64,000 bases of DNA from the NCBI RefSeq assembly GCF_030282845.1, contig NZ_JASTWE010000017.1:1-64000 (forward strand), given 5' to 3'. Below are positions 1-64,000 of this stretch, piece by piece. Numbering within the stretch: the first letter of the stretch is position 1; each line of letters begins with the position of its first letter. A program made the translations under genes and the position numbers. The DNA is from Pseudodesulfovibrio pelocollis (lineage in GTDB: Bacteria > Desulfobacterota > Desulfovibrionia > Desulfovibrionales > Desulfovibrionaceae). Under the pieces are notes generated by a model. It was given only the letters and a program-made list of their open reading frames with translations, made no database searches and had not been told where the DNA came from.

Positions 1-146
1 GCCTACCCCCTGTTGCCAAGGACCGGCTGCCGGACGCGCCGATTTTGCGTGGCGCGGCGTAGCGCATTCTGCTATGCAGACAGTCGCGATGTTCGCCGCG
101 CCCCATCAGGTGCGCCCGGATCGAGACTCTGTTTCAAGGAAAAATG

Positions 147-545
147 ATGTCCGAGAGTTACATGGAAAAGGCGCTGGTCAAGCTCGCCAGACAGCTCAAC
201 GCCTACGACGAGGCATCCCTCATGAGCCTGTGGGAGAAATATGCCGAGAAGGTGCGTCACTTTGAACCCACCAAGCGGTGGGAGGAGGCGGTGCTCATCT
301 TCAACCTGATCCAGTCCACGCGCCTGAAGAACCAGTTGTTCAATTTCAACTGGGCCCAGTCCCGCATGCCCGGCGACCCGCATCCCGAGGTGGATCTGGC
401 CGCCCTGACCGCGCCCGGCCCCTCCGTGCGCGAGGTGAAGAAATCCCCCAGGAACGCGGCTCCCGAGCCGAACGACGCGGCCGCCGCAAACTGGGCCGAC
501 CGCAAGGGCAAGCTGCTCATCCTCCAGCCGAAAAAAAAGAAATAG
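147..545 (+). CDS. Conserved hypothetical protein upstream of purA
   Basis: Small soluble protein of about 132 residues with no signal peptide or membrane segment. The N-terminal 75 residues are rich in charged and aromatic residues and look helical. The rest is a low-complexity Ala/Pro-rich linker ending in a lysine run, which could bind nucleic acid or act as a tail. Two adjacent ATGs exist at 144 and 147; AAGGA at 136-140 gives better spacing to 147. No family is recognised. It lies 140 bp upstream of purA on the same strand, but a TTGACA-like box at 595-600 in the gap suggests purA may have its own promoter. The function is unknown. Confidence 0.7.
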   Translation: MSESYMEKALVKLARQLNAYDEASLMSLWEKYAEKVRHFEPTKRWEEAVLIFNLIQSTRLKNQLFNFNWAQSRMPGDPHPEVDLAALTAPGPSVREVKKSPRNAAPEPNDAAAANWADRKGKLLILQPKKKK

Positions 546-686
546 TCGCCCGACCCGCACGGTGGCCCACCTCTGCGGTTGCCCGCCTGTGAGGTTGACA
601 TACGCGCGCGTTTATCCTTACGGAAGATAACCGTTTGTGCGCGCAATTCACGCCGGGGCGTGATCCCGGTTTTCAAGGAGCAACAC

Positions 687-1958
687 ATGGCCAATATAGT
701 CGTTTTCGGCTCCCAGTGGGGGGACGAGGGCAAGGGTAAGATCGTTGATATTCTCGCCGAGCAGGCGAGCGCCATCGTCCGTTTCCAGGGCGGCAACAAC
801 GCGGGCCACACCCTGGTGGTGGACGGCGAGCAGTGCATCCTGCACCTCATTCCCTCGGGCGTGCTGCATCCGGGCAAGCTCTGTCTCATCGGCAACGGCG
901 TGGTCCTCGACCCGGCCGTCTTCTGTCATGAGATCGACAAGCTGGCGGCCAAGGGGCTTGACGTTTCCCCCACCCGGATGATGATCAGCAAGAAGACCCA
1001 CGTCATCATGCCCTATCACCGGCTCATGGACGGCGCGCGCGAGACGGTCAAGTCCGACGCCGGGAAGATCGGCACCACCGGGCGCGGCATCGGCCCCTGC
1101 TATGAGGACAAGATGCATCGCTGCGGCATCCGCGCCGGTGATTTCGCCGACCCGGAACTGCTGCGCGGGAAGATCGCCCTGGCCCTGGAGGAGAAGAACG
1201 TCCTCTTCAAGCATCACTACGGCCTTGAGCCCCTGGACGCCGAAGCGGTCTTTGCCGAGGTGCAGCCCTTTGCCGAGCGGCTGGTGCCCTATCTGGGCGA
1301 CGTGTCCACGGCCATTCAGGAGGCCCAGGCAGACGGCATGGTCCTCTTCGAGGGCGCCCAGGGCACGCACCTGGACATCGACCACGGCACCTATCCATTT
1401 GTCACGTCGAGCAACACGGTCACGGCCAACGCCGCCTCGGGCTCTGGCTGCTCCCCGCGCGACCTGCACCGCATCGTGGCCATAGTCAAGGCGTACACCA
1501 CCCGGGTGGGCGGCGGCCCCTTCCCCACAGAACTGCAGGACGCTGACGGCGAATATCTCCAGACCAAGGGCCACGAGTTCGGGGCCACCACCGGGCGCAG
1601 GCGCCGTTGCGGCTGGCTCGATCTGGTGGTGCTCAGGGAGTCCACGCGGCTCAACGGCCCCACCGAACTGGCCATCACCAAGCTCGACGTGCTCTCCGGC
1701 CTCAAGGAACTCAAGCTCTGCGTGGCCTACGAGTATCGCGGCCAGACCGTGGCCTATCCCCCGCAGGAACAGAACGGCATGGCTCACGTCACGCCGGTCT
1801 ACGAGTCCATGCCCGGCTGGGACGAAGACATCTCGGCCGCGCGCTCCTGGGACGAGCTTCCGGCCAACGCGGTCAGCTACCTGCGGCGGATCGAGGTAAT
1901 CACCGGCGTGCCCATCGGCATAGTCTCGGTGGGTCCTGACCGGGCGCAAACCTTCTGA
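687..1958 (+). CDS. purA: Adenylosuccinate synthetase
   Basis: Catalyses GTP-dependent ligation of IMP and aspartate to adenylosuccinate, the first committed step from IMP to AMP, in the cytoplasm. The protein is 423 residues, the normal family length. It starts with the glycine-rich GTP loop ([12 protein letters not shown], about residues 6-17) and the NNAGHT motif, and carries the [14 protein letters not shown] segment in the middle and [13 protein letters not shown] near residue 310. The ATG at 687 is chosen because AAGGAG lies 8 bases upstream and the protein then begins [13 protein letters not shown] as in homologues; an open frame extends further upstream without family similarity. A delta-prime-like DNA polymerase III gene follows after 14 bp, probably co-transcribed. 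Confidence 0.97.
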
Positions 1959-1972
1959 GGGCGGAGAACGCG

Positions 1973-2812
1973 ATGATTTCCAACGCCGACCCGCTGGCCG
2001 CCCTCGCCGGGCAGGAGCACGCAGTCCGGCGGCTGAACGCCATCGCGGCCGATCCCCCGCAATCCATCGTCATCGAGGGCGGCGACGCGGACAGCCGCGT
2101 CGCCCTCGCCCTGTACTGGGCCATGCGCCTCAACTGCGCGTCCGGCTCGGTGCCCTGCGGCCAGTGCCCGGCGTGTCGCCAGATCGCGGACCTCGCCTTC
2201 AACGACCTGCTCTTCTTCGACGGCCGCGAGGGGCTGATCAAGGTGGAGTCCGTGCGCGAGCGCCGCTCCACCTGGGGGCAGCCGCCCCATGGCGACGGCC
2301 GACGCGTGACCATCTTCGCCGAGGCCCAGATGTTCATGACCGAGGCGGCCAACGCGCTGCTCAAGTCGCTGGAGGAGCCGAGGCCGGGCAATGTCTTTGT
2401 CCTGGCCGCGCCCCAGCGCGAGCGGCTGCTCGAAACCCTGGTCTCGCGGTCGTGGGTGATCACCCTGTCCTGGCCCGACAAGCGCGAGAACGATCCCGAG
2501 ATCGCGGAGTGGGTCGCCGCCATGGTGGGTTTCTGGCAATCGGGCCGGGGGTGGTTCGAGCGCACCTCGACCAAGGGCGTGGTGGACAGGCATCTGGCCA
2601 TGCAGGTGGTGCTGGGCATGCAGCGCGAGCTGCGCGAAGCCCTCTCCGGCTCCTGCGCCACGCCGCTGTCCGCCAGCCTCGCCCGCACCCATGACTCACG
2701 CGGTCTGCGCCGCATCGGGCTGGCTCTTGATCAGGCCCAGGACGCCCTGAACACCCAGGTGCCGGTCAACCCGGCCATGGTCCTCGACTGGGTGGCCACG
2801 CGCATGGTGTAG
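1973..2812 (+). CDS. DNA polymerase III delta-prime-like subunit
   Basis: Predicted clamp-loader component of the replicative polymerase, 279 residues. The N-terminal AAA+-like region has a degenerate P-loop (IEGGDADSR, about residues 35-43), as expected for delta-prime, which does not hydrolyse ATP. A four-cysteine zinc module follows (Cys at about 53, 60, 63 and 66, CGQCPAC). The family hallmark NALLKSLEEPRPGNVFVLAAP is followed by a VSRSW segment in place of the usual SRC sensor. Normal delta-prime is about 320-340 residues, so this is a short version with a reduced C-terminal collar domain. It lies 14 bp after purA. The role is inferred from motifs; alternative assignment to another AAA+ clamp-loader paralogue is possible. 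Confidence 0.8.
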   Translation: MISNADPLAALAGQEHAVRRLNAIAADPPQSIVIEGGDADSRVALALYWAMRLNCASGSVPCGQCPACRQIADLAFNDLLFFDGREGLIKVESVRERRSTWGQPPHGDGRRVTIFAEAQMFMTEAANALLKSLEEPRPGNVFVLAAPQRERLLETLVSRSWVITLSWPDKRENDPEIAEWVAAMVGFWQSGRGWFERTSTKGVVDRHLAMQVVLGMQRELREALSGSCATPLSASLARTHDSRGLRRIGLALDQAQDALNTQVPVNPAMVLDWVATRMV

Positions 2813-2968
2813 GGGTATATCCCTCCATGCGGCATGGGCGTAAGAGGGCAATGGAACTGGTGGAGCCGACCTTGGCGGCCGGGCAAGCCCTGCGGCAAGG
2901 GCGGATTCCCAGGCTGTGCAGCCAGGCTTGGCGAGCGCGTTATTTGCTTGTCAGAAAAGGAGCATCCC

Positions 2969-3325
2969 TTGAATTATCTCGTCATTAAAGCCCATCGAAG
3001 CGAGTTTCCCAATCCCATCAGTTTCAAAAAGGGAGCCTTGATCATCGTCGGGGAAAAATATGACGGGCCAGAAGACTGGGAGGACTGGTATTATTGCACC
3101 ATTCCCGGGCACGAAAGTGGCTGGGTGCCTCGGCAGATCATTGAACGCACCGAAGGCGATGCCGGTCAGGCCCTGGAAGACTATACCGCCATGGAACTGG
3201 ACGTGGACGAGGGCGACGTGCTGACCGGGGCGCGAATACTGAACGGATGGGTTTGGTGTCGGCATGCTGCCGCAAGCATTGAAGGATGGGTGCCCTTGGA
3301 AAATTTGCAACCCGTCAGCGAATGA
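2969..3325 (+). CDS. SH3-domain protein
   Basis: About 118 residues containing two consecutive variant SH3-like modules. The first (residues 1-55) has the patterns KKGALIIVGEKYDGPEDWEDWYYC and GWVPRQII. The second (58-115) has ALEDYTAMELDVDEGD, NGWVWCR and GWVPLENL. The ALxxY, W and GWVP positions are typical of peptide-binding bacterial SH3 folds. No signal peptide. The start is taken as TTG at 2969 because AAGGAG lies 6 bases upstream and the upstream frame reads as non-conserved sequence. Probably a cytoplasmic protein-interaction or ligand-sensing protein; the partner is unknown. A strong terminator follows at 3361. Confidence 0.8.
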   Translation: MNYLVIKAHRSEFPNPISFKKGALIIVGEKYDGPEDWEDWYYCTIPGHESGWVPRQIIERTEGDAGQALEDYTAMELDVDEGDVLTGARILNGWVWCRHAAASIEGWVPLENLQPVSE

Positions 3326-3360
3326 CAGCTTTTCCAACGGGCCAGTTCGGGAGCAAAGAG

Positions 3361-3395
3361 AAAGGCGCTTCGTGGGAAGCGCCTTTGGTTTTTTT
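3361..3395 (+). terminator. Rho-independent terminator after the SH3 gene
   Basis: A perfect 11-bp stem (AAAGGCGCTTC at 3361-3371 with GAAGCGCCTTT at 3376-3386) and a GTGG loop, followed by GG and a run of seven T. It ends the SH3 gene transcript and separates it from the convergent gene ending at 3414. Confidence 0.9.
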
Positions 3396-3413
3396 CGTAT
3401 TGCGGACAGCCTG

Positions 3414-3794
3414 TCAGGCCACTTCGATGAGCAGGGGGATGACGTGCAGGGTGGCCGAGACCTCGCGGGTCGAGCCGAGCTTCCAGGAGGCGTTGCCCTT
3501 GCCCGTGGCCCGGGCCACGGCCTCGGCGATGCCGGGCACGTTGATCACCGGGTGGCGCGAAAAGACCTGGGGCAGGCCGTAGGTCAGGTTGCAGGCCAGA
3601 CACTTGCCCGGGCGCTGGGTGAGCCGCAGTTCGAACTGCAACCGGGTGTCGCAGCCCCCGGAGTACCCGAGTTCGATGTTGTAGCTCCCTTCCTCGGCAT
3701 CGCCGAACAGGGCCTCGAAGAACTGCTCGGTGCGGTCGGACGGAAAAAGCTCCGCGAGTCTGTCCCGGGTGAAGATGTCCTGATAGTGACCCAT
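3414..3794 (-). CDS. Conserved hypothetical protein with a CxxC motif
   Basis: 126 residues, cytoplasmic, no membrane segment. The first half resembles a small helical region (DRLAELFPSDRTEQFFEALFGDAEEG). The second half is a beta-rich domain with a CLAC pair (about residues 72-75) followed by YGLPQVFSRHPVINV. The CxxC plus an earlier Cys could bind a metal. The start ATG at 3794 is the only one giving a compact protein; the open frame upstream overlaps the neighbouring membrane-protein gene in another frame. I do not recognise a characterised family. Confidence 0.7.
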   Translation of the reverse strand: MGHYQDIFTRDRLAELFPSDRTEQFFEALFGDAEEGSYNIELGYSGGCDTRLQFELRLTQRPGKCLACNLTYGLPQVFSRHPVINVPGIAEAVARATGKGNASWKLGSTREVSATLHVIPLLIEVA

Positions 3795-3880
3795 GGCCGA
3801 TTCTCCAATGGCTTGTGTGAGCAGGTGTGCAGGAACGTGTTCACTACAAAAGAACAGCGTATCTTTCAAGAGATATCGCG

Positions 3881-5179
3881 CTAGCCGAGGGCCCAGAGCC
3901 AGAACCGGAACAGGCCGACCCCGGAGAGCAGGAAGATCAGCGACGGCCAGGCCACCTTGCGCCAGGTGCGGGCCAGTTCGCAGTTGAAATATTGGCAGGT
4001 GAGTACGAAGCAGATGTGGATGGGCGAGACCATGACCCCGGTGAAGCCGCAGAAGGTGGCCAGCACCAGATAGGGGATGGTCTGGTCCTGCATGCCCAGC
4101 GTGTTCAGCACGCCAAGCAGCAGGGGGAATGTCGCGCCCACGAAGGCCACGTTGATGCCCGCCACCATGCCCACAAGAAAGGGCAGGAAGGTGGCCGAGG
4201 CGATGAGGGCGGCCCCGCCGCCCGCCGCCCGCGACATATCCTCCACCACGCCGCTGGCCTGCATGATGTCCTTGAAGACGAAGATGGCCACGATGACGAA
4301 GAGCATGGACCACAGCGATTTCTTGGTCAGCACCTGGCGCAGGAAGGGCAGGCCCAGCTGGGTGTTCTGGATCATGACGCAGGCCACGGCCGCGGCCAGG
4401 GCGGCCAGCACCCCCCACTCGAAGGCGATGGACGGGGCCAGGGTGGCGATGGCGCTCTCCAGCCCGATGGCCCCGCAGATGGCGATGAGCAGGGGCAGTC
4501 CCTGGCGCAGGGCGGCCCGCTTGCCCGGCCCGACCGGCGGGGGAGCCACCGCGATGTCTCCGGCTCCGAGCACTCCGGGTCTCAGGAAGAAGAACCAGCC
4601 CGTCAGGAGCATGATGGGCGTGCCCGGCCAGGTCTTGGAGATCAGCTCGATGATGGTGATGTCGGCCAGGGCCACGGTCAGGATGATGCCGGGATACAGC
4701 GGCCAGCATAGCTCCCAGATGTGGCGGAACCAGTAGTTGAGCACGGCCCGGTCGCTGTTCTTGATGGTCATTTTTTCAGAAACGGTCTTGATCATGGGCG
4801 CGGAGAAGACCGCGCCGCCGGGCATGGGCAAAAGCCCGATCAGGGCGGGAAAGAAGATCAGCCTGAGCCGGGGGCTGGTCAGGTAGCCCGAGAGCGCCTC
4901 CATGAGCCGGACCGACTGGCCTGACCGCTCCATGGCGTCGGAGAGGATCAGGATCAGCCCGACGATGGCCGCGAGGAAGAGGAAGCTCTTCTGGCCCAGA
5001 GCGGCCACGCCTGTCAGGGCGATGGGCAGGGGGCCCATGCCGAAGAGTAGGCCGAGGATGACCCCGCCGGTCAGGATGGACAGGCCAAGGCCGACCTTGA
5101 AGCGCATGCCCGCAAGCATGAGGGTGAAGGCGAAGAGAATCTTGAGAAAGGGCGCGAGCTTGAAGAAAAGGGCTTCCAT
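3881..5179 (-). CDS. DUF401-like integral membrane protein
   Basis: About 432 residues with 10-12 hydrophobic membrane segments and very few charged residues between them. The segment LLPMPGGAVFSAPMI, then YWFRHIWELCWPLYPGIIL and FCGFTGVMVSPIHICFVLT, match the DUF401 family of predicted permeases, which resemble gluconate/anion-symporter folds. The substrate is unknown. The start at 5179 (MEALFFKLAPF) is preferred over the ATG at 5218 because GGAGG lies 7 bases upstream. The gene stands alone, divergent from the gene at 5392 across a 212-bp gap in which no clear promoter can be named. Confidence 0.82.
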   Translation of the reverse strand: MEALFFKLAPFLKILFAFTLMLAGMRFKVGLGLSILTGGVILGLLFGMGPLPIALTGVAALGQKSFLFLAAIVGLILILSDAMERSGQSVRLMEALSGYLTSPRLRLIFFPALIGLLPMPGGAVFSAPMIKTVSEKMTIKNSDRAVLNYWFRHIWELCWPLYPGIILTVALADITIIELISKTWPGTPIMLLTGWFFFLRPGVLGAGDIAVAPPPVGPGKRAALRQGLPLLIAICGAIGLESAIATLAPSIAFEWGVLAALAAAVACVMIQNTQLGLPFLRQVLTKKSLWSMLFVIVAIFVFKDIMQASGVVEDMSRAAGGGAALIASATFLPFLVGMVAGINVAFVGATFPLLLGVLNTLGMQDQTIPYLVLATFCGFTGVMVSPIHICFVLTCQYFNCELARTWRKVAWPSLIFLLSGVGLFRFWLWALG

Positions 5180-5391
5180 GCGGGGGCCTCCGAAGCGTTG
5201 AGCGTGTACCCAAGGCATGGTGGTACCCCCATTCGCTCGGAAAGAAAACGGACAATTATCGGCCCAGCCCGGAGCGGGCCGGTTCTAGGGGAAAAATGGT
5301 ACCAGCCCTTGCCCGGAGGCGCGTGTTGGGCTAGAGTCGAGTGCGCCAGTCTGGCGCGATTGCACGGCAAACCCTCGGGAGACGACGTTTC

Positions 5392-5871
5392 ATGGCCATG
5401 ACCCCCAAGCAGCTTCGGACACACATTTTTTCGGTGATCATCAGCAAGGTCGAGGAACAGGACGAGACCCGGCGCGCCGAGGCCCTGGCCGAGTTCATGG
5501 CCGTCACCGGCACGGCGGGCAACGCGGCCGAGAGCGTGGCCGACCTGATCCCGCCCATTATGCACGACCTGTATGTGAAGTGGATCACCCTGTTCGTGGA
5601 CCGGCTCCTCGAAACCGTGGACGCCCGCAACATCGAGCTGCTCTGCGACGGGAGCGCTGACAACAACGCGGCCCTGGTCCTGGCCTATGTCATGTTCCTT
5701 GAATCCGCGCGCATGGAGCGACAGATAGACGCCGATCTGCGCGAGCACGGGCTCAAGGCGTCCGGTTCGGACCTTGGCGATGTGGCCGCCAACTACATCC
5801 GCGCCCAGATGGCCCGGGTGGCCCGGGCCGCCAAGAGCGGGGACGACGAAACGCCCAAGGGCAACGCCTGA
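5392..5871 (+). CDS. Conserved hypothetical protein
   Basis: About 159 residues, acidic, predicted almost entirely alpha-helical and cytoplasmic (MTPKQLRTHIFSVIISKVEEQDETRRAEALAEF). Two ATGs occur two codons apart (5392, 5398), each with a weak ribosome site (GGGAG). The C-terminus is Lys/Asp-rich. No family recognised. It converges on the 4Fe-4S gene at 5963, separated by a very long hairpin. Confidence 0.6.
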   Translation: MAMTPKQLRTHIFSVIISKVEEQDETRRAEALAEFMAVTGTAGNAAESVADLIPPIMHDLYVKWITLFVDRLLETVDARNIELLCDGSADNNAALVLAYVMFLESARMERQIDADLREHGLKASGSDLGDVAANYIRAQMARVARAAKSGDDETPKGNA

Positions 5872-5887
5872 CCGGGCATCCGGCGCA

Positions 5888-5950
5888 GCACCACAAGACA
5901 GCCGGGGCCGACGAGTTTCACGCTCGTCGGCCCCGGCTGTCTTGTGGTGC
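5888..5950. terminator. Perfect 28-bp inverted repeat between convergent genes
   Basis: Left arm 5888-5915 and right arm 5923-5950 are exact reverse complements, with a 7-nt loop (TTTCACG). The arms start GCACCACAAGAC and include CCGGGGCCGACGAG. It fills most of the 91-bp space between two converging genes, so a bidirectional terminator is likely, although neither side carries a T-run. Confidence 0.65.
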
Positions 5951-5962
5951 GTGGTCTGTCGG

Positions 5963-6925
5963 CTACAGGGCGTCCACCCGCAGGGGTTCGCCCTTTTCCG
6001 GGGCCAGCCGCAGGGTTATGGCGCTCTTGGCGCAGGCCTGCTCGCACACGCCGCAGCCCATGCACCGTTTGGCCCGGATGAAAGCCTTGCCGCCGCGAAA
6101 CCCGACGGCCTTGAACTGACATTGCTTGGCGCAGGTGCCGCAGCCCGAGCACAGGTCGGCGTCCACCTCGGCCAGGTAGCCCGAGGAGCAGAGCATCTGC
6201 ACCCCGGCGCGCTGGGCCTTCATGGCTCCGCAGCAGCAGGCGCAGCAGTTGCAGATGGCGTAGAATCGGCCGAGCATGACATCCTTGAAAAAGGCGTGGG
6301 CCACGTGGCCGCGCGCGTTTTCGGCCTTGAGGATGCGTACGGCCTCGTCGGCGTCGATCTCGCGGGTCCGGTCCGGGTGTTGTTCGAGCATGAAGGAGCA
6401 GAAGGGGTCGCCCACCAGCAGGCAGACGTCGATGGGTGTGCAGGGGTTCTTCATGCCCGAGCGGCAGGGACAGTCCAGGAGGACGATTTTTTCCGGGTTG
6501 TTCAGCACGATGTCGCGGGCGCGGGTGTATGGCAGCACCTGTTCGGACACGCTGGTGTTCACCGGCCGGTCGAGCCTGATCAGCTTGGTGGCCTCGGCCA
6601 GGGGCATGGCCTTGCCGTGGTAGGTGTCGGCAAAGGTGGGTTTTTCCTGGGCCGGGTCGCCGGTGCGGCTGCGCTCGGTGGGCATGAAGGGCGAGTGGCG
6701 GTCGAGCAGCATGACCAGCGGGGCCAGCAGGTATCGCCACCAGGGTTTTTTGTCCCCTGCCATGCCGATATAGTGGTAGGCAAAGCGGCCGTAGAGGTAG
6801 CCGTGGAGCCGGTCACTGAGCGGCAGGCCCTCGTGGCGGGCCATGCGGAAGTAGTTGCGGGTGGATGGCTTGATGAAGGGTATTCGCATGACTGCCAGTT
6901 GTGTTTTTGGGGTAAGAGGGTCCAT
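5963..6925 (-). CDS. 4Fe-4S dicluster-binding protein, cysteine-rich
   Basis: 320 residues. The C-terminal 60 residues carry two ferredoxin-type motifs (CSGCGTCAKQC and CMGCGVCEQAC), each completed by a later Cys, so two [4Fe-4S] clusters are likely. Just before them is an unusual cysteine block, CNCCACCCG (about residues 232-240), and further upstream LLDCPCRSGMKNPCTPIDVC adds more cysteines. There is no signal peptide; the N-terminal third has a hydrophobic stretch (WWRYLLAPLVMLL) that may touch the membrane. Probably an electron-transfer or cluster-handling protein, partner unknown. The ATG at 6925 is used; MRIPF at 6889 is an alternative and neither has a strong ribosome site. Confidence 0.8.
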   Translation of the reverse strand: MDPLTPKTQLAVMRIPFIKPSTRNYFRMARHEGLPLSDRLHGYLYGRFAYHYIGMAGDKKPWWRYLLAPLVMLLDRHSPFMPTERSRTGDPAQEKPTFADTYHGKAMPLAEATKLIRLDRPVNTSVSEQVLPYTRARDIVLNNPEKIVLLDCPCRSGMKNPCTPIDVCLLVGDPFCSFMLEQHPDRTREIDADEAVRILKAENARGHVAHAFFKDVMLGRFYAICNCCACCCGAMKAQRAGVQMLCSSGYLAEVDADLCSGCGTCAKQCQFKAVGFRGGKAFIRAKRCMGCGVCEQACAKSAITLRLAPEKGEPLRVDAL

Positions 6926-6986
6926 GTGGAGTGTACCCGCGCTCCGGGCAAAGTCAACGACTCCGGCCAGGGTGATCCATGCAATG

Positions 6987-7021
6987 AAAAAAGGGGAAGC
7001 CCGTGGTTCGGGCTTCCCCTT
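6987..7021 (-). terminator. Terminator of typA
   Basis: On the minus strand a 12-bp stem (AAGGGGAAGCCC paired with GGGCTTCCCCTT) with a 7-nt loop runs into a T-tract. It lies 24 bp beyond the typA stop codon. Confidence 0.9.
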
Positions 7022-7044
7022 GCGGGATTCGCGGCAAGGCCGGG

Positions 7045-8886
7045 TTAGTTGTCGGCCTTCTTCTTTTTGCCGTCCTCGCGGTGGCGGACCAGGGCCGAGA
7101 GTTGCAGCTTGCGCAGCCTGATGGATTTGGGCGTGACCTCCACCAGTTCGTCGTCCTTGATGAAGTTCAGGGCGAACTCCAGGGTCATGGGCTTGACCGG
7201 GGTGAGGATGACCGCTTCGTCCTTGCCCGAGGCGCGCATGTTGGTCAGCTTCTTTTCCTTGGCCGGGTTGACGTTGATGTCGTTGTCCCGGTTGTGCTCG
7301 CCGATGATCATGCCCTCGTAGATGGCGTCGCCGGGCACCACGAAGATGCGGCCGCGCGGCTCCAGGTTGAACAGGCCGTAGGCCACGGCCTTGCCCGCGC
7401 GGTCGGCCACCAGGGAGCCGGTGTAGCGCGAGGCGAATTCGCCTCTGTGCTCGCCGTAGCCTTCGAGGTAGGAGTTCATCAGGCCGGTGCCCTTGGTGTC
7501 GGTCAGGAATTCGTCGCGGTAGCCGATGAGGGAGCGCGAGGGCACCGAGAATTCGAGGCGCACGCGGCCTGTGCCGTTGTTGACCATGTTGGTCATGCGA
7601 GCCTTGCGGGACGAGAGCTTCTCGGTGACGATACCCATGAAGGCCTCGTCGCAGTCCACATAGAGGTGCTCGATGGGTTCGAGCCTGACGCCGTTCTCGT
7701 GCTTGTAGATGACCTCGGGGCGGCCCACGGAGAGCTCGAAACCCTCGCGGCGCATCTGCTCCACGAGGATGGCCATCTGGAATTCGCCGCGTCCCTTGAC
7801 GATGAAGGATTCACGCGTCTCGCTCTCCTCCACCTGGATGGCCACGTTGAGCAGGGTCTCCTTGAACAGCCGGTCGCGGATCTTGCCCGCCTGGACCAGC
7901 TTGCCCTCGGTGCCCGCCAGGGGCGAGGTGTTGATGCCGAATTTCATGGACACTGTGGGCTCGTCCACTGTGATGCGCGGCAGGGCCTTGGGGCTTTCCT
8001 TGGTGCAGATGGTATCCCCGATGTGCACATCCTCGATGCCCGCGATGACCACGATGTCGCCGGGTTCGCAGGTCTCGGTGGGGGTCACCTTGAGGCCGTC
8101 GTAGGTCTGGATCTTGGTCAGCTTGAGGGGGATGGGCTTGCCGCTCGCGGGCAGGCAGACCAGGGCGTCGTTGGAGCGCACTTTGCCGTGGTGGACCCTG
8201 CCGATGGCCAGCCGGCCCAGGTAGTCGGAGTAGGAGAGGTCGGAGACAAGCATCTGGAAGGGCTCGCCCGGGTCGTGGACCGGGCCGGGAATCTTGTCGA
8301 GGATCATGTCCAGCAGGATGTGCAGGTTCTCCCCGCGCTCCTCGGCGGTCTTCATGGCGATGCCGTCGCGGCCCACTGCGTAGAGCAGGGGAAAGTCGAG
8401 CTGGTCCTCGCGGGCGTCGAGGTCGATGAACAGGTCGTAGACCTCGTCCAGCACCTCGGCGGGCCGGGCGTCCTGCCGGTCCACCTTGTTGACCACCACA
8501 ATGATGGCCAGCCGCTGCTCCAGCGCCTTCTTGAGCACGAAGCGGGTCTGGGGCAGCGGGCCTTCGGAGGCGTCCACCAGCAGGATGGCGCCGTCGGCCA
8601 TGGACAGGGAGCGCTCCACCTCGCCGCCGAAATCGGCGTGGCCCGGGGTGTCGATGATGTTGATCTTCACGCCCTTCCAGGCGACCGAGCAGTTCTTTGC
8701 GGCGATGGTGATGCCGCGTTCGCGCTCAAGATCCATGGAGTCCATGATGCGATCGTCCACGCTCTGGCCTTCCCGAAACAGGCCCGATTGCTTGAACATG
8801 GCGTCCACCAGGGTGGTCTTGCCGTGGTCAACGTGGGCGATGATGGCGATATTGCGAATTTTTCCGTTGTTGATCCTGGTGCTCAT
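7045..8886 (-). CDS. typA: Translational GTPase TypA/BipA
   Basis: 613 residues, the usual length for this ribosome-associated GTPase, which acts in ribosome assembly and stress or low-temperature adaptation. The GTP-binding motifs are G1 [10 protein letters not shown]3 DTPGHADF and G4 NKVDR. EF-G-like domains follow and end in the TypA-specific C-terminal domain ([19 protein letters not shown], then [41 protein letters not shown]). The C-terminus is a lysine-rich tail (GKKKKADN). The start at 8886 gives the conserved [22 protein letters not shown]; a long upstream open frame is only antisense to the divergent permease gene. Confidence 0.97.
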
Positions 8887-9063
8887 GGCGACTCCGGTAT
8901 CCGGTATATAGTAATGGGCGCACGCGCGCAGGCAAGCGGTTAGCCGAAAGCGTGGGGGCTGGCAAGAGGAGAATGCGTGTCGCGCAAGAAATCCGTTTGA
9001 ATCCGGCCTGAAATTCGATAGCGTGGGCGCGACCCGAATCCGCCACCTCTTCAGGAGCATCGC

Positions 9064-10293
9064 ATGAGTAACGGCTCTCCCTCCACCGGCAAGGTCGTCA
9101 CCACCTCGCTCATCGTCACGGGCAACATGCTCGGCGCGGGTATCCTGGCCCTGCCCATAGACCTCGGTCCGGCAGGGCTCCTGACGTCGGTGCTGGGCCT
9201 GCTCGGTGTGTGGGCGCTGATGACCTGCAACGCATTGATCATAGCCCGCCAGCCCTTCCTTGCGCAGAACAGGGATGCGGACCTGCCCACCTTCTTCGAG
9301 GTGGTCCTCGGCCCGGTAGGCAAGTGGGTCAGCGTGGCCGCCAACCTGGTCATCTTCTACGGGCTGCTCACCGCCTATCTGGCTGGCGCGGCCTCGGTGC
9401 TGGTGGGGTCGCTGGGGCTGGCCGTGCCCGGCTGGGCCGCCCTGGTCGGCTACTTCTGCATCGCCACGCTCTTCGCCTCCTTTGGCGATGTGGTGCTGCG
9501 CAAGGGGGCCACCGTGTTCATGACCGTCATGTGGCTGCTCTTCGCGGCCATGGTGGTCATGGTGGTGCCGCACTTCGAGGGCCACGGCGCGCGCGGGGTC
9601 GATCTCGTCTTCTTCACTTCGGCCCTGCCCATCCTGGTGGTGGCCTTCAACTTCCACAACGTCATCCCCACCGTGTGCCGGGTTCTCGATCACGACCGCC
9701 GGTCCATCACCAGGGCCATCTGGCTCGGCTCGAGCCTGGGCATGGTCATGACCTTCATCTGGACCCTGGCCGTGCTCATGACCCTGCCCATGGAGTCCGC
9801 CAATTCCGTGGACATCATCTCGGCCTTCAGCCACAACGAACCGGCCACCGTGCCCCTTGGCCGGTTGATCGCCACCAGGGTTTTTCTCGACGTGTCCGTG
9901 GCCTTTGCCGTGGTGGCCATGACCACGGCCTACATGGCCACCGGCGTGGCCATGCTCAGCTTCCTGCGCGACGTGGGCGGCCGACTGGGAAAGAACCGGC
10001 TGGTGGTCTGGCTCGTGGCCTTTGTGCCGCCCCTGGTCGTGGGCGCGCTCTACCCGGACATCTTCATCGACGCCCTCAACGTGGTCGGCGGCCTGGGCGT
10101 GGGCAGCCTCTTCGGCATCCTGCCGGGGTTGCTGCTCATCCGGCAGGGCGCGCCCGGGTCGCGCAGGCGGCTGGCCGGGTGGGGCATCGTCTGCTTCTTC
10201 TCCGTGGTCCTGCTGGTGGAGCTGGCGCAGATGACTGGCCTGGTCCACATCACCCCCGACATCGAATACTGGAACGCCCGACAGGGGCAATAG
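9064..10293 (+). CDS. Aromatic amino-acid permease (HAAAP family)
   Basis: 409 residues with about 11 membrane segments. It begins with TGNMLGAGILALPIDLGPAGL, the first-helix motif of the hydroxy/aromatic amino-acid permeases (TyrP, Mtr, TnaB), and contains FNFHNVIPTVCRVLDHDRRSI, matching the conserved loop of this family. It should import tryptophan or tyrosine with protons; the exact substrate cannot be read from sequence. GGAG precedes the ATG. The aspA gene starts 8 bp downstream, so the pair is probably an amino-acid uptake and use operon. Confidence 0.88.
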   Translation: MSNGSPSTGKVVTTSLIVTGNMLGAGILALPIDLGPAGLLTSVLGLLGVWALMTCNALIIARQPFLAQNRDADLPTFFEVVLGPVGKWVSVAANLVIFYGLLTAYLAGAASVLVGSLGLAVPGWAALVGYFCIATLFASFGDVVLRKGATVFMTVMWLLFAAMVVMVVPHFEGHGARGVDLVFFTSALPILVVAFNFHNVIPTVCRVLDHDRRSITRAIWLGSSLGMVMTFIWTLAVLMTLPMESANSVDIISAFSHNEPATVPLGRLIATRVFLDVSVAFAVVAMTTAYMATGVAMLSFLRDVGGRLGKNRLVVWLVAFVPPLVVGALYPDIFIDALNVVGGLGVGSLFGILPGLLLIRQGAPGSRRRLAGWGIVCFFSVVLLVELAQMTGLVHITPDIEYWNARQGQ

Positions 10294-10300
10294 GAGAATC

Positions 10301-11710
10301 ATGAGCGAGTACAGAATCGAGCGCGACAGCCTCGGCGAGATGCGGGTTCCGGCCGAGGCATATTACGGCATCCAGACCTTGCGGGCCATGGAGAACTTCC
10401 ACATCACGGGCATCACCATGGCCCACTACCCCCGGTTCATCACAGCCCTGGCCCATGTCAAGCACGCCGCGGCCAAGGCCAACGCCTCCCTGGGGCTGCT
10501 TGACGAAACCAAGGCCAGGGCCATTGCCCGGGCCTGCGAGGAGGTGGCCTCGGGCCTGCTGCACGACCAGTTCATGGTGGACGTGGTGCAGGGCGGGGCA
10601 GGCACCTCGGCCAACATGAACGCCAACGAGGTCATCTGCAACCGCGCCCTGGAGATGCTGGGCCATCAGCGCGGCCAGTACGAGTTTCTCCACCCCCTCA
10701 ACGACGTGAACATGTCCCAGTCCACCAACGACGTGTACCCGTCGGCCCTGAACATCGCCCTGATCCTCGACCTGCGCGAGCTGATCGACGCCATGGAGCA
10801 TCTGCGCAAGGCCTTCTGGCGCAAGGGACAGGAATTCGCGGACGTGATCAAGATGGGGCGCACCCAGTTGCAGGACGCGGTGCCCATGACCCTTGGCCAG
10901 GAGTTCACGGCCTGGTCGGTGATGATCGGCGAGGACGTGCAGCGGGTGGACGAGGCCGAGGACCTGATCTTCGAGATCAACATGGGGGCCACGGCCATCG
11001 GCACGGGCCTCAACTCCCACCCGGACTACACGCGCACCGTGACCGAAAAGCTGGTGGAGATCACCACCCTCAAGCTCGTCTCCTCGCCCGATCTGGTGGA
11101 GGCCACCCAGGATACCGGAGCCTATGTCCAGCTCTCGGGCGTGCTCAAGCGGGTGGCGGTCAAGCTCTCCAAGATCTGCAACGACCTGCGTCTGCTCTCC
11201 AGCGGCCCCCGCTGCGGCCTGAACGAGATTAACCTGCCGCCCATGCAGCCCGGGTCGTCCATCATGCCGGGCAAGGTCAACCCGGTCATCCCCGAGGTGG
11301 TCAACCAGGTGGCCTTTGCGGTCATCGGCCTTGATGTGACGGTGTCCATGGCCAGCGAGGCCGGGCAGCTGGAGCTCAACGTCATGGAGCCGGTCATCGC
11401 GTTTTCGCTCTTTCAGACCGTCAACATGCTCCGACGCGCCAGCTTGACCCTGGCCGACAAGTGCGTCTCCGGCATCACGGCCAATCGCGAGCGCTGCCGG
11501 GAGCTGGTGGAGAATTCCATCGGTCTGGTCACGGCCCTCAATCCCCATATAGGCTACGAGAAATCGGCCGAGATCGCCAAGGAGGCGCTGCGCACCGGCG
11601 GCTCGGTCTACGACATCGTGCTGGAGAAGGGGGTCCTGAGCCGCGAGGAGCTTGAGGACATCCTCAAGCCCGAGAACATGGTCAGGCCGCGCTACGTCCT
11701 TGGGCGGTAG
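10301..11710 (+). CDS. aspA: Aspartate ammonia-lyase
   Basis: 469 residues of the fumarase/aspartase superfamily, converting aspartate to fumarate and ammonia. The superfamily signature GSSIMPGKVNPVIPEVVNQ (about residues 317-335) and the early FMVDVVQGGAGTSANMNANEVI and HPLNDVNMSQSTNDVYP segments are intact. Aspartase rather than fumarase is favoured by the N-terminus YRIERDSLGEMRVPAEAYYGIQTLRAMENF. GGAGAA just before the ATG overlaps the end of the permease gene. In a sulfate reducer this enzyme can feed aspartate carbon into fumarate. Confidence 0.94.
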   Translation: MSEYRIERDSLGEMRVPAEAYYGIQTLRAMENFHITGITMAHYPRFITALAHVKHAAAKANASLGLLDETKARAIARACEEVASGLLHDQFMVDVVQGGAGTSANMNANEVICNRALEMLGHQRGQYEFLHPLNDVNMSQSTNDVYPSALNIALILDLRELIDAMEHLRKAFWRKGQEFADVIKMGRTQLQDAVPMTLGQEFTAWSVMIGEDVQRVDEAEDLIFEINMGATAIGTGLNSHPDYTRTVTEKLVEITTLKLVSSPDLVEATQDTGAYVQLSGVLKRVAVKLSKICNDLRLLSSGPRCGLNEINLPPMQPGSSIMPGKVNPVIPEVVNQVAFAVIGLDVTVSMASEAGQLELNVMEPVIAFSLFQTVNMLRRASLTLADKCVSGITANRERCRELVENSIGLVTALNPHIGYEKSAEIAKEALRTGGSVYDIVLEKGVLSREELEDILKPENMVRPRYVLGR

Positions 11711-11851
11711 CCGCGTTAGCGGTATTCGTCGAGGATGGTGTCTCGCTTGCTTTCACCGGGGGTTTGCGCTATCTTTCTAGACATTGTCCAGAATGTTTCG
11801 GGTGCCCGGCGGGTCGGGCAGTGATCAAGGCCGACCGGGCAAGGAGGAATC

Positions 11852-12613
11852 ATGCGTCGCATCATTGCACTGACCCTGGGGCTGGCACTGCTGGCCATGG
11901 CCGGGTGCGCCTCTTTGAGTCCTTTTCCAAAGAGTATCCATTCCACGCCGCCGAGCCAGCGCGACACGCCGGTGGTCCAGCCGACCACCGACCCCAAGAC
12001 CAGACCCTACACTGTGCTGGGCCGCACCTATTATCCGCTCATCTCGGCCCACGGCTATGACGAGGTGGGGCATGCCTCCTGGTATGGCAAGGATTTTCAC
12101 GGCAAGCCCACGGCCAACGGCCAGATCTACGACATGTACGGCATCTCGGCCGCCCACAAGCTGCTGCCGTTGGGTACCCGGGTGCGCGTGACCAACCTTG
12201 AGAACGGCCGCGTCCTGACCCTGATCATCAACGACCGGGGGCCCTTTGTGGACGGCCGGATCATCGACCTCTCCTATGGCGCGGCGCGGCATCTGGGCAC
12301 AGTGGAGCGCGGGGTGGTCCGGGTGCGCGTGGAGGCCATCGACACCGTGCCGTCCACGGCAACGCAGTTGGCCGGGTCGGCCATCAAATACTATCATGTC
12401 CGGGTGGGTGCCTTTGCCGTGCGCGCCAATGCCGACCGTGTCCACCGCCAACTGGTGGAGAGCGGATATCCCGAGGCGCGGGTGAGCATGGAGGAGCGCA
12501 ACGGCACGGTGCTGCATGTGGTCCAGGCAGGCAGCTTTGTCAGCCGCGACAAGGCCGAGGCAGTGCTGGCGCAGCTCAAGCGCTCCTTCCCCACCAGCTA
12601 TATCGTCAGTTGA
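11852..12613 (+). CDS. rlpA: RlpA family septal-ring lytic transglycosylase lipoprotein with SPOR domain
   Basis: 253 residues. A lipoprotein signal peptide with lipobox LAMAGC puts the acylated cysteine at residue 19. The RlpA double-psi beta-barrel follows (HASWYGKDFHGKPTANGQIYD ... LPLGTRVRVTNL ... INDRGPFVDGRIIDLSYGAARHL, about residues 73-155). A C-terminal SPOR domain (about 178-253, YYHVRVGAFAV ... VVQAGSFVS) binds denuded septal glycan. It is expected in the outer membrane or periplasm, cleaving peptidoglycan strands at division. AAGGAGG precedes the ATG. Confidence 0.93.
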   Translation: MRRIIALTLGLALLAMAGCASLSPFPKSIHSTPPSQRDTPVVQPTTDPKTRPYTVLGRTYYPLISAHGYDEVGHASWYGKDFHGKPTANGQIYDMYGISAAHKLLPLGTRVRVTNLENGRVLTLIINDRGPFVDGRIIDLSYGAARHLGTVERGVVRVRVEAIDTVPSTATQLAGSAIKYYHVRVGAFAVRANADRVHRQLVESGYPEARVSMEERNGTVLHVVQAGSFVSRDKAEAVLAQLKRSFPTSYIVS

Positions 12614-12635
12614 GCCGGGAGGCCGGATGGTCGCC

Positions 12636-12683
12636 GGACACGAAAGAACCCGCGCACGAAGATTCGCGCGCGGGTTCGTGTCC
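12636..12683. terminator. Inverted repeat downstream of rlpA
   Basis: GGACACG (12636-12642) and AACCCGCGC (12647-12655) pair with GCGCGGGTT and CGTGTCC (12668-12683), a 16-bp stem with one 4-nt bulge. There is no T-run. It lies between the convergent rlpA and lipoprotein genes and probably terminates both. Confidence 0.55.
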
Positions 12684-12722
12684 ATGCCGGGTGATCACCG
12701 GCCCCGGGGGAGCCGGGAGCGG

Positions 12723-13160
12723 TTACTGCTTGAGGTGCCAGACGCCCTTGTCGTCGCGCCAGGCCTTGGCCATGATGGACTCGCCGGACTTTTCATCCTT
12801 GATGACCACATCGCGGTAGATGCGGTTCTCGGCCATGTAAGGCTCCTTGGGCGTGGCCGTGTAGGAGTTGCCCGTGTCCGGGTTGGTCCAGTTGGAGGCC
12901 TGGCCGCTGCGGTTGCTTTCCAGGGTGCGCTGGACCTGGGCCTCGTCATGTTTGTCCCACTCGTTGCCGACGATGTAGCCCATCAGGACGCCGACGCCAG
13001 CGCCAACGGCCGCGCCGAGCAGTTTGTCCTTGAAGGTCAGGGCGCCGATGGTGGCACCGGCCAGGCCGCCGACCGTGGCTCCCTGCTGGGCCTTGTTGGC
13101 GCAGCCGAATCCGGCGGTCAGGAAGCAGACGAGAAGGACGATGATTGCGGTATGTTTCAT
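12723..13160 (-). CDS. Glycine-zipper lipoprotein
   Basis: 145 residues. It begins with a lipoprotein-type signal (MKHTAIIVLLVCFLTAGFGCANK, acylation Cys at 20). A glycine-zipper stretch follows (GATVGGLAGATIGAL and LLGAAVGAGVGVLMGYIVG), as in outer-membrane SlyB/OmpA-associated lipoproteins. The C-terminal half resembles surface-antigen or 17-kDa-antigen tails (VQRTLESNRSGQASNWTNPDTGNSYTATP). It is expected to be anchored in the outer membrane with a structural role. AAGGAAGG precedes the ATG. It is divergent from the kinase gene at 13379. Confidence 0.85.
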   Translation of the reverse strand: MKHTAIIVLLVCFLTAGFGCANKAQQGATVGGLAGATIGALTFKDKLLGAAVGAGVGVLMGYIVGNEWDKHDEAQVQRTLESNRSGQASNWTNPDTGNSYTATPKEPYMAENRIYRDVVIKDEKSGESIMAKAWRDDKGVWHLKQ

Positions 13161-13378
13161 TGGGTACCTTCCTTTGTTTTCAGGTTGCCTTGATGATAGC
13201 CTCACTTTGCCATCCTTGTACAGGAGTGAACGACTCCTTTTTCCCGAGGCTATCACAGATTCGCGGAGGTTTCCATGTTCTGGCGAACTTTTCAGGCCCG
13301 CCTCTTGCAGTTGTTCACGGTCTGCCTTCAGGCCCGTGCCTGGGCATTCCTCCTGAACTTCGGACCCGAAGGTGAACG

Positions 13379-16027
13379 ATGCGACGCGCTCCATTATTGA
13401 TGTTCCTCCTTGTCCTCGTCCTGGCCGCCGCCTGCCTGGCCCCGTCGCCGGGGCTGGCCGAGATGGCCAAGAAGAACGTCCTCTATCTCAACTCCTACCA
13501 TCGGGGCTACAAGTGGTCCGACGACATCTTCGACGGTATCCGCTCGGTGCTGGAGGCCGGGCCGTACAAGGTCGATCTCCAGATCGAGTACATGGACGCC
13601 AAGAAGTACAATTACGAGGACGTCACCGGCATGCTCCTGCGCCTCTACAAGGAGAAGTTCCGGGGCGAGCGGTTCGACGTGGTGCTGGTCTCGGACAACG
13701 ACGCCTTCAATTTCGCCCGGCATTACCGCGAGCAGCTTTTTCCCGGGGTGCCGATCGTTTTTTGCGGAGTCAACGCCCTTGAACCCGAAGAACTGGCCGT
13801 GGGCAACATCACCGGCGTGGAGGAGAATTTCGACCTCTCGATGACTCTGGACGTGGCCCGCAGGCTCCACCCGGACAAGCGCCACATGGTGGTGGTGGGC
13901 GACGCCTCCACGGCCGGGCTGGCCATCAAGCGCCAGGTGGAGATGGCCGTGCCCGCCTACGGGCCGGATCTCACGGTGGATTACTGGACCAACCTTTCGC
14001 TGCCCGATGTCCTTGACCGGGTGACCATGCTCCCGCCGGACACCTTCCTCTTCTTCATTCCCTACTACCAGCCCATGGGCGACAACTTCTACACCGCCGA
14101 GGAGGTGGTTTCCTCCATCTATGCCCACTCAAGCGTGCCCATCTACACGGCCTGGGAGTTCCTCATCGGCCACGGCGCGGTGGGCGGCCATGTGCTCTCC
14201 GGCTTCCTTCACGGCCAGACCGCCGCGGCCATGGCCCTGGATATTCTGGCGGGCAGATCGGCTGACGACATCACGGTGCTCTACGACGCCGGGGGCGAGT
14301 TCGTCTTCGACCACATCGTCATGACCCGGCTGGGCCTGACCGACGAGATGCTGCCCCGGGGCAGCCGCATCATCAACGCGCCCAAGGCGTTCTACGAGAT
14401 GCCCAAGGAATTGTTCTGGACCATCATGGTCAGCTTCGCCCTGCTGCTGCTGGTCACGGTGTTCCTGGTCTTCGCCATGATCGAGCGGCGCAAGGTGGAG
14501 CGCAAGATCAAGGACCAGCTCGCCTTTCAGGAAACGCTCATGGACACCGTGCCCCAGCTTCTCTCGTGGAAGGACATGAACGGACGCTATCTCGGTGCCA
14601 ACCGCGCCTTTGCCGAGTTCTTCGGTCACGCGGACTCCTCGTCCATTGTCTCCAGGACCACCAGCGAGATCATCGGCGATGCCGAGTATGTGCGCTGGGC
14701 CATGAACGGGGACCAGCAGGCCATGCGCGACCCGGACGCGGTGCGCAAGGTGCGGCGCAAGCTGGTGGACGGCTCCGGGGCGCGGGCCTGGCTTGAGGTG
14801 AACAAGGTGCCCATCCGCGACCAGTCGGGCCGGGTGGTGGGCGTGCTGAGCACGGCCGAGAACATCACCAAGGAGCACAACCTCGAAAAGCAGCTTCTCC
14901 AGTCGCAGAAGATGGAGGCCATCGGCACATTGGCCGGTGGTATTGCCCATGATTTCAACAACATACTCACATCGATCATCAACTCCACAGAGCTGGCCCT
15001 GGGCGATGTGGAGCCCGATTCGGTGACGCGCCGCGATCTGGAGCGGGTGCTCAAGGCCGCCCGGCGCGGCGGGCGCGTGGTCAAGCAGATCCTCGCCTTT
15101 AGCCGACCGTCCACCGAGGGGTTCCGGCCCACGGACCCGGGCGCGGTGGTGGCCGAGGCCCTCGGCCTGCTGGAGGCGTCCATGCCGAGCAATATCGAGG
15201 TCCGCTCCCATGTGGACCCGACCCTGCCCTGCGTATTGGCCGACCCCACCCAGCTGCATCAGGTGGCCATGAACCTGTTTACCAACGCCTTTCACGCCTT
15301 GCGCGAGGCGGGCGGAGTGATCGAGGCGTGGGTGGAGCCGGTCTTTCTGGCCGAGGACGAGGCCACCGCCATGGGCCTTGAGCCGGGCGAGCACGTGCGC
15401 CTGCGCATCGAGGACAACGGCCCGGGCATCCCGCCCGAGATCGTGGACAAGATATTCGACCCGTTTTTTTCCACCAAGGACAAGACCGAGGGCACCGGGC
15501 TGGGGCTGGCCGTGGTCCACGGCATCGTTCGGAGCCATCGGGGCGGATTGCGCGTCCTTCCCAGGCCGGGCGGGGGCATTGTCTTCGACGTTTGCCTGCC
15601 CCGGGCCGAGGGCATTGATTCCGAGTGCCCGGCCCGGCCGACCGGTCCGGTCCTGCCCGGCGGGCGCATCCTCTTCGTTGAGGACGACCATGACCAACTG
15701 GAGGCCACCCCGCGCCTGCTTGAGGTCATGGGCTACCGGGTCACCCCGGCCCAGGCCCCGGAACAGGCGCTGGCCCTGGCTGGTGCCACGCCGTGTCCCT
15801 TTGACCTGCTCATCACCGACTACGACATGCCGGGCATGAGCGGCACCCAGCTGGCCCGGCGGGTGGGCGAGATCGCCCCGTCCCTGCCCGTGGTCCTGGT
15901 TTCCGGACGCGAGGACGCGGCCGCGGCCGCCGTCCACTTGCCCAATATCCGTCAGGTGGTTATCAAGCCTTACGACAAGGACGATCTCGCGGCCGCCATA
16001 GCGGGCGCGCTCAAGGCAACGCAGTGA
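13379..16027 (+). CDS. Hybrid sensor histidine kinase with periplasmic ABC-type substrate-binding domain
   Basis: 882 residues. A signal peptide (1-27) is followed by a periplasmic ABC-substrate-binding-like sensor (about 35-325), a membrane helix (about 345-367), a PAS domain (385-500), a HisKA dimerisation domain with the phospho-acceptor His near 524 (GGIAHDFNNILTS), and a HATPase domain (N box, DNGPGIPPEI, GTGLGLAVVHGI; about 630-740). A C-terminal receiver with FVEDD and ITDYDMPG completes it (phospho-Asp near 813). The sensor probably binds a small organic solute outside the membrane. A sigma-54 activator follows after 22 bp, so they form one operon. By synteny with D. vulgaris I infer that the pair controls the lactate operon at 25366; the ligand is not proven. 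Confidence 0.92.
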   Translation: MRRAPLLMFLLVLVLAAACLAPSPGLAEMAKKNVLYLNSYHRGYKWSDDIFDGIRSVLEAGPYKVDLQIEYMDAKKYNYEDVTGMLLRLYKEKFRGERFDVVLVSDNDAFNFARHYREQLFPGVPIVFCGVNALEPEELAVGNITGVEENFDLSMTLDVARRLHPDKRHMVVVGDASTAGLAIKRQVEMAVPAYGPDLTVDYWTNLSLPDVLDRVTMLPPDTFLFFIPYYQPMGDNFYTAEEVVSSIYAHSSVPIYTAWEFLIGHGAVGGHVLSGFLHGQTAAAMALDILAGRSADDITVLYDAGGEFVFDHIVMTRLGLTDEMLPRGSRIINAPKAFYEMPKELFWTIMVSFALLLLVTVFLVFAMIERRKVERKIKDQLAFQETLMDTVPQLLSWKDMNGRYLGANRAFAEFFGHADSSSIVSRTTSEIIGDAEYVRWAMNGDQQAMRDPDAVRKVRRKLVDGSGARAWLEVNKVPIRDQSGRVVGVLSTAENITKEHNLEKQLLQSQKMEAIGTLAGGIAHDFNNILTSIINSTELALGDVEPDSVTRRDLERVLKAARRGGRVVKQILAFSRPSTEGFRPTDPGAVVAEALGLLEASMPSNIEVRSHVDPTLPCVLADPTQLHQVAMNLFTNAFHALREAGGVIEAWVEPVFLAEDEATAMGLEPGEHVRLRIEDNGPGIPPEIVDKIFDPFFSTKDKTEGTGLGLAVVHGIVRSHRGGLRVLPRPGGGIVFDVCLPRAEGIDSECPARPTGPVLPGGRILFVEDDHDQLEATPRLLEVMGYRVTPAQAPEQALALAGATPCPFDLLITDYDMPGMSGTQLARRVGEIAPSLPVVLVSGREDAAAAAVHLPNIRQVVIKPYDKDDLAAAIAGALKATQ

Positions 16028-16049
16028 CCGGACAGACCGGGGAGGGGAC

Positions 16050-17495
16050 GTGGCCGACATTCTGGTGATAGACGACGACATCGAGGTCTGCGAAACCATG
16101 GAGAGCCTCATAGGAAGGCTCTCGCACGACTGCGACACGGCCCAGACCCTGAGCCGCGGGCTGTCCATGGCCCAGGGCAAGCCCTATGACGTGGTCTTTC
16201 TCGACGTGCGGCTGCCCGACGGGAACGGGCTGGATATCCTGCCCAGGCTCATGGCGCTCCCCAATCCGCCGGAGGTGATCATCCTCACCGGCCGGGGAGA
16301 TCCTGACGGTGCGGAAATGGCCATCGAGGGCGGCGTGTGGGACTACCTGCTCAAACCGTCGAGCGTGCGCGAGATATCGCTCACCCTGGGCCGCGCCCTG
16401 AAGTATCGCGAAGAGAAGGCGGGCAAGTCCGAGATCGAGTCCCTCGACCTCTCGGACGTGGTGGGCAAGAGCCCGCTGATCAGGGCGAACTTCGAGCTGC
16501 TGGCCCAGGCCGCCCGCTCGGACACCAACGTGCTCATCACAGGCGAGACCGGCACGGGCAAGGAGCTTTTCGCCTCCACCATCCATGAGAACTCGCGCCG
16601 CCGGGGCGGCAAGTTCGTGGTGGTGGACTGCGCCGGACTGACCGAGACCCTGGTGGAATCCACTCTGTTCGGCCACCGCAAGGGCGCCTTCACCGGTGCC
16701 CAGGCGGACCGCATCGGGCTGGTCAAGCTGGCCGACAAGGGCACGCTCTTCCTCGACGAGGTGGGCGAGATGCCCCTGTCCATCCAGAAGGCGTTTTTGC
16801 GCGTGCTCCAGGAGCGCACCTTCCGCCCGGTGGGCGACACCAGGGAGCAGACAAGCGACTTCCGGCTGGTGGCGGCCACCAACCGCGACCTCGACGTCAT
16901 GGTGGAAAAGGACCAGTTCCGCCCCGACCTGCTCTTTCGCATCAAGACCATGCGCATCCACCTGCCGCCGCTCTTCCAGCGGCCCGAGGACATCCGCGCC
17001 CTGGCCCTGTTCCAGGTGGAGCGCCTGTGCCGCCAGTACGGCATGGAGCGCAAGAGCTTCGGCTCCAACTTCTTTACCGTGCTCGAAAGCTACAGTTGGC
17101 CGGGCAACGTGCGCGAACTCTTCAACATCCTGGAGCGGGCCGTGATCGCTGCGGGCAACGAGAAGACCATCTACGCCATGCATCTGCCGCGCGCCCTGCG
17201 CATCGAGGTGGCCAAGGCGCAGATCAAGCGCATGACCGGCTCGGAGGTGGTGGCAGAGAAAAGCACGGGGCTGGTGGACGGCATGGCTGTCCGAAAAATC
17301 GGACAGGAGATTTTCGAGGACATCTTCGATCAGGCGCTGCCCTCCCTGCGCGAGTTCAAGAGCGCGGCGGAAAAGGTCTACCTGGGCGAATTGATTCGCC
17401 AGTGCGGCGGCGATCTGGCACAGATTCTGGATGTGTCCGGGCTGTCGCGGTCCCATTTCTATTCCCTGCTCAAGAAATACGGGCTGTCCCTCTGA
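16050..17495 (+). CDS. Sigma-54-dependent response regulator (enhancer-binding protein)
   Basis: 481 residues with the full NtrC-type architecture. The receiver domain (1-120) has ILVIDDD and the phospho-Asp near 52 (FLDVRLPDG). The AAA+ domain (about 140-370) has Walker A GETGTGKE (164-171), the sigma-54 contact loop GAFTGA (212-217), LFLDEVGEMP and SWPGNVRELFNI. The C-terminal Fis-type helix-turn-helix is at about 445-481 (GGDLAQILDVSGLSRSHFYSLLKKYG). It starts with GTG after GGAGG. It should activate sigma-54 promoters once phosphorylated, presumably by the kinase just upstream. The twin palindromes upstream of por are its best candidate binding sites. Confidence 0.94.
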   Translation: MADILVIDDDIEVCETMESLIGRLSHDCDTAQTLSRGLSMAQGKPYDVVFLDVRLPDGNGLDILPRLMALPNPPEVIILTGRGDPDGAEMAIEGGVWDYLLKPSSVREISLTLGRALKYREEKAGKSEIESLDLSDVVGKSPLIRANFELLAQAARSDTNVLITGETGTGKELFASTIHENSRRRGGKFVVVDCAGLTETLVESTLFGHRKGAFTGAQADRIGLVKLADKGTLFLDEVGEMPLSIQKAFLRVLQERTFRPVGDTREQTSDFRLVAATNRDLDVMVEKDQFRPDLLFRIKTMRIHLPPLFQRPEDIRALALFQVERLCRQYGMERKSFGSNFFTVLESYSWPGNVRELFNILERAVIAAGNEKTIYAMHLPRALRIEVAKAQIKRMTGSEVVAEKSTGLVDGMAVRKIGQEIFEDIFDQALPSLREFKSAAEKVYLGELIRQCGGDLAQILDVSGLSRSHFYSLLKKYGLSL

Positions 17496-17609
17496 TGGGC
17501 TGGGGAAAAAGCGGGCGAATTTTGCGTCATGTGCCGGAAGGAAGTCGGCTGAAGGCCGGTTGGCCCCAATTATTTTAGTGGGCGGGGCTATTTTGGGCTT
17601 CCTTTCATT

Positions 17610-17637
17610 TCGTCATGTGTGTATGGAGGGCTAATAC
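17610..17637 (+). promoter_or_regulatory. Possible sigma-70 promoter of the HU gene
   Basis: TCGTCA (17610-17615) and TAATAC (17632-17637) are separated by 16 bp, about 50 bp ahead of the HU start codon. The minus-10 box is good but the minus-35 box matches only four of six positions. Confidence 0.3.
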
Positions 17638-17686
17638 TTTTGTGTTCCGTGCACGGAAACCATTTTCTTAAACATAGGAGAGACAG

Positions 17687-17959
17687 ATGACCAAAGCAGA
17701 ACTTGTTGCCAAAATCGCTGAGAAGAACGGCACCTCCAAGGCTCAGGCCGAGGCGTCCATGAATGCCATTCTCGAAGTCATCCAGGCTGAGCTTGCCGCA
17801 GGAAACAAGCTGACCCTGACCGGGTTCGGCACCTTCAGCGTCAGTGAGCGCAAGGCCCGCACCGGCCGCAACCCCCGCACCGGCGCGGACATCAAGATCC
17901 CCGCCTGCAAGGTTGCCCAGTTCAAGCCCGGCAAGGTTCTGAAGGAAGCTGTTAAGTAG
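17687..17959 (+). CDS. HU family DNA-binding protein
   Basis: 90 residues, the standard size for the HU/IHF histone-like family. It starts MTKAELVAKIAEKNGTSKAQAEASMNAIL. It has the beta-arm region GFGTFSVSERKARTGRNPRTGADIKIPA, which contains the DNA-intercalating Pro of the RNPRTG loop, and ends FKPGKVLKEAVK. It binds and bends DNA as a homodimer in the nucleoid. GGAGAGA precedes the ATG and a textbook terminator follows. Mu-type transposition depends on HU in the well-studied Mu system, which makes the adjacent Mu-like element notable. Confidence 0.96.
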   Translation: MTKAELVAKIAEKNGTSKAQAEASMNAILEVIQAELAAGNKLTLTGFGTFSVSERKARTGRNPRTGADIKIPACKVAQFKPGKVLKEAVK

Positions 17960-17981
17960 TTCGCGTTCGCGCTGTTGTTGA

Positions 17982-18018
17982 GGGAGCCCCCCCGGTCGCC
18001 GGGGGGGCTCCCTTTTTT
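17982..18018 (+). terminator. Strong terminator of the HU gene
   Basis: A 14-bp GC-rich stem (GGGAGCCCCCCCGG at 17982-17995 with CCGGGGGGGCTCCC at 17999-18012), a 3-nt loop and six T. The Mu-like element is inserted 16 bp beyond the T-run. Confidence 0.97.
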
Positions 18019-18027
18019 CCTGCCCGA

Positions 18028-18034
18028 TCTGGAC
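18028..18034 (+). repeat. Target-site duplication, left copy
   Basis: TCTGGAC immediately precedes the element terminus TGCTAGCGG. The same seven bases follow the other terminus at 24993-24999, as expected for a staggered insertion. Counting an A that could belong to either side, 8 bp cannot be excluded. Confidence 0.8.
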
Positions 18035-18041
18035 TGCTAGC

Positions 18042-18082
18042 GGACACTTGGTTTTCAAAAGCCGGGTCACTTGGTTTTCAAA
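18042..18082 (+). repeat. Paired transposase end sites, Mor-side terminus
   Basis: Two direct copies, GGACACTTGGTTTTCAAA (18042-18059) and GGTCACTTGGTTTTCAAA (18065-18082), lie 23 bp apart starting 7 bp inside the terminus. Tight adjacent spacing is the pattern of the R1-R2 transposase sites at the right end of phage Mu. The sequence itself is unlike Mu. Confidence 0.75.
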
Positions 18083-18129
18083 TCTGGTTAACAAAAACAA
18101 GGCCCCAACTCGTGAGGCCCATGTTGTGG

Positions 18130-18501
18130 CTACCTGCGGACGATCTCCTCGGCTTCTTGGCGCGGCGGGGGTGAAGCCGGTGGCTTGGCCAAGCTCCTCT
18201 CGGCCTTGATAATCCTATAAATTGTCTGCCTTGACAGGTTGTATTTGTGGGACAGTTCTTGGGTGTTTTCCCCATTGAACTCCATGGCGATCTGCCTGTT
18301 TCTGGCCTCAATACGACCAAGCTTGTTCATCGGTATGTAGAGAATCTGACCACCCCAGTCTTCGGCCAGATAGTTGGCGATAGTGGTACCCAGTTCTTCA
18401 GCCTCATCCTCATCCAGGCCAAAATTTTGAGCAGCGACATATGACACCTTGTCAGCGAGATCGTGGAGCAGTTCGGTAGCGATGTGCCTTTCATCTTTCA
18501 T
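18130..18501 (-). CDS. Mor-family transcription activator
   Basis: 123 residues. The central part matches the Mor/C activator family of Mu-like phages: ANYLAEDWGGQILYIPMNK (dimerisation region), then ARNRQIAMEFNGENTQELSHKYNLSRQTIYRIIKAER, a C-terminal helix-turn-helix. Mor turns on the middle promoter of phage Mu. Its gene overlaps the upstream 75-residue gene by 11 bp and ends only about 95 bp from the element terminus, so the usual downstream module is missing. Its target promoter, if any, is unknown. Confidence 0.88.
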   Translation of the reverse strand: MKDERHIATELLHDLADKVSYVAAQNFGLDEDEAEELGTTIANYLAEDWGGQILYIPMNKLGRIEARNRQIAMEFNGENTQELSHKYNLSRQTIYRIIKAERSLAKPPASPPPRQEAEEIVRR

Positions 18502-18718
18502 GGAGGTCTGTCCTTATAGTCGTAATTCTGTCCGCCTCCCTGAACCACCTTGGCTTACTGTCCAAACCTCTGATCACTCGCTGGCGTATTGCCCAGTCTT
18601 CCAAAGATTCGAGCTCCGGGTCATAGCTTTCGAAATCCAAGGCAAAATGGAACTCTCGATCGATGGCATCATTGATCATGGCTTGTGTGCACTCCTCCTT
18701 CGTTTCACAGAAATCCAT
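18491..18718 (-). CDS. Small hypothetical protein of the Mu-like element
   Basis: 75 residues, acidic, with no recognised domain (MDFCETKEECTQAMINDAIDREF ... WAIRQRVIRGLDSKPRWF). It overlaps the Mor-like gene by 11 bp, which suggests translational coupling. The 84-bp gap upstream contains two near-identical blocks on the minus strand (TTAAACGG and TTAAACCGG) that could be a promoter or binding site. The function is unknown. Confidence 0.6.
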   Translation of the reverse strand: MDFCETKEECTQAMINDAIDREFHFALDFESYDPELESLEDWAIRQRVIRGLDSKPRWFREADRITTIRTDLHER

Positions 18719-18802
18719 GGGGCAACCTGTCTGTCCTTTTTGAGGCGTAAAGCCGGTTTAAAATCCGTTTAACAGACCCTTCAAAAGCCAAACACGGGCA
18801 GA

Positions 18803-19198
18803 TTATTCCGCCTGCTGTGAGGCCTCTGTGATGTCCGTCTGCAAAAGGATCATGACCTTCTGGAGTTCAAAGACGGTCGCGCTTTCGAGTCTGTTGAGGC
18901 CAGTCAACCGCTCCAGCTTCATTGCCGCATAGTCCCATGACACAGGCTCTCCCCACGCCGCTCCCAGTTCCTTCAGGAGCAACTCCATGCGTTTCAGGAC
19001 CGGAACGGCTGGGTGGTTCGCGTCCTTCAGAGTGGCAGGCCTGCCATGCCTGTCTTTCCGAGCAGGCTTCTGCGGAGCACGCTGGCCGGGAACCACTTGG
19101 CTCAAGCGAGGAAAAGGAATGACAAGGCAGTTGTGTCCCTGCCTTGTCGATTCGCCTTTGCGGCAATGTTCTATGGGAAAGCGCAGAACGGTTTCCAT
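18803..19198 (-). CDS. Possible GemA/Gp16-like regulatory protein
   Basis: 131 residues. The C-terminal half (KRMELLLKELGAAWGEPVSWDYAAMKLERLTGLNRLESATVFELQKVMILLQ) resembles the C-terminal pattern of phage Mu GemA (DUF1018), a host-modulating early protein. The N-terminal half is basic and Pro-rich with no recognised family. AGGAG lies 7 bases before the ATG and the gene starts 10 bp after the MuB-like stop codon, so it belongs to the early operon. The family assignment is tentative. Confidence 0.5.
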   Translation of the reverse strand: METVLRFPIEHCRKGESTRQGHNCLVIPFPRLSQVVPGQRAPQKPARKDRHGRPATLKDANHPAVPVLKRMELLLKELGAAWGEPVSWDYAAMKLERLTGLNRLESATVFELQKVMILLQTDITEASQQAE

Positions 19199-19208
19199 GG
19201 CGTGGCTC

Positions 19209-20156
19209 CTAGAGTGTGCCGCCCAGGTCGGCCCAAGCCGTCTGAATGTGATCGAAGGTCATGCTCTGGCCGTCCTCGGTCATCATGCTGCTCATTTTCA
19301 GAACCTTGGTCAGGCCGCGCAGGGCTCCGGCCTGCTGGGCGATGGCCTTGCACAGCTCGTGGCTTTTGCGGCCCTTGATCTGCCATGCGGCCAGAAGCGC
19401 ATCCACGTCACCGGCTGTGGGGCTGCCGAGCTTGACCCGATACCCCACGCGGCTGAAAAGCTGCGCGAAGTGAGCCTGACGGCTGCCGCCGGTGATCCGG
19501 GTGTACACGCTCTCGTTCCCCATGAGCGCCACGCCAACGCCGGTGGCGTCATACACGCTGCGGATGGCCTCAAGGCTGCTCACAGGCAGGTGCTGCGCTT
19601 CGTCCACGATCAGGAGCCCGCTGGTCTGGGCGATGCGCCCGACAATGGCGTTCTCCGTCTTGATGGCGCTGGGCTGCGCCTCGGAAATTCCCACGGCAAA
19701 GGCGACACGTTCAAGGCATGCCGCCACGGTGTTCATGGCCGGACTCATCGTCGCCAGCCATACATTGGGATAGCTGTCCTGATAGTAGCGGGCCGTGCAC
19801 GTCTTGCCGACACCTGCACCGCCGTAGACCAGGGCCATGTCGCCTGCCCGCTGGGCGTATTTGAGGACGTTGACAATGTTCTTGGCCGTGGGCGTCGGCT
19901 CCCAATCCGGGACCGCGCACAACGCCCGTGTGTCGTTGCTTTCTTCCTGCACCGACATCAGCCACCGTTGCAACTCATCGGCAACGGCCTGATTGTCACC
20001 GGAGTACCTGCCGGAAAACCAAAGCGACAGCCGAGTGCTGCCTACCCCGGATTCCTTGGAAAGCTTGCTCTGGCTCATGTTCCGCCGCTTCATTTCTTCG
20101 CGCAGGGCCTCTTTCAGGCTGACATCGTCGCGCTGCTGTCTTTCCGCATCATTCAT
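19209..20156 (-). CDS. MuB-like AAA+ ATPase, target-DNA selector
   Basis: 315 residues. The N-terminal Cro-like helix-turn-helix (about 12-70, SLKEALREEMKRRNMSQSKLSKESGVGSTRLSLWFSG) precedes an AAA+ domain with Walker A GGAGVGKT (112-119) and Walker B LLIVDEAQHL (181-190), followed by the C-terminal helical domain typical of Mu B and TniB/TnsC-type proteins. In Mu the ATP-bound protein filaments on target DNA, activates the transposase and gives target immunity. It lies 20 bp downstream of the transposase gene. Confidence 0.92.
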   Translation of the reverse strand: MNDAERQQRDDVSLKEALREEMKRRNMSQSKLSKESGVGSTRLSLWFSGRYSGDNQAVADELQRWLMSVQEESNDTRALCAVPDWEPTPTAKNIVNVLKYAQRAGDMALVYGGAGVGKTCTARYYQDSYPNVWLATMSPAMNTVAACLERVAFAVGISEAQPSAIKTENAIVGRIAQTSGLLIVDEAQHLPVSSLEAIRSVYDATGVGVALMGNESVYTRITGGSRQAHFAQLFSRVGYRVKLGSPTAGDVDALLAAWQIKGRKSHELCKAIAQQAGALRGLTKVLKMSSMMTEDGQSMTFDHIQTAWADLGGTL

Positions 20157-20176
20157 AGTGTTCCTCCAAGCTATGA

Positions 20177-22144
20177 TTACGCTTCCTGGGCAAAGGGAAA
20201 GAATTCCTCTTCACCCATTTCATCAATTCTCTTCTGCCAGTTGCTTCTGAAGGCGCTGGCCTTGGAGGGATCGACCTTGTGGGAAAGGCGTTCCTCCACT
20301 TCCACCTGGGAAAGCACCGTGGTGCTTGTATGCGCGGTCGGATGAGGGGCGGCGGCATGCGAAATGTTGAACTGCCTATATTCCAGGTCGGTCATGCGCG
20401 TGGCGACCTTGGAGGCCTGCTTGATCATCTTGTGGCGCTGACGCTTCAGGCGGCTATGCTCTCTCGCCTCGTCCTTGTCGTTGAACGCGACCACAGGCAT
20501 CCAGTCGGCGGTGCCAAGGCGTTCGCCGTCGAGATTGTAAATCTCGACCTGCTCGGAAAGGTTCTTGGGATTGAAGACCACCGCGACCTTCTCCCCATGC
20601 TCAACGGTGTCGAAATTCAAGGAGTAGCGGTGCTTGGCATCGCCCTTGCCGGCATTGATACGAACCGAGCCCTTGGAGACCGTGGCCACTTCCTGATCGC
20701 ACAGCAGCATGCGGAGCAGTTGCTTCGAAGGCTTGCGGGCAGGCGATTTCTCGAAGCTCTCTGCGTAGATTTCGTTGTAGCTTCTGCCTTCGCAGCCTCG
20801 GCCAGTGCGCCCCTTCATGCCGTTGAACTCGGCTACCACGTGCTCCAGAATCTCCTTGAATTCGTCGTAGGGAATAGCCGTGGCCTTGGAGTGACCGCGA
20901 TTCTTCAAGGTCGGCCATGTGCGCATGAGGCCGTGCAGACCGCTCTTGCCCTGGAACGCCCGCTCAATGGGCTTGACGCCGGGATTGCTCATTTCCTGGT
21001 CGGGATTGGTGAAGTGGACCATGACACCGGCATGCTGCAAAAGCCCAACCGGGTCGAAGGGGCTGACCTTGAACCGGTGGCGATGACGTGCCTTGCCGGT
21101 CAGAGCCTTGTTCGCAGCCGCCATGGTGTTGTCAATCCACAGGTCTGTCGGCAGCGTGTGCTTCAGCAGGTTGTACATGGCAAGCCGGAACATGTCGGCG
21201 TTCTCGGTCTTGGCCACTTCCCAGCTCAAAATCTTGCTTGAATACAAGTCCTGCATGAACCAGACGCTTGTCTGGTTCGATATCTCGCCGTCCCCGTAGT
21301 CCACATAGATGGAGTCAAATTTCAGGGCGTCACCATTGACTTCCCGGCCCGCAACGAAATGTTCGCGCGAACGTTCCTGATCCGGGTGGAGGCCGCGCAG
21401 GTCGCCGGTGCGCAGATAATAGATCACGGCCCAGCCGACCTCGCGCTTCATGCGGCGGCTCAATGTCTTTTGAGACGGGATTTCCCAGGAAAATTCTTCC
21501 GCCAAGCGGCTTAACCTGCGGTAGGAAAGGGCGAAGGATGGCTGTTCCTTGCGAAGGTAGTCCTTCTTCAGCCACTCCCAGGCGGTTTCATCGCATGGGG
21601 CATACGTCACGCGGCCCCTGTAGTTGTCAACCAAGAAAGGCAGCCAGTCCTTGTTGTCTATGTCTTTCACTCCGCGCTTCCCGTCGCGCCCATAGTACCA
21701 ATTGATCAAGTTGTGGATATTCTCGCCGCTTTCCTCGGCCACAACCTTGAACGCATTGGTTATGTTCATGCCAGCGCAATGCAGCTTCCAAACCTTCTGA
21801 AGCAGGTCGCACTTATAGCCAGCTTTTTCTTTTGCCTTGGTAGACTTGCGGGCAAATTCATCCCACGCGGCATCAATGAGGGCCTGCTCATGGACTGGCG
21901 TATTGCCGCCCGCAGGCCGGGGGGAGTGTCCAGCCTCCTCGCACAGAGCCACGGCGACTTCATTCCGGGAGCGTTCGTCCATGGAGGAATACCGCCACTC
22001 CTTGCCCCCGCCGCGACCTCCGGCGGCTTGGCCTGCCCAGGCCCCCTTGTCTGCACGCTTCAAGACCGCTGTGCGGGAAATGCCCAGCAGTCTCGCTATT
22101 TCAGCGGTCTTGAAGCTTTGGTTGTGCAGACGGGTCAGGTCCAT
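20177..22144 (-). CDS. MuA-like DDE transposase
   Basis: 655 residues, close to Mu A (663). The N-terminus (1-35) has a helix-turn-helix (FKTAEIARLLGISRTAVLKRAD), and a second DNA-binding region lies up to about 245. The catalytic core (about 265-450) aligns by eye with Mu A: first Asp in NGDALKF (272), second in LWIDNTMAAANKALTG (338), Glu in KPIERAFQG (394). All three acidic residues are present, so it is probably active. A beta-barrel and a basic C-terminal segment (EHSRLKRQRHKMIKQASK) follow, the latter suitable for contacting the MuB partner. It cuts the 3' ends of the element and joins them to target DNA. Confidence 0.95.
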   Translation of the reverse strand: MDLTRLHNQSFKTAEIARLLGISRTAVLKRADKGAWAGQAAGGRGGGKEWRYSSMDERSRNEVAVALCEEAGHSPRPAGGNTPVHEQALIDAAWDEFARKSTKAKEKAGYKCDLLQKVWKLHCAGMNITNAFKVVAEESGENIHNLINWYYGRDGKRGVKDIDNKDWLPFLVDNYRGRVTYAPCDETAWEWLKKDYLRKEQPSFALSYRRLSRLAEEFSWEIPSQKTLSRRMKREVGWAVIYYLRTGDLRGLHPDQERSREHFVAGREVNGDALKFDSIYVDYGDGEISNQTSVWFMQDLYSSKILSWEVAKTENADMFRLAMYNLLKHTLPTDLWIDNTMAAANKALTGKARHRHRFKVSPFDPVGLLQHAGVMVHFTNPDQEMSNPGVKPIERAFQGKSGLHGLMRTWPTLKNRGHSKATAIPYDEFKEILEHVVAEFNGMKGRTGRGCEGRSYNEIYAESFEKSPARKPSKQLLRMLLCDQEVATVSKGSVRINAGKGDAKHRYSLNFDTVEHGEKVAVVFNPKNLSEQVEIYNLDGERLGTADWMPVVAFNDKDEAREHSRLKRQRHKMIKQASKVATRMTDLEYRQFNISHAAAPHPTAHTSTTVLSQVEVEERLSHKVDPSKASAFRSNWQKRIDEMGEEEFFPFAQEA

Positions 22145-22151
22145 GGATCAC

Positions 22152-22784
22152 CTAATGCGAAACGGTGTCGGCAGGGTTGATGGCGTGGTCGGCTTCAGGA
22201 AGAAGCCGTTCGGGATAAACGCTGAAATGGTGCAGGAGGATGGCGAAACGGACATCCTGCCCCTGCCTGATGAACAGGTCCAGCCGGTCAGAGCAGACAA
22301 CCGTGAGCAGGTCGAAAAGTTCCGCGACAGGAATCTGGTATGCGCTGGATATCGCGACAATCCCAGAGTTCAGATCAAGAGACAGGGACTGAACAACGTC
22401 CTCGACCATGGCAAACTGCCGGGTGCGGTACAACGCCTTGAAATGCTTTTCGTAATCTATGCCGAAGGCATGTCCGTTGATGGTGAGGATCGCGGCCCGG
22501 ACCTCTTCGGCCAGCGGGTATTCTTCCTCTTCCTGCCGGTAGTGTTCGGCGGCGATCTCCATGAGCCTCTTGGCCGGGATGGTCATGCCGTCCCAAAACG
22601 GCTCCGGGAATACGTTGCCCTCGTGGTCCGCGTAGTCGCGCTCCACCTCTGTCCACCCTTCCAGCCTCGCCAGCTTGCGGATGCCCTTGACCGACACGCC
22701 AAGCGTTTCGGCAAGCCATTCCGTGGTGAAGTAGGGATACGGAACCCGCTCCTCATCCGATAACAAAGTCAAACGGCTGCTCAT
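22152..22784 (-). CDS. Hypothetical protein of the Mu-like element with N-terminal HTH
   Basis: About 210 residues. The N-terminus (FTTEWLAETLGVSVKGIRKLARLEGWTEVERD) looks like a Mu-type winged-helix DNA-binding segment. The rest is helical and acidic with no recognised family. It ends 7 bp before the transposase start. A TTG at 22790 is possible, but GGAG is better spaced for the ATG at 22784. It may be an accessory DNA-binding protein of transposition or replication; this is inference from position. Confidence 0.6.
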   Translation of the reverse strand: MSSRLTLLSDEERVPYPYFTTEWLAETLGVSVKGIRKLARLEGWTEVERDYADHEGNVFPEPFWDGMTIPAKRLMEIAAEHYRQEEEEYPLAEEVRAAILTINGHAFGIDYEKHFKALYRTRQFAMVEDVVQSLSLDLNSGIVAISSAYQIPVAELFDLLTVVCSDRLDLFIRQGQDVRFAILLHHFSVYPERLLPEADHAINPADTVSH

Positions 22785-22786
22785 GA

Positions 22787-23281
22787 TCAACGTCTCCTTT
22801 TATGAGTGTCCACAAGCTCGCTCTCCAGCTTCCGCAACTGGCGCGTGCGCTCTTTGCTCTCAAACTTGGCTTTGCCGTATTCATAAAGCAGGGCTTCTTC
22901 AGGAGTGAGCAGCTTGCAGCCGTGAAACTCGGCAAGCAGCCCCAGGGGCGCGAAGTTGCCAATGGCCAGCATGAAGACCTCGACCGCCATGAGCGGCGGG
23001 ATATCGTCCGTGTCGTTGGGGGCAAGCCACTTGTCCAATATATTGGCGGTCAGAAGGCGGGTGCGGCCCGAGGTGATCTTGACGCCGCTTTGCCGGGCGA
23101 TCTCGTTCATGCGGTCAACTAGCTGGGCGCGGGAAAGATGGGGGGCGGCGGAAGCCAATGCCGATTGCATGCAGGCCTTCAGCGCGGCGGTCAGGCCGCC
23201 AACATGCATCAGCGCAGAGGAACAGGTCTTTTGGCTTCCGCCGCCTGATTCGGAAAAAAGTGAGAGCTGGTAGCTGCTCAT
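22787..23281 (-). CDS. Hypothetical protein of the Mu-like element
   Basis: About 164 residues, mostly helical (LTAALKACMQSALASAAPHLSRAQLVDRMNEIARQSGVKITSGRTRLLTANILDKWLAPND). The middle part resembles a short phage DNA-binding or regulatory domain, and the C-terminus is strongly basic (ERTRQLRKLESELVDTHKRRR). No named family recognised. A GTG at 23287 is an alternative start. It lies between the AlpA-like gene and the 210-residue protein in the early operon. Confidence 0.6.
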   Translation of the reverse strand: MSSYQLSLFSESGGGSQKTCSSALMHVGGLTAALKACMQSALASAAPHLSRAQLVDRMNEIARQSGVKITSGRTRLLTANILDKWLAPNDTDDIPPLMAVEVFMLAIGNFAPLGLLAEFHGCKLLTPEEALLYEYGKAKFESKERTRQLRKLESELVDTHKRRR

Positions 23282-23327
23282 GCCCACGCCCCCGCGTTGA
23301 GAGCGTGCGCGGCCTGGGCAAAGGCAT

Positions 23328-23416
23328 GGCGGTGGGAGCCGGAGAGGCCTGACGCGGACAACTTCGAGGCGGACGGAATCGAAGCTGTAAGGCTCGGCCT
23401 AGCGGCTCCCACCGCC
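23328..23416. other. Strongly structured 89-bp segment, candidate RNA element
   Basis: Three nested stems with nothing coding across them. The outer stem is a perfect 14 bp (GGCGGTGGGAGCCG at 23328-23341 with 23403-23416), the middle one 5 bp (AGGCC 23345-23349, GGCCT 23396-23400), and the inner one 9 of 10 bp (23358-23367 with 23379-23388, containing CTTCGA/TCGAAG). It sits in the 182-bp gap between two early genes of the element and would be transcribed from the minus strand. Confidence 0.5.
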
Positions 23417-23463
23417 AAATTCAATGAAATGTGTCCAGCGCTCTCGTGCATGGCCGTCCGCCC

Positions 23464-23712
23464 CTACAACTCCTGCTTCCCACGCGGGGCAAGCCGCTGC
23501 TCAAGCCAGAGGAGGAAGGACTCCTTCTCGTAGCCGACCTTGCGTCCCATCTTGAAGGACTGGGGGCCAAGGCCCTCCTTGTCCAACTTGATCAGGTTGC
23601 AGACGGTGAGCAGCCCGCCGGTAAGTTCCTCCACCCGCCTGCGGCAAAACAGCGGAGGCAGCTTTTCCTTGAGGGCAGCAAGCACACGGTCTTTGCAATA
23701 ATCCTGGCTCAT
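23464..23712 (-). CDS. AlpA/excisionase-like small DNA-binding protein
   Basis: 82 residues. The pattern CRRRVEELTGGLLTVCNLIKLDKEGLGPQSFKMGRKVGYEKESFLLWLEQRL is that of AlpA-like helix-turn-helix proteins, which bind phage or plasmid control regions. By position (first early gene, divergent from the repressor) it is the counterpart of Mu Ner, although the sequence family differs. The ATG at 23712 faces the dyad at 23737-23792. Confidence 0.7.
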   Translation of the reverse strand: MSQDYCKDRVLAALKEKLPPLFCRRRVEELTGGLLTVCNLIKLDKEGLGPQSFKMGRKVGYEKESFLLWLEQRLAPRGKQEL

Positions 23713-23736
23713 GAAGTCCGCCGTGGATCAGGTTTT

Positions 23737-23792
23737 GCCCAGTCAGCCTAGCCCGGATGCCCGTTGCGCCCGAACTAGGCCGTTGACTGGGC
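23737..23792. promoter_or_regulatory. Two-tier dyad, candidate operator of the early promoter
   Basis: GCCCAGTCA (23737-23745) and GCCTAG (23746-23751) are mirrored exactly by CTAGGC (23775-23780) and TGACTGGGC (23784-23792). It lies in the roughly 200-bp divergent region between the AlpA-like gene and the repressor gene, where Mu-type operators are found. Confidence 0.5.
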
Positions 23793-23913
23793 GGGGAGAG
23801 GCGGATAGGGTTTGTTCCAAGAATACAGTGGATCAGCCTCTTTTGGTTAGCTTTGAACCGATTTTGGGAAATTGTCAACCGATTATGATTATTTTCTCAA
23901 ATATGGATATGTC

Positions 23914-24390
23914 ATGTTCGAGACAATCGACTTGGTTTCTCTTGGAAAACGAATAAAGAAGCTCCGAGGCAAAGAGTCTCGAAGTAGCTTTGCCGAAAGT
24001 TTTTTTGTCGCGCCGAGTTCGTTAGCCCGCTGGGAGGCCGGAGAGAGCCAGCCTGATATTAGCTTCTTGATTCGTTTGGTGGGCTTTTACAACATTACGC
24101 TCGAATGGCTAATGACAGGAAAAGATGGGTTGCTAGAGGACGAGGCCAAGGGCAAGAGAGTTCCTGGCGAAGCACAATTTCGCTACTTAGATGACGAACA
24201 AAGAAAAACCAAAAACGAGAAACTTCCTAGCCAAGACAACTGTGTCTCTTTTGCTGCATATCGCGAGATAGAATGTGAATTGCGCGACCTCTACAAGGAA
24301 AACGCACGGCTTCTTAGGGAGAACTCTGACCTGAAGGTAGAAAACGAGCGACTATCTCATCAAGTTGCACAGGCATCAGATAAATCCTAG
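23914..24390 (+). CDS. XRE-family phage-type repressor
   Basis: About 158 residues. An N-terminal XRE helix-turn-helix (LGKRIKKLRGKESRSSFAESFFVAPSSLARWEAGESQPDISFLIRLVGFYNITLEWLMTG) is followed by a linker and a C-terminal coiled coil (YREIECELRDLYKENARLLRENSDLKVENERLSHQVAQ) for oligomerisation. No S24 peptidase domain is present, so self-cleavage in an SOS response is unlikely. It is transcribed opposite to the early genes, as for the c repressor of Mu. The gene is unusually AT-rich. The start is uncertain: ATG at 23914 or TTG at 23872, neither with a clear ribosome site. Confidence 0.85.
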   Translation: MFETIDLVSLGKRIKKLRGKESRSSFAESFFVAPSSLARWEAGESQPDISFLIRLVGFYNITLEWLMTGKDGLLEDEAKGKRVPGEAQFRYLDDEQRKTKNEKLPSQDNCVSFAAYREIECELRDLYKENARLLRENSDLKVENERLSHQVAQASDKS

Positions 24391-24565
24391 TAGATATGAT
24401 TAGGTCTGTACATTAACTTTGACACTACAGTATGTTGCTGTACTATCTTTTGCTGGTTGCGACACGGTGATGAATCTCCCGGCCGTAACACGGCGCTTGC
24501 GCCGGAGTGCTATGCGGGGTTTCCGGACTCAGTCCGGGCAGGGAGGCCCCGTCAACCAACTCCTC

Positions 24566-24591
24566 ATGAGCCCCGCTTCGGCGGGGCTCAT
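24566..24591 (+). terminator. Terminator-like hairpin after the repressor gene
   Basis: An 11-bp perfect stem ATGAGCCCCGC / GCGGGGCTCAT with a stable TTCG tetraloop, followed by CCCTTT. The short T-run makes termination moderate. Confidence 0.6.
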
Positions 24592-24796
24592 CCCTTTCGG
24601 CCATGGCATAAGGTAATGGTTGCCAGCCCTGGTGGAGCCCTCCAAAACTGGTTAACAGTTCAAGGGCAGACATTCACCGGCCAGCCGCCCCGGCACCCAC
24701 AACCCCCAAAGCCCGGCCCGACCAAAAGCCACGGCTAATCAACCTTTAAACGCCCCGTAACGGCTCCATCAATGATCATTCACAGGTTGACAAAGA

Positions 24797-24815
24797 TTTG
24801 CAAACCAAGTGACCC
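24797..24815 (-). repeat. Internal transposase end site, repressor-side terminus
   Basis: On the minus strand it reads GGGTCACTTGGTTTGCAAA and matches the site at 18064-18082 at 18 of 19 positions. It lies about 180 bp inside the terminus. The wide spacing from the terminal site is like the L1-L2 arrangement of phage Mu. Confidence 0.75.
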
Positions 24816-24967
24816 AACGCCCAATTCCGATGTGGTTTACAAAACTTTTGAAGACTCATTGTCCTGCCCCTCAACCCAAAACGCCACCACCCCGAAAACC
24901 ATGCGCCACAACGGTTCCCATCCCACTATGTCTCGGATAGATTCGCTTCATCCCGGTTCACAGTTCA

Positions 24968-24992
24968 TTAGTAAACCTTGTGTCCCTTAGCA
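24968..24992 (-). repeat. Terminal transposase end site, repressor-side terminus
   Basis: On the minus strand it reads TGCTAA then GGGACACAAGGTTTACTAA, a divergent copy of the end-site consensus. It begins with TGCTA like the other end and abuts the TCTGGAC repeat. Confidence 0.75.
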
Positions 24993-24999
24993 TCTGGAC
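24993..24999 (+). repeat. Target-site duplication, right copy
   Basis: TCTGGAC directly after the terminal TAGCA. It is identical to 18028-18034. Deleting the element and one copy would restore a continuous chromosomal sequence. Confidence 0.8.
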
Positions 25000-25051
25000 G
25001 GCGTAGCGTTACGGAGGCATGGCCTCGGACCATTTCCCGCAAAACAGGGAA

Positions 25052-25067
25052 ATCCGTTTTTTCGGAT
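25052..25067. promoter_or_regulatory. Upstream palindrome 1, candidate activator site
   Basis: ATCCG-T6-CGGAT, about 200 bp upstream of the sigma-54-type promoter. The same TCCG-T6-CGGA core recurs at 25164. Probable binding site of the response regulator encoded at 16050. Confidence 0.6.
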
Positions 25068-25163
25068 GGATGCTGTTGTTGTATTTTTTCCGCAAATGGC
25101 TATTGTATGAGAGTAGAGCCACCTTCAGGCGCGGCCATCTCCGGTTTCGACCCTGGCAGGAGA

Positions 25164-25179
25164 GTCCGTTTTTTCGGAC
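25164..25179. promoter_or_regulatory. Upstream palindrome 2, candidate activator site
   Basis: GTCCG-T6-CGGAC. It shares the 14-base core with the copy at 25052, and the outer base pair is changed on both sides so that symmetry is kept. It is centred about 120 bp before the expected transcription start, a typical enhancer distance. Confidence 0.6.
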
Positions 25180-25264
25180 CAGTTGGAGACCTCCCCGTGC
25201 ACACCCGCCTTCCGCTCCGTGCTCAACATCCTGTCATGGCAAGACAAATGGTCAATCAGCTTTC

Positions 25265-25282
25265 TTGGCATGGAAGTTGATT
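25265..25282 (+). promoter_or_regulatory. Sigma-54-type promoter of the lactate operon
   Basis: TTGGCATGGAAGTTGATT matches the TTGGCACG-N4-TTGC consensus with the GG and GA elements exactly 10 bases apart; the minus-12 element reads GA instead of GC. Transcription would start near 25292, leaving a leader of about 74 nt before por. The homologous operon in D. vulgaris is reported to be sigma-54 dependent. Confidence 0.6.
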
Positions 25283-25284
25283 AA

Positions 25285-28965
<3,681 letters not shown>

Positions 28966-28977
28966 CGTTTGAGGTTT

Positions 28978-29027
28978 GCGCGGGGTGCGGGTTTTTGCGG
29001 AGGCTCTGCCTGATCCGCATCCCGCGC
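28978..29027 (+). other. Intercistronic hairpin between por and lactate permease
   Basis: GCGCGGGGTGCGG (28978-28990) pairs with CCGCATCCCGCGC (29015-29027) over 13 bp with one G-U pair and a 24-nt loop. There is no terminal T-run, so it looks more like an mRNA-stability or processing element than a full terminator. Confidence 0.55.
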
Positions 29028-29090
29028 GCATTGAAAACACGGCAGCGTGGTTGCGCCGGTTTTTCACCACTTAATGAGGAGTAGGGTACG

Positions 29091-30764
29091 ATGTACACGT
29101 TAATGGCACTGGCACCGATTCTTACGGTGTTCTTCTTCCTGGTAATTCTTCGCTGGCCTGCCAAAAAGGCCATGCCCCTGGCCCTGATCGTGGCCGCAGG
29201 CCTGGCCTACTTTGTCTGGCAGGTCTCCGGTGCGGTCATCGGCGCTTCCATCATCCAGGGTCTCGCGATCACTATCGCCATCCTCTGGATCGTCTTTGGC
29301 GCCCTCCTGATGCTCAACACCCTGACCAACAGCGGAGCCATTGCGGCCATCCGCGCCGGGTTCATGGACATCACCCCGGACCGTCGAATCCAGGCCATGA
29401 TCATCGCCTGGTGCTTCGGCGCCTTCATCGAGGGCGCGGCCGGTTTCGGCACCCCGGCGGCGGTCTGCGCGCCGCTGCTCATGGCCCTGGGCTTCCCGGC
29501 CATGGCCTCGGTCACCGTGGCCCTGATCATCCAGTCCACCCCGGTCACCTTCGGCGCGGTGGGCACCCCGGTGCTGCTGGGCGTGCGCACCGGCCTGGAC
29601 AACCCCATCGTCCACGACCTGCTGGGCAAAAACGGCATCGCCTTCATGGACTACATCTACGAGATCGGTGCCACCGCCGCCATCATGCACGGCATCATCG
29701 GCATCCTGATCCCGGTCTTCCTGTCGGTCATGCTGACCCGCTTCTTCTGCAAGGAGAAGTCCATCGCCCGGGGTCTTGAGGCCCTGCCGTTCGGCATCTT
29801 CGCCGGTCTGGCCTTCACCGTTCCCTACATGCTGGTGGCCTGGTTCCTCGGCCCCGAGTTCCCGTCCCTGATCGGCGGTCTCGTCGGTCTGGCCCTGGTT
29901 GTCACCGCTGCCAAGAACAACTTCCTGACCCCCAAGAACACCTGGGACTTCGACGATCGTTCCGAGTGGCCCTCCACCTGGATGGGCACCTGGGAGCCCA
30001 AGTTCGCCAAGGCCCCCGAGCACATGACCCTGGTCAAGGCCTGGGCTCCCTACGTCCTGGTCGGCCTGTTCCTGGTCATGTCCCGCAAGATCGACTGGAT
30101 CAAGGGCGCCCTGACCTCGGTCAAGATTCCCATCAACAACATCTTCGACACCGGTATCGGCTACGTCATCGACCCCCTGTACATTCCCGGCTTCATCTTC
30201 GTCTGCGCCGTCATCTGCGCCTTCTTCATCCAGCAGATGAAGGTCAAGGACCTCACGGACGCGGCCAAGCAGTCCCTGAAGACCACGGTGCAGGCATCCT
30301 TCGCCCTTGGATTCGCCATCCCCATGGTGCGCGTGTTCATCAACTCCGGCGAGAAGTTCAACGCCTCGGGCCTGACCTCCATGCCCCTTGAGCTGGCCAA
30401 CGGCGTGGCCGCACTGGCGGGCGGCGCCTGGACCAGCTTTGCCTCGGTCATCGGCGCGCTGGGCGCCTTCATCGCAGGGTCCAACACCGTGTCCAACATG
30501 ATGTTCTCCCTGTTCCAGTTCGGCGTCGCCTCCCAGATCGACGTGCCCCAGTCCGTCATCGTGGCCCTGCAGGCCGTGGGCGGCGCTGCCGGCAACATGA
30601 TCACCGTCCACAACGTCGTGGCCGCGGCCGCCGTGGTGGGTCTGATGGACCGCGAGGGCGAGATCATCCGCAAGACTCTCATCCCCCTGACCTACTATCT
30701 GGTCTTTGCCGCCATTATCGGCACGGTCATGATCGCCTCTGGTTGGGGCACGGTCCTCAAGTAA
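29091..30764 (+). CDS. L-lactate permease (LctP/LldP family)
   Basis: 557 residues with 12-14 membrane segments, in the inner membrane. Family features include [31 protein letters not shown], the signature of LctP-type lactate permeases, then [12 protein letters not shown] and a C-terminal [17 protein letters not shown]. It takes up lactate, probably with protons, supplying the enzymes encoded downstream. GAGGAG precedes the ATG at 29091. The next gene follows after 89 bp containing a hairpin. Confidence 0.95.
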
Positions 30765-30794
30765 CCGTGTCTCTTCGACGCACGACGACACACC

Positions 30795-30820
30795 GGGAGG
30801 GGAGGCCATCCTCCCCTCCC
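30795..30820 (+). other. Intercistronic hairpin before the GlcD-like gene
   Basis: A perfect 11-bp stem GGGAGGGGAGG / CCTCCCCTCCC with a CCAT loop. No T-run follows (GCCACCACC). It lies in the middle of the operon, 34 bp before the next start codon. Confidence 0.6.
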
Positions 30821-30853
30821 GCCACCACCAAGATTTTTCAAGGAGATACGGAA

Positions 30854-32248
30854 ATGGGTACCGACAAGCTCATCAAGGATTTCGAGGCCGCCGTCGGCGC
30901 GGACAACGTCATGACCAGCGAGACCGACCGTCACGCCTATTCCTATGATGCGGCGGTGCTCGATTCCGTCATGCCCGCCCTGGTCGTCAGGCCCACCACC
31001 AGCGAGGCGCTGGGCAAGGCCACCAAATTGTGCAACGACAACGGCCTGCCGCTGACCGTGCGCGGTGCCGGAACCAATCTTTCGGGCGGCACCATCCCCC
31101 ACCCGGGCGGGGTGGTGGTCCTGACCAACGGCCTGAGTCGAATCCTCGAAATCAACGAGGAGGACATGTACGCCGTGGTCGAGCCGGGCGTGATCACGGC
31201 CAAGTTCGCGGCCGAGGCGGCCAAGCGCGGCCTGTTCTATCCGCCGGACCCGGGCAGCCAGACCGTCTCCACCCTGGGCGGCAACGTGGCCGAGAACGCG
31301 GGCGGCCTGCGCGGCCTGAAGTACGGCGTGACCAAGGACTACGTCATGGGCGTGGACTTCTGGGACGTCAACGGCGAGCTGGTCAAGTCCGGCTCGCGCA
31401 CGGTCAAGTGTGTCACCGGCTACAACCTGACCGGGCTCATGATCGCCTCCGAGGGCACGCTGGGCGTCTTTGACAGGATCATCCTCAAGCTCATTCCCCC
31501 GGCCCAGGCGGCCAAGTCCATGATGGCCATCTTCCCGTCCATGAAGGCCGCCTCCGAGACCGTGGCCGCCATCATCGCCAACAAGATCGTGCCCGCCACC
31601 CTTGAGATGATGGACAACTTCACCATCCGCACCGTGGAGAACTTCCGGGGCGCGGGCCTGCCCGTGGATGCGGCGGCCCTGCTGCTCATCGAGGTGGACG
31701 GCCATCCCGGACAGGTGGCCGACGAGGCCGCCAAGGTGGAGGAGATATGCAGGAAGAACGGCGCCACCGAACTGAAGGTGGCCAAGGACGCGGCCGAGCG
31801 CGACGCGGTCTGGCAGGCGAGGCGCGACGCGCTGCCCGCCCTGGCCAAGCTCAGGCCCACTTGCGTGCTTGAGGACGCCACGGTGCCGCGCTCCAAGATT
31901 CCGGCCATGATCGAGGCCCTGGGCGAGATCAGCAAAAAGTACGACCTGACCATCGGCACCTTCGGCCATGCGGGCGACGGCAACCTGCACCCGACCATCC
32001 TCACCGACAAGCGCGACAAGAAGGAGTGGGAGCGGGTGGAGCACGCCATCGACGAGATATTCGAGCGCGCCCTGGCCCTGGGCGGCACCCTGTCCGGCGA
32101 GCACGGCATCGGCATGGCCAAATCCAAGTACCTGGAGCAGGAGACATCTCGCGCCACCATCGAATATTCCCGCCGCATGAAGTCCGTGCTCGATCCCAAG
32201 GGCATCCTCAATCCCGGCAAGATCATCGGCCTGAAGTCCGAAGGGTAG
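30854..32248 (+). CDS. FAD-linked lactate dehydrogenase subunit (GlcD/Dld-II type)
   Basis: 464 residues. The N-terminal FAD-binding PCMH domain includes VRGAGTNLSGGTIPHPGGVV and PPDPGSQTVSTLGGNVAENAGGLRGLKYGVTKDYV. The C-terminal FAD-oxidase domain ends in TFGHAGDGNLHPTI and LSGEHGIGMAKSKYL, the substrate-site histidines of D-lactate/glycolate dehydrogenases. It oxidises lactate to pyruvate together with the Fe-S protein encoded 8 bp downstream; the D. vulgaris counterpart is assigned to D-lactate. No signal peptide, so it is cytoplasmic or peripheral to the membrane. AAGGAGA precedes the ATG at 30854. Confidence 0.93.
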   Translation: MGTDKLIKDFEAAVGADNVMTSETDRHAYSYDAAVLDSVMPALVVRPTTSEALGKATKLCNDNGLPLTVRGAGTNLSGGTIPHPGGVVVLTNGLSRILEINEEDMYAVVEPGVITAKFAAEAAKRGLFYPPDPGSQTVSTLGGNVAENAGGLRGLKYGVTKDYVMGVDFWDVNGELVKSGSRTVKCVTGYNLTGLMIASEGTLGVFDRIILKLIPPAQAAKSMMAIFPSMKAASETVAAIIANKIVPATLEMMDNFTIRTVENFRGAGLPVDAAALLLIEVDGHPGQVADEAAKVEEICRKNGATELKVAKDAAERDAVWQARRDALPALAKLRPTCVLEDATVPRSKIPAMIEALGEISKKYDLTIGTFGHAGDGNLHPTILTDKRDKKEWERVEHAIDEIFERALALGGTLSGEHGIGMAKSKYLEQETSRATIEYSRRMKSVLDPKGILNPGKIIGLKSEG

Positions 32249-32256
32249 GGGGAGTC

Positions 32257-33537
32257 ATGGCAGACATTCACAAGCTTGCCAAAATGTTCAAGGAGCTGGA
32301 CGACCAGCTGGTCAGCTGCATGCGTTGCGGCATGTGCCAGGCGGTCTGTCCCATCTTCGCCCAGACCGGGCGCGAGGCGGACGTCACCCGGGGCAAGCTC
32401 GCCCTGCTCGACGGCCTGGCCAACGAGATGCTCACCGATGCCGAGGGCGTCAACGAGAAGCTCAACCGCTGCCTGATGTGCGGCACCTGCCAGTCCAACT
32501 GTCCCAGCGGCGTGAAGGTCATGGACATCTTCCTCAAGGCCCGGGCCATCATGACCGGCTACTTCGGCCTCTCGGCCGCCAAGCGCGCCATCTTCCGGGG
32601 CATGCTCAAGAACCCGAGGCTGTTCAACGCGCTGACCGACATGGGCTCGAAGTTCCAGGGGCTGTTTACCAAGAAGGTGGACGACATGCTCGGCTCGTCC
32701 TGCGCCCGGTTCAACGCGCCCATCGTCGGCGACCGCCACTTCCGCACCCTGGCCGAGAAGCCGCTGCACAAGGTGGTGCCCGAGCTGAACACCCCGGCGG
32801 GCAAGAGCGGCATCCGGGTCGCCCTGTATGTGGGCTGCGTCATCGACAAGATGTTCCCCAGCGTGGGGCTGTCCATCCTCAAGGTGCTGGAGCGCCACGG
32901 CGTGGGCGTGTTCATGCCGAGCGGGCAGGCCTGCTGCGGCATCCCGGCCCTCTCCAGCGGCGACACCGATACCTTTGACTCCCTGGTGGGCATCAACATG
33001 GAGCGGTTCGGCGAGGGCGAGTTCGACTACCTCGTCACCGGCTGCGCCACCTGCACCTCCACCATCAAGGAGCTGTGGCCGCGCATGTACCAGGGGCCCT
33101 CGGCCCTCAAGTACGACATCGCCGCTCTGGAACGGAAAACCATGGACATCAGCCAGTTCCTGGTGGATATATTGAAACTTGAGCCCAAGGATTCGGCTGG
33201 CGGCCGTACCGTGACCTATCACGATCCCTGCCACCTCAAGAACTCCCTTGGCATCACCGCCCAGCCGCGCACCATGATCAAGGCCGCGGGCTGCTCCTTC
33301 AAGGAGATGAATGAGGCGGGCGTGTGCTGCGGCTGCGGCGGCAGCTTCAACATCGCCCACTACGAGATGTCCAGGCAGATCGGCGGACGCAAGGCGGAGA
33401 ACATCGTCGCCTCGGGCGCGGACACGGTGGCCACCAGCTGCCCGGCCTGCATGCTCCAGATCACGGACATGCTCTCGCGCAAGAAGGCCGGAGTGAACGT
33501 CAAGCACGTCATCGAGCTTTATGCCGACGGCTGCTGA
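32257..33537 (+). CDS. Fe-S subunit of lactate dehydrogenase (GlcF-like, two CCG domains)
   Basis: 426 residues. The N-terminus has two 4Fe-4S motifs, CMRCGMCQAVCP and CLMCGTCQSNCP (residues about 21 and 74). Two cysteine-rich CCG domains follow (GCVIDKMFP ... CCGIP ... GCATCTSTIK, and HDPCHLKNSL ... CCGCGGSFN ... SCPACMLQI). This is the electron-transfer partner of the flavoprotein upstream and probably delivers electrons to the quinone pool. GGGGGAG precedes the ATG at 32257. Confidence 0.93.
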   Translation: MADIHKLAKMFKELDDQLVSCMRCGMCQAVCPIFAQTGREADVTRGKLALLDGLANEMLTDAEGVNEKLNRCLMCGTCQSNCPSGVKVMDIFLKARAIMTGYFGLSAAKRAIFRGMLKNPRLFNALTDMGSKFQGLFTKKVDDMLGSSCARFNAPIVGDRHFRTLAEKPLHKVVPELNTPAGKSGIRVALYVGCVIDKMFPSVGLSILKVLERHGVGVFMPSGQACCGIPALSSGDTDTFDSLVGINMERFGEGEFDYLVTGCATCTSTIKELWPRMYQGPSALKYDIAALERKTMDISQFLVDILKLEPKDSAGGRTVTYHDPCHLKNSLGITAQPRTMIKAAGCSFKEMNEAGVCCGCGGSFNIAHYEMSRQIGGRKAENIVASGADTVATSCPACMLQITDMLSRKKAGVNVKHVIELYADGC

Positions 33538-33602
33538 TCAGTCGGTGGCGGAGGGCGGTGGCGCAGGCCGACGGGGCCTGCCGCCCGATCATCCATGAAC
33601 CG

Positions 33603-33626
33603 TCCGCCGGGCGAGTAACCGGCGGA
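33603..33626 (+). other. Intercistronic hairpin before pta
   Basis: TCCGCCGG (33603-33610) and CCGGCGGA (33619-33626), a perfect 8-bp stem with an 8-nt loop, just ahead of the AAAAGGAA ribosome site of pta. It could influence pta translation or mRNA ends. Confidence 0.45.
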
Positions 33627-33643
33627 ACGAAAAGGAATCAATC

Positions 33644-35761
33644 ATGTCCAAGAACCTGTACGTGACCGCGACGGAATCACGAAGCGGCAAGTCCGCCATC
33701 GTCCTCGGCGTCATGCAGATGATCATGCGGGAGTTGCACAACGTCGCCATCTTCCGCCCCATCATCAATGACCCGGGGCCGGGACGAAAGGATCACGACA
33801 TCGAATTGCTGGTGGAGCACTTCAAGCTTTCCATCGCCTACGAAGACACCTACGCCTATACTCTCAAGCAGGCGCGCGAGCTGATCAACTCCGGTCAGCA
33901 TGCCTTGCTGCTGGAGAACATCCTGAAGAAATACAAAGACCTTGAGGCTCGGTACGACTTCGTTCTCTGCGAGGGGACCGACTTCAAGGGCAAGGACCCG
34001 GCCTTTGAGTTCGACATCAACGCGGACATCGCGGCCAACATCGGCGCGCCCGTGCTGGTGGTCTGCTCGGGCCTGGACAAGACGGCCGAGGAAGTCATCG
34101 CCGTCTCCCAGACCACCATCGACACGCTGGAGGAAAAGGGCGTTGACCTCGTGGGCTGCATCGTCAACCGCGCCCCCGAGGGCGTCACCCGCGAGATGGC
34201 CAGCCTCATCGAGTGCAAGGTGCGCTGCAAGGAGCCCATGCCGGTCTACGTCATCCCGGAGAACGAGGCCCTGGGCAAGCCCACCATCGGCGATGTCAAG
34301 CGCTGGCTCGATGCCGACGTGCTCTACGGCCACAGCGGCATGCACGCCCTGGTGGACAACTACGTGGTCGCGGCCATGCAGATAGGCAACTTCCTCGGCT
34401 ACATCCGCAACGGCAGCCTGATCATCACCCCGGGCGACCGCTCGGACATCATCCTCTCAAGCCTCGCCTCGCGGCTTTCAAGCTCGTACCCGGACATCTC
34501 CGGCATCGTGCTCACCGGCGGGCTCAACGTGTCCACCAACGTGCACAAGCTCATCGAGGGCTGGACCGGCGTGCCCGTGCCCGTGCTCTCGGTCAAGGGC
34601 CACACCTACCAGACCGTGCAGGAGCTGACCCGCCTCTACGGCCGCATCGAGACCCACGACGACCAGCGCATCGCCACGGCCCTCGGCGGCTTTTCCCAGC
34701 ATGTGGATGTGCAGGAGTTGCGCGAGCGGGTCATCGAGCAGCGCTCCACCCGGGTCACGCCCAAGATGTTCGAGTTCTCCCTGGTGGAGAAGGCCTCGGG
34801 CGACAGGCAGCGCATCGTCATGCCCGAGGGCTCGGGCGAGCGCATCCTGCGCGCCACCGACATCCTGCTGCGGCGCGGCGTGGCCGACATGATCCTGCTC
34901 GGCAATGCCGACGAGATCAGGAACAAGGCGTCCGCCCTGGGGGTGGATGTGTCCGGGGCGCGGATCATCGACCCCACCGAATCGGAATTGCTCGACGCCT
35001 TTGCCGAGGAATACCTCGAACTGCGCAAGCACAAGGGCGTCATTGCCGAGATGGCCTGGGACCGCATGAGCGACCCCACCTACTTTGCCACCATGATGGT
35101 CCACAAGGGCTTTGCCGACGGCATGGTCTCCGGCTCGGTGACCACCACGGCCCAGACCATCCGCCCGGCCTTCGAGTTCGTCAAGACCAAGCCGGGCTGC
35201 TCCATCGTCTCCTCGGTCTTCCTCATGTGCCTCAAGGACCGCGTGCTGGTCTACGGCGACTGCGCCGTGAACCCCAACCCCGACGCCCAGCAGCTGGCCG
35301 AGATCGCCATCGCCTCGGCCGAGACCGCGCGCATCTTCGGCATCGAACCCAAGGTGGCCATGCTCAGCTACTCCACCGGCGCGTCGGGCAAGGGCGAGGA
35401 CGTGGAAAAGGTCATCGAGGCCGCCAAGATCGCCAAGGCGCTGGTCCAGGAGCGCGGCCTGGGCTTCCCCATCGAAGGGCCGCTCCAGTACGACGCCGCC
35501 GTGGACCCGGAGGTGGCCGCGGTCAAGATGCCCGACTCTGAGGTGGCGGGGCAGGCCACAGTCTTCATCTTCCCGGACCTGAACACCGGCAACAACACCT
35601 ACAAGGCCGTGCAGCGCGCCGCCAACGCCGTGGCCATCGGCCCGGTCCTCCAGGGGCTGAACAAGCCCGTCAACGACCTCTCGCGCGGCTGCACCGTGCC
35701 GGACATCGTCAACACCGTGGCCATCACCGCCATCCAGGCGCAGGCTGAAAAGGGCAACTAG
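33644..35761 (+). CDS. pta: Phosphate acetyltransferase, long form with DRTGG domain
   Basis: 705 residues, the long Pta type. The N-terminal P-loop, BioD-like domain (1-210) starts VTATESRSGKSAIVLGVMQ. A DRTGG domain lies at about 215-325 (LITPGDRSDIILSSLASRL, GIVLTGGLNVS). The catalytic PTA domain is at about 380-705 (MPEGSGERILRATDILLRRGVADMILLGN, MVSGSVTTTAQTIRPAFEFVKT, LSYSTGASGKGEDVEKV, GPLQYDAAV). It converts acetyl-CoA to acetyl phosphate. The N-terminal domains are known in the family to be regulatory. ackA starts 1 bp after its stop codon. Confidence 0.96.
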   Translation: MSKNLYVTATESRSGKSAIVLGVMQMIMRELHNVAIFRPIINDPGPGRKDHDIELLVEHFKLSIAYEDTYAYTLKQARELINSGQHALLLENILKKYKDLEARYDFVLCEGTDFKGKDPAFEFDINADIAANIGAPVLVVCSGLDKTAEEVIAVSQTTIDTLEEKGVDLVGCIVNRAPEGVTREMASLIECKVRCKEPMPVYVIPENEALGKPTIGDVKRWLDADVLYGHSGMHALVDNYVVAAMQIGNFLGYIRNGSLIITPGDRSDIILSSLASRLSSSYPDISGIVLTGGLNVSTNVHKLIEGWTGVPVPVLSVKGHTYQTVQELTRLYGRIETHDDQRIATALGGFSQHVDVQELRERVIEQRSTRVTPKMFEFSLVEKASGDRQRIVMPEGSGERILRATDILLRRGVADMILLGNADEIRNKASALGVDVSGARIIDPTESELLDAFAEEYLELRKHKGVIAEMAWDRMSDPTYFATMMVHKGFADGMVSGSVTTTAQTIRPAFEFVKTKPGCSIVSSVFLMCLKDRVLVYGDCAVNPNPDAQQLAEIAIASAETARIFGIEPKVAMLSYSTGASGKGEDVEKVIEAAKIAKALVQERGLGFPIEGPLQYDAAVDPEVAAVKMPDSEVAGQATVFIFPDLNTGNNTYKAVQRAANAVAIGPVLQGLNKPVNDLSRGCTVPDIVNTVAITAIQAQAEKGN

Positions 35762-35762
35762 C

Positions 35763-36968
35763 ATGAAAGTTCTCGTCATCAACTCGGGCAGTTCCTCCAT
35801 TAAGTACCAGCTTCTCGACATGCAGACCGAGGCGGTGCTCGTCTCCGGTCTGGTGGAGCGCATCGGCGAGGCCAAGGGAGAACTGACCAACAAGGCCTTC
35901 CCCGGCACGGACCGGCAAGAGGTGACCAAGATCGAGCAGCCCATCCCGGACCACAACACCGGCATGCGGCTGGCCATCGACCTGATCACCGACCCGGAAA
36001 AGGGCGTCATCAGGGACCGCGCCGAGATCGACGCCGTGGGCCATCGCGTGGTGCATGGCGGCGAGGCGTTCCACCAGCCCACGGTGATCACCGATGCGGT
36101 CATCCGGGCCATCGAGGAGACCGTGCCCCTGGCCCCCCTGCACAATCCGGCCAACCTGGACGGCATCCGCGTGGCCGTGGAGCTGTTTCCGGGCGTGCCC
36201 CAGGTGGCCGTGTTCGACACCGCCTTTCACCAGACCATCCCGGCCCATGCCTACATGTACGCGCTGCCCTACGCCCTGTACGAGTCCGACCGTGTGCGCC
36301 GCTACGGCTTCCATGGCACCTCGCACAAGTTCGTGGCCGGGGAGTGCGCCAGGCTGCTGGGCAAGCCCCTTGAGCAGTGCAACCTGATCACCGTGCACCT
36401 TGGCAACGGCTGCTCCATGACCGCTGTGGAGCAGGGCAGGAGCGTGGACACCTCGCTGGGTCTGACCCCCCTCGAGGGACTGGTCATGGGCACCCGCTGC
36501 GGCGACGTGGACCCGGCCGTGCATGCCTTCCTGGCCCGCAACAAGGGCATGGACATCGAGGCCATCGACGCCATGCTCAACAAGGAGTCCGGCCTCAAGG
36601 GGCTGTGCGGCATGAACGACATGCGCGACATCCACGCCGCCATCGGCAAGGGTGACGCCAGGGCGAAGCTCGCCCTGGACGTGCAGACCTACCGCAACCG
36701 CAAATACATCGGCGCATACATGGCCGTGCTCGGCCGGGTGGACGCCATCGTCTTCACCGCAGGCATCGGCGAGAACGACGACGTGGTCCGGCGCGAGTCC
36801 CTCAGGGGCCTGGAGTGCTTCGGCGTGACGATCGACGCCAAGGCCAACGCGCAACGCGCCAAGGAGCCGCTCAAGATCAGCGCGGCCGACAGCACCATCG
36901 AGGTCTGGGTCATTCCCACCAACGAGGAACTGGCCATCGCCAGAGAGACGAAAAGCGTCCTGAACTAG
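35763..36968 (+). CDS. ackA: Acetate kinase
   Basis: 401 residues, full length. Motifs are VLVINSGSSSIKYQLL at the N-terminus, AFHQTIPAHAYMYALPY, GFHGTSHKFVA, NGCSMTAVEQGRSVDTSLGLTPLEGLVMGTRCGDVDP and FTAGIGEN. It transfers phosphate from acetyl phosphate to ADP, producing acetate and the ATP gained from lactate oxidation. Its start codon lies 1 bp after the pta stop, so the two are translationally coupled. Confidence 0.97.
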   Translation: MKVLVINSGSSSIKYQLLDMQTEAVLVSGLVERIGEAKGELTNKAFPGTDRQEVTKIEQPIPDHNTGMRLAIDLITDPEKGVIRDRAEIDAVGHRVVHGGEAFHQPTVITDAVIRAIEETVPLAPLHNPANLDGIRVAVELFPGVPQVAVFDTAFHQTIPAHAYMYALPYALYESDRVRRYGFHGTSHKFVAGECARLLGKPLEQCNLITVHLGNGCSMTAVEQGRSVDTSLGLTPLEGLVMGTRCGDVDPAVHAFLARNKGMDIEAIDAMLNKESGLKGLCGMNDMRDIHAAIGKGDARAKLALDVQTYRNRKYIGAYMAVLGRVDAIVFTAGIGENDDVVRRESLRGLECFGVTIDAKANAQRAKEPLKISAADSTIEVWVIPTNEELAIARETKSVLN

Positions 36969-37020
36969 CAATTCGACGTGGACCCGGCCGCCGGGCCGGA
37001 CCACAGGGGAGGGAGAAAAC

Positions 37021-37647
37021 ATGACTACCGGCACTGATTACTGCCAGACGTTCGTGGACAAGGCCAAGGCCGTCTCCGCCATCGTCACCGAAGTGAAAAG
37101 CGATGACGAGGCGCTCAAGTACGTCATCGACCTGTGTGACAGGAAGGAAGTGTGCCAGCTGCTCGTTTCAGGCTGCGAGCGCGACCTGTCCGACAAGGCC
37201 GAAAAACTCTGCGACCTCAAGCAGAAGAAGGTCATCGCCGCACCGGGCCTCAAGAAACCGCTCTACGACAAGCTTGCGGAAATGAGCGCCAAGGCGGGCT
37301 TCGAGTGCATCGACTCCGGCATGCGCGACCATCTGGCCGGGGTGGACATCGGCTTCACCTATGCCGAATACGGTCTGGCCGAGACCGGCACATTGATGCT
37401 TGACTGTCCGGGCGAGGACATGCGTCTGGCCACCATGGTCAGCGAGTTCCACGTCTGCGTGCTGCCCAAGTCCAAGATCCGCAAGGACAGCTACGCGGTG
37501 GAGAAGATGATGCTCACCCGCATGGGCAAGACCCCGGACTATCTGGCCTTCATCACCGGGCCAAGCCGCACCGCCGACATCGAGCGCGTCCTCGCGCTGG
37601 GCGTGCACGGTCCCCTTGAACTGCACATCCTGCTCATGGAGGACTAG
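37021..37647 (+). CDS. LUD-domain protein, LutC-like lactate utilisation subunit
   Basis: 208 residues of the LUD (LutC/YkgG) family: AAPGLKKPLYDKLAEMSAKAGFECIDSGMRDHLAGVDIGFTYAEYGLAETGTLML, then the conserved FHVCVLPKSKI and ITGPSRTADIERVLALGVHGPLELHILL. In the Lut system LutC works with LutA and LutB to oxidise L-lactate to pyruvate. GGGAGGGAG precedes the ATG. The LutB-A fusion gene begins 2 bp after its stop codon. Confidence 0.9.
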   Translation: MTTGTDYCQTFVDKAKAVSAIVTEVKSDDEALKYVIDLCDRKEVCQLLVSGCERDLSDKAEKLCDLKQKKVIAAPGLKKPLYDKLAEMSAKAGFECIDSGMRDHLAGVDIGFTYAEYGLAETGTLMLDCPGEDMRLATMVSEFHVCVLPKSKIRKDSYAVEKMMLTRMGKTPDYLAFITGPSRTADIERVLALGVHGPLELHILLMED

Positions 37648-37649
37648 CC

Positions 37650-39803
37650 ATGCAAAAAGCCGATAATCTCAAGGAATACCGCGACGAACTGCGCGAGTCG
37701 CTGGACAACGATTTCCTGCGCACCACCCTGGACAACTTTGCCGTGGCCTACCGCGCCGGTCGGGCCAATGCCTTCAAGGACATGGACGTGCGCGGGCTTA
37801 TCGACGAGATCGCCTGCTCCAAGGACGAGGCCACCGCCAATCTGGACGCCCTGTACAGGGAATTCAAGGAAAAGGCCGAGGCCGCAGGCGTTCACGTTCA
37901 TCTGGCCAAGGACGCCCAGGCGGCCAACGACATCATCGCCGCCATCGCCAGGAAGTCCAATTGCCAGAAGATCGTCAAATCCAAGTCCATGACCGCCGAG
38001 GAGACGCTCCTCAACCACGCCCTGGAGGACGAGGGGCTTGAAGTGACCGAGACCGACCTTGGCGAGTGGATCATCCAGCTTCGCCACGAGGGACCGTCGC
38101 ACATGGTCATGCCCGCCATCCATCTGTCGCGTTATCAGGTGGGCGATCTCTTCACCGAGGTCACGGGCAAGAAGCAGGACAGCGAGATCGAGAAATTGGT
38201 CAAGGTGGCCCGCCGCGAGCTGCGCCAGAAGTATGTCGAGGCCGACATGGGCATCACCGGCGCCAACTTTGCCGTGGCCGAGACCGGCTCCATCGGGCTG
38301 GTCACCAACGAGGGCAACGCCCGGCTGGTGACCACGCTGCCCCGCGTCCACGTGGCGCTCATGGGGCTGGACAAGCTCCTGCCCACCCTGCACGACGCCC
38401 TACGCATCCTCAAGGCCCTGCCGCGCAACGCCACGGGACAGGCCATCACCTCCTACGTCACCTGGATCACAGGGGCCAACGAGTGTGCCTCCGCGCCCGA
38501 CGGCAAGAAGGAAATCCACTTCGTCATGCTCGACAACGGGCGCAGCGAACTGGCCAAGGACCCGCTCTTCTCCCAGGTGCTGCGCTGCGTGCGCTGCGGC
38601 GCGTGCGCCAACGTCTGTCCGGTCTACCGGCTGGTGGGCGGCCACAAGATGGGCCATATCTACATCGGGGCCATCGGCCTGATCCTGACCTACTTCTTCC
38701 ACGGCAAGCATGCGGCCAAGAACCTGATCCAGAACTGCATCAACTGCGAGGCGTGCAAGGACATCTGCGCGGGTGGTATCGACCTGCCGCGCCTGATCAA
38801 GGAGATCCACGCCCGCATCCAGGACGAGGACGGCCACCCGCTGCCGAGCATCCTGCTGGGCAAGGTGCTCAAGAACCGCAAGCTCTTCCACACCCTGCTG
38901 CGCACGGCCAAGTGGGCGCAAAAGCCCGTGGCCGAGAAGGACGGGTTCATTCGCCACCTGCCCATGGTTTTTGCCAAGGAGCACGGGTTCCGCGCCCTGC
39001 CGACCATTGCCGAAACCCCCTTCAGGGACAGGTGGGAAGAGATCCGGCCTGTTGTTGATAACCCGAAGTACCGCGTGGCCCTGTTCTCGGGCTGCGTGCA
39101 GGACTTCGTGTACCCGGAGCAGATGGAGGCTGCGGTGAAGCTGTTCGGGGCCGAGTCCGTGGAGATGAGCTATCCCATGAACCAGTCCTGCTGCGGCCTG
39201 CCCGTGCAGATGATGGGCGAGATGAAGGCCTCGCGCGAGGTCTGCGTGCAGAACCTGCGCGCCTTTGAGGCGGGCGGCTATGACTACGTCATCACCCTGT
39301 GCGCCTCCTGCGCCGCCCATCTCAAGCATAACTACCCCAAGCTGGTCATGGACACGCCGAGCCTGGCCCTCAAGGCCCAGGAGTTCGCGGACAAGATCAT
39401 CGACTACAGCTCCTTTGTCCACGATGTGCTCAAGGTCAAGGCCGAGGACTTTGTCCAGACCGGCGGCAAGGCCACCTACCACGCGCCCTGCCACCTGTGT
39501 CGGGGGCTTGATGTCCACGCCGCGCCGCGCGAGTTGATTTCCACCGGCGGCCTTGAGTATGTGGAGTGCAACGAGGAGGAGGTCTGCTGCGGCTTCGGCG
39601 GAACCTTCTCCATGAAATTCCCCGAGTTGTCGGCCGAGCTGCTCAAGAAGAAGCTCGCCAATGTCGAGGCCACCGGGGCCGAGGTGCTCCTGACCGATTG
39701 CCCGGGCTGCATCATGCAGCTGCGCGGCGGGCTCAAGACCCGGGGGTCGTCGGTCAAGGTGCGCCACGTCTCCGAGGTGCTGGCCGACAACCGGAGGAAA
39801 TGA
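37650..39803 (+). CDS. LutB-LutA fusion, Fe-S L-lactate dehydrogenase subunit
   Basis: 717 residues with two parts. Residues 1-about 300 form a LUD domain of LutB type (KSKSMTAEETLLNHALEDEGLEVTETDLGEWI, EADMGITGANFAVAETGSIGLVTNEGNARL). Two 4Fe-4S motifs follow (CVRCGACANVCPVYR, CINCEACKDICAGG; about 313 and 365). The C-terminal 250 residues carry two CCG domains as in LutA (SGCVQDFVYPEQ ... CCGLPVQ ... CASCAAHLKHNYP; HAPCHLCRGL ... CCGFGGTFS ... DCPGCIMQLRGG). It joins functions that are separate proteins in Bacillus. With LutC it should oxidise L-lactate. It is the last gene of the operon. Confidence 0.92.
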   Translation: MQKADNLKEYRDELRESLDNDFLRTTLDNFAVAYRAGRANAFKDMDVRGLIDEIACSKDEATANLDALYREFKEKAEAAGVHVHLAKDAQAANDIIAAIARKSNCQKIVKSKSMTAEETLLNHALEDEGLEVTETDLGEWIIQLRHEGPSHMVMPAIHLSRYQVGDLFTEVTGKKQDSEIEKLVKVARRELRQKYVEADMGITGANFAVAETGSIGLVTNEGNARLVTTLPRVHVALMGLDKLLPTLHDALRILKALPRNATGQAITSYVTWITGANECASAPDGKKEIHFVMLDNGRSELAKDPLFSQVLRCVRCGACANVCPVYRLVGGHKMGHIYIGAIGLILTYFFHGKHAAKNLIQNCINCEACKDICAGGIDLPRLIKEIHARIQDEDGHPLPSILLGKVLKNRKLFHTLLRTAKWAQKPVAEKDGFIRHLPMVFAKEHGFRALPTIAETPFRDRWEEIRPVVDNPKYRVALFSGCVQDFVYPEQMEAAVKLFGAESVEMSYPMNQSCCGLPVQMMGEMKASREVCVQNLRAFEAGGYDYVITLCASCAAHLKHNYPKLVMDTPSLALKAQEFADKIIDYSSFVHDVLKVKAEDFVQTGGKATYHAPCHLCRGLDVHAAPRELISTGGLEYVECNEEEVCCGFGGTFSMKFPELSAELLKKKLANVEATGAEVLLTDCPGCIMQLRGGLKTRGSSVKVRHVSEVLADNRRK

Positions 39804-40155
39804 GACGGCAGATGAACGCCACCGGGCGGGCCGTGATCACCGGAACCACCGGGATCACCGGCCCCACCGGCGGCGACCGGGCAGGGGAGATGCCCGCCGA
39901 GGCTCCCCGTCCGCGTCACATATCGCATGAGGCTCCCCAGGTTGGACCGCAATCCCTTGAAGCAATGCCACGCTTCCTCCTGAGAACCAGCCTTCATGCA
40001 GGTTCCCCGCCCCGGGCAGGGCGGGGAACCGATTTTTCCCGGTGATTCCGAATCCCGGGGAGCGCGCGACAGGCCAAAACCGCCACCCCGCGCACGCGCC
40101 CCATGGCTCGACAGGGCCGACCCGGAATCGCCGCCCGTCCCCCAAGAGGTGTCCG
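39804..40155. other. 352-bp gap after the lactate operon
   Basis: It contains the operon terminator at 40001-40038. A frame that starts ATGA on the LutB-A stop codon (39800-40045) encodes Gly-Thr-Thr-Gly-type repeats at its N-terminus but runs through the terminator and has a badly spaced ribosome site, so it is not called as a gene. Confidence 0.6.
40001..40038 (+). terminator. Terminator of the lactate operon
   Basis: A 12-bp perfect stem GGTTCCCCGCCC / GGGCGGGGAACC with a 6-nt loop, followed by GA and five T. Confidence 0.92.
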
Positions 40156-41736
40156 ATGCTCCAGACTTCGCCTCCGTATCTGCGTCGCTTTGTCGCGCTC
40201 TATTTCGGCACATTCGTTCTGGTGTCGGCCGTGTCCATCTGGGTTTCCTCGGCCTACGCCGCCGAGCCGTGGGCAGCCTCGGCCGTGGTGCTCGGCGTAT
40301 TGGCCGCCTTCGGCCTGCTCGGAATCATTCTGGTGATCCTGCTCGGCCGGATGCTTGTCGGCCCGGTGGGGCAGGTGGCCCGCTACACGGCCCACGTGCT
40401 CGACGGCAACTACGCCGAGGCCGACGACGCAGCCCTGGCCGAGGCCATGCCCGGCCTGGGCGAACTGGTGGGCGAGCTGGCCGGTCGCTTCAAGGAGCGT
40501 CTTGGGTTCTCCCAAAGCATCCTCGCCGGCCTGCCCGTGCCCTGCTGCCTTGTGGACACCGAGCAGAACATCACCTTTCTCAATCAGGAATGTCTGGACA
40601 TGATCGGGTCCAAGGATTCGCCGGAGTCCTTTTATGGCCGCAAGATTTCCCAGATATTCTATCGCGACGACCGCAAGTCGGTCATCGGCACCTGCATGGA
40701 CGAGAACACCCGGATGATGAACCGGGAAGCCGTGTTCAAGCATGTGAACGGCAGTGACATCAACGTGCTGGCCAACCTGTTTCCCCTGACCGACGTGACC
40801 GGCAAGGTCATCGGCGGCTGCTGCCTGTACCTGGACACCACGGAACTCAAGCGCCGCGAGGCCGAGATCGTCAGCCAGAACGAGCGCATCGCCAAGGCCG
40901 CCGACGAGGCCACCGCTGTTTCCGACGAACTGGCCGCCGCCGCCACCCAGCTTGACGGACTGGTGGAGAACGCCCGGGCCGGGGCCTGTGTGCAGACCGA
41001 CCGCACCGGCGAGACCGCCTCGGCCATGGAGGAGATGAACGCCACGGTCCTCGAGGTGGCCCGCCATGCCCAGGACGCGGCCCTGGACGCCGACGAGGCG
41101 CGGGGCAAGGCCGAGGAGGGCGCGGCCGTGGTCGCCCAGGTGGTGGACGCCATTCACGAGGTGGCCGAGCGCGCCCGGGAGCTCAAGGCGTCCATGGAGG
41201 AGCTTGACACCCGGGCAGAGTCCATCGGCAAGGTGCTCGGCGTCATCGAGGACATTGCGGACCAGACCAATCTTCTGGCGCTCAACGCGGCCATCGAGGC
41301 GGCGCGGGCAGGGGAGGCTGGCCGGGGATTCGCCGTGGTGGCCGACGAGGTGCGCAAGCTGGCCGAGAAGACCATGCTCGCCACCAACGAGGTGCACCAG
41401 GCCGTCACCGGCATCCAGGACGGGGCCAGGCGGAATGTCCGGGCCACCGAGGCGGCCGTGGGCGCGGTGGAAAAGAGCACCGAGATGGCCAGCCGCTCGG
41501 GCGAGGCGCTCAAGACCATCGTGGTGGTGGCCGAGTCCACGGCAGACCGGGTGCGCTCCATTGCCACCGCCGCCGAGCAGCAGTCGGCCGCCAGCGACGA
41601 GATCAGCCGAGCCACCATGGACGTCAACCGCATCTGTGGGGAAACGGACCGGGCCATGGCCGAATCCGCCGAGGCCATCAAGCGGCTCGCCCGCTTGGCC
41701 GAATCGCTGGCGGGCATCATTCGTGAGATGCGTTAG
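40156..41736 (+). CDS. Methyl-accepting chemotaxis protein with PAS domain
   Basis: 526 residues. Two membrane helices lie close together at the N-terminus (about 10-32 and 37-60) with almost no periplasmic loop. A HAMP-like stretch and a cytoplasmic PAS domain follow (about 120-240, [29 protein letters not shown]), then the signalling domain with the hairpin tip [41 protein letters not shown] (about 362-400). Sensing is therefore probably intracellular, for example redox or energy state. No other chemotaxis genes lie nearby. Confidence 0.92.
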
Positions 41737-41875
41737 CTGACGTTATAAATCGCGTCTACTCCGTGACAACGGGCGTTTTAGTGCTTAATTGTTGTAATGA
41801 AGGAAAGGATTCTGGTATCGGGGTCCACCGCAACATCTTTAAATTGTTGAACATAGTACCGCAAGGGGTTGAAGA

Positions 41876-42178
41876 GTGATCAGGCACATCGTCATGTGGA
41901 CATTGAAGGAAGAGGCCGAGGGCAATCCGGCTGCGGCCAATGCGGCCGCCATGAAGAAAATGCTTGAAGGGCTGGCCGGACGCATCGAGGGATTGCGCCA
42001 TATCGAGGTCAGCCACACGATCGTGGGTGCCGATCCCGAATGTCATGTCGTGCTGTGCTCCGAGCACGATGATGTGGACGCCCTGAATCACTATCAGGGC
42101 CACCCCGAGCACCAGGCCTGCGTTGCCTTTGTCAGAAAGGTCGCCGCCAGCCGCAGCGCCGTGGACTACGAGGTCTAG
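41876..42178 (+). CDS. Dabb (stress-responsive alpha/beta barrel) domain protein
   Basis: 100 residues beginning with GTG. MIRHIVMWTLKEEAEG and the later VVLCSEHDDVDALNHYQGHPEHQACVAFVRKVAASRSAVDYEV are the conserved strands of the Dabb ferredoxin-like fold, which forms dimers. The biochemical role of the family in bacteria is largely unknown. AAGGGG lies upstream of the start. It is separated from the chemoreceptor by 139 bp without a clear promoter. Confidence 0.85.
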   Translation: MIRHIVMWTLKEEAEGNPAAANAAAMKKMLEGLAGRIEGLRHIEVSHTIVGADPECHVVLCSEHDDVDALNHYQGHPEHQACVAFVRKVAASRSAVDYEV

Positions 42179-42256
42179 CCGGGCCGGGTCTTCCGGCCAG
42201 GGACGTCGTGGTCGCGGTTTTCGCGACAGACCAAACGTCGCGAAGAGGAGAACGCC

Positions 42257-42622
42257 ATGTCACTGCGTTACGATCAGGACCGCAAGCGGATCATCTGCCG
42301 ATGGGAGGAGCCCATCAAGGTGGTGATGAACAAGAAGGAAGGGGTCATCAGCCGGTCGCGCATGATCACCGTCAAGGTCAACGACAACGGGAAGCTCAAC
42401 AGCAAGGATATCCGGCGTCACGCCGAGCATCCCATGTTTCCCTACATCAACCGTTTCAACCAGATGCTCAACACCATCGACCGTTTTCCCGAAGGCAACG
42501 GGCACAGGTGCGCTGTCTGCGGCCTGGAGCAGGGCGTGAGCCCGCATTTCGATGTGGAGCGGCAGTCCATCGTCTGGCTGTGCCGCGAACATCTGACCGA
42601 GTCGCCCAAGGTCGATGCCTGA
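42257..42622 (+). CDS. Conserved hypothetical protein with Cys-Xaa-Xaa-Cys
   Basis: 121 residues, basic, cytoplasmic. The first 70 residues look like a compact alpha/beta unit (RYDQDRKRIICRWEEPIKVVMNKKEGVI). A C-terminal possible zinc site is formed by CAVCG (about 95-99) and a later Cys-His in WLCREHL. GAGGAGAA precedes the ATG. No named family recognised. Downstream is a terminator. Confidence 0.7.
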   Translation: MSLRYDQDRKRIICRWEEPIKVVMNKKEGVISRSRMITVKVNDNGKLNSKDIRRHAEHPMFPYINRFNQMLNTIDRFPEGNGHRCAVCGLEQGVSPHFDVERQSIVWLCREHLTESPKVDA

Positions 42623-42645
42623 TGGCTGGACCGTCCAGGCGCAAG

Positions 42646-42675
42646 TCCCCCCCCGGAATCCCGGCGGGGGATTTT
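42646..42675 (+). terminator. Terminator
   Basis: A C-rich arm TCCCCCCCCGG pairs with CCGGCGGGGGA (one C-C mismatch), followed by TTTTT. Confidence 0.8.
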
Positions 42676-42752
42676 TGCTGGGGCAGGAGGAGGTTCCCGT
42701 GCCGGGACGAATCCGGTTGGTATTGTCCGGGTTTTTGGAGTAGGGTGGCGGC

Positions 42753-43505
42753 ATGCTGGTGAAGTCCGTCGTGTTTGTCGCCCTGCTGGTCCTTTTTCCG
42801 GGATTCACCTGGCACGCCGTGGCGGCCGAGCGGGTCGTCCTGGCCACTCTGGAGTGGCCGCCCTACACGGGCGAATCCCTGCCGGATGGTGGGGCCGCCT
42901 CGGCAGTGGTCCGTGAGGCGTTCCGGGCCATGGGCTACGAGCTTGAGCTGCGTTTTTATCCCTGGAACCGCGTGCTTCACGAGGCCAGGGAGAACCCGGA
43001 GATCGCGGGCTATTTCCCCGAGTATCCCGAGAATTGGCGGCGCGAGGGGTTTCTCAAATCCCGCAGTATCGGCACCAGTCCGCTGGGGCTGGCCAGTCGG
43101 GCGGAGGTGGCGATCAACTGGCGCTCCCTTGACGACCTTGCCCGCTACACCTTGGGCACGGTGGCCGGGTATGCCAACACCCTGGAGTTCGACGCCATGG
43201 CGGCCAGGGGACGACTGACAACGGATGCGTCCAACTCCGACACGCTCAACCTGCGCAAGGTCCTGGCCGGACGGGTGGATGCCGCAGTGGTGGACGCCAA
43301 TGTCTTCGACCACCTGCGCAAGGTCGACCCCGTGCTCCGGGCGGCCAGGGACGAGCTGGCGTTCAATGACCGCCTGCTTGGCATCAACGAACTGGTGGTC
43401 TGTTTCCCGGACACCGAGGTGGGCGCGAGGATGCTGCGCATTTTGGATCAGGGTTTGCCCGCAGTCGATCAGGCGGCGATCTACCGACGCCACTTCAGCC
43501 AGTGA
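42753..43505 (+). CDS. Periplasmic solute-binding protein (SBP_bac_3 type)
   Basis: 250 residues. A signal peptide (1-24, cleavage after HAVAA) is followed by the type-3 solute-binding fold: VLATLEWPPYTGESLPDGGAASAVVREAFRAMGYELELRFYPWNRVLHEA. Compared with amino-acid-binding proteins it is short and there is no transporter gene next to it, so it may be an orphan receptor or a sensor partner rather than part of an ABC system. The ligand is unknown. Confidence 0.82.
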   Translation: MLVKSVVFVALLVLFPGFTWHAVAAERVVLATLEWPPYTGESLPDGGAASAVVREAFRAMGYELELRFYPWNRVLHEARENPEIAGYFPEYPENWRREGFLKSRSIGTSPLGLASRAEVAINWRSLDDLARYTLGTVAGYANTLEFDAMAARGRLTTDASNSDTLNLRKVLAGRVDAAVVDANVFDHLRKVDPVLRAARDELAFNDRLLGINELVVCFPDTEVGARMLRILDQGLPAVDQAAIYRRHFSQ

Positions 43506-43592
43506 CACGGCGGGCATGCGGGGTTTTCTGAAGAGAAATTCAGAAAAATGCATTGGACACCCGGTGCCTGAAATGGCTAAAAATATCGGCGT

Positions 43593-43631
43593 CGCAAGCG
43601 CGAAGCCCGCTCGGCCGCAAGCGCGAAGCCC
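43593..43631 (+). repeat. Two-copy 23-bp-period repeat, REP-like
   Basis: CGCAAGCGCGAAGCCC occurs at 43593-43608 and again at 43616-43631, with a third truncated start (CCGCAAG) at about 43637. It is intergenic, upstream of the antiporter operon, and resembles short extragenic palindromic-type repeats. Confidence 0.55.
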
Positions 43632-43752
43632 ACTGGCCGCAAGAGTGGGTCGGAATTTTCAAGTGATTGGATGATGATGGCGGGGCGTTTGGACACGACG
43701 CCCCGGATTGGTTCCGTATCCATGTGTCGCCCTTGTTTGCCCGGAGAGTATT

Positions 43753-44316
43753 ATGGAGCAAATGACCGATACCGTCCGCGTGGTCCGAACCGGCGAGCCC
43801 GTCAAGGTCAAGCCGCGCCGCTATGACGCGCTGATCAGCTTTGTGCTGCGTTTTCTGATGCTGTTTGTCACCTGGCTGATCCTCTCGGGCATGTTCGACG
43901 CCTTTCACGTGAGCCTTGGCGTGGCGTGCAGCGCCTTTGTCACCTGGCTGTCGGCCGACATCTTTCCGCCCGAGGTCCGCCGTTTTCGCAAGCTGCGCTC
44001 CCTGTGGCTGCTGACCCTCTATGTGCCCTGGCTGGTCTGGGAGATCGCCAAGTGCAACATTCGCATGCTCTTCCTTGCCTTTGACCCGAAGCTCAACGAC
44101 AAGATCGCCCCTCGCATCGTCACCTTCAAGACCGGGCTGCGCAACGAGTTGGCCCTGACCTTCCTGGCCAACTCCATCACCATGACGCCGGGCACCATCA
44201 CCGTATCCATTGACGAGCGGGGCTACGTCTCGGTCCATGCCTTTGACGAGGTGTCTGCGGCCGGTCTGCCGGGCGACATGGAGAAAAAGATCAAGGCCAT
44301 CTTCGAGGAGGCGTAA
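43753..44316 (+). CDS. Na+/H+ antiporter subunit E (MrpE/MbhA-like)
   Basis: 187 residues. After a short cytoplasmic N-terminus there are two or three membrane helices (LISFVLRFLMLFVTWLILSGMF, FHVSLGVACSAFVTWLSADIF, LWLLTLYVPWLVWEI). The conserved MrpE domain follows (NIRMLFLAF, NSITMTPGTITVSID, VHAFDE). It is part of the multi-subunit antiporter membrane complex. GGAG precedes the ATG. The next gene overlaps by 1 bp. Confidence 0.9.
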   Translation: MEQMTDTVRVVRTGEPVKVKPRRYDALISFVLRFLMLFVTWLILSGMFDAFHVSLGVACSAFVTWLSADIFPPEVRRFRKLRSLWLLTLYVPWLVWEIAKCNIRMLFLAFDPKLNDKIAPRIVTFKTGLRNELALTFLANSITMTPGTITVSIDERGYVSVHAFDEVSAAGLPGDMEKKIKAIFEEA

Positions 44317-44594
44317 TGGAATCCTTCATCCTGTATCTCGGCATCGTCCTGATGGGCATCATGGTTTTGCCCCTGTACCGGGCCGTGGTAGGCCCCACCA
44401 CCCTTGACCGGCTGATGGGCATGAACGCCATCGGCTCCAAGACCGTGGCGCTCATCGTCATCATCGGGCTGGTCTTCGATAGGGTGGACATGTTCGTGGA
44501 CATCGCGCTGGCCTATGCCATGCTCAACTTCATCGCCGTGCTCGCGGCTTCCAGATACCTGCACAAACGGGGACGCCGGGACACGGCTTCCTAA
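44316..44594 (+). CDS. Na+/H+ antiporter subunit F (MrpF/MbhB-like)
   Basis: 92 residues with three membrane helices. RAVVGPTTLDRLMGMNAIGSKTVALIVIIGLVF and DIALAYAMLNFIAVLAASRYL are the MrpF hallmarks. It starts in the TAATG junction with the preceding gene, so translation is coupled. Confidence 0.92.
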   Translation: MESFILYLGIVLMGIMVLPLYRAVVGPTTLDRLMGMNAIGSKTVALIVIIGLVFDRVDMFVDIALAYAMLNFIAVLAASRYLHKRGRRDTAS

Positions 44595-44614
44595 ACGTCG
44601 GAGGACACTACTCC

Positions 44615-44947
44615 ATGATCGAGACTCTGGTCATCTTTCTGTGCTGCGCCGGGATGCTGCTGTTTCTTGGCGGCATGATCGGTATCCTGCGGCTGCCCGA
44701 CGCCTACACCCGGCTGCACATGGCGGGCATGCTCGACACCCTGGGCCTGCTCATCCTGCTGCTCGGCCTGGTGCTCTACGGTTTTCTCCACGCACCCATG
44801 AGCCTCCTGGTGCAGTTCAAGATACTTCTGCTCTGGGGCTTCGTGCTGGTCACCAGCCCCACGGCCACCCACGCCATGGTGGATGCAGGCGTGCGCGCCG
44901 GACTCACCCCCTGGGTGCAGCCCGATGCCAAAAGGAGACGCAAATGA
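44615..44947 (+). CDS. Na+/H+ antiporter subunit G (MrpG/MbhC-like)
   Basis: 110 residues with three membrane helices. GGMIGILRLPDAYTRLHMAGMLDTLGLLILLLGLVLY is the MrpG signature. The stop codon overlaps the start of the next gene (ATGA). Confidence 0.92.
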   Translation: MIETLVIFLCCAGMLLFLGGMIGILRLPDAYTRLHMAGMLDTLGLLILLLGLVLYGFLHAPMSLLVQFKILLLWGFVLVTSPTATHAMVDAGVRAGLTPWVQPDAKRRRK

Positions 44948-45189
44948 TCTGGGAAATCAAACTGCTGGCGCTCATCCTCGTGATCGTCTGCGCCATCGCA
45001 GCCATCAACGCCAAGGATCTGCTCAGCGCGGCCGTCATCTTCGGCATCTACAGCTTCATGATGTGCGTGCAGTGGCTGGCCATGGGCGCGGTTGACGTGG
45101 CCTTCACCGAGGCGGCCATCGGGGCGGGCATCAGCACCGCGCTGATGCTGGCGGCCATCTTCCGGACCAGCAGGAGGACCAAGGATTGA
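44944..45189 (+). CDS. MbhD-like antiporter subunit (MrpA C-terminal domain as a separate protein)
   Basis: 81 residues, two or three helices. DLLSAAVIFGIYSFMMCVQWLAMGAVDVAFTEAAIGAGISTALMLAAI matches the MbhD/DUF4040 segment that forms part of MrpA in standard antiporters. Here it is a separate gene, as in membrane-bound hydrogenases. AGGAG precedes the ATG and the gene overlaps both neighbours by 4 bp. Confidence 0.85.
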   Translation: MIWEIKLLALILVIVCAIAAINAKDLLSAAVIFGIYSFMMCVQWLAMGAVDVAFTEAAIGAGISTALMLAAIFRTSRRTKD

Positions 45190-46019
45190 AAAAGACAGCG
45201 CTTCTGGCCGTGATCCTCACCGGCGCACTGCTCATCCTCTCCATGGAGAACTTTCCCTCCTGGGGCGATGTCCAGTCTCCGGCGAGCCTGCACCTGTCGC
45301 GGCACTTCATCGAAAAGAGTTACGAGCAGACCCTGACCCCCAACCTGGTCACCGCCGTGCTGGGCGACTACCGGGGGTTTGACACCATGCTTGAGACCGT
45401 GGTGGTCTTCACTGCGGCCCTGGCCTGCTTCCTGGTCATCCGCCTGCCGCGCGACGTCTGCACGCCCGGGCTTTTCTACTACCGGCACACGCGCACCGGG
45501 CTTGTGGTGCGCAAGCACGATGCCTGCGAACTGCCGGGCGAGAACCCCACCTTCGAGCGGGTGGATTCCGACTGGCCGCCCCATGACGTGGTGGTGGTCT
45601 CCACCTGCCGCATGGTCATCCCCTTCATCCAGCTCTTCGGCCTCTATGTGGTGGCCCACGGCCACTACAGCCCGGGCGGCGGCTTTCAGGGCGGCGTTAT
45701 CTTCGCGGCCAGTTATGTGCTGCTGGCCGTGTCCCACGACCTGCGCACCCTGGTCCATCGGCTCAACGAGCGGGTGACCCATCTGCTCTCGGCTGCGGGC
45801 GTCCTGCTCTTTTTCGGGGTCGGGCTCTTCGGGATGGCCATGGGGCTCAACTTCCTGGACTACGGCGCGCTTGAAGGCGTGCTGGGCATGTCCCTGGCCA
45901 GCGGGCACTCCCTTGGCATCCTGCTCGTGGAAATCGGCGTGGGCATGACCGTGACCGCCGCGCTGGTGATCATCTTCAAGCTCCTGTCCTCGCGCGGGAC
46001 GGTCACGGAAGGATTGTAG
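45186..46019 (+). CDS. MbhE-MrpB fused antiporter subunit
   Basis: 277 residues starting with TTG in a TTGA overlap with the preceding gene (AGGAGGACCAAGGA lies upstream). The first 100 residues contain a helix and an NLVTAVLGDYRGFDTMLETVVVFTAALACFLVI segment, the MbhE-type part of MrpA. The C-terminal half (about 140-270) is the MrpB domain (FIQLFGLYVVAHGHYSPGGGFQGGVIFAASYVLLAV, GVGLFGMAMGLNFLDY). A charged insert (RHTRTGLVVRKHDACELPGENPTFERVDSDWP) links the two. Confidence 0.85.
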   Translation: MKKTALLAVILTGALLILSMENFPSWGDVQSPASLHLSRHFIEKSYEQTLTPNLVTAVLGDYRGFDTMLETVVVFTAALACFLVIRLPRDVCTPGLFYYRHTRTGLVVRKHDACELPGENPTFERVDSDWPPHDVVVVSTCRMVIPFIQLFGLYVVAHGHYSPGGGFQGGVIFAASYVLLAVSHDLRTLVHRLNERVTHLLSAAGVLLFFGVGLFGMAMGLNFLDYGALEGVLGMSLASGHSLGILLVEIGVGMTVTAALVIIFKLLSSRGTVTEGL

Positions 46020-46023
46020 GCCT

Positions 46024-46413
46024 ATGGAAGACTTCCTGACGCAACTGACGTCCAAATACAACTTCTGGGCCTACATCGTGCTCATGATGGTCGGCCTGTA
46101 CGCGATGATCGCCAAGGGCAACCTGATCAAGAAGCTGATCGGACTGAGCATATTCCAGACCGCCATCATGCTCTTCTATGTCGCCATCGGCTCCAAGGCA
46201 GGGGCCACCATCCCCATCCTGCGGGACCACACCCTCAAGGGAGTCATCGACTTCGTGGAGTACATCAATCCCCTGCCCCATGTGTTGATGCTCACCGCCA
46301 TCGTCGTCTCGGTGGCGACCCTTGGCGTGGCTCTGGCCCTCGTCCTGCGCGTCTATGATGTGCACCAGACGCTCGAAGAAGACGAAATACTGGAAAAAAT
46401 CAAGAATCCATAG
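46024..46413 (+). CDS. Na+/H+ antiporter subunit C (MrpC/NuoK-like)
   Basis: 129 residues with three membrane helices (FWAYIVLMMVGLYAMIAKGNLIKKLIGLSIFQTAIMLFYVAIG, VLMLTAIVVSVATLGVALALVLRVYD). This is the NuoK/MrpC fold. It follows the preceding gene by 4 bp. Confidence 0.92.
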   Translation: MEDFLTQLTSKYNFWAYIVLMMVGLYAMIAKGNLIKKLIGLSIFQTAIMLFYVAIGSKAGATIPILRDHTLKGVIDFVEYINPLPHVLMLTAIVVSVATLGVALALVLRVYDVHQTLEEDEILEKIKNP

Positions 46414-46415
46414 CC

Positions 46416-47870
46416 ATGCATGACGTAGTCCTGACCATACTCCCTCTGCTGTTCGGGTCGTTCCTCGCCATCCTCGCGGGCTGGACCCGCAGCGCCCTCG
46501 TCTACCCCCTGGGTGTCGTGGCGCTGGCCCTGTCCACCGGCTTCTGCGTCAAGCTGCTCCTTGGCGTGCTGTCAACCGGCACGGCCACCTATCTGCTTGG
46601 CGGCTGGTCTCCCCCGTGGGGCATAGTCTTTGTCATCGACACCTTCAGCGCCGGGATGATGCTGCTCATCTCGGGTTCGGCGCTCTTGACCTATCTCGCC
46701 TTCCGGGCCGAGATCATTGAAGGCTTTGCCGAAAAAACGGCCGCCTTCGTGGCCCTGCTGCTGCTCACGGTGGCCGGCCACATGGGCATCGTGGCCACGG
46801 GCGACCTCTTCAACCTCTATGTACTCATCGAGGTGGCGGCCTTAAGCGGCTACGCGCTGCTCGGCTACGGGTCGGGGCGCGCACCCCTGGCCAGCCTCAA
46901 CTACCTGTGCGTGGGCTCGGTGGGTGCCTCCCTCTATCTGCTGGGTGTCGGCTACCTCTACATCCTGACCGGCACGCTGAACATGGCGGACCTGGCCCAG
47001 ATCATGCTGGCCGCCCCGGTGACGGCCTCGCTGCACGGGGCCGTGGCCGTGATCCTGTTTGGCCTGTGGGTCAAGATGGCCCTGTTCCCGTTCCACGGAT
47101 GGCTGCCCGGGGCCTATGCCATGTCCTCCCCGGTGGCGGCCGCGCTGCTGGCCCCGCTGACCACCAAGGTCATGGTCTACGTGGTCATCCGCCTGCTCAT
47201 CGGCGTGATTCCGGGCGCGGCCATTCCCGAAGCCCTGCCGGACGTGGCCATGCTCCTGGGCACGGCGGCCATCTTCGCCGGGTCGCTGATGGCCTATCGC
47301 CAGATCGACCAGCGGCGCATGATTGCCTACATCCTGGTGGCCGAGGTGGGCTACATGGTGGGCGGCATGTTCATCGGCAACCGCACGGCCATGACCGGGG
47401 CCATGCTCCACATCTTTGCCGACGCGCTCATGACCCTGACCCTCTTCCTGGCCCTGGGCAGCATCGCCCGGCAGCGCGGGGAGATGGTGCTGGCGAACAT
47501 GCGCGGCCTGTTCCGGACCATGCCCTTCACCATGGCCGCCTTTGTCCTCGGGGCCATGTCCATGATCGGGGTGCCGCCGCTGTTTGGCTTCTTCAGCAAG
47601 TGGTACCTGCTCTCCGGGGCGTTGGAATCGGGCCAGTACCTGTTCATGGTCGGTCTGCTGGTGTCGAGTCTGGTCAACGTCGTCCTCTTCTTCCGCATCT
47701 TCGAGACGGCCTTCTTCGACGAACCGGGCGAGTCGGTGCGCGACATCGAGCACTGGAGCCGGGTGACGCCGCTGGCCGTGGCGGCCGTGCTGCTCATCGT
47801 GGCCGGGCTTTCGAGCGGTCTGATCGTGGACCGGCTCATTGCCGGAATCATCCCAGCAAGCCTCATCTAG
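46416..47870 (+). CDS. Proton/sodium-conducting antiporter subunit D, first copy
   Basis: 484 residues, about 14 membrane helices of the NuoL/M/N-MrpD family. LFNLYVLIEVAALSGYALLGYG and LFGLWVKMALFPFHGWLPGAYAMSSPVAAALLAPLTTKVMVYVVIR contain the channel Glu and Lys of this family. FHGWLPGAY is the hallmark. It starts 2 bp after the previous stop. Confidence 0.92.
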   Translation: MHDVVLTILPLLFGSFLAILAGWTRSALVYPLGVVALALSTGFCVKLLLGVLSTGTATYLLGGWSPPWGIVFVIDTFSAGMMLLISGSALLTYLAFRAEIIEGFAEKTAAFVALLLLTVAGHMGIVATGDLFNLYVLIEVAALSGYALLGYGSGRAPLASLNYLCVGSVGASLYLLGVGYLYILTGTLNMADLAQIMLAAPVTASLHGAVAVILFGLWVKMALFPFHGWLPGAYAMSSPVAAALLAPLTTKVMVYVVIRLLIGVIPGAAIPEALPDVAMLLGTAAIFAGSLMAYRQIDQRRMIAYILVAEVGYMVGGMFIGNRTAMTGAMLHIFADALMTLTLFLALGSIARQRGEMVLANMRGLFRTMPFTMAAFVLGAMSMIGVPPLFGFFSKWYLLSGALESGQYLFMVGLLVSSLVNVVLFFRIFETAFFDEPGESVRDIEHWSRVTPLAVAAVLLIVAGLSSGLIVDRLIAGIIPASLI

Positions 47871-47883
47871 CCGGAGACGTCAC

Positions 47884-49347
47884 ATGTACTCGATATATTC
47901 GATCCAGCCCTTCCTGGCCGTGGCCGCTCCCCTGGCCGCGGTGCCCGGCATTCTCTCCTCGCGCTCGCCAAACATCCGCGAGGCGTGGTCCTTTGCGGCG
48001 GCGCTGCTGCTGCTCGGTCTGGTGGCCTGCATGGTTCCGGCCGTGGTGGCGGGCCACACCTATACCTGGGTGGTGGCCAACGTGCTGCCCGGCGCGCCCA
48101 TCGCCTTCCGAGTCGATGCCTTCGGCATGCTCTTCGCCCTGGTGGCGTCGAGCCTGTGGGTGGTCACCACCCTGTATTCCATCGGCTACATGCGCTCCAA
48201 GAACGAGCACGCCCAGACGCGGTTCTTCGGCTATTTCGCGGTGTCCATCTTCTGCGCGGTGGGCGTGGCTTTTTCGGCCAACCTGCTGACCATGTACCTG
48301 TTCTACGAGCTGCTCTCCTTCTCCACCTATCCCCTGGTGGCCCATCACCAGAACGAGGAGAGCCGCAAGGCAGGCCGCAAGTATCTCGGCTTCATCGTGG
48401 GCACCTCCATAGGACTGGTGCTCCCGGCCATGGTGGCCGTGCACCACTTCATGGGCACTCTGGATTTCGCGGCGGGCGGCATTCCGCTTGGGGCCATCGA
48501 CCCCACCACCATGACGGTCCTGCTCTGCCTGCTGCTCTTCGGCTTTGCCAAGGCAGCGCTCATGCCGGTCCACGTCTGGCTCCCGGCGGCCATGGTCGCG
48601 CCCACGCCGGTCAGTTCGCTGCTCCATGCCGTGGCCGTGGTCAAGGTCGGCGCCTTCTGCATCATGCGCGTGGTCACAGACGTGTTCGGGGTGGAGACGC
48701 TTTCGGCCCTGCACCTCAACGATGTGGTCACCGGCGCGGCCGCCGTGACCATGCTGGCGGCCTCGCTCATCGCCTTGTCCCAGGACGGTCTGAAGCGGCG
48801 GCTGGCCTTTTCCACCATCGGCCAGCTCTCGTACATCGTGCTGGGCGCGGGGCTGGTGACCGCCGCGGGCCTGACCGGCGGCATGCTGCACATCGCCATG
48901 CACGCCTTTGGCAAGATCACGCTCTTCTTCTGCGCCGGAGCCATCTACGTGGCCACTGGCGAGAAATACATCAGCCGCCTCAACGGCATCGGCTACCGCA
49001 TGCCCTGGACCATGACCGCGTTCCTCATCGGCTCGCTGTCCATCATCGGCATCCCGCCCACGGGCGGGTTCCTGAGCAAGTGGTACCTGCTCAACGGGTG
49101 CATCGACACGGGCCAGTGGCTGCTGGCCCTGACCCTGCTGGCCAGCTCCCTGCTCAACGCGGCCTATTTCCTGCCCATCGTCTATCGGGCATGGTTCTGC
49201 ACGCCGGATCAGGCGCAGCACGCCGGTCCCATGCGCGAGGCCCCGCTGGCCTGCATCGTGCCGCCGCTGATCACGGCGACCATCACCGTGATCCTCTTCT
49301 TCTACCCGTACCCGTTCCTGAATCTGGCCCGACTGGCCGCCAACTAG
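47884..49347 (+). CDS. Proton/sodium-conducting antiporter subunit D, second copy
   Basis: 487 residues of the same NuoL/M/N family but clearly diverged from its neighbour: LLTMYLFYELLSFSTYPLVAHHQNEESRKAGRKYLGFIV, FAKAALMPVHVWLPAAMVAPTPVSSLLHAVAVVKVGAFCIMRV, then GIPPTGGFLSKWYLL. This looks closest to MrpA/MrpD-type long subunits. The ATG at 47884 gives the family-like N-terminus. The gene order suggests it takes the place of the missing MrpA N-terminal part. Confidence 0.9.
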   Translation: MYSIYSIQPFLAVAAPLAAVPGILSSRSPNIREAWSFAAALLLLGLVACMVPAVVAGHTYTWVVANVLPGAPIAFRVDAFGMLFALVASSLWVVTTLYSIGYMRSKNEHAQTRFFGYFAVSIFCAVGVAFSANLLTMYLFYELLSFSTYPLVAHHQNEESRKAGRKYLGFIVGTSIGLVLPAMVAVHHFMGTLDFAAGGIPLGAIDPTTMTVLLCLLLFGFAKAALMPVHVWLPAAMVAPTPVSSLLHAVAVVKVGAFCIMRVVTDVFGVETLSALHLNDVVTGAAAVTMLAASLIALSQDGLKRRLAFSTIGQLSYIVLGAGLVTAAGLTGGMLHIAMHAFGKITLFFCAGAIYVATGEKYISRLNGIGYRMPWTMTAFLIGSLSIIGIPPTGGFLSKWYLLNGCIDTGQWLLALTLLASSLLNAAYFLPIVYRAWFCTPDQAQHAGPMREAPLACIVPPLITATITVILFFYPYPFLNLARLAAN

Positions 49348-49355
49348 GAGACGCC

Positions 49356-49607
49356 ATGAGCAAGAACAACAAACCCGACTTCTTCGACCGGCCGAAAACC
49401 CGGCGCATGCTCTGGACGCTGCTGTGGGCCGCCTGCGGGCTGACCCTGGTGGCGCAGTTCTTCGCTTCGCCCGAGCCGCACTTCGGCTTCGACGACTTCC
49501 CCGGCTTCAACGCCCTGTTCGGCTTTGCCTGCGTCGTGGCGCTGGTGCTGGTGGGCAAAGGCCTCGGCTTCATCCTGAAGAGGGACACGGACTACTATGA
49601 TGACTAG
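49356..49607 (+). CDS. Small two-helix membrane protein of the antiporter cluster
   Basis: 83 residues with two membrane helices (MLWTLLWAACGLTLVAQFF, ALFGFACVVALVLVGKGLGFIL). The motif EPHFGFDDFPGFNALFGF recurs in small proteins found next to Mrp-like genes in related bacteria, to my recollection. It overlaps the next gene by 11 bp and is probably an accessory subunit. Its role is unknown. Confidence 0.7.
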   Translation: MSKNNKPDFFDRPKTRRMLWTLLWAACGLTLVAQFFASPEPHFGFDDFPGFNALFGFACVVALVLVGKGLGFILKRDTDYYDD

Positions 49608-51360
49608 CATGCACCCGTTATTTGCCTATCTGGGCGCGGCCGCGCTGATCCCGCTTTTCACCGGGGCCTGGCGCAACAGGATGGTGCTGGCCGCCGGGGT
49701 CTTCGGCCTCTTTCTCGTCCACAGTCTGCCCGAAGGGCTGGCGGCCACCGCCAGCTTCCTCGGCCATGAGCTGACGGTCTTTCGCGTGGACGCCCTCAGC
49801 CGGATGTTCGGCTACATCTTCTGCCTCAACTCTGTCTTCGCCTTCCTCTTCGCCTACAAGCTGGTGGACGTGCGCCAGCAGCTGGCCGCCCTGTGCTACA
49901 TCGGCTCGGCCGTGGGCGCGGTCTTTGCGGGCGACCTGATCACCCTGTACGTGTTCTGGGAGGTGATGGCCGTGGCCTCCACCTTCCTCATCCTGGCGCG
50001 CAAGACCACGCTCTCGTCCGGGGCCGGATTCCGCTACGTGCTTGTCCACCTGTTCGGCGGGCTGTGCATGCTGGCGGGCATCATCGTCCATGTCCAGGCC
50101 ACGGGCTCCATCGCCCTGACATCCCTTGCGCCGAACCTTGGCGGCTGGCTCATCCTGGCGGGCGTGCTCATCAACGTCTCGGCCTTCCCCTTTGCCCGCT
50201 GGCTCTCGGAGTCCTATCCCGAGGCCACGGTCACCGGCGGCGTGATCCTCTCGGCCTACACCACCAAGACGGCGGTGTACGTCCTGCTTCGTGCCTTCCC
50301 CGGCTGGGAGGTGCTCATCGTGGTGGGCTGCGTCATGGCCGTGTACGGCATCATCTACGCCGTGCTCGAAAACGACATGCGGCGCATCCTGGCCTTTTCC
50401 ATCACCAATCAGGCCGGGTTCATGGTCGTGGGCGCGGGCATAGGCACGGCCCTGTCCGTCAACGGCGCGGCGGCACACGCCTTTTGCAGCATCCTCTATA
50501 CCTCGCTGCTGTGGATGTCGGCGGGTGCCGTGCTGGCGGCCACGGGCAAGAGCAAGTGCACCGAGCTTGGCGGCCTGCACAAGGCCATGCCCCTGACATT
50601 GCTGCTGGGATTCATCGGCGCCCTGACCATTTCGTCGTTCCCGGGCACGGCTGGCTTCACCAGCAAGACCATGATCATCCAGGCCGCGGCAACCGAGCAT
50701 CTGGTCTGGGTACTGCTGGTCCTTGAGGTGGCCTCGGCGGGCGTGTTCCTCCACGCGGGCCTCAAGTATCCGTTCTTCGTTTTCTTCAGCAAGGACAGCG
50801 GCCTGCGGCCGCCCGAGGCCCCGAGGCACATGCTGCTGGCCATGGGCGGGCTCGCCTTCCTGTGCATCCTGATCGGCGTGTACCCGCAGCCGCTGTATGC
50901 GCTGCTGCCCTTTGACGTGGCCGGATTCGACGCCTACAAGGCGGGCAAGCTGGTGGGGCACATGCAGTTGCTCCTGTTCTCGGCGGCTGCCTTCTTCGTC
51001 ATGCTGCCCCTGCTCAGGAACACCGACACCATCGCCCTTGACACCGACTGGTTCTATCGGCGCGGTGGCAGCCTGTTCTACCGGGCCGTGTCCGCCACCT
51101 TCAACGGTCTCAACGACGTGTCGGCCAAGGCGGCCGGGCGCATGGTCCACGGCTTTTCCGAGTTCTGCCGCAAGGTGCCGGAGTGGGTGCTGCTGGCCGT
51201 CACCAGCCTCAGCCCGGACTCCTTTGGCACGGGCAAGGCAAACGCCGCCCTGCGGCTGAAGCAGATCAGGGACTCCCTTGACGCGGCGGCCCTGCCCGTG
51301 GGCGGGTCCCTTGTCGCCGTCACCCTCGGACTGGCTGTGCTGTTGGGTCTGGTCCTGTAA
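49597..51360 (+). CDS. Proton/sodium-conducting antiporter subunit D, third copy
   Basis: 587 residues, NuoL-like family, longer than the other two and ending in an extra amphipathic and helical tail (about 460-587). LYVFWEVMAVASTFLILARK and INVSAFPFARWLSESYPEATVTGGVILSAYTTKTAVYVLLR hold the channel acid and lysine positions. The typical HGWLP motif is replaced by FARWLSESYPE, a marked change that may indicate a specialised subunit. The start overlaps the previous gene. Confidence 0.88.
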   Translation: MMTSMHPLFAYLGAAALIPLFTGAWRNRMVLAAGVFGLFLVHSLPEGLAATASFLGHELTVFRVDALSRMFGYIFCLNSVFAFLFAYKLVDVRQQLAALCYIGSAVGAVFAGDLITLYVFWEVMAVASTFLILARKTTLSSGAGFRYVLVHLFGGLCMLAGIIVHVQATGSIALTSLAPNLGGWLILAGVLINVSAFPFARWLSESYPEATVTGGVILSAYTTKTAVYVLLRAFPGWEVLIVVGCVMAVYGIIYAVLENDMRRILAFSITNQAGFMVVGAGIGTALSVNGAAAHAFCSILYTSLLWMSAGAVLAATGKSKCTELGGLHKAMPLTLLLGFIGALTISSFPGTAGFTSKTMIIQAAATEHLVWVLLVLEVASAGVFLHAGLKYPFFVFFSKDSGLRPPEAPRHMLLAMGGLAFLCILIGVYPQPLYALLPFDVAGFDAYKAGKLVGHMQLLLFSAAAFFVMLPLLRNTDTIALDTDWFYRRGGSLFYRAVSATFNGLNDVSAKAAGRMVHGFSEFCRKVPEWVLLAVTSLSPDSFGTGKANAALRLKQIRDSLDAAALPVGGSLVAVTLGLAVLLGLVL

Positions 51361-51379
51361 TCATTCTGGAGGATTGATA

Positions 51380-51856
51380 ATGAAAGCGTTGAATAGCAGC
51401 CAGTTCCATATTCTCGAAAACGTTCCCGACGAGGTGGTCGAGCGCCTGCGTCGGGAGGTGCAGCCCAGGGATCTCGCCAAGGGCGAGGTGGTCTACCAGA
51501 AGGGCGACCTCTCGGACGACTTCTATTTCCTGATCAGCGGCAAGGCGCAGCTCCAGGTGGAGAACGAGGAGGGCGTGACCGTGATCCTCGGCATCCTCAA
51601 GGTGGGCTACTGCTTCGGCATGACGGGCCTGTTCCCGGATACGCCGCGCCAGCACACCGTGGTCTGCGACGGGCCGTGCCGGGTGGCGGTCATCTCGGGC
51701 CACGACCTGCGGGCTATCCTGGAGTATGAGGGAGGCCTGGGCCTGCCGCTGCTGTGGAACCTGTTCAAGCTGGTCAAGGACAGGCTGGATCTGCGCACGG
51801 ACCAGCTGGTGCGCGTGCTTGCCACGCACCCGGATTTGAGCAAGCTGCGCGTATAG
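51380..51856 (+). CDS. Cyclic-nucleotide-binding domain protein
   Basis: 158 residues forming a single cNMP-binding beta-roll: VVYQKGDLSDDFYFLISGKAQLQVENEEGVTVILGILKVGYCFGMTGLFPDTPRQHTVVCDGPCRVAVISGHDL. The phosphate-binding cassette is atypical (GYCFGMTGLFPDTPRQHT), so nucleotide binding is uncertain. There is no DNA-binding domain. It lies 19 bp after the last antiporter gene behind CTGGAGGA, so it is probably in that operon and may adjust its activity. Confidence 0.85.
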   Translation: MKALNSSQFHILENVPDEVVERLRREVQPRDLAKGEVVYQKGDLSDDFYFLISGKAQLQVENEEGVTVILGILKVGYCFGMTGLFPDTPRQHTVVCDGPCRVAVISGHDLRAILEYEGGLGLPLLWNLFKLVKDRLDLRTDQLVRVLATHPDLSKLRV

Positions 51857-51902
51857 GCTGCGGTCCCGGGCCCATCGGGCGCGCTTCCCTCGCTGAGACC
51901 CC

Positions 51903-52580
51903 ATGAAAGCGCTGATCATAGAAAACGAACAGAGCCTGACCCGCACCCTTGGCCGTCTCCTTGAGGGCGAGGGGTACGAGGTCGTCATCGCGCATTCCGG
52001 GGAGGAGGGGTTCTTTCTCGCCAACGAGGCGGCGTTCGACGTGGTCCTGCTGGATGTCTCGCTGCCGGGGCGCGGCGGGCTGGCCGTGCTGCGCATGTTG
52101 CGTCGGCGGGGCATCGGCTCGCCGGTCATCCTCATGTCCGACAGCGACGCGGTGGAGGACAAGGTGGCCGGGCTGGACACCGGGGCTGACGACTATCTGG
52201 TCAAGCCCTTTGCCCCGGCAGAGCTGCTTGCCCGCATACGTGCGGTCACGCGGCGCGGCTGGTCGGACCAGGCGCTGCTGCTGACCTGCGGCAACCTGAC
52301 CATGGACGTGATCACCCGCATCGTGACCCGGGGGGGGCGGACCATCAGCCTCACGGCCCGCGAGTTCGAGCTGCTCGAATACCTGATGCGGCACAAGGGG
52401 CGCGCCGTGTCGCGCGACATGCTGGTGCGCGACATCTGGCAGGAGGACGCCCGGGCCAACAACCTGGACAACGTCATCGACGTGCACGTGGCCCGCATCA
52501 GGAAGAAGATCGACCACGGACACACCATCAAGCTGCTCCACACCCTGCGCGGGGTGGGCTTTCAACTCAGGAATCCCTGA
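51903..52580 (+). CDS. OmpR-family response regulator
   Basis: 225 residues. The receiver (1-115) has an early acidic Glu-Asn-Glu in place of the usual Asp pair (LIIENEQSL) and the phospho-acceptor region VVLLDVSLPGRGG. A winged-helix output domain (about 130-225, ISLTAREFELLEYLMRHKGRAVSRDMLVRDIWQ ... HVARIRKKIDHGHTIKLLHTLRGVGFQL) follows. No histidine kinase lies next to it, so its signal comes from elsewhere or is phosphorylation-independent. It may control the antiporter operon upstream. Confidence 0.92.
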   Translation: MKALIIENEQSLTRTLGRLLEGEGYEVVIAHSGEEGFFLANEAAFDVVLLDVSLPGRGGLAVLRMLRRRGIGSPVILMSDSDAVEDKVAGLDTGADDYLVKPFAPAELLARIRAVTRRGWSDQALLLTCGNLTMDVITRIVTRGGRTISLTAREFELLEYLMRHKGRAVSRDMLVRDIWQEDARANNLDNVIDVHVARIRKKIDHGHTIKLLHTLRGVGFQLRNP

Positions 52581-52586
52581 TCGCGC

Positions 52587-54008
52587 CTATTCGCCGATGG
52601 TCATGGGGGGGTACATGCCCCGCTCCGGCCCGGACTGGAAGGGCTGGAGGATGTTGTAGCAGGCGTCCTGAATCTGCTGCGCGTGGCCGCGCGTTCCCTT
52701 TGTCCCGTCATAGTAGGCCCCGTTGGCTTCGAGGATGTGCTCGATGCGCACCTTGAAGGCGTCCACAAAGGCCTTGCCATTGCCCGTGAAGGTCATGTTG
52801 CCCATGGCCAGATTGTCGGCCCTGGCCATGTCGTCGAGGTCGATGCACTGGGTCGAAAGGTCCGCCTGCCGGGTGATCAGGCCCCAGACCAGGGAGTTGT
52901 CCGGGATGGCGATGGGCTCGTCGGAGTCGATGATGGTGTGGGGCATGACGATGGAGTTGCGGCCCACGGTGATGTGCTCGGGCTTTCTGCCGTGCAGGAA
53001 GGCGTTGAAGCCCACGAAGACGTTCTTGGCGAGGTGGGTGTTGATGACCTTGGCGCCGTGGGCGGTGATGTCGAAGCCATCGTAGATCGAGTTGGAGATG
53101 TGGCAGTTCTCCTGGGCGTTGGAGCCCTTGCCCATGACCGAGTTCTCGATGTGGACGCGCTGTGCCACCAGGGCGTTGTCGCCGATGACACAGTCGCCCT
53201 TGATGACGGAGTAGGGGCTGACGTAGGAGTCGCGCCCCTTGGCCTCGAAGGGCTCGGGCCACACGGCCGAGTAGAGGGGCACGAAGTCCTCCTCGCGCTT
53301 GGACGTGTGCTGGAAGAATTCGCCGGAGAGGGTGCCGTTTTCGTCCATGGACACATACTTGCGCAGCACCTCGCGGGGGAAGACGTAGTTGAACTCGAAG
53401 ACACCCTTGTGGCGGACCCAGACGCGGCCCGGCTCGATGACCTGGCGCGAGACGCCGTCGGCCTGGACATAGGCGAACTCACCCACCACGCAGTTCTTGA
53501 TGTAGGCGAAGTCCACGGTGGCGAAGGGACCGAGGAACACGCTCTCAGTGGTAGTGCCGTGGATGTTGGAGTAGTGCATGGCCACGGTGTTGAGAATCTT
53601 GAAGACCTCGGGGATTTCCGGGTTCTTGGAGTGGTTGTGGACCAGGGTCTTGACCAGGTAGCTGTTGAGGATGCGGATGACCTCGTCGCTGAAGAGCCGG
53701 GTCTTGATGCCGCCGAACTCCACCACATCGCCCTTGCGCTTGAGTTCGTCGCCCCGGATGTCGCTCTTGTAGAGCACCGAGTTCTCCACCAGGGTCCGGC
53801 CCAGGAAATAGGTTCCGCCCAGGCTTGAGTTGATGAAGCGGAAACTCACCGGGTGGTCGTTGGTCAGGGCGTAGAAGGCGTAGAAGAGCAGGTGCCTTTC
53901 GCGGGGGATGGCGTTTTTCAGGATGGGCACCACGTCGATGCCCATGTGCGCGAGGTTGACGTTGACCCGCGTGGCGATGTGTTCAAGCAACTCTTCGAGT
54001 CTTTCCAT
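52587..54008 (-). CDS. Hexapeptide-repeat (left-handed beta-helix) protein
   Basis: 473 residues. The middle (about 90-370) is rich in hexapeptide-like turns: VVGEFAYVQADGVS, VSPYSVIKGDCVIGDNALVAQRVHIENSVMGKGSNAQENCHISNSIYDGFDITAHGAKVINTHLAKNVFVGFNAF, HITVGRNSIVMPHTIIDSDEPIAIPDNSLVWGL. This is the fold of acyltransferases and nucleotidyl-sugar enzymes such as the C-terminal half of GlmU. No nucleotidyltransferase head is present. A conserved sugar-transferase or carrier role is possible, and DUF4954-type proteins are a likely relative. The ATG at 54008 gives an uninterrupted protein. Confidence 0.72.
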   Translation of the reverse strand: MERLEELLEHIATRVNVNLAHMGIDVVPILKNAIPRERHLLFYAFYALTNDHPVSFRFINSSLGGTYFLGRTLVENSVLYKSDIRGDELKRKGDVVEFGGIKTRLFSDEVIRILNSYLVKTLVHNHSKNPEIPEVFKILNTVAMHYSNIHGTTTESVFLGPFATVDFAYIKNCVVGEFAYVQADGVSRQVIEPGRVWVRHKGVFEFNYVFPREVLRKYVSMDENGTLSGEFFQHTSKREEDFVPLYSAVWPEPFEAKGRDSYVSPYSVIKGDCVIGDNALVAQRVHIENSVMGKGSNAQENCHISNSIYDGFDITAHGAKVINTHLAKNVFVGFNAFLHGRKPEHITVGRNSIVMPHTIIDSDEPIAIPDNSLVWGLITRQADLSTQCIDLDDMARADNLAMGNMTFTGNGKAFVDAFKVRIEHILEANGAYYDGTKGTRGHAQQIQDACYNILQPFQSGPERGMYPPMTIGE

Positions 54009-54193
54009 CCGTATCTTCCTTGTCTTTCACTCTTGTATTGATGGGGTGCGCGCTGACAGGTCGTCACCGGGCGAGGGGCCAGTCCGGGCGAGGGATCGTC
54101 GCTGGCGCGTCAGCACAGGCAGAAATGCCATATTTGACTCGCAGGGTCGAGATATTTCGATGCCCGGCGGTGGGCACCCCGGCGGCCTATCCG

Positions 54194-54688
54194 TCACATG
54201 TCGTCGCAGGCTTCCTCGCCCTTGGGCAGGGCGGCCATGCGCGCCTCGTGTGCGCCCACCAGCCAGTAGCTCGCGCCAAGAGCGAGGATGACCGCGCCAA
54301 GGGCGAAGATTTCGGTGTGCCCGTAGACGCTGAAGTCGAGGACGATGACCTTTCGGGCCGCGGCCATGAGGGCTGTGGAGATGACCAGCTTGAGGTGGAT
54401 CATCCTGTATTCGAGGTAGATGACGATGTTGGCGAATATCTCGATGGCGATGAGCACGGCCATGAAGGCCCCGAAGGTGGCCAGGATGTCGTTGATGTTG
54501 AGCAGGAACACGGGCGGCGACATCAGCCGCTGGTAGAGCACCCAGATCACGTCGAGAATGCCCCAGAAGATGACCAGGGTCATGAGCACCGCAAGCACTC
54601 TGACCGACAGGCGGATGAGCTTCCACAGCCGGTTGACCATGGGATCGTTGAGGGAGTCCTTGCATTGCCTGCTGTCGAAGAAGAACAT
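54194..54688 (-). CDS. PsiE-like phosphate-starvation membrane protein
   Basis: 164 residues with four membrane helices: LSVRVLAVLMTLVIFWGILDVIWVLYQRL, INDILATFGAFMAVLIAIEIFANIVIYL, LKLVISTALMAAARKVIVLDF and IFALGAVILALGASYWLV. The pattern fits the PsiE family, named in E. coli for phosphate-starvation induction but of unknown biochemical function. The start at 54688 (MFFFDSRQCKD) is preferred; the upstream frame has no family similarity. Confidence 0.85.
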   Translation of the reverse strand: MFFFDSRQCKDSLNDPMVNRLWKLIRLSVRVLAVLMTLVIFWGILDVIWVLYQRLMSPPVFLLNINDILATFGAFMAVLIAIEIFANIVIYLEYRMIHLKLVISTALMAAARKVIVLDFSVYGHTEIFALGAVILALGASYWLVGAHEARMAALPKGEEACDDM

Positions 54689-54859
54689 GCTGCACCTGCC
54701 TTGCTGTCCCGGGTTTGTGGATATTTGCGCGGGGTCTGTCATTGTGAAAGTTGCAGGTCGCCTGTGCTTTGTCAACAGCCGTTGCAAGCGCCGCGTGATC
54801 AGGCCGGGGCGTGACCGCACCGTCGCCAGGTCCCCATGCGCCGGTCACGGGTTTGTGAC

Positions 54860-54887
54860 TTGACGGGGGCGGGGGTATCTGTACACT
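54860..54887 (+). promoter_or_regulatory. Sigma-70 promoter of the P-type ATPase gene
   Basis: TTGACG (54860-54865) and TACACT (54882-54887) with a 16-bp spacer, about 55 bp before the start codon. Confidence 0.5.
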
Positions 54888-54941
54888 ACAATGGTCCGAG
54901 CCCTGTGCATGGTGACAGGGCGCTACAGAGACGGAGGAAGC

Positions 54942-57638
<2,697 letters not shown>

Positions 57639-57642
57639 TGCC

Positions 57643-57672
57643 AAGCGGCCGCCCTCCCTGGGGCGGCCGCTT
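57643..57672 (+). terminator. Terminator-like hairpin after the ATPase gene
   Basis: A 12-bp perfect stem AAGCGGCCGCCC / GGGCGGCCGCTT with a 6-nt loop, followed by CTCTATT. The T-run is weak. Confidence 0.6.
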
Positions 57673-57712
57673 CTCTATTCAGGCAACCGCCGCATTCAAT
57701 AGGAGAATATCA

Positions 57713-58174
57713 ATGGAAAAGGTGCTTTTCATCTGTGTGCACAACAGCGCCCGCAGCCAGATGGCCGAGGCATATCTGAACATGTTCGGCCAGGGCGGGT
57801 TCCAGGCCGAGAGCGCGGGCTTCGAGCCCACGACCATCAACCCGCTGGTGGTGGAGGTGATGAAGGAGGAGGGCGTGGACTTGAGCGGCAAGGGAACCCG
57901 GTCGGCCTTTGACCTGTTCCGGCAGGGGCGGATGTACTCCCACGTCATCACCGTGTGCAGTGATGGCGACGAGGCCCAGTGCCCGATCTATCCCGGTGTG
58001 GTCAACCGCATCCACATCCCTTTTGCCGACCCGGCAAAGGTCCAGGGAACCCACGACGAGAAGCTGGCCCAAATCCGCAAAATCCGTGACGAGATCAAGG
58101 CGGCCGTGAAGGAGTTCGTGGCCTGGGTCAATGAAGGCGCGCAGGGAGACTTTGCCAAGCGCATCGGCAGGTAG
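57713..58174 (+). CDS. arsC: Thioredoxin-coupled arsenate reductase homologue (LMW phosphatase fold)
   Basis: 153 residues. The phosphatase-type loop CVHNSAR at 8-14 is followed by the redox cysteines at 82 and 90 in VCSDGDEAQCPIYPG, the same triad (Cys10, Cys82, Cys89) as in the thioredoxin-dependent pI258 enzyme. It should reduce arsenate to arsenite with thioredoxin in the cytoplasm. AGGAGA precedes the ATG. It is near an ArsR-type repressor and an ABC exporter, but no arsenite pump (ArsB, Acr3) is present in the window. Confidence 0.88.
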   Translation: MEKVLFICVHNSARSQMAEAYLNMFGQGGFQAESAGFEPTTINPLVVEVMKEEGVDLSGKGTRSAFDLFRQGRMYSHVITVCSDGDEAQCPIYPGVVNRIHIPFADPAKVQGTHDEKLAQIRKIRDEIKAAVKEFVAWVNEGAQGDFAKRIGR

Positions 58175-58264
58175 CCTGTCTTTGTGCGGTTTTTCGGCCC
58201 GTCGTCCTGTTGTCTGGTGCAGGGCGGCGGGCCGCGTGGCCTTCCGCAGTGAAGCAACAGCGTA

Positions 58265-58293
58265 TTGACACGGGAGGCGGGGTGCAATAGTGT
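58265..58293 (+). promoter_or_regulatory. Sigma-70 promoter upstream of the ArsR-family gene
   Basis: TTGACA (58265-58270), a 17-bp spacer, then TAGTGT (58288-58293), 32 bp before the start codon. The minus-35 box is a perfect consensus match; the minus-10 box is weak. Confidence 0.5.
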
Positions 58294-58325
58294 CCGCGCA
58301 AAGACTTATTCAAACGGAGCGACAC

Positions 58326-58667
58326 ATGGTGCAGACGGACAGGGCCGCGCGGATATTCAAGGTGCTCTCGGTGGAGACGCGGCTTCGGCTTCTTGTGCTG
58401 CTCAGGCAGCGTTCCCTGTGCGTCAATGCCCTGGCCCGGCGGCTTGGCGTGACCCCGGCGGCGGTGTCGCAGCATCTGCGGGTGCTGCGCGATGCGGATG
58501 TGGTCATTGCCGACAAGCAGGGCTACCATGTCCACTACCGGATCAATCCGGATACCCTGGCCCAGTGGGCCGGAGTGGCCCGGGATATGCTGGAGGGGAG
58601 CGGGCCAAATGCCCCCGTGCTGGACTCGCCCGGTCTTGTTTTGAAACCTTTTGGTGGACAGGAGTGA
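58326..58667 (+). CDS. ArsR/SmtB-family repressor
   Basis: 113 residues of winged-helix ArsR type: AARIFKVLSVETRLRLLVLLRQRSLCVNALARRLGVTPAAVSQHLRVLRDADVVIADKQGYHVHYRINPDTL. The classical arsenic-sensing ELCVCDL motif is replaced by RSLCVNAL with a single Cys, so the effector may not be arsenite. It is probably an autoregulated repressor of itself and perhaps of the exporter pair downstream. Confidence 0.88.
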   Translation: MVQTDRAARIFKVLSVETRLRLLVLLRQRSLCVNALARRLGVTPAAVSQHLRVLRDADVVIADKQGYHVHYRINPDTLAQWAGVARDMLEGSGPNAPVLDSPGLVLKPFGGQE

Positions 58668-58790
58668 CGAGAAGTTTTCTCCCTCTCTTTTTTTCCCATG
58701 GAGATAGTCTATGCGCAGACACTTGATCAACCGGCCCGTAGTGTCCGGCTTTGGCCGGGCGGAGCGGGGAATCCTGCCGGGAGAACGGCC

Positions 58791-59882
58791 ATGACCGTGA
58801 CAGCGGGAGCAGCATCGGCGACAGGGGCGGCCCTGGCCGACGGGACGCTTGGCAATGGGCTTGTCCTGGGCGGCGGAGCCGCCGTGGAGGTGCGCGGACT
58901 GGCCAAGCGGTTCGGCGAGGTCCAGGCGGTTCGGCAGGTGGATTTCTCAGTGACGTCCGGCGAGCTGTTCGGCTTTCTCGGCCCCAACGGCGCGGGCAAG
59001 ACCACGACCATCAACATGCTCACCGGGCTGGCCCGACCCGACGCCGGGTCCATCGTCATAGACGGCATCGACTGCGTCAGGCATCCTCGGGCGGCCCAGC
59101 ATCTCATCGGCGTGGTCCCGGACGAGAGCAACCTGTACCCGGAGATGACTGGCTACGATAATCTCTGCTTTTGCGCCGCCCTCTACGGCATGCGCAAGGC
59201 CGAGCGGTGCGAACGGGCGCGTGAACTGCTTGACGTCTTTGGGCTGGCCAAGGCGGCTGATCGCAAGTTCGCGGGTTATTCCAAGGGCATGAAGCGCAAG
59301 CTGACCATCGCGGCCGGGATGATCCACCGGCCCAGGATTCTCTTTCTCGACGAACCGACCACGGGCATCGACGTGGCCAGCGCCCGCCAGTTGCGCCAGC
59401 TCATCGCCGACCTGCACGCCGGAGGCACCACCGTGTTCCTGACCACCCACTACATCGAGGAGGCGGAGCGGCTGTGCGACCGCATCGCCTTCATCGTGGC
59501 GGGCCGCATCGTGCGGGTTGATACCGTGGCCGAACTGGTGCAGCCGGTGATGGACAAGCACGTGGTCCGCATCGCCTGCGATAACGGCATGGCCTGCGGC
59601 CTGGGCGACGGGCAGGGCGACGAAGAGGGCGGCATAGGGACCCGGCTGGTGGCCGCCTTTCCCCATCTGCGCTTCACGCTCCCGGCAGGCGGCGGCATCC
59701 GGGTGGAGGGCGACGGACCGGTGCGGGTGGGTCCGTTGGTGCGTTTTCTGGAGGATCAGGGTGTCGAGGTGGCCGAGGCGCGACGCATCAGGCCGAGCCT
59801 GGAGGACGTGTTTGTCACCATCACCGGCATCGAGGCCGACGCCATGCACGGCGACAGGGAAAAGACGGGAGGTCCGCGATGA
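58791..59882 (+). CDS. ABC exporter ATP-binding protein
   Basis: 363 residues. Walker A FGFLGPNGAGKTT, a Q-loop region near VVPDESNLYPEMTGYDN with no Gln, the signature YSKGMKRKLTIA, Walker B ILFLDEPTTGIDV and the H-loop TTHYIEEAE are recognisable. A C-terminal extension of about 90 residues follows, with an insert rich in Gly and acidic residues. The ATG at 58791 is preferred (GGGAG 7 bases upstream) over 58698. The permease gene starts in an ATGA overlap. The substrate is unknown. Confidence 0.9.
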   Translation: MTVTAGAASATGAALADGTLGNGLVLGGGAAVEVRGLAKRFGEVQAVRQVDFSVTSGELFGFLGPNGAGKTTTINMLTGLARPDAGSIVIDGIDCVRHPRAAQHLIGVVPDESNLYPEMTGYDNLCFCAALYGMRKAERCERARELLDVFGLAKAADRKFAGYSKGMKRKLTIAAGMIHRPRILFLDEPTTGIDVASARQLRQLIADLHAGGTTVFLTTHYIEEAERLCDRIAFIVAGRIVRVDTVAELVQPVMDKHVVRIACDNGMACGLGDGQGDEEGGIGTRLVAAFPHLRFTLPAGGGIRVEGDGPVRVGPLVRFLEDQGVEVAEARRIRPSLEDVFVTITGIEADAMHGDREKTGGPR

Positions 59883-60616
59883 ACCGTTGGATCGCGTTCT
59901 GGAACATTCTGCTCAAGGACATGCGTACCTATTACATGAAGCCGCCCAACATCAGCTGGGGGCTGCTCTTTCCCCTGGCCTGGACCGGCATGTTCTTCAT
60001 CCGCTCGGGCAGCGGGCTGGAGAGCGTGCCCGCGGTCCTGCCCGGGGTGGTGGCCGTGTCCATTCTCTTCGGCACCACCTCCATGCTGGCTGTGACAGTG
60101 ACCTTCGAGAAGAAGAACCGCTCCTTCGAGCGGCTGCTGCTCGCGCCCATGCCCTTTGAGCTGCTCATGCTGGCCAAGACGAGCGGGGCCATTCTCTTTG
60201 GCACGGCCAACGCCTTTGTGCCGGTGATCATGGCCGCCTTTCTCATGGACCTCTCGGCCGTGAACTGGCTTGTGTTCGTGCCCGCCGTGGTGCTCATCGC
60301 CGTGGCCTCGGCCTTTCTCGGCCTGTTCATCGCCGTGGCCGTGAGCGAGGTGTTCGAGGCCCAGACCTTTTCAAACTTCTTCCGGTTTCCCATGATCTTC
60401 CTGTGCGGGCTGTTCTTTCCGATCAGTGGGCTGCCCGTGTTCCTCAAGCCGCTGGCCTACGCCCTGCCCCTGACCTACGGGGCCGACGCCCTCCATGGCG
60501 CGGTGCATGGGGGGCACATGCTGCCCTACATCGTGGATCTGCTCGTGCTGGGCGCGTTTTGCGCCGTGCTCTTCATGCTCAGTCTGCGCAACATCCGGCG
60601 GCGCTGGATAGCCTGA
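59879..60616 (+). CDS. ABC-2 type exporter permease
   Basis: 245 residues with six membrane helices. The ABC-2 family features include a large first loop, FEKKNRSFERLLLAPMPFELLMLAKTSGA, and a C-terminal FFRFPMIFLCGLFFPISGLPVFLKPLAYALPLTYGADAL. With the ATPase upstream it forms an efflux transporter. It overlaps the ATPase gene by 4 bp. Confidence 0.92.
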   Translation: MNRWIAFWNILLKDMRTYYMKPPNISWGLLFPLAWTGMFFIRSGSGLESVPAVLPGVVAVSILFGTTSMLAVTVTFEKKNRSFERLLLAPMPFELLMLAKTSGAILFGTANAFVPVIMAAFLMDLSAVNWLVFVPAVVLIAVASAFLGLFIAVAVSEVFEAQTFSNFFRFPMIFLCGLFFPISGLPVFLKPLAYALPLTYGADALHGAVHGGHMLPYIVDLLVLGAFCAVLFMLSLRNIRRRWIA

Positions 60617-60659
60617 GGCCCGACCCACGCCGCTTTTCCATCCGGCCCACACGCAAGAA

Positions 60660-60685
60660 GGCCGGACGCCCCGTGGCGTCCGGCC
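60660..60685. terminator. Terminator-like hairpin between convergent genes
   Basis: An 11-bp perfect stem GGCCGGACGCC / GGCGTCCGGCC with a CCGT loop, in the gap between the exporter genes and the chemoreceptor gene. There is no T-run on the plus strand; the minus side has TTCTT. Confidence 0.6.
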
Positions 60686-60720
60686 CCATGCATGGCGTCA
60701 GAAGGGGAGAGGCCCCCCCA

Positions 60721-62733
60721 TCAGAAGCGTTCGAACTCGTCCCCATCGTCCGGCTTGCCGCCCTTGCGCCCGGACCCACCAGCCGTTGGCAGCGCCTTTG
60801 GCCGGACGGCGTCACCCGCCTGCCCGCAGGCTCGGATGGCGCTTTCGAGCCTGAAGAAGCTGATGCTCGTCTCCAGGTCCTGGGAGCGCGAGAAGAGGTG
60901 CGTCGCGGTGGAGGCCATCTGCTCCGAGGTCGTGGCGTTCTGCTGGACCTGGGAATCGGAGTCCTGTAGGGCCTTGGTCACCTGGGCGACCCCGGCGTTC
61001 TGCTCGCTGGTGGCGGCCGATATTTCATGGATAAGCTCGGCCGTGCTCTGGATGTCGGGCACCATATTCTTGAGCAGCTTGGCCGCCTCCTCGGCCACGG
61101 TCACGCTGGAGGAGGAAAGCTCGCTGATGCCCGAGGCCGCGCCGCCGCTACGCTCGGCCAACTTGCGCACCTCTGCGGCCACCACGGCGAAGCCCTTGCC
61201 CGCCTCTCCGGCCCGGGCGGCCTCGATGGCGGCGTTGAGGGCCAGCAGATTGGTCTGCCTCGCTATTTCCTCAATGATGCCGATCTCCTCGGCGATCTTT
61301 CGCATCGCCTCCAGGGTGCGGGCCACGGCCTTGCCGCCGGTCTCGGCGTTGCGCGCGGCCGTGGTGGCCACGTTCTCGGTCTTGTGGGCGATCTCTGCCG
61401 TTTGCTGGATGCTGGAGGATATTTGCTCCATGCTGGCGGAGATCTCCTCGATGCCAGCCGCTTGCTCGGTGGCCCCTTGGGAAACGGTTTCGCTCGCCGC
61501 CGCGAACTGGCGGCAGCCGTTGGCCACGTCGGTGGTGATCTCCTGGATGTCGCGGATGGTGTCGGTCAGTTTTTCGCGCATCTCCTTCATGGCCGAGAGG
61601 ATGATGCCCATTTCGTCGCGCCGGTCCCGGCAGTCTATCTCGCCAAGGTCGCCCTGGGAAATCCGGGAGGCTATGGCCGCGCACTCCCGGATGGGTTCCA
61701 TGACCGACTTCTGCAAGACCCACAGGATGATGAGGATGGGCGAAACGATCACCACGAGCAGGATGGCTCCGATGACCCACATGACCGTGGAAACCATGGC
61801 CTGCTGGTCGGCGATGTCCATGGCCAGGACGATGGTGCCGATCAAATCGCCCCGGTAGTCTTGCACGGGGAACGCGCCCAGCGCCTTGTCGCCCTCTATC
61901 ATGACGACGGTCGCGGACGACCCCCTGGCGAGCAGATCGCTGGTCACCAGATTCAGGGTTTCGGTGTTTTCTTGGCCGTAGATGAGCACGAATCGGTTGT
62001 CGCGGACGGGATTCTTGGTCGGGTCGCGCAGCATGGTGGTGATGGGCAGCAGGTGGGATTCCATGAACAGCAGGGTGCGCATGTTGCCCGAGGACTCCAT
62101 GCCCTGGAGGATGCCGTCGAATTCGATGAGCACCTCCACGGATCCCAGGTGCGCGTCGCCCGGCCCGGTGACCGGGGCCAGACCTCGGATGGTGAAGCCT
62201 CCACTGCCCGGCTCGATGCCCTGCACGGCCTTGTGGTTGCGGTTCACGTCGATGACCGTGCTGCGAAAGCTCGACAGGTCGTCGGAAATGTCCACCCACT
62301 GGCCGTCGCGTCTGATCTGCTTCTCGCGCCACATGCGGGCGAGGCTGCGATTGGAGGGCAGATGGAAGTGAAGCTGGAACTTGCTGCCCATGATGGCCTC
62401 GTATCCGGCCATGGTCGAGGCAAGGGATTGGCGCAGCATCTCCCGGGCCTCCTGGCCCATGGGGTCGTTCTCATCGCGCATGTCGCCCTGATTGGCCACG
62501 GTGAAGGCGTCAACCACCGCCTGCATGCGGCTGAACAGGGCCGCCTGCTCCAGGGCGCTGCCCGACATCAGTCGAACCGACTGCCGGGTCTCCTCCACCT
62601 TGGCCTGGATGATCAGCGAGACAAAGGACTCCTCCAGCCTGGCGAACTGGGAATTGAGGGTCAGAAATCCGCCGATGACCATGATCAGTGCGACCACGAG
62701 CAGTGGGGCCAGGATTTTTGATCGGATACCCAT
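60721..62733 (-). CDS. Methyl-accepting chemotaxis protein with large periplasmic sensor
   Basis: 670 residues. A first membrane helix (about 5-27) and a second (about 318-342) enclose a periplasmic domain of some 290 residues of the cache type ([38 protein letters not shown]). A HAMP domain ([24 protein letters not shown]) follows, then the signalling domain with [42 protein letters not shown]. The C-terminal tail [16 protein letters not shown] ends with a charged and aromatic motif, possibly a CheR-tethering-like tail. The ligand is unknown. Confidence 0.93.
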
Positions 62734-62832
62734 AGGATACTCCTTGTTTTTCCTCCCCTGTAACGCCGGTGGCTTCTATCGGTCCATTAGAAATGACTCC
62801 GCATCACTGCGGATGATCAGGGGGGCCGGAAA

Positions 62833-63330
62833 TCAGCCCCTGTTCTTGGTTCTGGTGGGTATTCCGGCCAGGCAGAGATGGCGGTAGACGCTCGGCACGC
62901 TCAGGCCGGAAAGCTGGCTGGCCCTGGTCACGTCGTGATCGCAGACCTCCATCAGGTGCCGGAAATAGGCCTGTTCGCGCAGGGACTTGTATGTCGCATA
63001 GGCGAGAACGGGACCGGCCTCTCTGGGGGCGGGCGATGTCTTGGCGGCGGGCTTGCGTCTGCCCTGGTCCAGGGAAGACATGCGGACATGGCTCGGCAGG
63101 TGTTTGGGGTACAGTGTGGAGTCCTGCCCGGCCTCGATCACCGCCGCCTCCATGACATTGCCGAGTTCGCGCACGTTTCCCGGCCAGGGGTAGGCGGACA
63201 GCGTGGCGGTCAGTTGCTTGGAGAGCTTCCTGCGCGGCAGGGCTTATCTGTCGCAGGACGTGTCGGCGAAACGGGCCGCGAGGCGGATCAGATCGTTGCC
63301 GCGCTCGCGAAGGGGGGCAGGGAGATTTCC
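62833..63330 (-). pseudogene. Truncated, stop-interrupted sigma-54-dependent regulator fragment
   Basis: Reading the minus strand from about 63330 gives NLPAPLRERGNDLIRLAARFADTSCDR, the end of a sigma-54 AAA+ domain, then a TAA stop at 63244-63246. In the same frame follow ALPRRKLSKQLTATLSAYPWPGNVRELGNVMEAAVIEAG and a Fis-type HTH (VCDHDVTRASQLSGLSVPSVYRHLCLAG) ending at 62833. The Walker motifs and GAFTGA loop are missing. The upstream sequence is occupied by the end of the neighbouring gene at 63338. It is therefore a decayed remnant that cannot encode a working activator. Confidence 0.85.
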
Positions 63331-63337
63331 ACGGCGC

Positions 63338-64000
63338 TTACCCGGTTCGTTGTGCCGCCCGTTCCATCTCCCCTCGCACATAGTCGGACAGCGCGTGGGC
63401 GAAATCGGAATAAAGTCGCAGATGCCCCAGATCAAAGGGCGCGGCAAGCCGTGTCAGGCGCAGCATGTCGCCGTCCTCGGCTGCATGCGGCCAGATCCCG
63501 GCGAAAAAGAACCCCGCCTCCTCGGCGCGTCCGCACAGGTCAGGCGTGGCTGCCTGGGCCAGAGGCAGGTCGATGTCCACCTTCTCGGCCCCTGCGATTT
63601 CCACCAGGTCAATGGCCGCCCGTTGGACTTCCGGCCACTGCCGAGGGTCGGCGCGTCTGACGCGGATCACCCCCTTTTTGAGCCCCATGTCAAAGGAAAC
63701 CGAATAGTCGCCCGGCATGTCGCCCGGCTGTGGGGAGGCAAGAGGCAGGATTTCGAACGGTCTCCCGATGTTGGCGTAGATGCGCTCCACCATCTCTCGG
63801 TGCCGGACCGGCACATGGACCCGGGCCAGAGGCGGCGAGGTCAGATACATGAAGCAATGCAGGTAGGATTCCCGTTGTTCGGGTTTCTCGTCCAGTCCCA
63901 GTCCCTTGAACTGCCGGGGCGGGCAGGCTGCCAGGTCCAGGCCGCAGGGCCTGCCGCCCGCCTCCATTGATTGCCGCTGGCTGATGGGGTGGCTGGTCAC
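63338..64000 (-). CDS. C-terminal part of a large protein, possibly with a GNAT-like domain (partial)
   Basis: 220 residues visible; the 5' end lies outside the window (the first visible codon is GTG at the very edge). The end (FDMGLKKGVIRVRRADPRQWPEVQRAAIDLVEIAGAEKVDIDLPLAQAATPDLCGRAEEAGFFFAGIWPHAAEDGDMLRLTRL) has the shape of a GNAT acetyltransferase C-terminal half. The N-terminal section (HPISQRQSMEAGGRPCGLDLAACPPRQFKGL) looks like part of an upstream domain, perhaps of a kinase-like or anti-sigma protein. The product cannot be named from this piece. It directly abuts the sigma-54 regulator remnant. Confidence 0.55.
   Translation of the reverse strand: MTSHPISQRQSMEAGGRPCGLDLAACPPRQFKGLGLDEKPEQRESYLHCFMYLTSPPLARVHVPVRHREMVERIYANIGRPFEILPLASPQPGDMPGDYSVSFDMGLKKGVIRVRRADPRQWPEVQRAAIDLVEIAGAEKVDIDLPLAQAATPDLCGRAEEAGFFFAGIWPHAAEDGDMLRLTRLAAPFDLGHLRLYSDFAHALSDYVRGEMERAAQRTG

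Follow-up and report, generated by a model that had tools for sequence, protein, structure and literature searches.

Transposable phages of the Mu family carry a repressor, MuA, MuB, GemA, and Mor in a set order between TG...CA-type ends with multiple transposase sites, and they are flanked by a short target duplication, which in Mu itself is 5 bp. The same genes in the same order, the same type of ends, and a duplication of 7 bp (6 to 8 bp in relatives) are found in an element that we describe here from a 64-kb stretch of Pseudodesulfovibrio pelocollis DNA, referred to throughout as the window. Mu is 36 to 37 kb long, whereas the window element measures 7 kb and has no lysis, head, tail, or packaging genes. 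Its best match in the phage collection was Chromohalobacter phage YPCBV-1, and its MuA is 32% identical to that of YPCBV-1 and 34% identical to that of Mu. Transposons of the Tn7, Tn5053, and IS21 types likewise pair a DDE transposase with an AAA+ partner; in contrast to these, the window proteins match Mu-specific profiles (PF02914, PF09039, and PF09077) and sit in a phage regulatory frame.

Two further kinds of element invite comparison. Laboratory mini-Mu derivatives are described as transposing, growing lytically with helper Mu, and being packaged with flanking DNA (PMC2865507). Such constructs (e.g., MudII4042) resemble the window element, whose ends and genes look intact by sequence, in having both Mu ends around a shortened interior; they are man-made, whereas the window element appears to stem from a natural lineage in which Mor has been kept and some relatives also have a head protease. 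Among phage satellites, P4 encodes delta, a homologue of P2 Ogr described as promoting P2 late genes (PMC8628076). P4-like and PICI satellites resemble the window element in being small, having a repressor, lacking virion genes of their own, and, for P4 delta, carrying an activator homologous to the late activator of the helper (PMC8628076). The P4-like and PICI satellites use an integrase, whereas the window element has a DDE transposase, belongs to a lineage found at varied sites, and is without P4 alpha, Sid, and Psu. PICMIs are likewise described as lacking capsid-remodeling genes. The satellites listed in the pertinent part of one review are P4-like, PICI, cfPICI, PLE, PICMI, and others, and none listed there is built on Mu transposition (PMC11389934).

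Borders and gene content of the element

The element occupies positions 18035-24992 of the window (6,958 bp) and has the ends TGCTA...TAGCA. At one junction ...gatctggac runs into TGCTAGCGGACACTTGGTTTTC, and at the other GTGTCCCTTAGCA runs into tctggacggcg. The TGCTA ends and 7-bp direct repeat reported in an initial sequence-only reading were borne out, with TCTGGAC on both sides and 17 of 22 positions matching between the inverted ends. When all 64 kb were scanned for 7-bp direct repeats with 3- to 12-kb spacing and ends matching at 17 or more of 22 positions, exactly one pair came out, 18035-24992. Since 40 Markov-1 random windows yielded three such pairs in total, ends and repeat alone are expected by chance in about 1 window in 13; we consider them convincing because they enclose transposase genes and the layout recurs in relatives. 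The features of the locus are as follows.

17687..17959, plus strand: host HU-family gene, in the flank just upstream of the insertion (PF00216 7e-35)
18028..18034, no strand: target-site duplication TCTGGAC, Mor-side copy (sequence and repeat scan)
18035..18129, plus strand: right (Mor-side) end, TGCTAGCGGACACTTGGTTTTCAAA, then a second site copy, GGTCACTTGGTTTTCAAA, 25 bp further in
18130..18501, minus strand: Mor family late-transcription activator, 123 aa (PF08765 8.9e-27, phrog_532 2.3e-26)
18491..18718, minus strand: 75-aa ORF, no match in Pfam, PHROG, or PADLOC
18803..19198, minus strand: GemA homologue, 131 aa, middle lost in frame (alignment with L021, L026, and L020)
19209..20156, minus strand: MuB, AAA+ transposition activator, 315 aa (PF09077 [Phage-MuB_C] 5.8e-19, PF13401 6.6e-14, phrog_296 7.4e-73)
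20177..22144, minus strand: MuA DDE transposase, 655 aa (PF02914 [DDE_2] 1.1e-27, PF09039 2.1e-24, phrog_310 8.5e-90)
22152..22790, minus strand: 212-aa protein, with counterparts upstream of MuA in relatives (22-31% identical)
22787..23287, minus strand: 166-aa regulator of the phrog_2345 family (phrog_2345 1.4e-28)
23464..23712, minus strand: 82-aa ORF (59-60% identical ORFs in L005 and L021)
23872..24390, plus strand: CI-like HTH repressor, 172 aa, facing away from the early operon (HTH_3 6.5e-07, phrog_8 6.1e-11)
24730..24992, minus strand: left (repressor-side) end, terminal TGCTAAGGGACACAAGGTTTAC, further GGGTCACTTGGTTTGCAAAT site about 175 bp inside
24993..24999, no strand: target-site duplication TCTGGAC, repressor-side copy (sequence and repeat scan)
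25309..28965, plus strand: host flanking gene on the other side, 1,218-aa ORF used as the empty-site probe, which we take to encode pyruvate:ferredoxin oxidoreductase

The site copies at the right end are likely MuA end-binding sites (R1 and R2), and this end is 79% identical over its first 72 bp to the right end of L007. The left end is asymmetric, as is Mu attL. Profile and reference-protein searches upheld the view that the element is compact and of Mu type, that its transposition genes look intact, and that it lacks virion genes. All three residues of the predicted MuA catalytic triad (D272, D338, and E394) are among the invariant columns of nine aligned MuA proteins, and the Walker A (GGAGVGKT) and Walker B (LLIVDEAQ) motifs claimed for MuB are seen in its translation. 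The ORF called GemA-like is indeed homologous to GemA, with tblastn identities of 43-54% to L020-L022 and L026, but it is not an intact gene: the 131-aa product had no match in Pfam or PHROGs, whereas full-length relatives match PF06252 (L021 and L026) or phrog_286 (L020). The label AlpA-like for the 82-aa ORF was not sustained, as no Pfam or PHROG family matched it at E 0.1. The 166-aa regulator is 73% identical to proteins in L005 and L021 and 51% identical to those in L020 and L029, and the 212-aa protein had no Pfam or PHROG match.

Reference proteins of Mu, YPCBV-1, and related loci detected no late (virion) genes in the element or the whole window, nor did any Pfam or PHROG profile for virion, packaging, or lysis genes match the element. 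The profile matches of its nine ORFs included no tyrosine or serine integrase and no P4 or PICI core gene, and a PADLOC search for defense cargo matched only the repressor, at the HTH level.

Insertion site and compact relatives

The element had a single match in its host's own genome (138 contigs). At the insertion point, G003 aligns straight through as an empty site, and in G004 and G026 about 0.9 kb separates the two flanks. The comparison covered seven loci of the genus, four of which did not show both flanks. According to the sequence-only reading, a simple local deletion would be shown by relatives with a full Mu-like prophage at exactly this position and bounded by the same ends; none of the seven loci gave evidence of one, so deletion at the site is not supported, although the lineage likely lost late genes at some point in its past.

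Complete compact elements with both ends were found in L021 (56-10376, 10.3 kb, target duplication GCCAGAG) and L026 (4873-14516, 9.6 kb, target duplication GGGCGGTG). G078 carries an element of the L021 form, 94-95% identical, at another site: its left half on contig C21 is 95.2% identical to L021 over 4,500 bp, and its right half on C3, which runs from past MuB to the right end and contains no late genes, is 93.6% identical over 3,443 bp. The flanks of the two halves share the 6-bp gcacgc, a target duplication split across two contigs. Compact units at several sites with short duplications, predicted for a native element, thus exist in a related form, with duplications of 6, 7, 7, and 8 bp among the four elements. 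Near-identical copies of the L021 form are present in G078 and two metagenome contigs. The hosts of the lineage are sulfate-reducing bacteria.

Other candidates were less complete. Both ends of L027 were located by motif, with no duplication, and the units in G272 and G150 had no convincing pair of ends. Viral contigs L023-L025 matched the right-end DNA pattern but none of the nine window proteins, and were set aside as chance matches. The Mor loci of G004 and G078 (contig C2), considered as a further compact family whose gene set would stop at Mor, proved to be divergent full phages with late genes on the other arm; a Mor locus in G000 (contig C74) had at first been grouped with them. In G019, G020, and G026, no late arm was present in the stretches read, and G020 had no PF06074 portal.

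A head protease and a coiled-coil-like protein, both missing from the window copy, are retained in some relatives. The latter was found in 5 of 345 genomes, and the L026 and L021 versions are only 24% identical. It adjoins a capsid gene in G150 and lies near tail genes in G272, suggesting that it may belong to the ordinary head genes of some phage that has been poorly sampled.

MuA phylogeny and selection

Nine MuA proteins, including that of the window, form one clade (SH-aLRT 95) with inner clades of seven (97) and six (99), in a tree built by a quick method with no bootstrap, from which 12 of 88 rows were dropped as near-copies and in which L027 and L060 were flagged as long branches. No phage known to carry virion genes falls inside the nine-member clade; here, 35 rows were labeled as carrying virion genes (L051 on no more than an endolysin match, and several on the strength of just gp25 or gp26) and 35 others were left undetermined. 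Searches for terminase, portal, capsid, sheath, and baseplate genes found none in any clade member, L020 and L022 being too short to judge. As a terminase probe in an earlier search, phrog_6 was poorly suited. All six genomes carrying this MuA type, out of 348 genomes of the class, showed no full phage around it in the stretches covered.

Several viral contigs adjoining the clade do carry late genes. In L007, the sister of the window element, a cut MuB is joined directly to a tail-protein fragment followed by a head protease, forming a broken element, and L029 keeps a tail-like protein beside a MuA broken after about 176 positions. The structure of L007 indicates that ordinary decay by deletion does occur in the lineage, in which loss of late genes may have happened repeatedly, and it counts against a single clean origin of the compact forms.

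Within the L021/G078/L022 group, purifying selection acts on MuA, MuB, GemA, and Mor. For L021 against G078 and L022, respectively, dN/dS was 0.072 and 0.111 for MuA, 0.022 and 0.054 for MuB, and 0.048 and 0.146 for GemA; for Mor, compared between L021 and G078 only, it was 0.215.

Mor and possible helper phages

Each of the four elements that have two ends and a duplication encodes Mor, which was found in five of the nine clade members; it was not detected in L007, L027, or L028, and L020 ends too early. Compared with Mors of other Desulfovibrionales loci, that of the window reaches at most 47% identity, with its best match in L118 of genome G272, on a contig that also has a Mu portal gene. 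The L021-type Mor belongs to a different subfamily and had no match in the window's genome. Outside its own group it is closest (56-57%) to a Mor in G077 that is immediately followed by genes for terminase, portal, protease, and capsid. The Mu-type portal PF06074 was found in 4 of 10 genomes searched (G004, G078, G312, and G272). This one portal family was absent from the draft genome of the host and from G336, G236, and G183.

A proposed natural counterpart of mini-Mu

The compact layout consists of both Mu-type ends, a repressor, and an early operon (regulators, MuA, MuB, GemA, and Mor), with no virion genes, and the window element is neither an assembly error nor a purely local accident. 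It is very probably a member of a lineage of compact transposable elements that are of the Mu family and occur in Desulfovibrionaceae. An undescribed element type had been suggested; a natural counterpart of the laboratory mini-Mu is the fairer description.

In the model proposed here, the repressor would hold the early operon silent and, once it is relieved, MuA and MuB would replicate the element by Mu-type transposition. Mor, having no late operon of its own, may act in trans on the late promoters of a coresident or infecting Mu-like phage, in the manner of P4 delta on P2. The particles of that phage could then take up the element with adjoining host DNA, just as helper Mu packages laboratory mini-Mu. 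Trans action of Mor and packaging by a helper would make the element a phage satellite that moves by transposition. We judge this whole chain, from compact mini-Mu to helper packaging, to be close to evenly balanced between right and wrong. Points against it are the single window copy, the damaged GemA, the lack in that copy of the protease and coiled-coil-like protein of some relatives, and the absence of a detected Mu-type portal from the host genome, together with duplications of 6 to 8 bp, as one transposase should give one length. The broken sister L007, the detection of Mor in only five of nine clade members, and the separate subfamily of the L021-type Mor, unmatched in the host genome, also count against it. 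More tentatively, there may be a class of transposable satellites that replicate at many sites by Mu-type transposition and switch on helper late genes with their own Mor, some members reshaping the helper head by means of a prohead protease without its scaffold half and a separate coiled-coil-like protein; the window copy would be a minimal member relying on the helper for all but transposition and late activation.

Alternatively, the element may be a stand-alone, repressor-controlled transposon of phage origin, moved by MuA and MuB within the cell and reaching new cells only when chance allows, through natural uptake, general transduction, or plasmids, with Mor and GemA as its own regulation or leftovers. 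MuA, MuB, the ends, and the repressor look like enough for the element to transpose, no candidate gene for modifying particles is present in the window copy, and neither the host nor the three other genomes named above yielded a helper portal gene. We nevertheless find this somewhat unlikely, given that purifying selection acts on Mor of the L021 group despite the absent late operon, that near-identical copies in G078 and two metagenome contigs favor an efficient vector, and that some relatives have kept the head protease and coiled-coil-like protein.

The single MuA clade without a full phage, drawn from compact or late-gene-poor contigs, the lack of a surrounding phage in all six genomes, the compact L021 form maintained by selection at two sites, and the absence of a prophage at the insertion site in the loci compared all weigh against a defective prophage, in which a complete Mu-like phage would have shed the late region at this site or just before arriving and would now be decaying, its relatives representing separate deletions. 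This explanation is unlikely, even with the remnants in L007 and L029, the damaged window GemA, and the late genes next to the MuA clade in its favor. An assembly artefact joining prophage pieces, conceivable in a draft of 138 contigs and raised earlier as a possible mis-join, is scarcely credible in view of the exact 7-bp duplication and matching ends, the continuous flanks in G003, and the independent compact relatives in other genomes and metagenomes.

Compact units of the mini-Mu kind proposed here can be missed by surveys, for example through a size cutoff such as that of a Leptospira transposable-prophage survey described as discarding contigs below 35 kb (PMC8705779). If the model is correct, natural mini-Mu elements would be satellites whose amplification comes from jumping, such that helper particles would carry host DNA from many sites, and would constitute a strong engine of gene transfer.

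Ends, genes and insertion site of the element

The ends (both TGCTA) and 7-bp duplication described in the sequence-only reading are present in the sequence, and the element has a lower GC content than its flanks. On a scan of the 64-kb window, 18035-24992 was the sole end/repeat pair of such quality; the same scan returned 3 pairs in 40 random control windows. The proposed gene set was borne out in general, except that no profile supported the AlpA call and that the middle of GemA is missing. The stated absence of virion genes also held, as proteins of phages Mu, YPCBV-1, and related loci detected no late genes in the element or elsewhere in the window. The element is present once in its own genome, and this copy lacks both the head protease and coiled-coil-like protein genes (the latter label being read from sequence alone).

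A flanking-gene probe matched in every genome of the genus (36 of 36), and seven resulting loci were compared with the joined flanks. In one (G003, L230), a 1,337-column alignment at 85% with 24 gaps ran through the junction, its intergenic part being poor. Both flanks were present about 0.9 kb apart in G004 (L231) and G026 (L233), the G004 spacer having no match to reference proteins, and were not seen together in the remaining four. The insertion lies just 3' of an HU gene and a terminator-like stem (window 17687-18034). Mu transposition uses HU as a host factor; the proximity is probably coincidental.

A lineage of compact relatives

Window-type MuA occurred in 6/348 genomes of the order, its own genome counted (E 1e-30), and a class-labelled search gave the identical result. 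Three closer loci (L020, L021, and L022) came from viral contigs, and a wider profile there gave 284 loci, of which 80 were retained. Two relatives are complete elements: L021 (56-10376, with GCCAGAG duplicated at both sides) and L026 of genome G336 (4873-14516, flanked by GGGCGGTG). Genome G078 holds the L021 form at another place, its left half on contig C21 (95.2% over 4,500 bp) and its right half on contig C3 (93.6% over 3,443 bp); gcacgc is common to the flanks, and we infer a single insertion. Both ends of L027 (G236) were found by motif, and a duplication was looked for and not found. L007, L020, L022, and L028 are partial.

In a MuA tree of 76 rows, the window element, L005, L007, L020, L021, L022, L026, L027, and L028 formed one clade (SH-aLRT 95) with no row inside labelled as a virion-gene carrier. 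Rescanning these nine detected no terminase, portal, capsid, sheath, or baseplate gene, L020 and L022 being too short to judge. A head protease is kept in L007, L026, and L027. L007, the sister of the window element, is broken, its cut MuB running into a tail-protein fragment; thus, the common ancestor of the two probably retained part of the late region, and late-region loss may have occurred more than once in the lineage. Overall, we are highly confident that the window element is real and belongs to a compact Mu-family lineage.

Left-arm proteins of L005 (6352-7251) and L021 (739-1419) have a C-terminus resembling the GemA start, with matches to PF06252 (0.0082 and 6.1e-05, respectively) below the cut-off; the L005 product is a repressor with an HTH. 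Zinc-ribbon-like proteins near the left end of three of the compact relatives, sharing an AGGDI-/AGRDI-like motif, are possible cargo, and those of L020 and L026 had no defence-system match:

L005 5997-6389, zinc-ribbon-like protein
L020 780-1166, zinc-ribbon-like protein
L026 5050-5520, zinc-ribbon-like protein

Selection, and particle-related genes of the relatives

Selection was compared among L021, its G078 copy, and L022 (G078 plus two metagenome contigs; two copies are known to be compact). dN/dS was 0.07-0.11 for MuA, 0.02-0.05 for MuB, 0.05-0.15 for GemA, and 0.22 for Mor; the coiled-coil-like protein gave 0.20. The existence of these copies and their low dN/dS argue against mere decay. 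One gene was relaxed (dN/dS 0.48-0.74) and looks like a decaying partial duplication:

L021 6560-7225, orf221, 221 aa, after MuB; MuA-like piece (residues 387-501, 29%, E 3e-05)

In L026, a 223-aa protein matches the Mu protease profile PF10123 (length 330) over positions 1-137, corresponding to a protease portion that lacks the scaffold half; going by the Mu record, the second half of the PF10123 protein would be scaffold Z. The coiled-coil-like protein follows the protease in L026 and L007 and is the terminal gene in L021. It was found in 5/345 genomes, and a search with the L021 member found it in none of 50,697 phage records. In G150 and G272 it lies beside a capsid gene or tail genes, making a plain phage origin possible; the transposases there are of another lineage, 69-71% to each other:

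L163/L210 (G272, contig C1) and L170/L226 (G150, contig C57), other-lineage units, transposase 69-71%, B protein 85%

These units carry the coiled-coil-like protein, the protease, and a tape-measure-like gene, with a capsid gene in G150. Nearby, portal and terminase gave no match, and unit ends were looked for and not found.

Mor and a possible helper

Mor is retained near or at the late end in 4/4 elements having both ends and a duplication, none with a late operon after it. Across the clade it occurs in five of nine members; L027 and L028 have an HTH protein (phrog_33310) in its place, it was not detected in L007, and the L020 sequence ends too early. Two subfamilies are represented, phrog_532 in the window and phrog_836 in L021 and L026. 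Mor-family genes occur in 126/345 genomes of the order, many within full phages, with identity to the window Mor of up to 47%. Beyond its own group, the closest Mor to that of L021 (in G077) precedes terminase, portal, protease, and capsid genes. Retention under selection of an activator that lacks its own target suggests that Mor may act in trans.

The Mu-type portal family PF06074 was found in G078, G312, G272, and G004, and not in the host genome, G336, G236, G183, G016, or G020. The host has a second Mu-like element, L146, filling a 7,279-bp contig (C74) with an HU-like protein, GemA, Mor, and a different transposase pair. This contig begins exactly at TGATCCCCACTGTTATAATC, which resembles sequence after Mor in G004.

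In other Mu-like phages (L207/L148 in G004, L151/L152 on G078 contig C2, L214 in G032, L218 in G055, and L219 in G156), structural genes occupy one strand and transposition genes through Mor the opposite strand, which puts Mor close to the terminus or right at it; in G004 and G078 the reading extended to the end. Within the stretches read, G019, G020, and G026 showed the Mor arm without a structural arm.

Laboratory mini-Mu is described as packaged with flanking DNA given helper Mu (PMC2865507), and P4 delta is presented as a model of an activator borrowed from a helper (PMC8628076). A Desulfovibrio survey mentions unclassified prophages, possibly remnants or satellites (PMC8146710), and searches of an open-access library turned up no title or abstract opening on a natural mini-Mu or Mu-type satellite. 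On balance, the window element would most plausibly spread as a satellite packaged by a helper phage, a reading to which we give about an even chance.
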